A stretch of 64,000 nt of DNA. Origin: Polytrichum commune (Eukaryota; Streptophyta; Polytrichopsida; Polytrichales; Polytrichaceae). Under the pieces are notes generated by a model that saw only the letters and a program-made list of their open reading frames with translations, made no database searches and was not told where the DNA came from. Below, one piece after another: positions 1-64,000 of this stretch; the first letter of the stretch is position 1, and each line of letters begins with the position of its first letter. The position numbers and the translations under genes are program-made. Location: positions 50,926,758 through 50,990,757 of the forward strand of contig OX485805.1 in assembly GCA_950295325.1 (NCBI GenBank), written 5' to 3'.

Positions 1-967
1 GTAAACTAACATTCTTCTTCATGATGCACTTCCATAATTATGGATGCAAGGAAATCAATATGCTAGACATCAATGTAGTAGATCATAATCATGCATCATA
101 CCTTAGAGGGCGTTCTATTTCACCTCTACTAGTGTCGGAATGTAGTTTCCATGCATGGTTCAAGAGAGTCTCAATTTATGTAGGATTGACACATGGCAAA
201 ACTTGAGGGAAAAATTATAAGTTTTTGTCAGAATAGAGAGCCTTCTATGGTAGCTAATATCAAAACAACGACCATCATAACCATGAGAATCAAGTTGACA
301 ATTGGATGAATCTTCTACTATCAACATTATCTAGTGTCAAATAGTAATAAGCATCATATGGACCCTCATTATTGGGACAAGTGAACGAGACATATGTATA
401 GTAAGAAAATTGAGGGGGTAAGGTTGAGACATTTATAACTGATAAAACAAGAGAGTTTGCATATGTTTAAGAGGAGTAACAATGGAGAATTATTTTGAAT
501 GCAATTATTTAAAAAAAATCATGAACGTGGAAATTGCTACAATTTTCGAAGCATAAATTTTAGGGTTACGCATAAATGAACTTGGTCGATTATGGATGCC
601 TCAGCCTTATGGATTACTCAACTGATAAACAATGTTTGGTTACCCTGACTTCAAATGTCTTAAGCATTGAGATTCTAGCATCCGAAATCTTTAATCTTTG
701 GAATCAACTACTAGGCCATGAACACAGCTTATCAGTTGAGTAATAATGTTAAGGTCGATTACCAAACGTGAAGAAAATTGGCCTTATTTCTTTACGTTCA
801 GTGAGGCCCTCGCCGCAGGGCATTTGAGAAGCCTGCTTGGTCAAAGATGGATGAACTTAGGACGGAGTTCATCCAACAGGGTTTAGGGCTCGGGAGATAG
901 AGACAGAAGGGCGATGGCTATGGCGAAGCACAGCAAGGGAAGCAATTGAGTTCGCAAATTGGTAGCC
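1..967. other. Upstream region of MMS19, no gene seen
   Basis: No open frame here resembles a known protein. The short frames are isolated and lack splice context. The only structure noticed is an inverted repeat at 614-743, listed separately. The last 100 to 200 bases should contain the MMS19 promoter and 5' leader, but I could not identify a convincing TATA box. Confidence 0.5.
614..743. repeat. Short inverted repeat, MITE-like
   Basis: A perfect 15-base inverted repeat (TTACTCAACTGATAA at 614-628 and its complement at 729-743) encloses about 100 bases. Similar words (TGTTTGGTTACC, GATTACCAAAC) lie near both arms. It looks like a small foldback or MITE remnant. No clear target duplication was found. 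Confidence 0.4.
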
Positions 968-3900
968 ATGGCGACGCTCGAGTCGGTTATCGAGCTCTAT
1001 ATGAGCGATGATCGGCCCGCTTCCGAACAGGTCGGATAATGCAAACCAATTCTCAGTTCTTTCGCATGAGCACCTTCTAAGGTTAAGGGTTTGAAGCAAC
1101 AATCAAACCTGTTCTATCAATTCAATCGGAAATTATTTTAGGAGTTTTGAAACTAGAAATTCGGAATGCTAACATGATATGATTGAGTTTATCACGTTCC
1201 GAATCGTTAAGGTAACGATCAATGTCAGGCAACTACGAATTTGATGATGTGAGAAAATTGGAAACTGATGTAGGGGTCTTAGAACCACTATTGTTGAATG
1301 GAAAACGTGTGCTGGAGAGAGAGATTGGGATACACATGCTGGTAGCTTGGTAAATGTTCTGCAACCTTTCATTTGTTAGGGCACATGTATGGCACATGCT
1401 CGCCAGAGCAACAATGAATTTGATGATGTGAGAAATTTGGAAACTGTTGTAGGGGTTTTAGAACTAGAATTGTTGAATGATAAACGTGTATTGCAGAGAG
1501 AGATAAAAACGTGCCTGAGAATTTCACATCCTAGTAGCTTGTGAAGTGTACAGAAACCTTCAACTTTTCAGGACGCACGTGCTCTTGAGGACACCATTGA
1601 ATATCATGAATTGAGAAAGTTGGAACTAGTAGCATGAAATGATAATGCCTTTGAGAAATGTGAGCTACTTTGGGGCGACCGCATGGTATTGGAGTGTGGT
1701 GCAAGGATAGTGAACAAGGATTTGGACATCCGAGTGGGCTTGGTCCGAGGGGTTTGTTTGATTTCTCATTGGTGGTCTGGTATAAGTAGAATGGTGAAGG
1801 TGTTGGGGAATTGTGAGGCGGCGAATTTTGCTCATTTGATGGCTTGCTTGGTATGGGGATACTAAAATGTCTGGTAGGTGCGTGGGTTGGACAGGCTTCG
1901 AGCTGCAAGGCGATCGCTAAACAGGTTGCGCATGGCAATCTTACAATGCAGAACCTGGTGTGTAGTTCTCCCCCATCATGCAGTTCTGTCGAGGAGCTTT
2001 CGTACTTGCTGCATTGGACTTTGTGTGATGTCTTCACTGTCAAATACTGTTGAGCGGTGCAGGATTGGTCCTCAGGGGAATTTTAAACGAACTAGGGCTT
2101 TGTGGGATGTATGAACTCAAATTCATGCTGTTGAGGCAATTTGGGTCATCACAATCAATTAGTGCTCCCAGGATCCGCTCTAGCTCTGACATCTCCATGA
2201 GCTGACAGACACATATAGGCTAAACATTCAACCTGGAGAATCTACCATGGAATGTTGGTTGGGGATACAGTACTAGAGGTTTTTGTTGTAGTGGAATGTA
2301 CTTCTCAAATTGCACACGGATTGCACGGATGCACATGGATTGCTGTAAACTCTTACTCTATTCTTTGTTCTTACTTCCTTCACAAATAGAAGGGAGAATT
2401 TTAAGTTGCACATTTTGGAGTGCAGGTGCTTACTCTTGGAACATACTTGACCACAACTGACAACATTGTTAGAGCTCGTGGTAAGATTCCTTTCTTAGTG
2501 ATCGTGGTCAAAATCTTATAGATCTCAAAAGTGATATCTCAGAATGTCTTTACAATTCTGGAATTAGTGGGTTTGTATAAAGTGATCAACGTGGACATTG
2601 CGATCAACTTGTACGAAGTGACCAGGATCATCAATTTGGAAATTGTTGTGGAATTGGAGTCATCATAGAGGGGTTTCTATCAGGAATTTCCAGGTGGTGT
2701 AGATCCTGACACTCTTGAAACTAGTCTTAGAAATTTAGGATCTTCTCCTATATATAAGAAAGCTCCAGATTTAAGAAATTCACAAAACCTGCTTTTGGAT
2801 GTTCACAGGCACTTTGCTACTTTCAGAAATACTTGCAGTGCTTTCTGCCACTGCTCTGGAGGACACAGCTATCAAGAGTCTCAGCAACTTCTTCAGTTCA
2901 AGACTTGTAAGTTCAATGCCTTTGCAATGGAACACTTTGTTCTCTATTTGATCTGTAAGGTGCAACCTTTTTGTTTGGAGCGGACTAAAGTAATTCAATC
3001 TGCTTGTTCAGAATGCTAATGATTGAATTTGTGATTGTTAGTTTTAAAAAATAAAAATTTAAGATGTTGTGGCAAGTCACAGGTGATTGAGTTCCATACT
3101 ATCACGCATTCTACTATTTAGCTTATTCTGAAGAACGTGGTCATGTCAAAGCTAGAGCATGATTGATTAAGTCCTTTCTTGTTGCCATCAAACACTAATT
3201 TTTCCTCAACTGAGTGTATTCTTTGACTCTGCTTAGGGCGACTGGCATTGTTTGCGAGGTGCTCTCCATGGTTGCCTTGTCCTTCTAAGGAGGACATCAA
3301 GTGTGGGAGCAGTGGAGGTGGAAGGAGCCAAGGAAATGGCAAACTCGGCCTTGGAAAACCTTCATGTTCAGGCATTAGCCCAACACGATCGCAAGGTAAC
3401 CTCTTCTGGTCCTCACAGAGGCATTCCATATGTTCTTTGTATCTGATGCGTTCAACAGTTGAGGTTCTATGCTTCACCTGTAAAATATGAATTTTAGAAT
3501 GTTTGGTATTTGTGACAACCCTGGCTGCTCCAAAGCAGGGATGTTCTGTATCTGGCCCTACATCTTTGGTTGGTTAGTCATGAAGTGCAGCTACAGCACA
3601 GGTGGACTAGGAAAGTTTTACATGAAAAATGACTGAACCTGAATCTTTGCTGGATGTTTTTCAGCTCTGCTTGGAGCTATATAAATGCCTTCTGGACAAG
3701 CATTCTGCTGCAGTTGCTCCATTGGTATGCTCTGCAAAATTCCAATATACTTCTCATTTCCAGATCTGAACAATCCCTCTTTCTTCTAGACTTGGTCCTC
3801 TGTGATGCATGAAATATTCTTCTTAAAGCAATCATCTTGAGACATGAATAGCTATTAGTCAGATTTGTAGCGCCTCTGCTGAATATTTCTTCTATGCAGG

Positions 3901-6900
3901 AAGGCGACCTTGTGTTTGGAGTTGTTGCAGCCATTGAAGAAGAAAAAGACCCACGGTGTTTGTTACTTGCCTTTCAGCTCATAGAGCAACTGTCACGTCT
4001 CTACCCAGACCCTGATGGGCCAGTTGGCTCATGCGTGGAAGAGCTTTTTGATGTTGTTAGTCGATATTTTCCAATCTCCTTCAACCCTGTAAGTAGCAAT
4101 GAAGGCTATTTTACTCTTAGTGCTAGGTGGAAAATTGGTGAAAGCATATCACACATAGGCAAGGTATGCATAGGGGGGGCATTGTGATTATCCTGTTGCT
4201 TGTTGCTGTTAGCGCCTCCGAAAATCTGCTCAAAGATCAGGATGTTTTGGGTTTGTAGGGTGTTTTAATGCCTTTGTTTTTCTAATTGTGTCTCCCGATG
4301 GTTCACTTTTTGCTGCAGCAACCTGGTAGTCCGGATGTAATTACAAGGGATGATCTAGCAACAGCCCTAAAGGTTAGCTTTCTCCTAAAATCTACTTTAT
4401 TTCTGGTTGGAACTTTAAATTTCAGTGATCAGCTAAGGAGACAATCTAGTCTTGCTAGTTGTTTGTTTTGCTTACTGCTCTGCTGCAGCTTGTTTTGGTG
4501 GTGACTTCTTTTGTGTGGTCCTTTGAATCTTTTGTGGCCACTAGTTCCATTATTGGCAGTGCACTGTAACAGAAGTTCACAAAATCTGTATTATGCATAC
4601 TTTGTGCCATTCTTGAAGTGCATGCTGAGATGACAATGACTAGACTGAAAACCTTTGTAGAAGCAGATTTCTCATACTTGATTGATTGTGATCGACAGAG
4701 AACCTTTTGCTGCACACCATTATTTGCTCCATTTTGCATACCGCTGCTGCTAGAAAAACTGTCATCAAGTCTTCGAAGGGCAAAGGTGGGAGCAAGTCCA
4801 CCAATCACTTGTGATTGTAATATGGAGTCACCATGAATGTCTTGTGTGGCTGTGAAGTCTGCTAGTTCATTGTTATCTGAACACTATGACTTGGAATACC
4901 TCTTGTTGCGTCTCTGATTTTAGGAACCAACAAAACTGTTGGGATAGTCTGACTGCAAGTTATTGCCATGTATGATTTTTTTCAACATCCATGTACAGTC
5001 ATCAACTATGTCTGCATTGGTGAAGCAGAGGTTGTGTCATTTTGAACCCTTATCCATTTTGTGAATGTCTTCACTTGTCACTAATGTTGAAGTTTACCAA
5101 CTTCAATCCAGAACATAGTGCTTGTTGTTTCAGTGCTTTGCATTGAGTGTGAAGAGATTGTTTCAGGATAGATTGCTGATTTGTTATTAAGCCGTACAGC
5201 TAGGTCGTTGTGAGGTATACTGAAGTGAAATTTTCCTTTTCTGTAGCTGGACTCACTGAGTTACCTTGGCCATTGTGCACTCGCTTATGGAGCCAAAGCT
5301 TTAAAACAATATTCACTTCCAGTTTGGGAGGCCCTCAAATCAGAACTTTTGCCACCATCAGTGCCCACTTCAGCAACATCCTCAGAACCTAAAGATGCAG
5401 AGATTGTCGAAGAGGCCACGAGTTGCTTAATTAGCTGGATTGCAAGTTTCCAAATTGAAAAGGACCTGTCCCTAATAGCTATGAAGAAAGCTGGAATTAT
5501 GGAGGCTGGAGATTTTTTGCATCTGATATTGAAAGATGAATGCATTGAGGACCTTATTATCTGTGTGAAGAATGACATCTGTGGCCCAGAAAAGGCCAAT
5601 TATGATCTTGCGTCACTCCTGATGAAGGACCGTGCCAGACATCAAGCTCAGGCGATAGGTCATGTCCTGGCAGCAGCTGCTCGGGCGTCCCCATCCTCCT
5701 GCTTTGTGATTTGCAACCAGGTTCTAAAACGTCTTCTTGCTGTAAATGAAATTGCTCCAAAGGAAGGAGATCTGAGGAGTGGAGATGCCGTAAATATTAA
5801 TATGGACAGTGATTGGAGTAACTTTAGGAGTGTAGGTGGATTGAACATTGTGAATCAAATTATATTAGCAGCTCGCAGCTTAGCAGAAAAGTGCTTTAAG
5901 GGACAGTGGCCTGCCACACAGTCTCCAGCAGAGACATCAGGAACTTGGATGGATCCACTTAGGGAACAATCAGAAGGTCTTTCAACTATTTTCCATCAAA
6001 GTCTCCTTGCTACTTGGTCAAATGACCTTCGAGCAGTTGGAGGTAGTTTTTCTCTGCATATTGATCCTGTCTCTTATTCTTTAGGACATACTTAGGTGCA
6101 TCTTATAAAAGTCATACAGGCTATCTGTAAATCTCGTATGGTGTTGTAAATATTGTCATCAGTCCTGGTCAATGGTCATTATCTTATTCTGGAGTCATCG
6201 TCTTTCATCTATTGGGGGTCATTTTTTGACAGAAATGCTCAATTGCATATTATTTGTTTGTTTCATACTGATGGTGTTTAAAGGAGAAGAAATGCTGAAG
6301 TGGGAACTAGTCTATTCTGAAGGTTTCATGTGCGAGCAGTGACAGGATTACAGGTTTTGGCATCATTCCCTGCACCGCTCTCTCCTCTCAGCATCGACCA
6401 ATTGAAATATATCCTGTTAACTTTTAAGAAGCTGTTGATTTCTGATAGCGAGCAACAAGAATTCTATGCAGACATTCTTACAGCTGTAGAGAATATCAGT
6501 AATTTGGAGGAACAATCTGGAAGAATGGTGGAAGGAGACATTAGCGTCTTGACTGTTATTATTCCAGAGGTCTTGGAAGCAGTTCGACAAGCCAAAACAG
6601 AAATCTCAGTGAATAGGCCATTGAGGGCTCTTGCCACAATTTGCGGCCAAAGACCAATTGCTCGTCAATTGGTGATTGGAGATCTTACACAAATTATCTG
6701 TCTTGATATCTCAGGTGCTGATGTAAGCATTCAGGAACTTTCCTTCTGCTTCAAGAGGTGAAATGATTATAGACTGGCAGTTTATATCTATTTATTATTT
6801 GATGGATTTGCGGGGCATTGCCACAGGGTAGGGAAGATGCAGAGGAGATTTCTGGGAAGTTGGTGGGTGTCTTGAAATGTTTGTCCGAGTCCATACTTCC

Positions 6901-9900
6901 CTGGTTCGTTACTGCAACTCTATTGATAATCTTTTGTTGTTACAGTTTAGCAACGACTTGCTTCTTTTCTTTTTCTGCAGTTGTATTTTATGGATGGGAT
7001 CAAATTTATCATGTGGCAGCATCTACAATCTGCTGTTTTATGTAATTGCTATGGTGAGTGGATCCTAACTCTTTGGTTGTATTGATGTAATGACACAGGT
7101 GTAATGACACAGGGAAGGATCAACTTGCAGCAGCGAAATTGGCTATGGAAATCTGGAGTGTCTTGTATACACAGGGCCTTAAGGCCCATCAAGAAGTAAG
7201 ACATTTTCTCACATTGGGGTTGTTGCGTTAGTGTAGATCATCCTCCTTAGTGTCACCTAATGTGGCAACTGGATGTTAACTACCTCAGAATTGTGATTGT
7301 AATTGTGTGATTTATAGGTTGTTTTGTATCATATTTAATTATTTTCAATGTGCAGGTTCTAAAATGGAGTATGCAAGCCATACGAGCTGCTGTTGTGAAG
7401 TGTGATGCAGCAGCACAAAGAGACATCCTATTGAATGGCTTGGAGCACTTATCATGTACAGAAACCTTTCAGTTACAGCACATTAGTTCTTGTTTTGAGG
7501 AGAAAGTAAGAATGAGCCAGTCCAATCCCAACAAGAGGAAAGCATATGAAGAGGAGAAAGGTTGGTCAGTTGCACTTGTAGCTTCAGTTGTTGTGTCACT
7601 GAGACCAACAACAGAAGTGTCTGATAAACAAGTTCTTATGGAAATGATGATGCGGGCTGCTCAGTCTGAGGAGTCTCCACTTATATCTGGGACAGCAGCT
7701 CAGGCTGTAGCATCCTTATTGAACAAGTGGGTGGATGTGTCCACGGACAAGGTGTGTCATTTACAAGAATTTCCACTTTCTATATTAGTTTGTAAGACTT
7801 TGTAATGTCTTTGTAGCTCATAAGTATCTGTAGAATCCAATTTGAACCCTGAATGACTATGTATTTCTGCCCAGCTTTAAGTGGATTAGCTTTATTATTC
7901 TTAAAGTGGAGTTCATCAGAGGTGAAGAATATCTTGTTTTGCTGAAACTATGAGCCCAGTCCAATATTTAGCTTGTGTAGGCACTTAGGGCACCTCAAGT
8001 AAGTTGCAAAATCTCTCTGAACGTGTGATCTGCTGGTGCTGGTGATTTCAGACTGGCACTTTCACAATGGAAGATGCTATTGATATGGTACTAGAGAAGG
8101 GGTGGTTATCAGGAATTACGAGCCACAACTCTATTCCACATTCTCTCTCTGGAGAGTCTACATCAGTCAGGTGTGTGCGACAAAAGGTGTGTGGGGTTCA
8201 AGCAGTTGCATGGGTTGGGAAAGGTTTGGCGATGAGGGGTCACAGCAGAGTTGCCGGTGTAGCCTCTTTCCTCCTGGAGCTACTTCTATCAGGAACTTCT
8301 GAGGTTTTTCACTGCTCCTCATGTCCTTGCTGAATAGCCATAAATTTTGATTTCAGAAGTATTGGGAGCTTGGTTGCAATTGTTCTGATCTATTACTGCA
8401 GCAATGGGTTCACTTGTTTTTCTCTACTGTAGTTTTTTCAAGGCGTACCTATATGTGTCTTATGGCAGAAAATATTTCACCTTTCGTGAGCATGTTCATA
8501 GCGATGTCTAGCTATGAACATTGATTTGTATCTGCTGGTGACAGGAAGGAGAAGGCTCCAGCCTAGCTTTGGCTGCAGCTGAAGGACTGGGGACAATTGT
8601 GAAGGACACTCATGACTGCTTGAACAAATTCCATCATGCCATTGTTCGACCTCTGTACAAACAGCGTTTCTTTAATAGCATGCTCTCCCCCCTTGTGGAA
8701 GCTATTCGTACATCAGGCGACACTTATGTGAGGTGAAAAATCTAGGCCTTCAATGTATAACCTCCTCCTTGGACAGAGAGACAGTTCAACCTGTCTTGAA
8801 AGTTACAGATGCAGTTTATTCTCTTCTCTTTTGTCTGTGTTGTGCTCTCTAAAACATGAAGTCCTTGGAATTCTCTGCCAGATACAACCCCTGTTTTATC
8901 CTGGGAGGTAGAGTTCTTTTTCTCCGAGCTATAACTCTAGCTGGGCCTCTTGCAGGTTGTGGTTGCATCGAGGTATTGCACAGTTGATCTCTGGGATTCC
9001 CCATGTTGCTCTTCTGGCTGATGGGAAAAAGGTGAGCATGGGCATATCTGAGAGTTTATTGTGTCAACTGTTGCACATCATCCTAGGCTGGAGTAAGTGA
9101 GTCTATTTCCTTGTGGACATATTCCTTGACTTGTTTGTGGTTAAAGCCCCGCCTTATTTCATGTCACAGGTCATGTGTTGTGTACTCAAGGATCATGTCA
9201 ATAAGAAATGCTCAACTGGAAGCAGAAAGATTCTTGTCAGCTGCTTGATGCCTTGTGTTTGGTGTTTTGGAATATGTTGTTTTCCAGGCTTTTCCAGTGC
9301 TTTTGGGAGCACTACCGTTTTTATCCACAGACTCAAGGGACTCGGATCTCCTTCTCTCTACCTTGCTGGCATTATCTGCATTCCTTGTAGATGTAGATCA
9401 TGGTGAGGGTTTACACTAAACAACTGTTGCTGTTTTGTTGCGTTGATCAATCCTTACATGTCATGTCTCTTCACTCCAGCTATGTATTTTCCATTTTCTT
9501 GTCTAAGCCATTTCTGAGAATTGTATTATACCATAAAATTGTTTGTAGTTATTTTCCGGTGAGGAAATGTACTAATTTGATTATGATCATGTTGGTCTTG
9601 CAGGGAGGTCAATAGCCGAGGACCATGCCTCCAGCATTGTGAAGCATTTACTGGCTCTGATTCGGTACCAGTATTCAGTGGTAAGTTTGATATATACACT
9701 TCTGTCTAGGGATTATTTGGAGTGTCCTGAACATTGGTCTGAAAATATAAAGAGGCACCAACAAAATTAGCTGATGCACTTATTCCGTCTTTCCAGGTAG
9801 TAGATCCTTCATTGCCAGTTACCTCTCTTGAACTATCAAAGCCTTCTGCATTGATGTGATGCAATTGTCAAAGAGGGATTCTGTGCTAAATGTTCATTTG

Positions 9901-10495
9901 ATGTACAGGTAGTGCGAGAGACTGTTCTTCAATGCTTGACAGCTATTGTCGGCCTTCCTTATCCTCGACTATACCCTTTGCGACAAGAGGTATGGTGAAA
10001 GTATATGATAGGTTAACTAGGGAACTTTTTTTACAGCTTCTTGCATTTGACTCAAGAATTCAGAACATGCAGCTGACTCGAACAGACTGAAGTGCTCAGA
10101 AAATAAAATAATTTAAATGATTTGGACTCCCTGATTTGGCAGGTCCTACGAGGAATGTCAGTTGCAGTAGACGATAAGAAGCGTGTTGTGCGCAAAGAAG
10201 CTGTGCGATGTCGACAAGCCTGGTACATCTCTTTTGCTGTTCCGATTGGATTACAAATTGCTGTATCACTTGATACAAGATGTAAGATATCATAGAGCTA
10301 TATAATGAAACCTCAAGATAAACTACATTGCAGCCATATGCATCCTGGTTTCCTCCCAATCTCATGGAGAACGTTGGTGTAATGCCAGGAGTGTCCATGC
10401 TGGACCTTAGTTTCATAATATGGCTTGTTGGTAATTTCTGGAAGCTTTACTTAAATATTGCTGGTTTTGGCAGGGCTGCTATTACTTCTAAGTAG
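968..10495 (+). CDS. MMS19: MMS19 homologue, cytosolic iron-sulfur assembly (CIA) targeting factor, about 22 exons
   Basis: MMS19 is the large HEAT-repeat scaffold of the CIA targeting complex. It delivers Fe-S clusters to DNA polymerases, helicases and TFIIH-linked repair proteins. Exons read as 968-1030, 1895-1957, 2426-2480, 2809-2906, 3237-3395, 3665-3724, 3900-4088, 4319-4372, 4699-4785, 5247-6042, 6340-6722, 6827-6903, 7113-7195, 7356-7751, 8052-8303, 8545-8732, 8956-9031, 9288-9402, 9604-9680, 9909-9989, 10143-10222 and 10474-10495. Nearly all junctions are GT-AG and phase-compatible, giving about 1,150 residues, the usual plant length. Recognisable family blocks are YLTTTDNIVRARG near the N terminus, the LLLEKLSSSLRRAK block, TGLQVLASFP, RPLYKQRFF, and the C-terminal HEAT repeats ending VRKEAVRCRQAW. 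The start is the ATG at 968, giving MATLESVIELYM. Phase is not resolved between 6903 and 7113, where an extra small exon or unusual splice site is likely. Otherwise no stop interrupts the exons, so the gene looks intact. Confidence 0.92.
1239..1560. repeat. Diverged 180-bp tandem duplication in MMS19 intron 1
   Basis: A segment beginning GAATTTGATGATGTGAGAAA near 1239 recurs about 180 bases later near 1418, with matching follow-on words (GGAAACTG, TAGGGG, GTTGAATG, CAGAGAGAGAT). A third, shorter echo is visible near 1605. It is non-coding and lies inside the large first intron. Confidence 0.6.
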
Positions 10496-11604
10496 TTCTG
10501 CTTGCACCCTCAGCTTTTTATTGGTTCTTAACTGCAAAGCTGCAATGCTTGTACTTCGGAGACCCAAAATCAAGGGTATGGGAAGGACAGCCTCACCAAA
10601 AACGAAGCACTCAAGACCCAGTTCCATGATGGTGGTGCAGGTGAAGTCTTGAAACGTGGATCCTACTTTTAAAGGAGTTGCAAGTTATTGCCAAAATAAG
10701 TGCATCCATTCACTCTAAACTGAATGATTGGCAACCCTTTAGTGTAATAACTTTCCACCAAGGTTGAAATTTGAGACATAGGCATGTGTTTTGGGGCACT
10801 TTTCACAAGTGTGCTAAAGGAAGGTCACCCATTTCTTAGGACCCTGACCACCTTCATTTTCTGGCTGTGAGAATATTCGAACTGGGCCTGTATGACACCC
10901 AAGCATATGGTGGGCAGGAGTGTTTGGGTTTAAATAGAGTTGCAATCCCATTGAAGCGTTTCTAAACTACTCTTCAAGAAGTCTTTTCGCAGACCTGACA
11001 CTGTTTGTGAAGATTTGGATGAATATCTTCTACAACAGAAGGATGCAGAATAATGCTGATTAGGCCTAGAAGTAAATGAGGTCTTTAAAGATATGCAGAG
11101 GTCTTTAATTTGGTTTCACTGGTCCTTCATGGCTAAGAAACTCTTGGGAGCTATGTATGAATCGAAGGTGCCATACTCAGCTGACAATTTGTCATGTATC
11201 GTTTTGTTGCCAAGGTTACTCCAGATTGCTAAGGGTGAAGGTGAGCAACATGAGTCAGTAAGCATTGATGTGCCTTGTTAATTGTGACTAATTATAATTT
11301 GCAATCCAAGGTATCACCAAACAATCTGGAAAAGTGTTGCAATGAATGGCTCAGTAACTTTTGGACCCTTGGTTAATTTGTAGCTATCATTGTCCAAAAC
11401 TTTGCTCTCTTGGACCAATCCAAACATTTTTTCTATGCCCGACAGAAAATCTATGAACTGCAGGTGAGAGCACATTAAATTGCATACCCTGTGCAGATCC
11501 TGACATGACATGAACTTGACTTGATCTGCTCAGCATGTAATGGAAGGGCTAGCACAACGGGAAATAATTCCATTTTGGTTTTCTCAGCATATTTTCCACT
11601 ACTC
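10496..11604. other. MMS19 3' flank, no gene seen
   Basis: This stretch holds the presumed 3' untranslated region and intergenic DNA. Frames of about 60 residues occur on both strands, but none resembles a known family or joins to a neighbour by splicing. Confidence 0.5.
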
Positions 11605-11825
11605 CGTTTATGGTATGTAGTGTCACTTACTATTTGGAATTACGCAATGCTATAATTCATTCTAAGATTGTTTTTCTACTAGCAAAGGTTGAATGAGTTT
11701 TTCAAAAAATTTCAGAACAAAAATAACTATAGTTGATCAAATCTTACATTCTCTGTAATAGCATGTTATAGCTTTGAGGAATTCTGATTAGTAAGTGACA
11801 TTGAATACCATAAACGGTGGAGAGA
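11605..11825. mobile_element. Foldback MITE, TTTAGTGTCACTTACTA family
   Basis: The left arm (CCGTTTATGGTAT then AGTGTCACTTACTATTTGGA, about 11608-11660) is inverted in the right arm (about 11758-11822, ending AATACCATAAACGG). The arms are about 60 bases with scattered mismatches and a central loop of about 100 bases. The same arm sequence occurs in the element at 60311-60515, so this is a dispersed family. No protein is encoded. Confidence 0.6.
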
Positions 11826-12000
11826 AAAGAGCTGTCCAATTTACAATCCAGGAATTCTGAATAGTAAGTGACACTGAATACCATAAACGGTATAGAGAGA
11901 AGAGCTGTCCAATTTACAATCTTGGAATTCTGAATAGTAAGTGACACTAAATACCATAATCGGTGTAGAGAGAAAAGAGCTGTCCAATTTACAATCCAAG
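11779..12000. repeat. 73-bp tandem repeat, three copies
   Basis: Units start with GAATTCTG at 11779, 11852 and 11925, an exact 73-base period. Each holds TAGTAAGTGACA, AATACCATAA and GAGCTGTCCAATTTACAATC. The unit contains the right arm of the adjacent MITE, so the array apparently grew from the MITE terminus. Confidence 0.85.
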
Positions 12001-12258
12001 CAACTCGAGAAACAAACAAGTACTGCAATTAGCAGCAAGGATACATGACGGTAACACACTCAAAAAGGTGAATCACAAAAAGCTGTGGCACTCCTGTGCG
12101 CACGAGGACACTGGAACTTATATTTGCAATTTCTTAGAAGTATAGTGTGCTCCAACCCTCTCCTCCACAAGGATGAGCACATCTGTCCTGCATGGATTAA
12201 TTCATGACTAATCCCCTAAGAAATACATGTCAACCTCCTCAGCGTAATGCAGTGGTTT

Positions 12259-12705
12259 CTAGTGCCAGGGCTGAATGAAGGAGTACACATGGTCCTTGAG
12301 GTTGGCTCGGTAGAAGCCGTTTGCCTTGATCTGCCAAAGACAGTCATTGCAAGGAGTGAGGTTGAGCATCAAATTCCGCCGTGCGCCAAATACACCCTCC
12401 CATACCTTCACATCTTGTTTGTGGATATCACACCCGCGGCCGACGACGCAGGATGCGTTGTCGATCCATTCGAAGTGGCAGGTCCAACCCTTGGAAAAAA
12501 GGCTGATAGGAAACTGCCACATGTGGCTCTCTTCAACGCCGAGGTTCACTGGGCCGTGGTGTGCGTTGGGGCCGAAGCAGTCTGCCGTGATGGGATCGCC
12601 CACCAGGTTGAACAGCGTCACGGAGCCTTGTACGTCGGCGTTGACTGCTGTGATGGCGGACACCAAAAGAAATGCAAGGATGGCGGCAACCTTGGTCGAC
12701 TTCAT
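12259..12705 (-). CDS. S-protein homologue (plant self-incompatibility S1 family), secreted
   Basis: This is a single-exon frame of 148 residues starting at the ATG at 12705. Residues 1-23 form a signal peptide (Lys, then a hydrophobic run, ending AVNA), so the mature protein is secreted. The rest fits the S1/SPH fold. It has an N-terminal beta strand with VTLFNLVGD, a cysteine soon after, the aromatic MWQFPISLF segment, WTCHFEW, and further cysteines including CNDC, which could form disulfides. Length matches the family (about 120-150 residues). SPH proteins are small secreted proteins of land plants. Poppy PrsS is the self-incompatibility ligand, but most members have no known function, so no mating role is implied here. 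The gene is antisense to MMS19 and 1.8 kb downstream. It has no stop or frameshift and looks functional. Confidence 0.82.
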   Translation of the reverse strand: MKSTKVAAILAFLLVSAITAVNADVQGSVTLFNLVGDPITADCFGPNAHHGPVNLGVEESHMWQFPISLFSKGWTCHFEWIDNASCVVGRGCDIHKQDVKVWEGVFGARRNLMLNLTPCNDCLWQIKANGFYRANLKDHVYSFIQPWH

Positions 12706-15404
12706 GATGCTGATATTAATTCTGTCTGTCGGTGGCTGATTCTATGTATCCTGTACGTAGACAAAAGGCTTGATCAATTGAGCTTAGTTTACCACAAGGA
12801 GTGGACCATTTATTCACATGGAAATGTACACCAAATCATCTTTTATGAGTACAGGATGACTTGACTGTCGCCATTTCATAAAAAGAGGGATATCCTGAAG
12901 ATTACGGCCACGACCTCAAAGAGGAAGACTGTTTGGGATGTGCAAATTAAAGGGTAAAGGCAGGAAGATATGGAAAGTCAATTGATCTGAATCGGCTGCA
13001 CAATTACACCTGTACTGCTCAAGAGATGAGGATAATTTCATCGAAAGTCCGACTCATACACCTGCGATAATTTGCTATGTGAATAACCTACCGGTAAAGA
13101 CTGCTGTGCGATCAATGCACAAATCCTTCAAGCAAGTTTACAGAACTAGGCTGCTTAGGAACATCAATATGCCAGTAGAAAATCCATGTCCAAGAGAAGT
13201 GCGGTATGTACCTGGGAATTTGTCGCAAAAGCCTTCAGCACCGACGAATTCGGTCGATTTCAGACCGCGGATCCGCAAAGATGGAAAGTTTGGGTAGGCA
13301 AGAGTGCTCATATAGTCATGTTTTGCAAAGGGTGAGTCGCCACTGTCGAGCCCACCCCCTCTCGCCCGTCACTGCCTCGATGTGTGGCATCTTTCATCCT
13401 GGCGACCAAACCTCGGGGGCTGAGAATTTTTTGTTACTACTACTCTCGAGAGCCTCGACAATGTAATTATGAGTCGATGTCCTGTGGACGAGCCAACCTC
13501 GAGGGCTGGAACTACATTCGAATGTCCTCAGTCAAGCGCTAATTAAGAGGCCGGGGCTAATTCATGCTTTCAAGATTCATAACTCGCTACTGCATCTCTC
13601 ATGCAGTCTTTTTTGGATTCAGTGGGAGCTTATAATGTGTTAGTTTCTCCTGATTAGTTAATTAGTGAGTAGTCATTCTAGAAGCTACCAAGAAACATTG
13701 ACTTCACCACAAGTCCCTGGCACCGTGATGAGTGTGTTCTTGTTACATAAATGAATAGAAAATATTGATGTGTTGTACTGTGATTAGTGGTTGTGTTTCA
13801 GTGATGTATTGAGTATGAATGTAATGATAATATCACAGTTTTAAAAAGTCTTGAAATGGACATAGCTGTATCCTAACGTCCTCAAGATCAAACACTCACT
13901 TTCAATGTGCCCTGTATACATTTACACGGATTGATGCATATTATACGCCGCGGAGAAATATGGAGTAAAAGATGAGCATCCTAACCTTCCACGACTGCAT
14001 CCCCAAGAAAGGGATGCCAAACTTCCACCCTCTCAGATTTATACATGAAGCGGCAGTTCCAGAGTTTCTCAATCAGCTGGCAACGAATAATAACCTGAAT
14101 CAAGATCAGAGACAGGACAGGCTCCATCCAGTCGTAGGTTTCAATCGCGATGGTGTGCAAGTCCTACGAATGAATCGAAATGCACTTCAAAGTACTTCAG
14201 AACTATATAATATCCATACTCTGCGTAGTTGGTTGGGCCCCTTTGGGGGCAATCCAAAAAGTTGGCCCTGCCGGCAGGTGTACACAGCACACGGAATTCT
14301 CTAGTGAAAGGAGAAAGTATACTGTAGTTGGCTTTGAGCTGAGCACCCGGCTGTTGGTTATTCGGTAGGGGAAGAGGGAAAACTATGTATGATTTGTGGT
14401 TTCAATTCGCCGCTGAAATGCATGGGCCATATAGATTTGCCGCTGACGAGGTCATTCCAGAATCATTGTGGAGTTCTTCTCAGAACACAACCAGGAAAAT
14501 GGACATAGAGGGCACGAAGTCGGTCTATACAATTTAGCAATCAAAGAATGACATGCTTAAGCTGATAGTCACTCTCCCTAATTAGACCTGGATTGGACAC
14601 TGGGGAATATCGACCTATTGAATCCTCAACTTATTTTCAAGTTTGTTCAGAGAAGAATAGACGAAGTGCAGTTTCCAACGTTACCAATTTGCAAGCTAGT
14701 GAGCAGATCCAAACAAAGTTGTCATCTACAGAATGCATTGAAATTCAGACAATTATGAAATGCTCTTCATGGTCTTCAAGATCAAGAATTAAATGCTCAA
14801 TACTTCAGCACAATACATTATCCCACTTCTCATGGGAACATAGCACGAGAGAAGACGCTTTCACTTTAGACCAATTGTGACCACTGATTGTAGTAAGCAG
14901 TTTACGTGTTCCGGTGTCTCAGAAGGTTAGGCTTTAGAGAAATCCACTATAGTACACTTTTTGCACACAATGTGTGATGAGGTTGCACAAAGAATAGATA
15001 AGTACTATCAAGCTCCCTCTGCGTATTAATTATGGGGCACCAGGTGCACAAGAACCTTATGGTTATTTGCACAAATCTATGCATGTGTTTATAAACACAA
15101 GGTATCAGTTTTGAAGCTTAAATCCCCAGGTCTAGAAGTGTTAAAAAAAACTATTCTTCTTCACATGGTCAACTTCCAAAATCAGACTCAAGGTGCAGAA
15201 ATTCTTCACCGCAGTTGCACCATGGGAGTACCTTTCCTTACTTTGATAGGCATATTTGAAATATTTGTTATGGTTCTGGGGATGATCGTGGGCATAACTA
15301 TTTTGGAAAGTCTGTCCTACATTGTTTGGTGAACCAAGGGGGAGTAGGTTCAGGGAAGTTAATATAAGGTGTATTTAACGGGCTATAATTTGATCAAGGC
15401 GTAT
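12706..15404. other. Intergenic region, no recognised gene
   Basis: Frames of 60 to 110 residues (for example 13972-14304 and 14593-14880 on the plus strand) match no family I know, lack splice neighbours and have no clear transposon hallmarks. The first few hundred bases contain the promoter of the S-protein homologue. I see no RNA gene. Confidence 0.45.
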
Positions 15405-16180
15405 AGAGCAGAGGCACCCATAACCAAACACGTAAGGGATCCTACGCCAGATCTGGAGAAGTGTAAGGTGGTGCAAATTTTTTCATGTAGGAAGATAGAA
15501 ATAAGGAAGACTCTAAATGTTTTGATAATTGAAATCTTTGAAGTCAAGAGTTGGTTTGAACATATTACCACTGTCTAGAGCATGTCATAATTGTTCATGT
15601 AAACAACACATTCCTCCTCACTTTAGCACTCAAAACCAAGACATGATGTCATGGCACTATTGGTTCGGACTTGATTGAAATTGAGTCCCAACTTGATCAA
15701 AATTTTGGTACACTATAGATTGCCAATGGGGTCTTGATCGAGAATAGGCACCTTTACTATAATGGGCAAACATGCCCCTAATATACATTATTACACCACA
15801 TGTAATGATATAGAGTAGAGGCACCCAACCGATCACTTAAGATCTTTTACGTTAGGTTTGGAGAAGTATAAGGGGGTGCATGTAGGAAGATAGAAATAAG
15901 GAGGACTACAAAATTTTCAATAATTTTATTCCTTAAATTGAAACTAAAAATCTTTGAAGCCAAAAGTTGGTTCGAACATATTACCAATGTCTAGAGTCTA
16001 CCATAACTGCTCATTTTAATCATTCATTCCTCCTCACTTTAACACTCAAAACCAAGACATGTATCATGCCACTATTGGTTCAAACCTAATTGAAATTGAG
16101 TTCCAGCCTTATTGAAATTACGGTACCCTATAAATTGCCAATGGGATTCTAATCATGAATAGGCACCTCTACTATATTAT
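15405..16180. repeat. Tandem duplication, about 400-bp unit, two copies
   Basis: Copy one starts AGAGCAGAGGCACCC at 15405 and copy two AGAGTAGAGGCACCC at 15812. Both contain GTAGGAAGATAGAAATAAGG, AACATATTACCA, TTCCTCCTCACTTTA and end near AATAGGCACCT. Many substitutions and indels show an old duplication. No protein is recognised in either copy. Confidence 0.85.
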
Positions 16181-18171
16181 GCCTTGTGAGCCCTTGCTTT
16201 CCTTTGAAGATTTACTGACCACCAGAATTGGGGATGATATTGATTCCACATGTTGGGAGCTAACCTGCTTCTTCAATCTGACATGCAGAATGCATTTAAA
16301 AACAACATGAGCTACTTATGTTTTTCTCACAATGGAAATTATTGTACATTGGGTGCTCTAGACTGATGACACAATGTTCTAACACAATTTGTAGAAGTGT
16401 TCCGAGTGTGGACGGTGGGTTTCTTTTAAGACTTTGTCATTCAATTTGGTGGAATAGGTATTAATTACAAATTATGAATGTTGTATCCTTGCAGTCCTGA
16501 GAAAATGTCCGAGTGGTGTATCTCAAGGATGAGTGTTACAAGAGCATGGTGTCTTGGCTCATTGCAACTTGTGTTGGATTCAATTTCCAAGGGTAACTCT
16601 TAGGAGTTTGTTTATCCTTCCATCTAAGCTAATTTGGGTGAGTTTGGGCATCTGTTGTAGGATTAATTCTTGGGGTTTTGTTGTTTATATGTACTTAGGT
16701 TGCGAAAATTAGTGGTTGATGATATTTCAGTTTTTGTTTGTTGAGTATAAGAAGGTGAGGTATTTGGTAGGTATCAAGTGTATTTGTTACATGCATGTAT
16801 GGGCATTCAGGGGATGCAACATTGTTTGAAAAGGTTGGGGATGTTCAGGTGGATGCTTCTTTGGATACATGTGAGGATAGTGAGTGTTACATAGCGTTTG
16901 GCATCTTCTAGGGTGTCTACCACGTTTTTTTTTCCTCCCCCCCCCTATTAGGCAACGGTAATGGGGTCACAATCTTGGCAAAACGTGTAACCAATGAATT
17001 CTAGGCTCAAATTTTGGGTAGTATAATTTTTAATTTTCTATGGGGAGGTGGTGGTGATGATAAGGATGTCAGGTTTGAGTCTAGTAAGGCATTGGCATGG
17101 TTTTGTGATGTAGAGGCACATGGAATAGCCATGCAAGGAATGTGTTCTTTGGGGGCCTTCCAAGGTGGGTGCATGCATTCTTTAGGATTGTGTCTCTTGT
17201 TGAGGAGTGGGAGAATAAGAGTTTGTGGATTTGCCATACCGCATTGTCTTGTCTATTTGTTCAAATGTTATTGAGGATGATGTTTGTGCACATGAAGAGA
17301 AGATGGAGGCATGTGTTAGTTTCTTATAGTGGGGAAAGATTGTAGAGGGGGGAGGGGAATTGGGTGGGCCAAATGGGGTGTTTTCATCGGTTTCCAGTAT
17401 TATCTATATTGTAGTTTAAAGATTTGTGTGATTTGTGAATTTGTGCATTGTGGTGCTGACCATAAGAAGTTGAAGACGGGAGAGTGAACTAGTGGGTTGT
17501 TGAGCCATTTTGCTACATATGGGTATTGAGGTAGGATTGTGGTCATGAATTGTCAAGTGTATTTCTTATGTATCTAGGGTTTGAGATGCATGATGAGTAT
17601 AGTGTGTAGGTGTTCAAAAATCATTTTTGAGTGCTAGAAAGGACAATATGTAATACCATATTAGATTACTTAAACTTTTCATGATGCATGGGAGCGTCTA
17701 CTTTTGACTGATTGTAATTGATCATCACATTAACTAGATTATACACTTAGAAGGCCAAGTCGGACAATGATAAGTGCCACTCAATACTTGTCAACTTGGA
17801 AGAAATTTCCACGTCATCTTGATGACAACTTGGACATCTTCACCAAGGTTGACATTCTAGAAGCAGGATACTTCCAAAAGGTTCAAAATGAGAAACAATC
17901 ATCCCTTCTGATACATGTATCTAGCATTGCAACTCCAATTTGATAGTAGGACACGCATATATTTACATGACTATGGCTATGGATAAACAAGTCATTTTCA
18001 CATCATGGCATCATGAAAGAGGTCTTGAAGGCAAGATGAAGTTAAATTCAATGTCATGATGTGAAAATGACTTGTTTTGTTTTGATTTTCAAAAGGAATT
18101 TGTTTGAGTTGACTGTCACTAGCCACAAAATGGGCTAAGTTTTCAATAGCATTAGGTATGCCCCCTATTAA
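16181..18171. other. Intergenic region, no recognised gene
   Basis: AT-rich sequence with a short C-run near 16934. The frames at 17014-17345 on the plus strand overlap each other and show no family features. Nothing else stood out. Confidence 0.4.
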
Positions 18172-18514
18172 GGGCGGGTTTAGACTTGGAGTTAGGGCTC
18201 AAAAATGGGCTGGGGTGCAAGAAATCCACTCCTCTCATTGGTAGAGAGGTTGGGACTCGCCTCTTCAAGTTTACATCATGAGTTGGGGCCAATTAACAAA
18301 TAAATTATTTTATTCATTATGACAATGGCCTCAAGCCTTGGAAAAGAGAGCTCCCAACCTTGTGAATTTTTTCCCTCTAGTTGAGGCCATTATCAGAGCT
18401 TTTATTTGCTTGTAGTAGTTTATTCTTTGAGCATTGAATAGGAGGGGAGAAATTCTAAATTTATTATACTTTAATCATTATCCATAGAATAGTTCATGAG
18501 TACGTTGGTACGTG

Positions 18515-19621
18515 CAGGCCATAAATTTGACACCCTAGCCAAATTTCCAGGGGACACCCTGTCCCAAATTTTGGGTGTCCCAAGGACACCTTGCTCCAAT
18601 TTTTGGGTGTCCTCATAAATTTCTCTTAAATTTTTTTTTGTCAAAATAGGTACAATTTTGAAAAATATATAATATCATTTCAAAATCTCAATTAAAAATC
18701 AAAAAAATCACTACATATCATAACTTGCAATGCAAATCAAACCTACAAGCGGCGGCCTTTCATAGCACACCACTTTACCCATACTTGTTCAAAGTCAATG
18801 GCCTCTATGGGGATTTTTGCCATTGCAACTCTCATTTGTGCTTCCAAAGTCTCTAATACCAAACTACACCGTAAAGTAGATTTAATATGATTTTGAGTAG
18901 AAAATCCTCTCTCACAAGAAGCTGTACTAGCAGGAATTACAAGAACAGCTTGCCACAACTTTGTCATATGAGGATATCTTCCAACATAGTCCAAATTGGA
19001 AGAATAAACCATCCAAGCTTGGTGCATTTTAAGACCACCACATGAAATATGAAGTGTATCCAAAAAACCTCGAAGCTTTGATTTTAAACCACACTCATCA
19101 AAAAGATTCCCTCCATTAGTGCAGAAGTGGTCAATGAAACTCTGAAGCCATAAACGAGCATTTCGATGAAGAAGTGTCAAGTCTGTTGAAAAACAAACAG
19201 GGCTAAATAGCTTAGCTGCATTGAAGAGCTTCAAATCAGGATATCATTGCTGCAATGATTCTATCACCTTAACCACATAGGCCTGTGCAATCACCTTGCA
19301 CCCATGGAGGGTACCATCACCACCAAACTCAATTGCATGAGGCAATGGTGCATAATGCAATATATGTGAATGCACCACTCCTGTAGAGTCTTGAAAATGG
19401 ATCTCACCACCTCTAGAAATGTCCAAAAATTGTGCCACAAATTTGGTATCCGCTGATAGGCCCTACAAGTACAGGGGACACCCTGAATTTTTTTTGGGTG
19501 TAAAAAGGACACCCTTGTAGGATTTTTGGGTGTCCTCGGGGACACCCTGTTTGAGATTTGGGTGTCCTAGGACACTCTAGGAAGCAAAATACACCCCCCA
19601 GGGTGTCAATTTTATGCCCTG
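18515..19621 (-). mobile_element. hAT transposon, internally deleted, with intact ends
   Basis: The left end CAGGCCATAAATTTGACACC and right end (minus strand) CAGGGCATAAAATTGACACC are near-perfect terminal inverted repeats starting CAGG. They are flanked by an exact 8-bp duplication, GGTACGTG (18507-18514 and 19622-19629), the hAT hallmark. Subterminal copies of GGGTGTCC and GGACACCC cluster near both ends and are likely transposase sites. Only the C-terminal part of a transposase remains, so it is a deletion derivative of 1,107 bases. Confidence 0.92.
18743..19438 (-). pseudogene. hAT transposase C-terminal fragment with dimerisation domain
   Basis: The frame from about 19438 runs to 18743 with one TGA at about 19241-19243 (LQQ, stop, YPDLKLFNAAKLF), probably from CGA. 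The C-terminal part has the hAT dimerisation signature: YPHMTKLWQAVLVIPAST, then ASCERGFSTQN, IKSTLR and LEAQMRVAM. The N-terminal BED finger and most of the catalytic RNase H domain are absent. It cannot encode an active transposase. Confidence 0.9.
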
Positions 19622-20332
19622 GGTACGTGGATAAGCCTCTCATAATTGCAGCCTCCAAATGGCCCCAACCCCACCTAAATAGATTTACTCATGAAAGCAA
19701 TGAATGGAGTTAGGTTACTTTCTTATTAATGGCCTTGGGGGCCCATTTGCATGCCACATGGGACATATTGGCCTTCGTTCCCAATGGCCTTGGCCCCAAG
19801 TCTAAACATGCCCTAAGACCATGCAAACCGTGGGAACAAAGCAAGCAACCAAACAAACTAGGGAATTTAAAATATAGGCTATAAAAATGGAATAAACAAG
19901 TACCTACCAACTAGAAAGAAATTTACAAATTCAAACAATGATCCTACCCTGGGGGTGGACTCTTCATTGGAGACCTAAATAACATGCGTGGGTCACTATG
20001 AATTTAAATCCCCTATATACAAGAAGTTTATAAAGAAAACAAATGTATACATATTAATGACATGTTAACAAATGGATTCATGTATTTATATCAAGTTTTT
20101 CAATTTAATATGATAAATGCCTCCACTACATATACAAAATATAAATCATGAATTGAATCAACCTATATTACATTGGAAAATCCACTTTTTCTTTCCAATG
20201 AGAAAGTCATTGAACACTTTTTCATCCATAGCATGCAACTCAACAATTGCATCAAACAAACAAAGACAAGAGCACAGTAACTTAGCCACAATTTGGAGCG
20301 TAGAACACAAGGAAGACCATGAGTGCTCCAAG

Positions 20333-23300
20333 GGGGAGTGCTATCTTATGAGCGATGAGTGATAACTTGTGAGTGGAGAGGAAGGTAAAACATTTGGTAA
20401 TAGGCCCACTAGTATCCTATAAAATGTGGTATTTTGGCCTAAATAATAACAATTTTAGGGTTCATCAATGAGAAGGGTGGGGAGGATAAATAATATGAAT
20501 AATCTCAATAAATGCCAAAATAATTAATTAAAGTCAACAAACACATACTTGGTACAAGAAATAGAAAACATATCTAATATTGTAGGTAGATTCCACATCC
20601 ATTCATTCAAATATATGCAAGCACAAATTCAAACAAGATTGCTCTTAGAAGGAAATGCATATTAAATCAACTTAAGTACTTGGACATAATTATTTAAGTA
20701 CTAAATTTTAGTCAATTTTTGTGATACCCATTCAATAATATCCAATGTGTAAGGCATTCAAGTCAAAGATACAAGACAATGTGTCACACAAATCACAATC
20801 CACATTTACTGGATGTTTTATTACAACCAAATAATTGCCACACTAAATCAAAAGCATGTGCACACTCACACAAAATAAGAGAAATCATATCTAGGAACTT
20901 CTCATGTACCCAAATCCATATTCAAATCATCTTCACTACTACCATTATGTTCTTGAGCCTCTACATCAACAAATAGCAAGACACAAAAATAATAATGTAT
21001 AGATTTAATTAGTCTTTGAGGTGTAATGGCAGTTGCCATCCGTGCCGCCTCATACTTGGCATAAATAGGAAGAACAAACTTGTGATATTACTTCATTTTC
21101 TTGCACAAAACATCCAAGAAGGTTAGACACAACCAAGAAGGACGAAATATTTTACAATAACGAACAAAAGTTTTAAACCGTGTGAACCAATAAACGTACG
21201 CACCCAATCGGGATTTCCTTTGAACTTTTCGAAAAGGCTCTTTGTCATCTTCTACGACTATGTTTGAGGATTGCAAGTGGCCAATCAAAGGAGTTGGCGT
21301 TGGATCGAGCAAAGGGGCCAATATGGTATTAAACATGACAGTGTCTTTCTCAAATGCAAGAAGGTGTCGACCACTATGCCAACAAGCATGAGTTGATGCG
21401 TTTGCAACACGCATGAACATTGATAGCGTAAGCAATTGGGCATACATGATGGAATTCAACCTAAATGCAACAAATCTTAGACCAAACAATTACTTTCACA
21501 TGTAGATGCGTAAGCATCAAGGACAACACCTCCCTGCTTAGTCAACACTTTGATTAGGAATTGGAGTTTGGGTCTCTCTCACGTAGACCTCTCTATGGGA
21601 TATTTCCATGCATTAGATGCGTATTTGTTGTAGTATGATTGAAGAAGATATCCAATGATTCCACCTCGGGTGCAGAAAGACCACCCAATTTGTTGAAAAT
21701 AAATTATGGACATGGCTCATTATGGAAGAATAATATGATCCGAAATCATCATGTCTGCAAGCATCACAATTCAATTAGTATGAAGCAACAAATTTAAACA
21801 TTTCATATGACAAAAAATAACAAGTGAGTATTTTAGAGACATTACATATTGTTAGTGTTGTAATCCTATGGGAGCATAAAGGCAACTCATTAATTACCCA
21901 CCAATCCTTTGCCAATGAAAAACCATATGATGCAACTTATGTTCTCACATCATCCCTCATTTTTTGAGCTTTGGAAGAAACAAAAGTAACGGAGCATTAT
22001 CAATCAAAATACCATCTACAAACCCAAACAATGCCTCTATGTCCTTAGGGTTGTGTTCATTCCATGGGGGAAGTGAATTTGGTGGAGATGACACATTTGG
22101 AAATGGCAGAACCTTTGGCGAGTCAATGATGATCAAATCAAATCCACCAAATCTGTAAATGTCAGATGTAACTTGAGTCTTCCAAGCATGACTAACTTAT
22201 GAACAAATATTACATAAACTGTGATTTAGAGTACTATGCAACACTTCATTGAACCTTGAATAAACTCCCAAAAACATGAAGTTAATTCAATAAAAAGTTT
22301 GACATGACCACTAACCTTTTTGACAAATTCAAAAGCCAAAATCAACATGGAGTTTTATGTTGCTCTATTCTCCAACATGTTGGAGATGGAGGAATTTTTC
22401 ACAAACGTTGAACCATTAGTGAATTTGGAAGCCACCTATTGAGATTGAATTATAGAAGAAAATGGTGTAAAAACAATACCATGCTAGGATGGACTTAGAG
22501 TTAGAGCAATGTCATCAAGGTGTAAAACATTTTTCCCTTGTCATTTTGGGTTGTACTGGGGGGAGGAGGTGATGATGGTGGAAGAGTGGGATGTATACTA
22601 GATGTTGCATGTTTAGCTTGTGTAGTGTCCATTTTTTTCATGCATTTGTTACCTTTCCCAGTCAACTCAGGTTCTTCCTCTGATTTTTCCTTCACTTCTT
22701 GTGAAGGCACCACAGACGATCTGAGAGCCTCTTCTTTAGATGAATGGAAGTTTGTTGGACACTCAATAAACCACGGACAAAAAACCAATGAGTCATGAGT
22801 CCACAACATAAGCTGCAAAGTTGAGAATATGCAAAGGTCACTAGCCTTGTCAACCAAGAATATAGGGTTGATGAAAGGGCTTACAATGGAATAACTTTGC
22901 AAGTATGCAACTCTCTTGTGAGGTACCTACATGACAAGAAATATCCATGTAGTCAACCAATGTGATATTATATGAATATAATTTAAGCAAAAGTTCATGA
23001 CATGAAATACACTTGTAGATCATACGTCTCATAGTTGATTCCCCTTTGGAACAATTCAATAGAATTGTAGATTTTGTGAAAGGTGTCTTCCCCTAGAAAA
23101 ATGGAATAAAAACCTTCACCCACTGGAGACATCGCCAACGTTCCACACAATCCGTAGGTTTGAGAACATTCTTTCAATTGACCATGCCCAACTTAGGCAG
23201 AATGCCACCAAACTCTTCAATGACAACCTCCTCCAACTAGGACGTCAAATACACTATAAGAAAACATCTATAAAAACAATGAAAACAAAAAAAGATTACA

Positions 23301-24620
23301 ACATATGAATTCCAAAGGGTGAAATCATTTATATTACCCATGCCTAGAAACTTGCTTTAACTAATTAAGCCTCAAGGTCAGTGTCCCTAAAATCAGGTGG
23401 TAGAAATCATAAGGATTCACGTGACATCAGAGTGGAGTTCCACCACATTATTTTCCTTTGTATTTGCCGTTCATGGGAGTAGTTGCAAGCTTCTGCAATT
23501 TCTATAGAGACATTTTCGGTTTAGGATTGTTGCTCCAGTGTATGTTTATCTGCAAACCAACAAGCCCGTTTTTATAAACAAGGAACTCGCTATATTTAAA
23601 CTATATTTCAAAGTATGTATAAGCTTACCTCATTAAGAAAATCCACTTCATTTTCCAAATCCGCTACCGCAAGGAGTTTGTCAAATTCCTTAGACCTCCA
23701 AGCTCTCACTTTTCTTCACCACATCATTCATAGCCTTCAATTCAAGAATTGGGGATCTCTTGTCTTTGTATTTACGTGATGCTTCCTCTAAAGCTGCCAC
23801 CACATCACGCTAATGACAATCCAACATGTGAATGTAAATCAATCCTTCAAAAAAAAAAGATTCAAATCACAAACATAAAAGAGGTTGTAGCCTCACCTTA
23901 TAAACAAACCTTGCAAATACATCCAAGATAAGAAGGTACCAAGTACTCCCTAAATGTTTTTTCTCACATCTTGCATAATCACTAGGTGTTAGAAGAGTCT
24001 TAAACTCATGGAGCTTCAAAACTCCAAAACTACAAATCCGATGTATCTTATGCACCAAGTTCATTCTAACATGGTCACTCTCCGTAAAAATGTATTTCAA
24101 GCAAACAACAAATTTGAACACACATGAAGCAAAACATGCAAATATATGTAAGTTAATACCACATGAATTGAAATCTAACATGTTAATGTCATTCATTACA
24201 TCAAGGAGAACAGTAGTGGCACTAGTTGGATCCAAGCATATACAAGCAACACTGAGGTGCCAATCTATCTCATTCCCGTGATATTGGTCAATGTGGCACC
24301 ATCATGCAGTGACCCTATGGTTGCCCTCCCCAACCATAACATATTTCCTTTGAAGATTATCAAATCCTTGTCCACTGAGAATGTTTTCTCAAAAATATCA
24401 TTTACTTACTACCAAAGTGGACTCCTAGTTTTCAACATCAATCTCCAGTATTTTCCTTACAAGCAATAATGGCTCCAAACAACAAATAGGAATCAAAAAA
24501 TCACAATTTGAGAAAGGGTACATCCGTGAGTTGAAGTTTGTCTTTTCTTTGACAAATCAAAATCTCCCAAAGTGTCATGTTCAATATTCAATTCCTCCCA
24601 AGTCTCAGCCTAATCCTAAA
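20333..24620 (-). mobile_element. Remnant of a second MULE-type element carrying the ParB/methyltransferase cargo
   Basis: The left terminus GGGGAGTGCTATCTTATGAG (20333 onward) matches the right terminus of the 43510-54934 element read on the other strand. Similarity continues for about 165 bases (shared words include TATCCTATAA, ATTTTAGGGTT and GGATAAA). As in that element, a ParB/methyltransferase gene lies inside with its 3' end toward this terminus. No opposite terminus was found in 24.6-26 kb, and no transposase, so the copy is truncated. The right boundary given is only the limit of recognised cargo sequence. Confidence 0.7.
21300..24620 (-). pseudogene. Decayed ParB-like/DNA methyltransferase-like cargo gene, divergent copy
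   Basis: Pieces in the order of the 48439-54750 gene can be read on this strand. Near 24420-24180: NDIFEKTFSVDKDLIIFKGN followed by GEGNHR, then an in-frame TGA and HIDQYHGNEIDWHL, parallel to the DGNHR region. Near 24070-23900: NLVHKIHRI, LTPSDYARCEKKH. Near 23810-23650: DVVAALEEASRKYKDK and, after a frameshift, KEFDKLLAVADLENEVDFL. Near 22150-21960: FDLIIIDSPK then LPPWNEHNP, a typical methyltransferase motif IV region. Near 21600-21480: ERPKLQFLIKVLTKQGG and VVLDAYAST (motif I). Near 21390-21300: SGRHLLAFEKDTVMF. Several stops and shifts make it non-functional. Protein similarity to the other copy is modest, so the two lineages are old. Confidence 0.8.
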
Positions 24621-25790
24621 ACACCAAACAAATGGAATTAGACACAAATTACACAAGAGAGCAATTCACAACAACCACAATTTTTTTTAAACAATACCAC
24701 AAAAAACGGAAATTAACTATTGCCAACATAACTACATTCCACTTAGTATGCTAATTTTTTGTTTTTCAATCCGCAATACAAAAACCAATTCAACATAAAA
24801 TGGTACACATACACCACAAAACACTCAGAAACCAAAAAGTTATGGGGTAGGAGGCCAAAAAAAGCCAAAAAAAGGACTAGACAATGTAGATGCTAAAATA
24901 GATGTTGAAATAGAAAGTGAAAATAGTGTGCAAGTAGATATATTAAACACTTGATTATCGAGAATTTGTCTAAAACAAGATAAAAATTACTTTATTTTTT
25001 TATAAATAACTTTTTGTAATGGTGCCCTCAAGTTTATAACGAATTCAAAGAATATGAAAATAAATGTAACTTCAAAATATTTAAGGTCATGAAATCAATG
25101 TCCAAAATCAAATTTAACCATTACCTTGTGAGTAATACTTTTAATGATAACTTTTGAAGATCTCATCTTGATATTCAATGTTTGAGTACCTAACACAACA
25201 ATAGAGGGCACCATGAAAAAAATCCAATTTAAACAACACTATGCTACTACTTTTAGGCAATTGACCAAAAAAATTATGGTTTTAAGTATATTGGAGCATT
25301 TTTTTCCATTAACTTGACTGTGCTTGCTCTCATATAAAATAATTTTTATTTAATTCAAGATATGTATTTGGTATATGCATTGGAGGCATTTAATACTATA
25401 CGTCAAAATGCTTAGTACAAATACACAAGTCCTTTTTTAAGCTTATTTTTAGGACCCTCCTTTTGTACATCTATCTTTACTCCAAAAATATTAATAGTCT
25501 TTTTAAATCTACACACTAGAAAAAAATAACACCTCTCCCTTATGTATACTATATATGGTAATCCCTTAATTAATACCCCATCTTACACTCACGTTGTTTC
25601 ACACATGATACAAAAAGTCCACCTTCCCTGGATCCATTCCTAGCCAAGTGGAAAGGCTTCCATTTTTTGAAAGTAACTTCTTTGTCCTAAGCACCGGCAA
25701 GAAGCACTTTGCGAGGATTATGCAAAAGCTACAATCTTGTTTTCTTTTCATTTCTTCTCACGCTGCAACAGGGCTTGGGGAGAATCGGTG
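24621..25790. other. AT-rich region, no gene seen
   Basis: Strongly AT-rich DNA with no recognisable protein fragment. I searched it for the missing terminus and transposase of the 20333-24620 element and found neither. Confidence 0.45.
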
Positions 25791-25792
25791 AT

Positions 25793-25995
25793 GAGTTATA
25801 GATGAACCGGTTGAGTGTGAGAAATAACCAGTTGAAGTTTGAGACTTCAAGAGAATTACCGATCATTTGAGATGAATCTATAGAATATACCTCAAATGAA
25901 TAAAGCAAAACCGGAAGATGTCAACATGTAACCGGCTGGATTCAGAATCACCATGATCTTGACCAACTATGCCCAAAAATTTCCTGGGCACTGCG
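25793..25995 (+). repeat. Dispersed 205-bp repeat, copy A, 5' of the TSA pseudogene
   Basis: Contains ATGAACCGGTTGAG, GAGAATTACCGATCAT, ATGTCAACATG, AACCGGCTGGA and TATGCCCAAAAA. It is a direct, full-length match (roughly 85-90% by eye) to copy B at 30713-30915, and is related to 59880-60290. It has no coding content, and its class is unknown. Confidence 0.85.
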
Positions 25996-26650
25996 CTGCA
26001 TATATTAATTTTGTGTTTTTTTTATTGTTGTATTTAAAGGGGAACATCACAATGAAAATTAAATTGTGAAAGCCCGAACTCTACGGAAATTTTTCGTTCT
26101 GAAAATTCAACTAAGAAAAGGGATGTCTTGAGAAAACGTAAAATCTCATGTTTGTCGAAATCTACTTTTCAAAATAAAATGAAATATGATTCGTATAATC
26201 GAAACCGCCAGGAAGGACGGTAATGCCAGCCGGCTCACGCGAAGGCTAAGCGGTTGGGAGAAGATTCTTTGTTGCACATTGGGCCTCACACCGCCGCTTC
26301 TGTTTGCTTTCTCCTCCGTTGTTCGATTCATGCCTACTCATGCCCACTTGGCATCATCATCAACAACATGATGTGAGAATCTTGCACAGTTGACATCAGA
26401 AAGAGTCAAGGTTTAGACATTTCAAATTTCAGAAGCTCCCTTCGAGGCGGGGCCCTTCTCTGGCACTGTGGCTGCGGACAAGACAACGGCGGCGATATGC
26501 CTCTTGGGGACTTGATATGGTGTTTCGGTCTTTACTTGAGAAGATGTTGAGCGAGCGCAAATGTGATAACTTGAGTCGGAGTTGCATAGAATTGGAAGGG
26601 TTTGGGAAATTTCCGTTTCAGGTCGTGTGGTGCAGACACCTTGAACTCTC

Positions 26651-29600
26651 ATGGCGCTCGCAATGGCAGTTACACTTTCGAATGCTCTCCATAGCTCTCC
26701 ATGCTGGCGACTTTCAACTTCATTTGGTCGCAATATTGCGGCCGCATCCAACGTGAGACTGGTGGTGGTCCGAGCTGGAGCCTCTAAAAAGCAGTCTAGC
26801 AGGACCTGACTTGCCGACAAATGTGCAGACCACAAGAAGCAGGGGAAGGATCTTACATTCTACTTAGACTGGATATTCAGGGGTTTGTTTGTCAATCATA
26901 ATGCTCAAGCTGTCGAGAAGTGATGGGCTAATTGCATGCTGATCGATCTCCTGGGAGACCGCACTCATCCCTTACATACCTCTGGAGTCCCTGCCATGGA
27001 AACAACGGCACTGGCACTCCAGGTGCTGGATGCGTCTGGAGCAGATATCATAGAGCTTGGAGTTCCTAACTCAGACACAATCGCTGATGGCCCTGTCATC
27101 CAGGCATGTTCTTAACCAAGCTAATTCCTGAACTCTGAATCGCCTCCCCTTTACTCGCATTGATGTCGTTGCCTTTGTTGTGTGCCCTATCCTGTAGAGC
27201 CGGTCTTGGCAGATCAAGGGCTCATCATGATCATGGGATAGGATGGATTATATCTTGCAGCTTGAAAATTCTAGTTGCAAATCTGTGATTCGTATTTCTC
27301 GGTGTCATGTGGAGAAAGTCATATATAGATAAAGTCATAAGATTAAGGCTTGAACAGCTACTCCTGGTAGACATGGTCACAATGATCACAATACAAGAAT
27401 TTCAGTCTAGTTTCAAGCGGTGCAGGTCAGAGCCTGTCAAGTAAAGCATTTCTGACTGCTCATGGCAGGCGTCTGCAACAAGGTCATTGAGAAAGGGCGC
27501 TTCTATGGACAAAGTTCTGACTATGTTAAGAGAGGTGAGAATACTGCTATAAAGCTCGATTTTAGGATATCTCCTGTTTCGTAAAAGAACAAACACAGAC
27601 GATTCGTCGTTATACACTTGATTCGTTGTTGCTTGTCACTGGCCGTGGACTTGAAGGTACAACTGTGAAATTTTCAGGAGGAACTGGTGGAGATTCTTAG
27701 TTATCGTGCATAACTTGGCAGCAACTAATTTCTGCCACAATTCTTCAAATTATGTGCAAAATTGGTGTTCACATTGAGTGTGATGCTCACGTTTTGTGAT
27801 TATCGCATCCTTCACCAATATGCATTCAAAACTGGTAAACCCGTTAAATTTCAGTGTTACACTTTTGTTTCAGAAGATGATCAGGTCACAGATAGGCCCA
27901 GTACAAACATTGTGAACCTTTCTCCCTTCAAAGTTGTCGAGGGCAAATGTTCCTGTTACTTGGGTGATTCTGCTTACGTATGTTAGACATCATTATTACA
28001 TGTAGTCTTGAACAGAGTCCTCAAAAGCTGCACCCTATTCTCCAATGACTAAGCTTTCACAAAGCAGAGGACAATAACCTCATACACCGTTCTCAATTTT
28101 GCAGGTGGTGCCGAAATTGGAAGCCACCAGTGGTGCTTTTCACATATTACCACCCAATTCTTCACCATGGCTTGAAGGCTTTTGTCAAGGCCATAAAAGA
28201 TTCTGGTGGATCCGGTACTGACATTGTGCTGGAATTGATATTATAAGATTAACTACAACCATACAGAATATCCTATAAATTCAATAATTATCTCTCAATG
28301 TTTTGATTTGTTCCCAGCATCTGTTCGTACAGATAAATCTTTCAACAAACTAGTGTTTCTGTAGTGATGTTCTGTTGGACGGAAGGTTCTCCCCTCATCA
28401 CTCTAATAGCCGGACAAAGAGGGGATATACAGTTCTTGAATAGAACCCTCCTCTCCGATCACCTCAAGCTATCAATGTCCAAAATTCATACTCTTCAACG
28501 TCAACTCCCGACCACCACCATCCGGTCGCTATCGGCAGGTATTCTCGATTAATAGAGAAACTGGAAACCAAAACCCACCCCTCCGAAACACCCCATGACT
28601 ATGAAAATGAACCTCGGTATTTTGTACACTAACCATGTGAAATTAGTTGGTAGATACCGCTAATAGTCTCATTCAAGGGATAACAAATTTTCATGTGTCA
28701 CTAACTCTCAATGGTCTCTCGGGGTTGTGAACTCGGACCTTCATGGCTGTCACACCACGGTACTTGTCAACTAGCTGACCCAGCCCCGAAGTACTCGCGC
28801 CCCATGTACTTGAGTGACACCCACTGCACTGCCTTTACTACCAGCCAAGGAAAACAATTGACCTGAATATCTTACATAGAGGCCACCCGTGAAAGGGAGA
28901 AATAGCCGCGGGCAAGGAGGCTCTTTATTCATATCTCTATACATACTTACTCCTTGAAGAGATGGCGTTTTATCTATCTATTTGATGAACTACAATCATA
29001 CAAGAAAGTCAATAATTAGCTCTCAATTTACTTTTTGTTCCCAGCATCTTATACAGATAAACATTTCAACAAACCAAAATATTTTGGTAGTGATGTTCTC
29101 TTGCTCATAAGTTAATTCGTAATATTGCAGGCCTGATAGTGCCGGACTTGCCAGTTGAAGGGACAGGAGAACTCGGGTAACTGTCTATTGCCTTTGGCCT
29201 TGAGCTTGTTAGTCACTTAAAAACTTGTTGGCTACTAATTACTTTCTGGTCCTTCTTCGTGTCACATGCTGGATTTCATCACTTCTGGTTGACCACCTGC
29301 CTGTTTTCCATTGTTGAATCTACAGGCAGTCTGAATTTAACAAAAGAGCTAACTATAATGATCTCAGGTGTTCATCAAATTGTTGTTTGTCTAGATACTG
29401 ATGGCATCACCTACGACATCCAAAGATCGGATTGGAGTGATTGCAAATGCATCCAGAGGTTGTCTTATTGGTGAATATAGAATTTATTCATGAGCTGATT
29501 TTGGTTAGAGAGTTTTGTGACCAATCTTCCTCTAGCAGCTGACTTCTTTGAGGAAAATAAACCAAGTCACAAAATGCGGACATGTAGATGTTGGGTTAGA

Positions 29601-30700
29601 GATTTCTCAGCTAACAAGAGCATTTTTAAAATGTAGTTGTATCACAAAAGGACTTTCAAGTCAAGGATCTCAATTTACTAGAAATACTTTAGGGTATAGT
29701 GAGAAGTCTATATATATCCTATCTCTGACTAAATTAAATTTCAATGTGGTCAACCTTTCTGATTCCCCCCCCCCCCCCCATCCCTCATGTAAGTAGAGTA
29801 CATGATTCTAAGAGTGGAAATGGAGCATAAATTTGGGTTTGGCAATCTGCAGGTAAGCTGTACTGGCGTTACAGGGGCATACTCTTTGGTCCAAATTGGT
29901 GTGAAGGGTCTTTTGGAAGAAGTCAAGCAGGGATTTGTATAACAAACACTATCCTGAGGTTATAATTCTCTTGATACTTTGTCTCCCTTTGAGTGCTGCA
30001 CATTTTCTAGAGTAGAGAAGGTTCCTGTTTTCATTTTCTGAAGGTCCCAGGTTTTGTAAGCTAGTTCTACTTTCCTAAAGTGTTCTATTCGAGTGACCAA
30101 ATTGTGAACGTTATTAAACTGTCATTGAAAATTTTCTCATGATATGTGAATAAAGTGCTCAAGCTAATTGCAGGCGACTGACAAGCCAATAGCTGTTGGG
30201 TTGGCATTTCAACTCCAGACCAAGCTGCCCAAGTAAGATTTGCACTCCTTACTTTCCTGGAGTAGTTTTCTTAACCTACAGTCTAAGCACTGATCCCCAA
30301 ATTTTTGGAAAATTTTGGTCCTTGAGGAATTAGTTTCTGCAATCAAATGAGAGACCAAAGAGCATTTCAGGATTTAGAACAAATCTCTGAAGATTTGGAC
30401 TTCATTACTGTATTTGCCTTATTCCTTTACTCACTCACCAAGTCAATATTTACTCAGTCAGTAAGATTACTTGTAATTTGGCAATTGGTGTGAAGAAGTG
30501 TCAAAATCTAACCATCTAAGATAGGGTATGTTCTGTAGGTAATGATCGTGAAAATGTATCAAAGTACTCATGAGGTCAACGTGGTGTGGGGTGCAGATCA
30601 TCCAGTGGGGGGCAGATGAGGTGATTGTAGGCATTGCCATGGTCAAAGCTCTAGGAGAGGCTGAAACGGCCAAAGAGGGTCTGGTTCTATGTCCAGGAAG
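26651..30700 (+). pseudogene. TSA: Tryptophan synthase alpha chain (TSA/IGL-like), intron-containing pseudogene
   Basis: The enzyme family cleaves indole-3-glycerol phosphate to indole in plastids. Exon 1 (26651) gives MALAMAVTLSNALHSS, a serine/alanine-rich transit peptide, then a TGA at 26809 immediately before LADKCADHKKQGK, where Gly is expected. Next come ALIPYI with a nearby frameshift, [20 protein letters not shown] and GPVIQ (26960-27103); ASATRSLRKGASMDKVLTML (27469-27533); PVVLFTYYHPILHHGLKAF (about 28110-28215); GLIVPDLPVEGTGEL (29132); SPTTSKDRIGVIANASRG (about 29400-29470); VSCTGVTGAYSLVQIG (29853); ATDKPIAVG with a one-base loss before TPDQAAQ (30174-30235); and IIQWGADEVIVG (30597). 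Order and introns are kept, so this is a DNA-level copy or a dead locus, not a retrocopy. At least four disruptions are visible. Confidence 0.88.
28246..29102. repeat. Duplicated 120-bp segment flanking a 600-bp insertion in a TSA intron
   Basis: The segment 28246-28372 (AACTACAACCATACA, TCAATAATTA, TTTGTTCCCAGCATCT, GTAGTGATGTTCT) recurs at about 28985-29102 in the same orientation. The roughly 600 bases between carry no gene. A tandem duplication or an insertion with long flanking repeats would explain it. Confidence 0.7.
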
Positions 30701-30712
30701 AACTGGCAGTTA

Positions 30713-30915
30713 GTTACAGATGAACCGGTTGAGTTTGAGAAATACCCGGTTGAAGTTGGAGACTTAAGGAGAATTACCGATCATTTTGATGAATCTATAT
30801 AATAAACCTCAAATCAATGAAGAAAATTTGGAAAATGTCAACATGCAACCGGCTGGACTTAGAATCACTAGGATCTTGACCGACTATGCCCAAAAACTTC
30901 CCGGGCACTAGTCTG
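30713..30915 (+). repeat. Dispersed 205-bp repeat, copy B, 3' of the TSA pseudogene
   Basis: Starts TTACAGATGAACCGGTTGAG and ends CCCAAAAACTTCCCGGGCAC. It lies about a dozen bases beyond the last recognisable TSA exon, in the same orientation as copy A, so the pseudogene is bracketed by direct repeats. Confidence 0.85.
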
Positions 30916-31598
30916 GTTGCACTTGAGAAACTCACTCATATTATTAAATCTTCCTCACTTAGATAACATGCCTTCAATCTCGGGGGGTGCACTGTACTAA
31001 ACATGTACGAATATACGTGAGTGCACAGGAGGGGTATTGATTTGGACCTTGCCGTATTACGTATACATAAGGTATACATGTTATAATTTGTAGTTACGTA
31101 CATATATGGAAGGCCTTTAAAAAGTATACAATAATTTTACTTGTATGGTATTGTTATTATACTGCATATCATAAGTTTTCATATTGGATGAAATTAGGAT
31201 GAACTAGGATTAACGATTTTCGTTAGCAACCTTATAGGGTAGTATGAACCATGTACAAGGTGTCAAGGTAATATCGGGAAAACACTACTAGAGATTGTGT
31301 ACAATCTAGACATATAACAAGACATTTATTGAAGTAAACAAAGACGTGACCTAATAGCATATATTACTAGAAAGTATGTTGTCTACGACATGTCTTGGGG
31401 GACCATGCCCTACACCCCATGGATTGTCTATTTGGACATAGCCAATATGTTTAGGACCATTGCTTATGATGTCTAAATATACTAAAAGTTTTACGGGCTC
31501 CAAACTAAATTATTACTTAACGTTAAAGTGTGCCACATAGAGGCCTTAGCCACTAAGCCAACACTCCGCGCATAATATATTAGAAGTATTTAAAACAT

Positions 31599-33060
31599 TT
31601 GTATATAGAGACGCCAAGTTACTCTTTATTTTTTATTAACTGTACACAATATAATATCAACTATGTACGGCATATATTATTTACCGTCTATTATTTACTG
31701 CTTATAATTTATTATCCAATATTTGTTGTATGTTGCCTATTATTTATTATTAAGTGTCTTGTATTTGCTATTTACTGCCTCGTATTTACTGTCTATATTA
31801 TCATATTTACTATATACTGCCTAATATTCATTATTTATAGTTTATTAGTTTGTATTTTTTGTATTTTTTATTTTTTATTTTTTATTTTTAGTATGTTATT
31901 ATTATCTATTGTATATAGTATAGTATTTATTATTTATGATATGATATTTATTATTTATTATTTATAGTATACTATTACTATTAATGGTATGATGTTTATT
32001 ATTCTTTATTCTTTATTTTTTATCTTTATTCTTTATTATTTTCAGTATGTTATTATTATCTATTGTATATAGTTTATTATTTATTATTTATAGTATGATA
32101 TTTAATTTTCAATATTCATAGTATATTAGTACTATTAATGGTCTTCTATTTATTATTTATAGTATTTTATTAGGGAATTGTTAAAACCACCACGCCCTTT
32201 GTTAATGCCACCACGCTCGTGATTTGTAGTCACGTCATTTGGGATTTTACGCGCGATGTCAGAGTATCTTAAATTAAACTAATCTCTTGGCGGGCCGGAC
32301 GAGGGCCGCTATATGAACCATTTATGGCGGGGGAAGATCTTTACTATACGCGGGCCGGTTCTAGGGGGGCGGACATTGGTGGGGCTCACTTATGCCGTCG
32401 GCCTCATGTCTTATTTCGGGGAGCCCACCTTTAGGCTCTTGTTGGGCTAGGCGGACTCGGTGGCTACGTGGCTACGTGGCTAGGCGGATTAGGCAACTAA
32501 GTATAATTCCTTTCTAGGCCTACTTATTACTAAATAACTAGTTGCTTAGGCCTACTTACTACTTAATAACTAGTTGGTTAGGCCTACTTACTACTAATTA
32601 ACTAGTTGCTTAGGCCTACTTACTACTAATTAACTAGTTGCTTAGGCCTACTTACTACTTATTAACTTCTTGGTTAGGCCTACTTACTACTAATAAGTAG
32701 TTCGTTAGTCTTACTGAAATAAGACATGAGGCCGACGGCATAAGTGAGCCCCACCAATGTCCGCCCTCCTAGAACCGGCCTTAAAATCTCAAATGACGTG
32801 ACTACAAATCACGAGCGTGGTGACATTAACAAAAGGCGTGGTGGTTTTAACAATTCCCTTTTATTATTATCTACTTTATATAATATATTATTTATTATTT
32901 TCAATATGTTATTCTTATTTATTATATGTAGTATATTATTTACTATTTACGGTCTAATATTTATTATTTTGTTATATTAGTTCTATTAATGATGTGCTAT
33001 TCTTATTTACTATTTATTTTATTTTATTTTATTATTAACGGACTTTTATTTATTATATAC
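31599..33060. repeat. TTATTTATTATT low-complexity region
   Basis: Long runs of degenerate TTATTTA/TTTATTAT/TATAGTATG repeats occupy 31599-32165 and 32863-33060, interrupted by the nested element at 32173-32858. A 122-residue frame here is rich in Ile, Leu, Phe and Tyr only because of the repeat and is not taken as a gene. Confidence 0.85.
32173..32858. mobile_element. Foldback element with nested inverted repeats and 32-bp internal tandem repeats
   Basis: Outer inverted repeats of about 78 bases, nearly identical, begin GGGAATTGTTAAAACCACC and include CACGCTCGTGATTTGTAGTC. An 8-bp flank, TTTTATTA, is present at both sides (32165-32172, 32859-32866), though this is weak evidence in AT-repeat DNA. 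A second inverted pair (32354-32417 and 32716-32780, AGAACCGGCC ends) sits inside. The centre has about six copies of a 32-base unit with GGCCTACTTACTACT and AACTAGTTG. It has no coding capacity. Confidence 0.85.
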
Positions 33061-33755
33061 TGGAAATTGTCTACTATTTACTGTGTACATGATTTTCCAC
33101 ATACGTGCTAAAAATTCCCGACCATAATTCACACAATCTATTGGGCAAATTGTCTGATTGTTTATAAGACGATGTGAGTCGTCCTATAAACAACATCGGG
33201 GCGTCAATGTGTCCACAATGACTATTTTCCAACACTTATGCTAGAAACATGTCGATTTCCTTTTTTTCATGAAGTGTTGGTCCAATAAGCACATGCTTGC
33301 TAAAACACTGTACTAAAAACCTTTGTTTTTCTTGTAGTGAAAGAGGCAGTATTGGGGTTTTGAAATGATCTTACTGATCATTTGATGGTAGACTTAGAAA
33401 CAATAATTGTATTGGCTACAATGACATATATTGGTGAATCAAATATTTATGAGTTACATCCGGGAGATAAAAAAGTTTTCAACATCTTTGTTGATAAAAG
33501 CTAGGATATTTTGTTATACATATTATAGGCGTTGGTTATTGTTCAAAAGTGTATTTGTATACTTATGTTAATGACTATATATGAATGGATGTTTTTTTGT
33601 GTATATATATTGGCACTTGTATATTTATTGTTGCAATTGTATGTGTATTACTTCATTTCACAAAAAATAACTTGTATATAGGAGGTTTTTAGAGTATGCA
33701 GTAAACGCACGTGATTCTAGGTTTTAATGAAAGGTGCACCCCCCGAGCCTTCAAT

Positions 33756-36700
33756 GTGGACAGCAGACAACATATGTATCTCTAACTGAGCAGAGCATTT
33801 AAAAGTCACTGCATGTCAATCTCTTCAGGAACGGTGAAGATTTGTATTATTAAGCATGCATTAATTGTCTTCTACAGTCCTACCTCTTTGATATGACACG
33901 TTTGGGAAACAAGAAAATCGTCGTATTATTGAGGTGTCACAGATTCATAATATGACAAATTGGACCTCTTTGACATGATAAGAAGGTACTTCATGAAAAC
34001 ACACATTAGATATTTTGTCACATAAGCAAAATCAATCTTTTTACAAATGTCTTTACAAATAGGCAAATTTCTCTCATGAAATCCATGTGAACTTGAAGAA
34101 GTATTCAACATTTCATTGATATTGACACTTCAAATTAGCAACATATATCTTATTGAGCTTCTCTGATATGGTCTATAATTGGTTTGGCACAAAATAATCC
34201 TAAAAATAAATGTCAAAATCTTTTGAAAATGATAGACGCATTTTGCCCAAAATTAATTAATTTACCCTCACACATTTGCCAGAATATGGTAAATCCTCTC
34301 TTTACACAAACCTATGTAGTGTCAATAATGCATTGTGGAGAATTAGATGGAGGGGTTCACATTATATTTCAAGTCGTTCATAGTCATCCCAAAGAATATG
34401 GGTTGACATGATTGCAAGACTGTGTACTAAGAACTTGATCTATATCCTCAATAAATTTTCAAACCTTAATTCCACATAGAAGAAGCACTTATTTGGGATT
34501 GTATCCAACTAGAGAAAGTTGGTAGATGAAGTACTACATCCAACAAAAACTTTATGATTTGAAAATTTCATGCAAAAGGTATGAACGAATTTTAGCAAGC
34601 ACTTTTGAGAAGTGAAGAAGTTTGAAAAGAAAATGTGCTATGAGGAAATGTTTGGAGCTTGATTGTGGTAAGGAGATTTTTTCTTTTTGAAGTTGTGTCG
34701 AACTAATAAATCTTAGATAATCAAACATAATACTGAGTTGCCTTTAACAAAAACAATTGCAATTTGAAGTTGTTATACAAAAGATGTGGACAAATACATA
34801 CAAGAGGACTACCGGAGCTTCACCTCTCAAGTTTACATATCCCACATGGATTGTGGACACCACATGGAGAGGAGTTATATACTAAAACTTATCACCAATA
34901 TAATGCACAATGTCAACACCTTATCCCTATTAATATTGTGAACTAGCCAAAATTGTAAACGTGTGATATGAAAAGTGTTGAGATTTTTTTAAATTTATTA
35001 TTTTGAAGTGGCACACTTATTTTTGGCACATTAAATAATTATTTGCCACAACCATGCCGGACCCGCTATCAACCTACGGTATGCAAATCAAAAAGATCAA
35101 ATCAACACTAACCTCGGAATGTGCAAAAGTAGATCGTTGTCTTGAAATCAACTTCTAAAAGTCAACCATGCTTCAAATGCTCATAACTTTGCCAATATAA
35201 CTTGAAATTGGACAAAACTACCATCAAAAAAGGTGAAAATTCAAGAGCTTTCCAACAATATGCAGATCCAAGCAATCCGGTAAAAAATTGAGTTCAAAAT
35301 GCTAGAAAATAGGTTGTGCACCTTGGTTTAGGGTTTAGGTGAAAAACTCGTGCAAAAGAGATAGAAGCTAATGAGTCTCTGGATTAGATTTTGAGATAGA
35401 CAACCTCTCTTAGTTCCCATGTTTTAGCATCACTTTACATTAAAGAAGAATTTATCCACATCTCATATGTGAAGTATACATAAACTTAACATTAACTACG
35501 TACTCGTACATGTGTGGGCATTACCATATATGCATTTATTACCTTTATCTTATGACATTTAAGGGGTTCAAGAGGGGGGTATTAACAATGTCACGGTCGT
35601 ATCATAGAGGTAGATTTTAACTAGAAAGTTCGATTTACAAACTTTGTGTCATCATATCGAGGTTGTTGTATTATTGAGTGTCGTATAAAAGACGTAGGAC
35701 TATACTAGCAAGTTGCTATCCAAAGACATGCCTTCTCTTTAAGACAAACATTCAGGGGGGAAAGGAAAATAAAAGAACAGAAAAGAAAAAGGATTGTGCA
35801 CGACTACTATGGATGTGGTTAAGCAACCAATCTGTCATGCCCCGATCACACCACAATATCCGTTTGGTTCTGACCCTGAAATCGCTGAAGATTATGTTAA
35901 GAAATAGATGTTGGCCCAGCACTTTTCACACTATTCCAACCGAAGATGCCGACGAGTGGTGTCAGAAGAGGTCAGTGTGATCAGCCCCAGTGAGTATGAG
36001 CACGTATGCAGTGGCTGAAGCTTGTGTTGCACATGTGGGGATGGAGTGCGAAAACAACCAAGCGTATCCAGTGAATGAAGATCCCATTGTGGTGAATGTG
36101 CTTTTCAATCACATCAGGAGTTGTGAAATATATCCTATGAGTATATCCACAGTGGACTCCAAACGCACATGTTTTCGATGCAAAAAATATATATATTTGC
36201 GCAAAGGCCTTTTAGCCCACGTGGAACTATATATATCTGAAACTAGGCTCCACACCGTCATCTGCTGACATGTATATTCTTATATCTGAGTTGGCGAGGC
36301 CGCTTAATTACTTGCATATTGCTCCACATGTTCATTTATACACACACTACACTGCCGGCCTTCACTTGTTATCTGAAACAAACGAAGGTGGATGCCAAAC
36401 AAGACGTCGACACTACATCACGTGCAAGATTCAGCCTTCATGAAACACTAGAGTAAGAGAGACTTCTGAAGGACATACACGTCAATGGTACACCATTTAT
36501 TTCCAATGTTGCGGGCACTGAAATAGTGTGGATAACAAGGTGTTGCAAAACGTGAGGCAAAATTCATGTTGGTCTCTAAATTAGTGTGGTCCACACCCAG
36601 GGGGGGTGAACTCTTTTGTAAAATAAATCAACCCCGGCCTTTTGTTCATGTCAAATCTAACTCTTGATTCATGTTGACATACATACATAATAAGCTTTTG

Positions 36701-37592
36701 GGACATTATTGTCTTTGTAAATATATCACTTCTATCATTCAAATAGAAATATCTTAAAATACACCTAGCACAATAGTATTTTGATTTCTGTAGTGTTCAT
36801 TTTTTAAGCATATTCGTCGAAACTTGTGAGAAGGGGTTTGAGACTCTGGAGGATTCTCTCAATCTTGCTCTTGCTCATTCATGTCATTATAATTATTATC
36901 CACCAATACATGCATATTTCATAAAATATTTGATTGGTAATACAAGCGGCGTCATCTTTACATTTCGAATGTAATGCGGTTGACCTATAAACTGGATGAT
37001 GACAATAAACAATTAAACTTCTATAGTCATGAGTTACAACTCAAGGGGTGCACCTTTCAAAAAAAAATCTAGAATCACGTGTGTTCGCAACACATTCTAT
37101 AATAATGGTAACACAACCTTTACTGCTCATTCTCCTCTCAATGCTACTGGCTCCTCATCATCCTCCCTATCGGGCTACCAAGCTACCAATTATAGTATAT
37201 CACCAATTATCATCACCCATTGCTACTACCACCAATTCCTTTATTATATCCTAGGTTTATATCCATACTTGAAGTTGCTACTGGCCTTTTCCTCCTACCG
37301 GTATTGACCCTCCCTAGTCAACTACCTTTAATCCCTCCTTGTCATTACTTGATGCTCCTTCTTAATATGACTATCTTACTCCAACCACTCATGTAGTAGG
37401 GTAAGTATGGCAGAAGGTAGTTAACCCCATGAAAAATGTTCCAAACCCTTTCAGTAGTTAGAATATCCTTGTCGCAATACCTTATTAATTTCTCATACCT
37501 TGCTCCCGATATATAGTAGAAACCTATTACCAGATCTCCCCCTCGCTACATTATTATCAACCTTGCTTCTATTACTCCATTCCATTGCTAAG
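33756..37592. other. Intergenic region, no recognised gene
   Basis: None of the short frames (for example 34184-34411, 35678-35980, 35990-36268) resembles a known protein. A lone copy of the end sequence of the 30979-33747 family appears at 37042-37084 (CTCAAGGGGTGCACCTTTC and AATCACGTG), and a similar GGGGGGTGAACTC word at about 36602. I read these as fragments of that MITE family. Confidence 0.45.
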
Positions 37593-37716
37593 AACACCAT
37601 ATTCGAAATTTTGGGAGATTTCCAGTCTCCCAATTTGATGACAGTTTAGGTCGACTCAACCTAAACTGTATTTTCCCAAAATCATGGAATTTTCCCAAAA
37701 TTTCGAATATGGTGTT
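37593..37716. mobile_element. 124-bp palindromic MITE
   Basis: Arms AACACCATATTCGAAATTTT and the complementary right arm ending ATTTCGAATATGGTGTT form a near-complete hairpin. An inner perfect palindrome is built from ACAGTTTAGGT and ACCTAAACTGT separated by a few bases. TAAG is present at both flanks, consistent with a 3- or 4-bp target duplication. Confidence 0.75.
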
Positions 37717-38352
37717 TAAGGAGTTGCAGTTCTAAGTAAGCATGTGAAGACCTCGTTCATTGGACTAAATTCTTTACCATTACCGAATATCATTCAAGCC
37801 ATGAAATAATGTTATTTTCCTAACCCTTCCTTAAGTCAAGACATCCACATACCCATAAAATCCTTCTTGATACACATACTACAAAAATCTTCAACACCTT
37901 CCTTTAAATTGGTAATTGAACCAGCACCCTCATACAAAATTGAGTCACCCCAGTGTGAGGCCAAACCACCCACCCTTAAGCGTCCTAGTCCGGGTGAGGG
38001 AGTGGGGATCACAGTCATATTAACCTAGCTAAATCATTCCAATGTCATTAATTTCCATTGCATTTCATATCAATGTTGGACACCCCAATTCATTCCATAA
38101 CAAGGTTACAAGTGTTAAGAAACACTCTTCTCCGTAATGGCACTACTAGCGTCCCCAATTACAATCCCACACAACTCAACCACAAATCCACCCCCCTAAT
38201 TCCACCTACTAATGCCTTGTAGTCACCTAGTTTGCTAATGAACTAGCTATCTAATTACTATTAGGTCATAATCCACTTCATCAACTAGCACCTAGTCTAA
38301 TGTAAATCTACGGCTCCTCCCCTTATATCACTTCAATCCTTCACCCAAAATC

Positions 38353-38715
38353 CTTTGTCCTCGGCAGCTGCCTCAACCAGAAGCCTTGAACCTTGGTCGT
38401 TGGCCTCAACCAGAAGCCTTGAACCTTCGGCAGTCTGCCTCACCAGAAGCCTTTGCCTTAGGCCGTCTGCCTCAACCATAAGCCTTGAACCTTAGGAAGC
38501 TCCCTCAACCAAAAGCCTTGAACCTTAGGCCGTTGGCCTCAACCATAAGCCTTGAACCTTGGGCCGTTGGCTTCAACCAGAAGCCTTGAACCTTGGGCCG
38601 TTGGCCTCAACCAGAAGCCTTTGCCCTCGGTAGTCTGCCTCAACTAGAAGCCTTGAACCTTCGGCAACTCCCTCACCAGAATCCTTGCCTTCGGCAGTTG
38701 ACCTCAACCGAATCC
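38353..38715. repeat. 34-bp minisatellite, about 10-11 units
   Basis: The unit is close to CTTGAACCTTGGGCCGTTGG followed by CCTCAACCAGAAGC. Variants replace the middle with CGGCAGTCTG, CGGCAACTC or AGGAAGCTC. Substitutions between units show an old array. No extended frame crosses it in a way suggesting a repeat protein. Confidence 0.9.
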
Positions 38716-38859
38716 TTATTAATCCCACTAAGCCCTTCCTAATTCCACTAATTTTCCAAACCCCCTACCTAATTTCCCTACTTCACTTCACTAATTCCCT
38801 TCAACCTCCTTACCTAATTCACACATTTTTTCCTAGCTCTAAGAGCTCTAGATCCTCAA

Positions 38860-38945
38860 GAAGAAGAAGAAGAAGAAGAAGAAGAAGAAGAAGAAGAAGA
38901 GAGAGAGAAGAGAGGAGGATAGGAGAGAAGAGGAGAGGAGAGGGA
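38860..38945. repeat. (AAG)n / (GA)n microsatellite
   Basis: About 13 uninterrupted AAG triplets run into GAGAGA/GAGGA-rich purine sequence. The Arg-rich frame over it (38685-39008) is a by-product. Confidence 0.95.
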
Positions 38946-40415
38946 GTGCACCCAAACCACAACCCCTTAATCTTCTCCTACTTAATAGGACCTTATCCTA
39001 TCCACTAAACCCTCATCCCATAAACCAACAAGAACATGTTCTAATTCAAACATTTAAATCCAAGGCCCTTCCCCTTGCCTCATCAAACACTACACACTTT
39101 AACCAAAACACTCCCTAATATCACTAAGCTTCTAATTAACCACACAAAATAGGCTTAAGGCCTAAAACATAAACCACACCAAGCCTCACTCTTTTAATAC
39201 TTTTGATTGTTTCAATAACACTCCAAATGCAATTCTAAATAAATTCTAAACATAAAACCAATATGAGCAACCATTTTGGGCTCATACCCAGGCATTGTTC
39301 ACCCCCTTAAATATTTTCTTCCACCTTATCTCAACTTCCCTACTTCCATACCTAACCACACTTGCAACAGTGGTTATTCTTCCTTAGAACCTTCTCACTG
39401 ATCCTTATCTAACCTTTGTTTTACTAACCCTTATCCCTTCTTATTTACTTCTACTTTAAGGCTACTTTAGGAAAGGTATCTTTTAACCAACGTTGTCATG
39501 CCCCCATTCTAAACTAGATTTCTTCCTTAGAATTTTCTAAAATGCTACTAGTTGGAGTTGTCATCTTCTAGGTCATTTGGTCGTGCAACTTCATCGATGA
39601 CGCTTGGTTGGTCACTTGGCTACTCAAGTTGATTCCACCGTGTGTTCCTTGACATCTAGTGGGATCGGTGAACAAACACGATTGGTGGTGGAAAGAAATA
39701 CTCTAGTAACCATGCCATAAGTGTTGGGTGAACGAGGAAATAACAGTAGTAGGCTCATGTGAGTAGACCCTCTAAGCCTATTCATCTGGATTTATAGGTC
39801 TATATACATGCCTACCTCCATAATTTTGGGCTACCCATAAACTATTTTGAAGTTAGCTTGATTTATTTTAAATATTTCCCGAAAATATTCTCTTTTGGAG
39901 AGGATGCCCAAAAAAAATTCATTTGGGGGCATCTTTTGAAAAGTGTTTCAATGCCGTCAAGAAAATGAAGAATATGCATTACTACATTTTTTGGCTTTAC
40001 TGTCCAACAAAAGGCGGTACACATCATTGATAACACATATGTGTATAGACATGGGTAATATATGCGTACATTTATCTAGGGTGCTTAGATGTATCATATG
40101 TTCTTCAAGCTGGATAGAGAGTTTTATTTTCACAAACAAATCTATAGTAGCTCCTAGATAAACATATGTCTTAAACACATTTTTACTATATAATAAAGCA
40201 TTTTGTTCTATAAAATTTAGTGAATGTCACAAAGGAAGACTAACATCTCAAACTACCCCCCCCCTTTGAATTTTACTTACTGAAATTGTTATGTGTTGAA
40301 AGTTTACTCAATGCAAATTAAACCCTAGGACCACTACTAAGGAGTCTTTGTAGAGAAGAAGTGCTCCAAGCATTGTTGTGGATAAACATACATTCTTCCT
40401 CATATGCATGCAATA
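38946..40415. other. Intergenic region, no recognised gene
   Basis: C-rich then AT-rich non-coding DNA. The two overlapping frames at 39943-40178 are mirror images on opposite strands and match nothing known. Confidence 0.4.
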
Positions 40416-41126
40416 CTAATAAAAAAACAATGTATACATGCGTTGACATAAAGCATATGGTTGTATATTACCAATGTTGGAGTTGTGCATCTTTATGAAA
40501 GATGTGCATGAGCATCTTGAGTACTTGTTGACAGTCATGTGGTAATGCTTGCCAAATGTAGCATTGTCATCATTGTAAGCAACATAGATCATGGCATATG
40601 AGGGAGGAGTCAAATCCACCTTCTCCACAATCACCATTTTGAACGAATGGGCAACTGTCATGCACTAACAATGGGCCTTAGAAGGTGGACTGTAATGAAC
40701 GACCTTCCCATCTCGAGACATTGGGGGCTTTGAACTTGGACCTCTTTGCTAGACCAAAGGGTACACTCCAAACCGAGCGACTTTAAACATACCGTCTTCC
40801 AATTTAAAGGCCTCAAACAAGGTCAAATTTGTGCTGATTTGAATAGGCCACACATCAAGAACATGAAGGTTGGGCATTACACCATACTTTGTCTTGCCAC
40901 CCGCACACTCCTTCTAGTTACCATAACAAAACCAGAAGGTTTTAGGAACGTACCTCTTCATGTTCTTGGAATTGAAGATGCCATCATAACATGGCGCAAG
41001 GGTGGAAATGCCAATTTTTCGCCTCGGACGAGCACAAACCAAGCGACTATTTGTGAGCAATCGATACGCTGACAACATGTCCCCCCCCCCCCCACACACA
41101 CACACACATGGACACATGGCGTTCAT
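40416..41126 (-). pseudogene. MULE transposase C-terminal relic with SWIM zinc finger
   Basis: On the minus strand, frames carry pieces in the order of the 44417-48025 transposase: RRKIGISTLAPCYDG, WFCYGN, VWPIQISTNL, then YHMTVNKYSRCSC, TSFIKMHNSNIGN and LCQRMYTLF. These parallel RKHGIPAPTYKG, WFCPDD, TWPVKIGTNL, YHVIIGDIPHCTC and CKHLYYVF there. The SWIM Cys-X-Cys is kept, while the later Cys-X-His is Cys-Gln-Arg. Stops interrupt it. It is a diverged fossil of the same transposase family, 3 kb from the larger element. Confidence 0.7.
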
Positions 41127-42775
41127 GGGTTAGCTTGGGAGGTGTCGCATCCACTCAAGACCCTACTTCCATTCCGCCCTCACTCTGCACTTGCTCCGAT
41201 GGGTCCTTGGTTGTTGAAGAACCATTCCTGCTCGGAGACCGAGGTGAGTTAGATGTCTTACATTGTGAATTTGTATTCGGGAATTGAACTTTATTGCACC
41301 ACATCGACTTATGTACAATTTTCATTCCACGTGTGACACCATAATCCATTATCCATTGCAACCACTTTTATTATACAAAATACATGATAAAGTTTTGAAC
41401 CATTACCATAACTTGCAAAGTATAAATACTTATTCCATACGTGTTTTGCATAATAGGATATTGTTTGAACAACTTAAGTGTGGGGCATATTTAAAATAAA
41501 ATCATTGGGTGTTGGTGCTTATTTTGGAAGCGCTACCATATTAAATTAAATTGATTAGACCACAACCCATCAATTTGGAGGTGGTGTGGGATCCCAACAT
41601 TCTTGTTAATCTTGAATGGCAAGATTATAGGGGTATGTGGATATATAGCATTTTCCGAAGGTATATTTTTGGGGTCCCATATATCAGACCTCAATCGAAT
41701 GTCCAAACCAAAGTATGGGTTATGGAAAGAGGCAAGCCATAAGAATTTTGAAAATCGGTGCTAGGAGGTTGGGGGGTACATATATGGAAGGGGGGGGGGT
41801 CAAAGGGTTTGGATCATGGGCATATGCTCATGTGGTTGTGCCAAATGGTGTATGCCGAGGTCATTTTGGGCGCACAAATTAATTGGTCAACCATCGCATG
41901 TACTAGAGCAAATTTGAAGGCAACATGCGGAGAAGGGTCAGGCTAGGCTAGTTTCGTGCTAGGCTGAGACGTTAGCTGACCGATCTCATTGACATGGCAA
42001 CCTCCAACAAATCCTCCAACGGTGCAAACTTATTTTGATTTTCCTTCCAGTCCCAAGTCATTAACGTCTAGGAACTCTGGCCTCCAACTGTGTACACCTC
42101 GACGATGCAAAGTGGTGTTAGGGGTTCCCGTTGAAACTTGCCAGGCGACAAAGAATCCACATGCCACCACCACATGGACCATGTTTGGTTTGTCCACTAT
42201 CTTCGCCGGTTGATGTGGAGATGACCTCAAAGGTTCCAACACCACCACTAGTAGTTGTTGACAATGACATGGTGGTAGCTATCGCCCCACTATTTCCTAT
42301 CATTCTTGACTAAAAATTAAATACGTTTCCAAAGAAAAATGGCCACATGCTAAAAATTATTAAATTTTTTAAAAAAATACCCCTCTAAACAAACAAGTCT
42401 GTGACCCCACCCCCTTCAAAAAAAATCCATAGAAAATGTGAAAATATATTAAAAATAAAAAATAAAAACCTAGGGGAGGTGGTGGGCATGGAGGGGATGG
42501 TGGGGGGTCATGGGCATGGACACACATGGACACACATGGACATATATGCATATGGGGCTACACATGGGCATGGGGACATATAATTGCATGGGTTAAGGGA
42601 TTGGATAGCCCGAGATATCAATTCATATGCACATGTTGAACATGCTGGGACAGTCATTTGGTTGCATGGGCTTAGAGGTTTGGTGTGGTTCGGACACAAA
42701 TTTATATGTAGCAACGGATTGGGATGACACAGGTCCAAGCTAGTTCAATGCATAGTGAAATCCTTTCTAAAGTAT
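41127..42775. other. Intergenic region with simple repeats
   Basis: Holds C-runs and (CA)n at 41080-41107 just upstream, a G-run near 41791, and an imperfect GGACACACAT/GGGCATGG repeat at 42480-42570. Short frames here match nothing known. Confidence 0.45.
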
Positions 42776-43130
42776 ACTAAATACGATATTTAGTGTCACC
42801 AATTTATGATTATCTTGCTCAATATCAATTGTGAACTATAGTATAGTGTCACAAACTATCAATCTTAACCCAATGTTATTTGTCATTCCCTGTAAAAATT
42901 TTGGGGGATTATAGATTTACAGTGTTGAAATTACTGTCACTTACTAAGATTTTTCATCCACTTTTCAATCATCCATGACAATACTTCATCCAAAGTTGCT
43001 GACAAGAGAAGGTAGGTTTTGGCCAATGGATGAACCCATCCATCATCCATGACAATATTTTTAAACTTGTTCATAAGAAGTGTCATCCAAGAATGAAATA
43101 CCATATGACACTAAATATCATATTTAGTGT
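42776..43130. mobile_element. 355-bp MITE with palindromic ACTAAATA...TATTTAGT ends
   Basis: The left end ACTAAATACGATATTTAGTG and right end (minus strand) ACTAAATATGATATTTAGTG are inverted. Each end is itself a palindrome. The interior includes two copies of ATCCATGACAATA and no gene. Its TATTTAGTGTCAC word is shared with the MITEs at 11605 and 60311. Confidence 0.7.
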
Positions 43131-43509
43131 AGTAGCACCACTTGAAGGGTTAACTTAATAATGCTCTTCATTTGGTAGACCACGTTTCGGATAATTTATT
43201 TTGGTTCCATGTGTCAAAGGTCCACTATGGCACTCCCTATCCATTCCCTCTTGATCCAATCTTCATTCAATCTTGGGCTAGATTGGTATTTGCATGCATC
43301 ACCTTTCACGGCACTTGTTCCCTATGGTGTGAGAGTTTGATAGACCAGGTTGAATCTTATGAGTTTGTTGGTACTTGCAAGGTTTGGTCTTACATGAGCA
43401 AAACACATAGGTAGATATGTCTAATGCGGTTGCTTCTCGTAATCGGACACCTATATTTGAGTGGTAAGTAGTTTGGTGGGACTTCAAGAACATATATTAG
43501 AAAGGCATG

Positions 43510-43595
43510 GAGGGAAGCTATCTTATGAGCGATGAGCAGTGAGCGGTGAGCGGTGAGCAGTAACACATGAGCAATGAGCAGTAACATATGAGCAA
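43510..43595 (+). repeat. Left terminal inverted repeat and subterminal repeats
   Basis: GCTATCTTATGAGCGATGAG is followed by short direct repeats of GAGCRRTGAGC type and (T)ATGAGCAATGA. They are candidate transposase binding sites. The counterpart is at 54860-54934. Confidence 0.85.
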
Positions 43596-43730
43596 TGATT
43601 CCAAATTTAGTAAAGACACACGGGTTTAGGGTACACAACCAAAATTTTGACAAATTAATTGCATATTTTTAATTGTAAATTGCCAATATTTTAAATGAAG
43701 CACAAGTGAAAGGGCCCTATTTCCATGGAT

Positions 43731-43955
43731 CATTTAAAACACTTTCAATTCATTGCTGATTTTTATTATAATAATCCAAACCAATACATGTCATTTATTG
43801 ACATCCTTATACATGTAGTTACAACCAACACTTGCACAACTACTCACATTCCACAACACCATCAAGCTCAAGTAGGTGCATAACCTCATTATACGTACAT
43901 GTAGGTGCCATAATTGTGAGCCACTCAAACTGCTCACGGGTTGAATTAAGGCCCA
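43731..43955 (-). repeat. Extra copy of the transposase 3' end inside the MULE
   Basis: Sequence from ATCATTTAAAACACTTTCAA onward, through ATTATAATAATCCAAACCAA, parallels 44307-44500. On the minus strand it encodes TYNEVMHLLELDGVVECE and a stop, versus TYNEVMRLLELAGIVECE in the main gene. It is either a tandem duplication or the end of another, related MULE. The SINE-like copy at 44023 lies between the two. Confidence 0.8.
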
Positions 43956-44022
43956 AAATCTACAAATGAAAGGAAATTAGATATTAGAAATAGTCAATAT
44001 GTAGGTAACTACTAGGTTTTGA

Positions 44023-44213
44023 GACATCCGCCTGTGGATGCGAGTTGTGTAAGAGATTGGTATTAGGTCTGTATCAACCCGGGTTCGAATCCGGTTGGTT
44101 ACATTGACTGGTGCTATCCCAAATTGAGCTAGTGATAAAGCAGGAATAATCTATAGGCGGATACCAAGAAGACGTTACTACGCGGATGTGCGTAGAATCT
44201 TCTCAATTATTTT
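44023..44213 (+). mobile_element. tRNA-derived SINE-like element, copy 1
   Basis: It contains GGGTTCGAATCCGG, an exact match to the tRNA/SINE B box (GGTTCGANNCC), about 70 bases after GACATCCGCCTGTGGATGCG. The shared body ATTGACTGGTGCTATCCC is found again in reverse orientation at 48796-48977. It is not a tRNA, because no acceptor-stem pairing was seen. Confidence 0.7.
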
Positions 44214-44416
44214 TTATTTTTAGAAACATTGTTATTATTTATCCATGTCAATCAATCAAACCGCTCACGGTTGGGTCGTAGTCTAAATAGAAATGAAGTT
44301 ACTGAATCATTTGAAATACTTTCAGTCCACTGCTAATTTTTATTATAATAATCCAAACCAAAACATGTCATATTTTGACATTCAAATATATGGTACTTAA
44401 TAGACCATTTGCAATA

Positions 44417-47400
44417 CTACTCACACTCTACAATACCAGCAAGTTCAAGTAGTCGCATGACCTCGTTATAGGTATATGTAGGTGCATGAATGAACTTGTC
44501 ACTCTCGTAATCCACCTTGCACAAAAATCTAAACACATAATAAAGATGTTTACAATACACCCATTTTCCTTTCTTTCCCGATGCATGAAAGGACATTTTC
44601 GTGAAATCCGGGCATGTGCAATGCGGGATGTCGCCAATTATGACATGGTAGGTGATATCATGCTTGGAGACAATGTTGATTATCATTCCAAAGCCCGGAT
44701 ATGGAATGGCAGTGACCCCAACCACATAGTAACCCTCCATGAGTCTGGCGCTCTCCCATTTGTTTTTGTGATCCGCTAGCGGTGTTGTTGGATTACGACG
44801 CACTGTCTTCCCAAACCTGAATGTAGGGTGGGCGTCCAGGTTTGGTGGCATAGAAAAATGCAAGCGAGGGATGGGGAGAGTTGCGATTGTTGAAAGCCTA
44901 CGACGAGGGGACAATGCCTCCCTCTGCTATAGTTGAAATCCAACATCTTCAAGTGCCAAAACCTCCTCTCGCGATAGATTGGTACCTATCTTCACCGGCC
45001 ACGTGTTGGGTACTATAGGCCAGTCCAATACATATTTCTTCTTACTGCCACTCACAGAACGTTTGATGTCGTCAGGGCAAAACCAAAATTCATACTCCAC
45101 ATTGTTGGGAGAGCGAAATTCCTTCCTGAGCCCTTTGTATGTTGGAGCAGGTATGCCATGTTTCCTAGTCCCGACTTTGGCATTGCACATAGTCCCTGTG
45201 ATGGCCTGCAGTGCCCAACATCGTTTGGCTGAGTTGGGTGGTAATCTTGCAATGTGCCACTTGGAAGCAAGATAATCTGTCTCTAACACGGATGTAGTAT
45301 GAGCCACACCATAAATTGCAGAACTCAACGATTCCTCTATGCGTTGACAAATTGCTCGGATGTTGGGACGAAGAATGGAATAGTTCACTTTGTCGGGTCG
45401 ATGAGAATCACAATCAGCACCCGGTGGTAGGTTGAATTTGCGTTTGGTGGAACCAAAGAGCTATGACCCTTCCAATGCACAATCTCTAGTGTTGACGTCT
45501 TCTGTCCCTCGATAAGACTTCATGGCATCGGCCAACATTTTTGGATCTCCACACCTGGCAGCCGCTTTGAGTTTCAAGGAGGCCGAATCAGGACCTTTAC
45601 CATCAGACCCCCCTTTCAACCATGTCCAGTAATTTGCAATTTGCATGAAGGCACGGATCATGTCGTCCATTGTAGCTTCATATAAACAAGTCATCTTGTT
45701 GCCGGACTGTTGGAGCCATTTGTTGTGTACAGTCTCTGCAAGGTTGCATGTTGGCATTTCCGCACGCTCTTCTATTGTCATATCCTATGAACAACACATA
45801 TATACAAGGATAGGAAAAACATAAGATATATTATATATCAGTGGCAAGATATTGAATGACAGTGAATAATGAAGTTTGATATGTACTTACAAGTAGCATA
45901 TGACCATTCCATTGTCTATAACGAAAGTGCCAAAATCCCAACCACTCTGAAAGGCCAAGGATGCCTTCTTCCGAGGCAGCTCCAGATGACAACCACCAAG
46001 AACGAATCACATGGTACTTAGTCTCAGCGTCGTCCATTGTTTTCGCGTCTTTGTAATCCTTGCATATTTGTTTGTATTGAAACTGCAAGGATGGTTTGAT
46101 ATACTTTTGGGTCATCTTATCCAAGCTTGCAGACCAATGGAAAAGACATGTACGCTCACGTGCAACCATGAGTAGACTTTGATCACCATCCCCGTAAATC
46201 GCCCTCACCGCATTCCAATTAGCTTGAGCACTATCAACCATGAACCCTTTGAAGTTTACGTTTGGTACACCATTTTCTGCCATGACAACATTCAAATTTT
46301 CCCAAAAGAGAATTTGTGTTGCACCATCTTCAGATTGCATGTCACAACACGCAAAAGTCAACACTTTACAGTATCGACTGTCGTACAGATGGCAAGCCAT
46401 GGTCGTCCAGTCCTTCAAACGTTTGATATGGTCAAACATAAACTATGAATTCTCCATGTCCCCACCGACTTGCATCCTCTTCACAAGTTCCACACCACTA
46501 CTTGGAAGGTCTACAGACATCTTGAAAACAAACACTTTGTCCTTTGACTGCCCTAGAAAGCGACTACCATGGACGAACTTGAAAGCAGAGTGGTCTTTGA
46601 GCGCCATAATACTATCCATAGTTCCCATTTTACTACGCAAAAAACGCTTTGATCCAAATACAAAGTTACGACAAGTCGGAGACGCAAGAGTGCTGAATTT
46701 GTCCATGACGACCTCTAGGGATGAACCAACCAAGTGATGGCCTTCGACATTTGCGGGAGATTTGAGAAGGTAATCGGCCAAGATTGTTTGCTTGCTGCCA
46801 TAATTATGGCTGAATTTTTGGCTGTGGGTGTTTTCAATACTTCATTTGCAACGCACTGGTATGCCATGTCCAATGACTCACATCATGTGCCATTGGCCAC
46901 AGGGTGATCATATACACCAATATAAATGCAAGTCTTGGACATTCCAACAGATGTGGAGTGAATGTATATGATTCGAGCATGACATAAAGCAATGCACACA
47001 GGTGTGGAACGACATACCTTACACTCGATAGTGGACCTAGTGGGAGGAACATTACCCACAGCAAATGGGAGACGAGTTGAACCGGCCCATTCGGTGTTGT
47101 TCCGGAGGCCCCCATTGTGATTCATGTAATCACAGTAGTCATTAGAACATTGGAGATGACCAGCACAAGTAGAACGCCGGAAGGACAATCCAAAATCATT
47201 TTGGATATTGATGGTTTTGGTGGTGCACCAAGGGTGACCATCGCACATTTTGTCCATGCCGTCCATTGAGCGGCCATACGTATTTGGAACTTTAAGTGTC
47301 ACAGGGGGTAAGAGAAACAAAACATCACCATTAAAAGAAGATGGTAAGTACTTGACATTACGAACATCTATACTATCAAAATCAATGGATGCAAGATCTG

Positions 47401-48025
47401 ACTTTGATCTTTTTCTTGACTTTGTGAGCTTCAAGGCATCAACTATAGTGAACCCTGTAGATGAAGGTGAAGGGTGTAGTGGAGGACGTTGAGAGGGTGA
47501 GATTAGGGGAACCACCCTCTTGTACATATGACCGCAAGGAGATTTGGATACATGTATAAGAAGTTGCAAAGGAGTAGAATGAACACCTTTAAATGGAAAC
47601 GGCGATGTGTTTGAAAGATCAATAGATGCACAACTGTCATCTTCTGAATCCGATAGCACAAACACACTATCATCAAGGGGTTCTACCTTAACATGTGCGG
47701 TAGAAGGAATTTGAACTGTGGATGTACCGGATTCGTTTGTCAATATGACAGTAGAAGCTTGCATCTGAGACTCAGAAAGACCTATCACCCTATATGAACC
47801 AAGTCCTAAGATCCACATAAAACCAACCTTTGTTCTGTTTTTTTGAACCAAAATCGTTTCATACACCTCTCCATCTGTAGAGTACATCTCCTGCTCTAAA
47901 TACATGGAGCCTATCTGGAGGTTGAATCTCAAACTAAGTAAATCCTCTGAAACACTCACATGACTATCATCTTGAAGTGGCAAAATGAAGGGAACAAAAG
48001 ATCCATGAGCTCTAATGGTAGCCAT
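44417..48025 (-). pseudogene. MULE transposase with GCM/WRKY-like N-terminal fingers and C-terminal SWIM finger
   Basis: It starts at the ATG at 48025 (MATIRAHGSFVPF). Around residues 265-310 Cys/His clusters CDGHPWC and CAGHLQCSNDYCDY suggest a DNA-binding finger. After a TGA at about 46883 and a frameshift near 46785, the catalytic part reads VLTFACCDMQSED, GFMVDSAQANWNAV and CLFHW (the conserved D and C-X2-H of MULE DDE transposases), with an intron of about 110 bases (roughly 45786-45893). It continues CNLAETVHNKWLQQ, then WFCPDD, WPVKIGTNL, and the SWIM finger HCTCPDF followed by YCKHLYYVF. It ends VECE at 44417. Further in-frame stops (TAG near 46441, 45461 and 44927) and the shift make it defective. 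It would cut and insert the element and is transcribed divergently from the cargo gene. Confidence 0.82.
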
Positions 48026-48438
48026 GGAAAATGGAAAGATGAATTAAACAAGACATCACAAAAATTTGGGTGAATGTTGTTTTTATATAGAGGTGTGTGA
48101 TGAAGTGAATGAAATTGAAAACGCGTGATACAATAATGGATGGTGATGAAAGCGTGTAATATCATAGCATCTAATAATATGGAAGTAAACATATCACAAT
48201 AATAGTTAGAGAATATTTACAAGCAAGATACACACAAAACAGTGAGGCTAGGGTGTCATAAACTTTTGGATTCTATAATAAAAATAGAAACAAAATGAAA
48301 GACGCGTTGAAATATTTCGTTCATTGGACGTCAATTGCAACATGAATGATCGTAATATACACCGGATTTATTTGGGATAGACACATTGGAAGAATAAATG
48401 ATAGTGGACTGATGGAGGACACATTATAGACACCAACG
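48026..48438. promoter_or_regulatory. Shared divergent promoter region of transposase and cargo gene
   Basis: About 410 bases separate the transposase start (minus strand, 48025) from the first ATG of the cargo gene (plus strand, 48439). The sequence is AT-rich and has no other frame of note. Its role is inferred from the back-to-back arrangement. No specific motif was identified with confidence. Confidence 0.5.
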
Positions 48439-48795
48439 ATGGTGGAGAATGTAGAGAGAACACCCGTGAGGCCGAAGAGAAGGCGTAGGAAAGCTTTGTA
48501 TTTTACTTCTGAGAAAAATAGGTTCGGACTGAGTGTAGGAAAGAGGAATGCAAACAAGGAAGGGAAAAGAAACATGTTGAATACGATAGTAGAAACTGTG
48601 AAAGCACTGGATTTTGATATGATGGAGGGTGATGAAGGTGCACATGCAGACGATCGTATATCGGAGTCGGAAATGAAGACGAGTTCAAAGAAGACAACAA
48701 ACAAAAAGGTAAGTCAGCTCAACGTAAATCAACGATATTGTTGGGCATATGTTTTAGTTTGTTCAAAGTAGTCAATTTAACAAAAACTTTATTTA

Positions 48796-48977
48796 GAAGG
48801 ATCTATGCACACTTGCGTAGGAAAGCCTTCTATGTATCCAACCTACTTAATTTCCTGCCTAACCACTAGCTCATTAGGGGATAGCACCAGTCAATGCAAC
48901 CAACTAGATTCGAACCCAAGTTGGAGTAGACCGAAACATCAATCTCTTTAGACAACTCGCATCCATAGGTGGATGTC
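48796..48977 (-). mobile_element. tRNA-derived SINE-like element, copy 2
   Basis: On the minus strand it reads GACATCCACCTATGGATGCG, then TTGGGTTCGAATC (B box), then CATTGACTGGTGCTATCCC, matching the copy at 44023-44213 at roughly 75-80% by eye. It lies inside the large first intron of the cargo gene. The two copies face each other across the transposase gene. Confidence 0.7.
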
Positions 48978-49107
48978 TATACCATTTTTTCTTACACTTT
49001 TATACATTTGCCGATGGTATGACAGTAGTAAATCCTTGGAATATCGGCGGCCCACCCGAAAAACATTTCTGACAACGAATTAGAAAGCTTAAAAGATAGG
49101 AGGGAAA

Positions 49108-50314
49108 ACCCTGTGCGTTAACGCACAGGGTTGTTTAGGGTATCTAAGTCGCTCCCTAATACCCTCTGCGTTAACGCACGGGGTTGTTTACGCTGTGTAA
49201 GTTGCTCCCTAATACCCTATGCGTTAACGCACAGGGTGGTTTAGGGTTTGTGAGTCGCAACCTAATACCCTGTGCGTTAACGCACAAGGTTTTCCCTCAT
49301 AACTTTTAGGGTATCTAAGTCGCTCCCTAATACCCTGTGCGTTTACGCACATGATTGTTTAGGGTTACTAAATCGCTCTCCAATACCCTCTGCGTTAACG
49401 CACGGGGTTGTTTACGCTGTGTAAATCGCTCCCTAATACCCTGTGCGTTAACGCACAAGGTACTAGGGAGCGACTTAGATACCTTAAAAGTTAGGAGGAA
49501 AAACCCTGTGCGTTAACGCACAGGGTATGTACGAGCGACATAGAAAGTTAAAATTTAGGATGGAATACCCTGTGCGTTAATGCACAGGGTATTAGGGAGC
49601 GACTTAGATACCCTAAAAGTTACGAGGGAAAACCATGTGCGTTAACGCACAGGGTATTAGGGAGCGACATAGAAGGTAAAAAGTTAGGAGGGAAAACCGG
49701 TATGTACTTGCGACTTAGAATGTCTAAAAGTAAAAGAAATAGCTATTGTATAAATTGAAAACGTCATGTAAAGTGTTGAAACTAAACATTTGTTCAAAAT
49801 GGGGTTAGAATGTAAAAGATGAGTAATATCCCTACTGAGATATTCATGTAGTATGTGACAGGAGCTAAAAAATGACCAAAAACAATGAAAAAAAATTTTG
49901 TGCCCAGAAATCCAAAATCTACGAGGTGGCCAAAAACAATGAAATAGATAGAAGAATGAGTAAAGAAAACGATATCAAACACAAAAAAAATATTAGAGAA
50001 AGTTGTAGCCACGGAGATTTAGATAATTTACAATATTTTTTTTATTTTTTTTGGACACGATTAGTATTATTTATAGATTTTACAAGTTTTGGCAAATCTA
50101 CCAATTCCATACTAATAAAATAAAATAAAATAAAAAACTTTTTCAAACCTTTGGCATAGACCCTGTGCGTTAACGCACAGGGTCCACGCTAGCAACTTTC
50201 ATACATTTGTAGTCAGGTGCATAGACCCTGTGCGCCAACGCATAGGGTCTACGCCCGCAACTTTGGTAGGCCTCAAAGCTAGGCGCGTAGACCCTGTGCG
50301 TTAACGCACAGGGT
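49108..50314. repeat. Array of 13 copies of a 24-bp palindrome centred on GTTAAC
   Basis: The unit is ACCCTGTGCGTT followed by its exact reverse complement. Starts are 49108, 49161, 49214, 49267, 49332, 49385, 49438, 49503, 49567, 49632, 50160, 50225 and 50291. Spacing is 53 bp or 64-66 bp. Four copies are perfect palindromes and the rest carry one to four changes. The GTTAAC core is kept in ten or more. In the first seven units the linker reads as GGGTATCTAAGTCGCTCCCT. From 49461 onward it is inverted (AGGGAGCGACTTAGATACC), so the array has two opposed arms. A 500-base unrelated stretch (49661-50158) splits off the last three. The array lies in the first intron of the cargo gene. Confidence 0.95.
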
Positions 50315-50409
50315 CTACCCTAGTTGTTTAGGGTAAGCCGCTACCTTAATCACACAGTACTTAAACTACCAAAGTCACACCTTAAATTTTTTTTTTGTCA
50401 TTCTTCCTC

Positions 50410-50830
50410 TTGTTGGTGGTTCTTTGTTGTTGTGGTGGCTGCTGCTATTGCTGCTCTTCTTCTCTTGTTTTTGCTCATGTATTGCCACTACTTCTAGTGT
50501 TGTTCCTATTGGTTTAGGTGGTATTAGTTCAGATACTAATCTATTGTTCTTATTGTTGTTGTTTGTGCTGCTGCTGCTATTGGTGGTGTTGTTGTTGCTG
50601 TTGTTGCTGTTGGTGTTGGTGTTGCTGCTGGTGGTGTTTGTGTTGGTGTTGCTGATGTTGGTGTTGTTGCTGCTGCTGTTGGTGTTCCTGCTGTTGCTGG
50701 TGCTATTGGTGTTGTTGATCCTGTTCCTATTGTTGGAGCTGGTGTTGCTGTTTGTTTGGCTGGACGTGGTGCTATCCTGTTTTGTGCTCTTCTTCTACTG
50801 TTGGTGTTGGTATTGTTGTGGTTAGAGGTA
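50410..50830 (+). repeat. GTT/GCT-rich low-complexity tract
   Basis: Degenerate TGTTGT/TGCTGC/TGGTGT triplet repeats fill this stretch. Frames across it are almost pure Leu/Val or Cys/Trp and are not credible proteins. It lies between the palindrome array and the second exon of the cargo gene. Confidence 0.85.
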
Positions 50831-53800
50831 CTGTTTTTTCTCTACACCTTTAAGCATGTTCTCTTATGTAATCAAATACCTTTAGAAGATACTACATCAA
50901 GAATATTTCTAAGATTTATGTCATTGTTTGTATTTAGGACCAAACAATGGATGTGGAAAAATCAGTTTCTCTTTCCACGGATGATGATTCCACAAAAACC
51001 TCAACTCAAGATCGTCCATCCAAACAAGTTTATCATGATCAAGACATCTCATCAAACCTTCACAATAAGAATAAGAGAAAGAAAAAATTTACAAGAACCC
51101 CTCAATGATTTTGATTCCGATGAAGACAACGATGGTGATAATAAAACCTATCAACAGAAAGTATGGGAGCTTACGGACAAGCGAAAAGTTAATTCCACTT
51201 CAACAATTTTCTCAATCCGTGCTGGACCGAAATCTCGTTTGCGTGTACCCTTATGTCGCATGGTTCCGATGCCTATTGTGCGTCCTGCTTTGAAAGGCGA
51301 CATCACTAAATTGGAGGCTGATTTTTTCAATGGTTATCGTGATGGTGACCGTGTGTTTTATCTATCAGCTACCCACTCTAAGGGAAATTTTCAATTTGTG
51401 GATGACGAGGTTCGTGCATCTTGAAGCCCAAATTGGGCTCAAGCTAATGCGGTGTTTGAAACTGAATTAGATGCCGATCCTTCATTTACATCATACAAGA
51501 ACAAGATATTCTTCATATGGGATGGTAATCACAGATTTTTTGCTTGGAAAAGTTATATTGACCGCTTGCATACCGAAGATTACGAGCGTCATGTCTTTGT
51601 GAATTCCATCATTTTGGCGCCCGAGCTTGATGACATTCCAAGTTTGTTGACTGCTATGTACGACATCAACAAGTAATGCTCTTACTTCTTTATTTTCATT
51701 TATTTCTGGTTTGAATTTTGTTATTTGAATTATATTATCCTAAATCCATAAATTCAATATTTTTTCAGGTCAACAGAAAACTCTCACGTTTCTACCAATT
51801 TGGTGCATACTTTGTATCGGATGCAAAGTATTGGCACCATGCCTTTGACTTCTTTTAAAAAACAACTGGATCCTAGAAGTTATAAGCGATGTGAGGAGAA
51901 GTCCGTCGAAACTTGGTATTCTTTTACGCGGCCAATTTTTCTTGATTACATGTACACTGTAAGTTTTTCTAGCATTTCCTACTATGTTTTTAATATTTAT
52001 TTATCTTTCATTTACATCACATCTATATGTACTTATTAATTTTGGATTTTGTTTAATTTTTCAGCAAGAACTTGCCGAGGCTAGCGATATTGCTCTCAAC
52101 CTTTACAATGAAACCCATCCTCTTGAACGAACTTCAGAAGGAGTTTCTAAAGCAATGTCCGCAACTGTCAACAAAAAACGTGTAATGTTGTCTTCTAGTT
52201 TTACAAAACAACTAGCGATTGCTGACAACAACCTCACCCGTGCTTTTCTTGAAGAAGTTAAGCATCATTGGGGTTCATTTTCGGTGCCTGAAATGTTACA
52301 AGAGAAACTTCATCGTATTGCTGTTAGTAATGTGGATCCAGATGTCAAAGTCGGATGGCTCAAGCTTTGGAATGGCAATAGATTTGACAAAGATGCATTG
52401 CATTTCCCGAAATTACACCTCTCTGATTCTGCACTTGATGATTGGTTATCAAAGTCTACATATTGGGCACAGTTAGAGAAAACAACTATTGAAGAATTCA
52501 AAGTATTATTTCATCTCCTCTTCAATTGCCTGCAGATGTGCCTACTCTCTCCGAATATATCCAAACCTGGAAATTTGCGGCTTTCAATTCAATATTCTAT
52601 CGTGAATTCAAAAGCGGAAAAGTAAAAAAACACAACGTTTGGGATGAGCAACCGAATATTGATCTTGCTATGAAGCGTGTTCTATACAGGTACAACTTAC
52701 TTTTTACTATTTTTTGATATTTTTTCATTATATTTTACTTTTCATTTAATATTTGGCTCATAATATTTTTGTGTGTAGGTATTTCCGATATATTTTGATT
52801 CCGCACAAATGCGTTATAGGGGAACCTCGTTTTTTTCCAAATTGGCGTGACACTGGTGCGGAAGACTCATGCATGTTCACTACAGAGATTTGTTTGGATT
52901 GGTCGCTCCCACACTATGAGGATTGTGGTTGGTATCTTGATTGTCCTAAAGATGCATGTCCGTCAAGTGAGAAGACAATCCGTCAGATAAATGATGCCAA
53001 AAATGTAGATCCTCGTGATACTACAATTTTGCAAGCACAAATTGTGCAGCTTAAACTTAGAGAGCCAGAAGCAAAAGAGACAAAACGTCGTAAGAGAAAA
53101 CATGTTCCTGAAATTAAAATACAAGGTGAATCGGAAATTTCACAACATGAAGAATTGCTTGTTTTTTCCAATGATTTGGATAAGAATACACTTGGAGGCG
53201 AAAGTTCAAAATCCGGGTGCGATGTATTGGAATTTCATTACTCGAGCACCTATGACGCTATTCATCGTGCGCCAACGAATGTTTTGAGAAAATAGTTATT
53301 CATACTGAAGAACTTTCTCACGCTCTCTTTTGCTCGATCTACTGCTGTCAAGAACAAGTCTGAAGGGGTTGAAGTAGGCCCTCCTGAGTGGATACAATGG
53401 CGGGCATTTCTTGAAAATATAAGTAATCTTCATTTTGTATTTTCTGTAATGTTCTTACTGTCATTTGGATTTTATTTTGTGTCTTATATTGTGATATGTT
53501 GTGGTATTTCAGTTCAAAGACAATCGCAAATTTCATATCATGGGAAGTCCGACTCCATTTGCCGTTGACTTGGTTTTTCTGCAATTTCCGGACGGTCTTG
53601 ACTTCAACCTCTCCAATAGACCTGCTGAAATTCCTCTTTGGAATAAATATGACAATAACTGGATGGTTGCAACAATATCCTTGTGCAAGTCCATCTTGTC
53701 TGATGATGACGTCCTCATAGTATTTTCTGCTATCGATATGCAAACGAAGAAGGTTTTGAATTCAACCTTACACAACGGCAACATGAAAGTTTTTAGGACT

Positions 53801-54764
53801 TTTATTTGCCTCAATTCGTACATGGTGTTCAAGGATCCGGAGTCTCCAACGTACACCGTAAGTATAACACATCACAATTGTTTCTATTTAATTATTTTGG
53901 TGTTATTTGCATTGTATATAGTTTTAACACAATTTATATTTTTTTGTAGACTCCGGCATTTATAACTCATGTCTTGGTAAGGGATTTTACTACCACAAAA
54001 TCCACGAGACAATCAAACTCCACTTTTTTTGGCACTGGATTGAAAAGCAAAAACTTGCTTTTCAATTTTGTGGATGAAAAAAACATGCTTCTTCAAAAAT
54101 TGGGAAGATCTTGGAGGGGGCCATATAAAAAATCGCCGCATTTTTTTCAAGATCTTATTGAATTTTTTACACCATCGAATGGACGCGTTGTTGATTTGAC
54201 ATGTTCCACTGGAACTTCTATCCTAGCAACATGCGCATGTGGCAGACATCTTCTTGCATTTGAGGGTGATAATGACATGTTTGAGCACATATTGAAACCA
54301 CTTTTGGAAAAGGTTTTGAAAGAGGGGTCATCTAAGGAGAATATACAAGATCTCACAAAAGAAGATGATGACCTCTCGGATGAGGAGATGCTTGAATTTG
54401 AGTGTGAGTAAGTTTTGATACAATAAATTTTTATTCAATTCATTGGTTCATTTTTATTTCTTCACATTATTTACATGTTTCATCGATTTGATTTCAGGAA
54501 TACGATTGGAAAGAGGACATGTCTCCCGTTTTGGACACATAGACAATTCCTACGAAGTCCAAGCCGTAGCCCGCGTCTCCCATCATATGCGGAGAATGTT
54601 GCAATTGCAATGTTGAATATCGAAGATTCGGATCCAAATGAAGAATCTTGCTATAGTTCCAAAATCAATTCGCAATGCAAAGGTGCTCGAATATATATAG
54701 ATGATGAGGCAAAAGATAGTTTCATGTCTAGTGCTACTAGTGATGAATAAATATTTGGACTTCA

Positions 54765-54934
54765 TGTTGTTTATCCTTCTCAACCCTCTTATTACTAAAA
54801 CCCTAAAATCATCATTTTTAAGGCCACAATTCCACGGTTATAGGATATTGGTGGCCCTATTACCAAAATTTTCATCTTCCTCACTGCTCATAAGTTACCG
54901 CTCATCGCTCACCGCTCATAAGATAGCACTCCCC
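54765..54934 (-). repeat. Right terminal inverted repeat and conserved subterminal region
   Basis: On the minus strand it begins GGGGAGTGCTATCTTATGAG, then GAGC repeats, TTTTGGTAATAGGGCCACC and GATTTTAGGGTT. The outer 37 bases pair with the left end at 43510. The full 170 bases match the terminus at 20333-20500 next to the second cargo copy. Confidence 0.88.
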
Positions 54935-55145
54935 GAAAGGCATGTGTTCAAAAAGGCCGACTCCATGTTCAAATATTGATAATCATTCTGAACTCATTAG
55001 CCAACATAATTGGGGGGCATTTATGACCATTTAATGAACACAAGAATCTTCACTTTGATCAGGAATAAGATATTTATATGAGCTCTAGAAACTATGAAGA
55101 AATTGGCAACAACCTCAACTTGGATTACTAACCATCTCATACTAA

Positions 55146-55510
55146 GGGCCGGTGCACATGGGGTCCCAAGACCCAACATGGAGACAAAGTCCCAACTTTT
55201 GAGCCTTAAGAAACCCCAAAAATATGGTTCATTTTCATTAGAGTCGGATATTGATTATGTAACATGTGCAAGACTTGTGTTGAGAATTGGGTCTAGCTTT
55301 TTGCTCAACCCAACTTCTCAACACAAGTCCAAAGCCTCACCTTCAGAAAGTGTTGCCATGTAGGCATCCACGTCATACTTGGGACTTGGGACTTGGGACT
55401 CCGTGTGAAGTGGTGAGTCTCAATATCCATGCTCTCACCAATCGAGATTGCACGAAATTGACCTCAAGTGATTTGGGACTTAGGACTTGGGCCCCCATGT
55501 AAACTGGCCT
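55146..55510. mobile_element. Harbinger-type MITE, 365 bp
   Basis: Left end GGGCCGGTGCACATGGGG. The right end on the minus strand is AGGCCAGTTTACATGGGG. TAA flanks both sides (55143-55145, 55511-55513). The ends resemble the elements at 55568 and 18172. No coding capacity. Confidence 0.65.
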
Positions 55511-55567
55511 TAATGTGTGTTCCATGCCTTAGGAGAAGTAGGCTAGTAAGAGAAAGTAACCAACTAA

Positions 55568-56526
55568 GGGCTAGTTTACACTATGGATCAGGAAGTCGTC
55601 CCAAGGCGATGTAAGAGCGTCGATGGGTTGTTGAACTCGTCATGGGACCACTTTAGTTTACACCAAGGAAAAAATGGCAGAGTGGCCATGGAGATCAAGG
55701 TCCCCAAAAGACATATTTTAAGGCCTTGTTAATACACTAACATGGTTCAACAGGTTTTGCGGTGAGAGAGGCAAGAGAGGTGGTCTAGTAGGAAAAGGCA
55801 AGGGCCCATTGCAGAGAAATGTTGTTACAATACTTTTTTAATGAAATTTTTTTTGGGGGCTTTATACATATTTCTTTCCACTAGGTAAGGCTCACAATGC
55901 ACATTTTTCAACATCTTTGTGGTGTAATGAATCTTGAGAGACAAGTCCGCCCTCTATGTGCCAAGATCATATCATAGCCCATGGGACATACCATTTCTTC
56001 CATGCCCTACCCCTTAAACTTGCTCCCACATGTTTCACCAAACAATGTGGGACATCTAGAACTCAAGAATTTGAGTACACATGGTGAAGCAAGTTGCAGA
56101 TAATGCTCAATGTACAACACAAGGTACATGTCACATGTAAATTACATTGAACATGTACAAATGCCATCACTCATTTTTTTTGTAAAAATTATTGTGAGAA
56201 GATTTGCAAGCCACATCTTCAACACATTTAACAAGAAGTGAAGACAAGTAAAGCCCAAGAGAGGACAAGAGAATGAGCAAACTCGAATTTTTTTTCTTTC
56301 AAAAATGCCTTTTTTGGGCATATATTAAAAAAAATCAGCACATTCACTTTTTGGTGCATGGTCATACTTCTTGGTCCACATTTACTTTACACCTAGTGAG
56401 GGGCCCAAGGCTTTCAATTTTGAGTTTTTAAGAAGTCAGACCATGGAAGTTGAACCATGAACTCGGACCATTGAAAAAGGCCCTCTTCCATGGTCCGACT
56501 TCATGAACCTTAGTGTAAACTGGCCC
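55568..56526. mobile_element. Harbinger-type non-autonomous element, 959 bp
   Basis: Left end GGGCTAGTTTACACTATGG and right end (minus strand) GGGCCAGTTTACACTAAGG are inverted for about 35 bases, continuing to AAGTCG. TAA flanks both sides (55565-55567, 56527-56529). No transposase is visible inside. Confidence 0.8.
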
Positions 56527-56529
56527 TAA

Positions 56530-58939
56530 GATCCGTCTACCTTAAGCGGAGAGGGCTCAAGTGATGCATGTACTATCATGCTCTCTTGAGTGGACTTGGA
56601 GTGAGTTTGTGGAGCATTATGAAACACAAAAAAAAGAAAAAAGAAAAACATGGTAGTATAATGAGCCCAATAGAAATCGAACAACTACAACAAATGGTCC
56701 CATGTAACAAACCATAAGTTCGTTTGAGTATAATACATGCACTTGAATCGGTGGTTGTTGTTGGTTGTTCACATTATTAGGTTTGTCACTCACTTATTTT
56801 GAGATATATTGAGGTCATGTCGCTTTAGCTAGGTGTCGGTTCTTGGGTACTTTCAAATTTTGAATTACCTACCTAGCATCTTAAGTGACCGGAAATCATG
56901 TACTTGTTGAGCATCAAAAGCTCCTTTCCAAATTGCGCCGGATACGCACAAAGGGAAAAAAAAAAAGGGCATGGTAAGCTCCTAACGTATTCAGGTTGTC
57001 CAAGATATTTAACTCACAAAGATTCGAGGCAAGGAGATTTGGGAGTCAAATTTTAGCACTCAAGCAACCCACATGCAACAAGAGGAGTCGGGAGGTCTTA
57101 ATAGACCCGTCCTTGCCTAGTTCTTGTCATGATTGGTGCATTGATGCCAATAGAAAAAATCCCATTACAAAAGGACTCGCTTAGGAGGGCCGGGGTTGGG
57201 TTTTGGGATGTCAATCATGAATGTACGTATAACTTATCGCATGCTTATTGGAATAGTAGGTGATTAAGTTAGGGGGACCAATGGACTTGTGAGTTATGGC
57301 AAGTTTCTAGACACTATTTTTGTAAATGATGTCTACCTACGACTTGCTACCTACTACCTACGATTTACTTGCGTGCATGTTGGTTGAGAGCTAAAACTTG
57401 ACTTCCAATTCTCCTTGCTCCAAATCTTCGTGAACCAAAGGAACGACTTTTTGTAAAAACCAGTTGGACACCATAATGATTAAGTCACCCTCAATGCATC
57501 TTGAATAAAGTGGAAATTTTTTATTAAAAAAAATGTTATACTTTGTTTCAAGTCGTTCCATGAAAGGCTTTCCTTTCTATTCATGCAGGATTTTCTTGAG
57601 TTAAACCTTCTACCGAAAAATTCAACTCGTATTTAACAATAACAATATACAGTGTCAAATCGATGGACTTCCGAACCCAAAGCTTTGGGTCAAGACACAA
57701 CTCCTTTGTACTAGTACAATTGGTTGTCCAAGTACATTTAAATATCTCATGCAGACATGTAGTATTTGTTACAACAAAGCTTTGTAGAATACTTTTAATA
57801 TATAATATAGGTATGGACATAGGATGTTGTAGACATATTTATTGCTCCCACCTTAGAGTGCATATGTTTTTGTGCTTCAGAAGCATTGTGGATATTCTTG
57901 TGTATTTGAGGTTTGATGCAATCTCAATTATGTACGTTTGGCAAACCCAATTTTCGATCAATCAAAGAGTGGAACTTACTCACTGTCACACCACTTATCA
58001 TACTTGAAATCATACGCCCCACTACCAAATTTTTTAAAAAAAAAATTATATATAAGCACATTGCACATCATCGAGGGTGGGTCCTATCTACCCAAAAAAT
58101 CTTCACATAATTTGATATCAGTAACACCTTGAAGATATCTAGGTCAATTTGAAGGTTTAAATTTGAGCCTTGCACCATAATTAGCATTCCCTACAAACTC
58201 GAATATTTCAGCTCTTATGGAAACGTGGCCATGCTTGCTAATTACTCCAACCTAAAAACCGATGAAGTTTTACAATGCTTTTAAACAACAAAAGTGAACC
58301 TCAATCTACGGTATATGGAAGCATCTTGGAGTCATCTAGTGTGGATGGATGGCCTACCCTTTGAGTCGATTTTAAGTAACCAAAACTAAATGTCCGACTT
58401 GAGAAATGAAATAAAATACTTGAAATCAAAAGAAGAAAAAAATAACCACCCAATCATGTCTGCATGGCAGTGATGATGTGTACTTCCTTAAGAGCTGAGC
58501 TGACGGGGCGAGGTGGCGGGTGACTATTGGCCCTGACCTTTTTGATCATGCAAGGCTTGTTCCAATATAGGAAAAGGCTTTTTTGAATGGGGTTGCAAAG
58601 AGCCTTTTTCCGAGTGTTAAACTCCGTGGCGGGCCCAGCCATTAAATGCCTTGCATGTCGGATGCCATCAAAAGAGTCCCGGAGCCTTGGGCCTTTACTT
58701 TATGGTGCCTTACGATAACTTAGTGGCCGTGGAGGCTCCAATGAACTTGGAATCACGACAAGCAATAAAAATCAATTTAAAAGGATGCTCAAACTGAATG
58801 AATGATTCATGGCACACCACACGCTAACTTAACACCCCCGAGTTGAGAAGTCACTTTGGACTCAACAACTATGAGTCCTAGGGACTAGGGTTTTGTTGTT
58901 ATTATAAGTTTCTCTTAACCTTCCCTCAAAAGAAAGCAC
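56530..58939. other. Intergenic region, no recognised gene
   Basis: AT-rich DNA with A-runs. Short frames such as 57663-58007 overlap opposing frames and match nothing known. I see no RNA gene. Confidence 0.4.
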
Positions 58940-59030
58940 ATGGCGTGCGAGAGGACCTTAGACTGCTGGGTGATAGTGAAGAGATACTCAACACCATATG
59001 GAGTGGGTGGCGGTTCGATTCTTGACCGTG
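58940..59030 (+). mobile_element. Possible tRNA-derived SINE fragment
   Basis: GGCGGTTCGATTCTTGACCG near 59010 fits a Pol III B box and follows GGGTGATAGTGAAGAG, a loose A-box candidate about 50 bases upstream. The distance suits a tRNA-derived SINE. No second copy was found in the window, so this is tentative. Confidence 0.35.
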
Positions 59031-59689
59031 AAATCTTATGTGTACTTGATGGAAAAATTAGTCAGGTGGCCACATGCCTCCTATGTTTCAAAACAAAAAG
59101 AAAAAGCACATGGACTCATTTTTGCAATGCCTTGTATCATGTTCCCGAATTCTTTTGATGTCAACAAAATGGTGCACAAATGTTCCTTATTCTATTGATA
59201 GATCATAATTTGATAATTGTTGTTAATTTCTCCTCACATGGGCTCCATCTTCATCCCACCTATATGTCGGATAACTTGTTTTAGCCAAAGTCCATATTTG
59301 AAGCCTCTAGTGGACTTGTGGACACCTCTAGCTTTGTGGAATCATCCAGCCGATGGGTTCAAGCATTAGAAGCTTGAGCATGCTAGCAATTGTGAATCAT
59401 GACCAAAGAATTTCAAATGATTGAAATTGGAGTAGAGGAAGGTGTTGTTGTAGGGGGAACTCCTTTATTGTAAGTGGACAACATCATTAACATATTCTAC
59501 ATGAGTCATTTGCCAACGCAAACCAAGTTCAATGCCAATATTGGTTGTGTCATGTCTCTAAAGTGGTCACATGTAAGATAAAATGTTGCCAAATTGTTTT
59601 CTCATTATAGAAATCCCACATCACAAGTTGGTCAACACCTCACAACCACATGTTGCCTCCTAATTTGCCCACCTCAGGCTCAAAATATA

Positions 59690-59770
59690 AAGCGTGTCAT
59701 AGCTCAGTGGATAGCACCCCTCATTATGGAAGATGGTGGGTGTAGTTTGACTTTTGTGAAGGTGACTAAG
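59690..59770 (+). mobile_element. Possible tRNA-derived SINE fragment with A box
   Basis: CATAGCTCAGTGGATAGCAC matches the tRNA A box (TAGCTCAGTGG) very well. A degenerate B-box-like AGTTTGACTTT follows about 45 bases later. No acceptor stem is visible, so it is not a functional tRNA. Confidence 0.45.
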
Positions 59771-59879
59771 CCAAATATCATCAAGGTGACGACTACTAGG
59801 CCGCCCACACATACTACTCCGTTCACTGCCACCAGTAAGTGTGGGCGAGAACCGGGGAGAGCCGGCGGTTAGTCCACAT

Positions 59880-60290
59880 GACCTGGTGAGAAATTATCCA
59901 GTTGCAGTTCAAGACTTCAAGAGAATTTGGTACCTAAAGTTACAAAGATGCACTGGTTGAGTTTGAGAAATAACTAGGTTGAAGTTTGAGACTTCACGAT
60001 AATTTTGTGCTTTAAGTTACAAATATGAACCATCGAGTTTGAGAAATAACACGGTTCAAGTTCTAGACTTCATGATAATTTTGTACCTTAAGTTACAAAT
60101 ATGAACCGGTGAATTTGAGAAATAACCCAGTTGAACAAGACCTCACAAAACGTATCAAGTGTTCTAGAGGAATATAGAGAATATACCTCAAATTGATTAA
60201 GAAAAAACCGAAAGTTCACGCAACATGTAACCAATCGGACTTGGAAAGAATAGAATTTTAGCCCATCATGCCAAAAAACCCTCCAAGGAC
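59880..60290 (+). repeat. Dispersed repeat, copy C, internally tandem
   Basis: A diverged member of the 25793/30713 repeat in which the first module (TTACAAATATGAACC, GAGTTTGAGAAATAAC, CTTCA, GATAATTTTGT) is repeated about three times. The tail (AACATGTAACCAATCGGACT) follows once. The module period is about 70 bases. This shows the family is dispersed and not specific to the TSA locus. Confidence 0.75.
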
Positions 60291-60310
60291 AATTGGTCAA
60301 ATTTGATATT

Positions 60311-60515
60311 TAGTGTGACTTACTATTTGGATTCACAAGGTGCTATATCCTTTTACTAATGAAATAAAATTTTACCAAGTAAAGTTGTCTATGTTTTATA
60401 ATGTCCAAACTATCAATTTAACATTTGTTGGTAAAATATGAGTTGTACAGTAAATAGATATAGCATTGCGTAATTCCATAGAGTAAGCATTGCCTAAATA
60501 TAATATTCAGTGTCG
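60311..60515. mobile_element. Foldback MITE, TTTAGTGTCACTTACTA family, copy 2
   Basis: The left arm TATTTAGTGTGACTTACTA with TTCACAAGGTGCTATATC is inverted in the right arm (about 60455-60515, GATATAGCATTGCGTAATTC). The arms match those of 11605-11825. No gene. Confidence 0.6.
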
Positions 60516-61246
60516 TTATAGAGAGATATGAATTCATGGCCTCTATGTAGACTCACTCATTGCAAAGGTGAAAATGTAGTGATTTATCTCACTTGAAATT
60601 ATCCAGAAGTGAGAAATTATCTCGCTCGAAATTTTCTAATAGTACGAAATCATAAAGGTGTGTGAAATTACCGATTGCAGCAGTGAACGAGCGAGTGGCA
60701 GGACCGATGCGACCAGTCGCCACCACTGCTATAAAGCTCTTTAAAAGTGCGACCTTGCTGGTGGGAGTCGCCAACTGGCCTCACCACCAGTAGGTGTGGA
60801 GAGACTATACATCACTATATTTTACTCACCCACTGTATTAAAACAATTGTACCACCAATTAAAACCCATAAACATGTGTCTTATTAAGAAAGCTAACCAA
60901 ATTAGCCTCACCTACCTTATGTCCTAGGGTTACCACACATAACTTTAGCTCAAACTCAAGCAAGACTATCAGGCCAAGGTAAAAGACTTTGAGGCTTTGC
61001 ATGTACTGAGATGGTGGAGTTTTGTTGTGAGGTTTGTCCAGTCTTTTTTGGATTGATTTTCAACTTCAAGCCAGAACTTGAACTTTTTCTTCTTAATTGC
61101 TTGACATGGTCTTCTTCTTTTTGCACTTTATACTATACCAAATAGATTGTTTGCAGCTCATTGGTTCTCAAATTTGAGTTTGTGTTTGTTTCGTAATAAC
61201 AAAAATGAATTGTCATCATTTTTGCAAATTTTCATTTATGTCCGAC

Positions 61247-61531
61247 CTCGGGGGGTTCACTCCCTCTTATATTTTGCATACTCGTGTGTTCAGGACCTAT
61301 TTATTGGGGGGCTATTTACCTTGCAGAAAAGATTATAAGGTGATTGTATATTACATGTAAAAAGCCTGAAAATATTATATATGATGATATTTTACATGTA
61401 AAAATGTTTCACTATTTTAAAATCCCCTATTTTACATGTACATTTTTTATAAAATTTATCTACAATGAATTTATTGGACCCTATTTTTTATCGCACGTTG
61501 TTCTACGATTTTCGCCAGTGAACCCCCCGAG
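61247..61531. mobile_element. 285-bp MITE with CTCGGGGGGTTCACT ends and 8-bp duplication
   Basis: The terminal 15 bases are perfect inverted repeats, and TGTCCGAC flanks both sides (61239-61246, 61532-61539). It is closely related at its ends to the 2.8-kb element at 30979-33747. The interior is AT-rich and contains several TTTTACATGTA words in both orientations. No gene. Confidence 0.88.
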
Positions 61532-61539
61532 TGTCCGAC

Positions 61540-64000
61540 TCCCAGCTCCTTGTTCCATGCTAGGAGTTGGAAGCTAGGGCTTGAGGCAGGCTTGATCCCA
61601 TCCAACATTCCCGGTTGGTTGTTGTCAGCTCAATGGCATTAAACTTGTAGTCATGTCAAATATGATAACTTGAACTTCCAATTGCTTATGTTTTGTATAG
61701 ATAATCAAGGCAATTTAGAACAAGAGTTCAAAATTTCCATATACAAGCATGAGATTGTTTTGGAGTCTATGTTTTGTTCTCTATTCTATCTAGAGTTTAG
61801 TAGTAAAGTTCACTATGCATGCATGCATGTATGTATATATGTATGTATACACCAAAAGTTGAAGAGAAGATCATGAAATTCAAATATCAAGAAACTTAAT
61901 ATTTAAGTGAGTACAGAGCCAATAGAATAGTTAAAAAAATAATGAACATATGTTTCTTTTAAATATGACATGACAAAGAATGAGAAATTTTCCTTTAAAT
62001 AACTAATATTAGATGCTAAGTTTCTTAAGTTATATACTTTTGGTACTTACAAAAAAAAATTGCCAACCTATTTGGTTGTGAAAGTTTTGTATATAGGGGG
62101 TTTAAATAAGGGGTCCCACATGCATTGTGGCTCCGAAACTCAAGGAAGATTGCCCCACCCTTCCCCCCCACCCAACCCAATTTGTAAAATAAGGTTTGAC
62201 CATGGGATCCGCCACCATAAATTGTGGATTGACCTATACAAGGTTAGCTCTGCCCACCCATTCTAGAATGACAAGCTAGAAAGTCAAATTTTAATATCCC
62301 CACGCCACTTTTTAAGAATGATAATTTAAAGTAGTTGACCCATTCATGAGAAGTTAAGCAAGTTAGCATATTTACAGTTAAGATAAGATTGGAGAATATG
62401 ATTCCCTATGTAGAGAAATAAAAATAATAATTAATTCATATTTTTTGCACGATGTTTTTTTTGCAATAATCAAATTATTATGAATTTTCTAAGCGGATAT
62501 TCTCTTCAAACTATACTTGTGATATAGGCTACCCTCTTTTTGATCACTGATTGGTTACAAAACCCAAAACACTTGATACATGCAATCGATAAGTGTGGCG
62601 TATGTATATGCTTGCAATTAAAACCTACATGTCAACTTAGTCGCTAGCATTTTGGCTAAGTTGGATTTCAACCATGACATGCCAACACAGATGAGATATT
62701 GATATTGTGTTGAACATAAATAAGTTGGTCTAGATTGTGAATTGGGGGTGGTGGTCAGAAATGGATTGGCTACCTTAAGCATTGAGAAGATTGGGTGGCT
62801 TCAAGGCTTGTTTACACTAGTGACCAGTGACCATGACCATGACCATGACCACTAGTTTCTAAAATCTCTCATTGCTTGTCAAATGAATAGTTGTCCACTT
62901 TCATTCTATACAAGATCACCAAATATTATGGATGAGCATGTGAACAAATGGATGAGAAAGTGACATGAAATCCTACTTGTCTAGAAATGGATAATGTTTG
63001 ATGGTCACCCAAATTTTGCGGCAAGGAGACCCAAATATGTTGTCTTGAAGGAGAATGAGGCAATCATGTCAAAAAGAATAGCATGTTTTTAAGAACACGC
63101 GTGCGCGCACACACACACATATATAATTATTTAGAGGTATTTTTGAATTTTTGTTAAAAACACTATGTCTTGCTTTAAGTTTGTTCTACAATACGTTCCA
63201 TGACTAATTATTTTAAGCAATAATATGGAATTCTCTTGGTTGTAGTCTTTGGCACACTGCCCATGACTACCAGAACTCCTAAATTATTTTTAATCTCGGC
63301 CCTTGGTCACGAGTGCAAAACAACCCTAATACATAAGCTCTCAAGCTACGTTTTAGCCACTTCACCAGAAGTTTGATGCCAAGAATTTACGCATAACTCT
63401 AATCCTACACAAGTTTGATGCTATGCCAAATATGGAAACATCTTTTTGAGAGCGACTTGGACATACACAACTATTTATGGACCCAGCCTTAAACTATTTG
63501 TTGGGTCACCCTAAAAAAGTAAAGGGTTGCAAAAATTGGGTCGCATTTCTTGCGCTTTCAAAAAAAAGGGATATCTATAGCAAGCATGCACATTTATTAT
63601 TTACCACTTCATTAAGCATTGACTTTGTCATCTTCAAACATCATTTTACCACACATGTATTGGATCTATATTAATACTATTTTTTAATTTGTATTTTGCA
63701 AACACGATGGCTAAATGTTATGAGGGTGAGCATTTCTCACTATCAAGGAGCATACCACGAAAAATATGCATCTCCTCATCAACTTTTCTTAGAGCTAGTT
63801 TAGAGTATGGTGAAGAAGTTCATTGGTCAATCAAGCATTTCAACCCAAGACAAGGTTGCACGAGGAAATGGTTGGTTTGGCAGACAAGATGGAAAAAGTA
63901 AAAAAAAAAAACCCCAAGGTAGAGTTCTTCAGAGGTCAAGTTTTTTGTCCAAGAGTTTGAGGCTGCCTAAGAACTTGACCTCCAGAGAACTCCCCTAGGA
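61540..64000. other. Intergenic region, no recognised gene
   Basis: Contains a (CATG/TATG) run near 61818-61845, a short GACCATGACCAT tandem near 62830-62852, and (CA)n at 63105-63125. The frames near the end (63689-63998) match nothing known. Confidence 0.4.

Follow-up and report, generated by a model that had tools for sequence, protein, structure and literature searches.

A degraded two-gene MULE of Polytrichum commune with a methyltransferase-like cargo gene and an internal palindrome array

Described MULEs and transposons with comparable genes

MuDR of maize, with its genes mudrA and mudrB, is a two-gene MULE, as is the element described here from Polytrichum commune. We refer to the whole 64-kb stretch of DNA that was analysed as the window, and all coordinates are positions within it. 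The VANDAL elements of Arabidopsis (VANA, VANB and VANC) are MULEs that, like this element, combine a transposase with accessory genes and carry arrays of short motifs in their noncoding parts, as described in PMC10398659. According to the same source, short tandem motifs in the noncoding parts of an element are bound by that element's own VANC protein, which induces loss of silent marks. The initial annotation regarded the architecture of the locus as one without known parallel. Accessory genes and self-bound motif arrays are, however, reported for VANDAL/VANC MULEs (PMC10398659); the accessory protein here is of methyltransferase descent. Binding and anti-silencing by the moss protein are proposed below by analogy with VANC. 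The ends also differ, being inverted here, whereas PMC13317346 classes Vandals as non-TIR MULEs. The Kaonashi and KIU MULEs mentioned in that article share an enzyme-derived accessory gene with this element, theirs containing a Ulp1 domain and the one here a methyltransferase-like domain.

DNA methyltransferase genes have been found in other transposons. C5 DNMT genes reside in retrotransposons of Symbiodinium and Klebsormidium, and the encoded enzymes are reported to methylate CG (PMC5890265, which also cites DNMT-encoding DNA transposons in marine viruses). These elements resemble ours in carrying a DNA-methyltransferase-type gene, but here the gene is of the amino-methyltransferase type, lies in a MULE and has a replaced motif IV. 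Prokaryote-type amino-methyltransferases in eukaryotes are exemplified, as here, by N4CMT of bdelloid rotifers and the 4mC methyltransferase of Marchantia (PMC8885841). The rotifer enzyme has an SPPY motif, unlike the moss cargo, and neither enzyme is presented as transposon cargo in the available parts of that article. No MULE with an amino-methyltransferase-type gene is described in the titles and abstract openings of the matches listed from the open-licence literature.

Borders, ends and transposase of the element

The element spans 43510–54934, and an exact 10-mer, GAAAGGCATG, abuts each end (43500–43509 outside the left end and 54935–54944 outside the right). Its length falls within the 8–11 bp given for MULE target site duplications in PMC6446971. 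In the 64-kb window GAAAGGCATG occurs only twice on the plus strand, both times at the element borders, and not at all on the minus strand. As a chance control, 200,000 pairs of positions were picked at random in the window, and 28 of them shared an exact 10-mer lying no more than ±3 bases from the two anchors. The initial annotation had considered that the duplication might belong to a longer repeat; no similarity extends beyond the two copies and the flanking sequences are unrelated, so the 10-mer pair is not a piece of a longer duplication.

Both ends are composed of units containing TGAGC. The left terminal inverted repeat, together with subterminal repeats, occupies 43510–43598 (plus strand), and the right terminal inverted repeat occupies 54883–54934 (minus strand). 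The arms at 43517–43561 and 54883–54927 extend for 45 nt and are complementary at 82%. Inverted repeats of MULEs commonly reach hundreds of base pairs (PMC6446971), and those of this element are shorter. The core GCTATCTTATGAGCG has three exact occurrences in the window, one at each element end and one at 20340, the last marking a second, inverted and decayed element (described below) that is absent from the initial annotation. The inverted ends, the exact duplication and the unrelated outer flanks define 43510–54934 as a single transposition unit, which agrees with the initial annotation. Two related SINE-like insertions lie on opposite strands at 44005–44215 (plus) and 48783–48996 (minus); the first contains a B-box-like GGTTCGAATCC.

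The minus-strand gene is, by its anatomy, a divergent MULE transposase. Exon 1 (45891–48025) encodes a WRKY/GCM-like zinc domain and an RNase H-like core, with D codons at 46431–46433 and 46233–46235. It is followed by a GT–AG intron (45785–45890) placed by comparison with L001, a short contig that contains a transposase without the cargo within its 4.1 kb. Exon 2 (44417–45784) supplies the probable catalytic E, assigned to codon 45734–45736 by spacing alone, and a SWIM-type CxC...CxH pattern. The complete anatomy comprises a DDE triad, CxxH, a W between the second D and the E, and the SWIM-type pattern; the features of MULE transposases given in PMC5225508 are a DDE triad, a CH motif and a W between the second D and the E. 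Both exons are damaged, exon 1 by a frame break between 46841 and 46883 and an in-frame TAG at 46443–46445, and exon 2 by in-frame stops at 44927–44929 and 45461–45463.

No curated MULE/Mutator Pfam model gives an above-cut-off match in the 30 transposase relatives. PF00872 appears below threshold in 2 of the 30 (best value, 0.034) and in exon 1 of L001 (0.043), and it is not the top weak Pfam match, since two unrelated families score better, at 0.011 and 0.017, each in a single member. Such a cut-off belongs to the model and is no trait of the anatomy. SWIM is likewise below its cut-off, at 0.18. The zinc-finger DNA-binding domain of the MULE superfamily is represented by the SWIM-type pattern and the WRKY/GCM matches. 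Structural comparison gives moderate matches to an IS256-type transposase and to WRKY/GCM domains (moderate Z), the top Foldseek row being an unrelated protein. With Pfam matches only below threshold, the MULE assignment made initially is upheld by the 10-bp duplication, the inverted ends and the DDE/CxxH/SWIM anatomy.

The cargo gene and a second, decayed element

The cargo gene lies on the plus strand, and its homology-supported part consists of seven GT–AG-bordered exons from 50938 to 54750. The first of these (50938–51672) contains a ParB-like DGNHR motif and is interrupted by a frame break near 51100 and a TGA at 51422–51424. It is followed by exons at 51769–51958, 52065–52689 (frame break near 52511) and 52779–53422 (frame breaks between 53280 and 53329). 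The exon at 53513–53857 includes the position of methyltransferase motif IV, where LQFP replaces D/N/S-P-P-Y/F/W; that at 53950–54407 contains motif I, VVDLTCSTGTS; and the last occupies 54498–54750. Reading phase is preserved across five of the six junctions and lost at 53422/53513, which leaves the 3′ border of exon 52779–53422 uncertain. Upstream, an exon of 90 codons is predicted at 48439–48708 from its GT donor and a phase that agrees with the next exon; it is without homology support. The stops and frameshifts in both genes mean that the copy at 43510–54934 cannot itself be active. The initial annotation mentions neither this damage nor the position of the palindromes in a predicted intron.

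Among 6434 candidates, the sole full-length relative of the cargo at E ≤ 1 is a Ceratodon purpureus protein of 1147 residues, M758_1G295400 (P0001), with 30% identity and an E-value of 1.2e-111. This match covers 82% of the cargo query. When the methyltransferase part alone served as query, 31 proteins out of 3366 candidates reached E ≤ 1, 30 with E-values no higher than 2.4e-7; most of the 31 are pieces about one exon long. The Pfam family PF01555 matches above cut-off in P0001 (4.9e-7) and in three further relatives (P0032, P0041 and P0042), and just below cut-off in P0051. It has no match in P0033, P0034 and P0035, which are of the window type, or in the window cargo exons. The P0033 and P0034 clusters contain 46 and 53 member sequences, respectively, with one listed contig each. 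Judged by sequence likeness, the cargo belongs to a plant protein family with an amino-methyltransferase domain.

A second, decayed element at 20333–24355 (minus strand) retains a homologous right end and a cargo relic. Its end, 20333–20499, aligns in inverted orientation with 54761–54934 at 76.6% identity over 175 columns, and its cargo relics run from 24355 down to 21244 on the minus strand in the same order as in the first element. Nucleotide identity between the cargo copies is 51–72% by segment, lower than that of the ends, over six segments chosen by protein similarity. The divergence of ends and cargo identifies the two copies as diverged members of one family. At codon positions 1/2/3 the two cargo copies have 133/107/160 mismatches and 164/186/129 matches (p 2.9e-5), a pattern indicating that the cargo was formerly under coding constraint. 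End and cargo are thus found together twice in the window (n = 2 copies).

Neither a left end nor a transposase could be found for the second element. A target duplication formed by GTGCTCCAAG, present at 20323 and 40361, was weighed for it and rejected, because no inverted repeat was found at 40361 and the transposase relic there is in the opposite orientation. That relic (41012–40425) is oriented like the first element rather than the second.

MULEs often carry pieces of host genes, as described in PMC6446971 and PMC13317346, and P0001 is an annotated Ceratodon gene. The cargo could on these grounds be a captured host gene, in the manner of Pack-MULE transduplication, with no role for the element. 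We consider this unlikely: the cargo is multi-exon, is about as long as the Ceratodon protein, adjoins homologous ends in both of the diverged window elements and bears the coding constraint described above. We favour instead the reading that it would be the element's own accessory gene rather than a random host fragment.

Methyltransferase motifs, palindromes and possible self-binding

In the cargo, motif IV precedes motif I, the order of beta-class amino-methyltransferases. Motif counts were taken from pairwise alignments, in which 15 of the 31 relatives cover the motif IV columns and 14 cover motif I. The tetrad D/N/S-P-P-Y/F/W is present in none of the 15 relatives covering motif IV, where the D/N/S position is Q in 14 and N in one. 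In motif I the D is kept in 14/14 and STG in 8/14, and DPF occurs in 0/14. Motif IV reads DTPF in Ceratodon, P0001 being the only Ceratodon-type relative to cover it, and DSPK in the second window copy. Loss of the tetrad from all 15 makes DNA methylation by the window subfamily doubtful. This subfamily has probably retained the family likeness and lost methyl-transfer chemistry, and in other branches that keep DTP or DSP methylation may still be possible. Of the DNA-modification or methyltransferase-like character first ascribed to the cargo, the methyltransferase likeness persists, through PF01555 in the Ceratodon homologue, and the DNA modification has become doubtful.

The ParB-like label given initially to the cargo receives a divided answer. 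In the N-terminal part of the protein, DGNHR, a motif of ParB/sulfiredoxin-type domains, is present in P0001 and the first window copy, and EGNHR is present in the second copy. No ParB family profile in Pfam or PHROGs matches this segment at E ≤ 10, and the structure model of P0001 (mean pLDDT 40.9) is too poor for judging the ParB-like part.

The internal palindrome array noted initially is borne out. Its dyad has the consensus ACCCTGTGCGTTAACGCACAGGGT and occurs in 13 copies, of which four show perfect symmetry across the 24 bp. Matches to TGCGTTAACGCA with at most two mismatches number 13 in the window, all 13 within the element; 100 shuffles gave a mean of 1.32 and a maximum of 5. Block A (49108–49655) contains 10 copies of the 24-bp dyad spaced at 53 or 64–65 bp, and block B (50160–50314) contains three copies spaced at 65–66 bp. 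Between the blocks the flanks differ and the dyad is kept, suggesting that it was the dyad that counted. All 13 copies lie within predicted cargo intron 1 (48709–50937), an intronic location that depends on the predicted exon 1. The second element contains no palindrome at up to two mismatches in the window scan and no direct-repeat array in 24300–26000, so array and cargo are seen together in one of the two elements.

The centre of the palindrome is GTTAAC, the sequence recognised by M.HpaI, an enzyme of the beta class, and the array holds 10 of the 16 GTTAAC sites in the window. If the accessory protein were a working N4-cytosine or N6-adenine methyltransferase, it could mark the element, for example at these palindromes. 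The PF01555 matches, the order of motifs IV and I, the DTPF and DSPK variants and a bacterial-origin 4mC methyltransferase known in Marchantia (PMC8885841) agree with such a role, but the motif IV and motif I counts given above speak against it, and we hold it to be improbable.

ParB loads at parS, and the 13 dyad-symmetric sites could similarly be loading sites for a protein that acts in transposition, by end pairing or target choice. The DGNHR and EGNHR motifs fit this idea. The palindromes, however, lie inside the element and away from its ends, the protein has no identified helix-turn-helix domain, and no ParB profile of Pfam or PHROGs matched the segment at E ≤ 10. A role in transposition therefore seems very unlikely.

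The explanation that we tentatively prefer, and regard as almost evenly balanced between right and wrong, is that the locus is a defunct copy of a MULE with two genes, of which the accessory one is of methyltransferase descent and encodes a protein that binds its own element as VANC does. The anatomy is its firm part and is very probably correct; the transposition unit, the gene classes, the second joint occurrence of end and cargo, the coding constraint and the tetrad loss are all shown by the sequences. The accessory gene descends from an amino-methyltransferase of prokaryote type, linked to a segment that may be ParB-like. Its protein, as a dimer, would bind all 13 palindromes of 24 bp within the first intron of its own gene. 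Once bound, it might counter host silencing or regulate the divergent promoter that lies between transposase and accessory gene. The divergent genes, the accessory protein and the internal motif array resemble VANDAL, from which we infer the same logic with a protein of other descent. This self-binding, anti-silencing mechanism is an argument from analogy and is possible, if somewhat doubtful. The combination of transposase, methyltransferase-descended gene and palindromes suggests a self-marking or anti-silencing device. The fuller history, in which a moss MULE lineage captured a phage- or bacterium-type ParB-methyltransferase that lost catalysis and became a reader of the palindrome array, a sequence-specific anti-silencing factor convergent with VANC, is rather unlikely in all its parts.

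A motif-binding anti-silencing protein of a transposon is described for VANC in Arabidopsis, according to the literature cited above. If the proposed explanation is true, a MULE with an unrelated second protein and its own motif array would suggest that such systems arise repeatedly, and the 24-bp dyad with its protein would form a compact pair for direct tests. Prokaryote-type amino-methyltransferases would also have entered plant genomes as transposon cargo, which would bear on the origin of the 4mC enzymes of bryophytes.

Remnants and related copies of the transposase

The C-terminus (SWIM region) of a related transposase survives as a relic on the minus strand at 40425–41012. Aligned with P0004, it shows 25% identity over 221 columns and represents the remnant of a third element. 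A MULE transposase of the same family as the element's, with two open exons, occupies positions 2–3548 of the 4.1-kb contig L001; this contig is filed under a Synechococcales cyanobacterium MAG and is probably plant DNA within a bacterial bin.

Other sequences in the window

Judged from its reading, an open frame on the minus strand (18743–19243) resembles the C-terminal region of hAT transposases. The segment at 25790–30910 holds a pseudogene that we take, by its reading, to be tryptophan synthase alpha-like, and it is flanked by two direct repeats of ~200 bp each, located by eye near 25795–25990 and 30712–30910.

Internal changes and CpG content of the element

On the left side of the element, the 3′ end of the transposase is partially duplicated (43726–43908 and 44303–44485; 84 and 83%, offset 577). 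Two insertions of SINE-like type, oppositely oriented (44005–44215 and 48783–48996), carry a B-box-like motif; ARAGORN found no tRNA within the window. These insertions are a sign of the element's age. The CpG observed/expected ratio is 0.72 for the element (43510–54934) versus 0.42 for the remaining window, a higher value that could mean younger age or less methylation.
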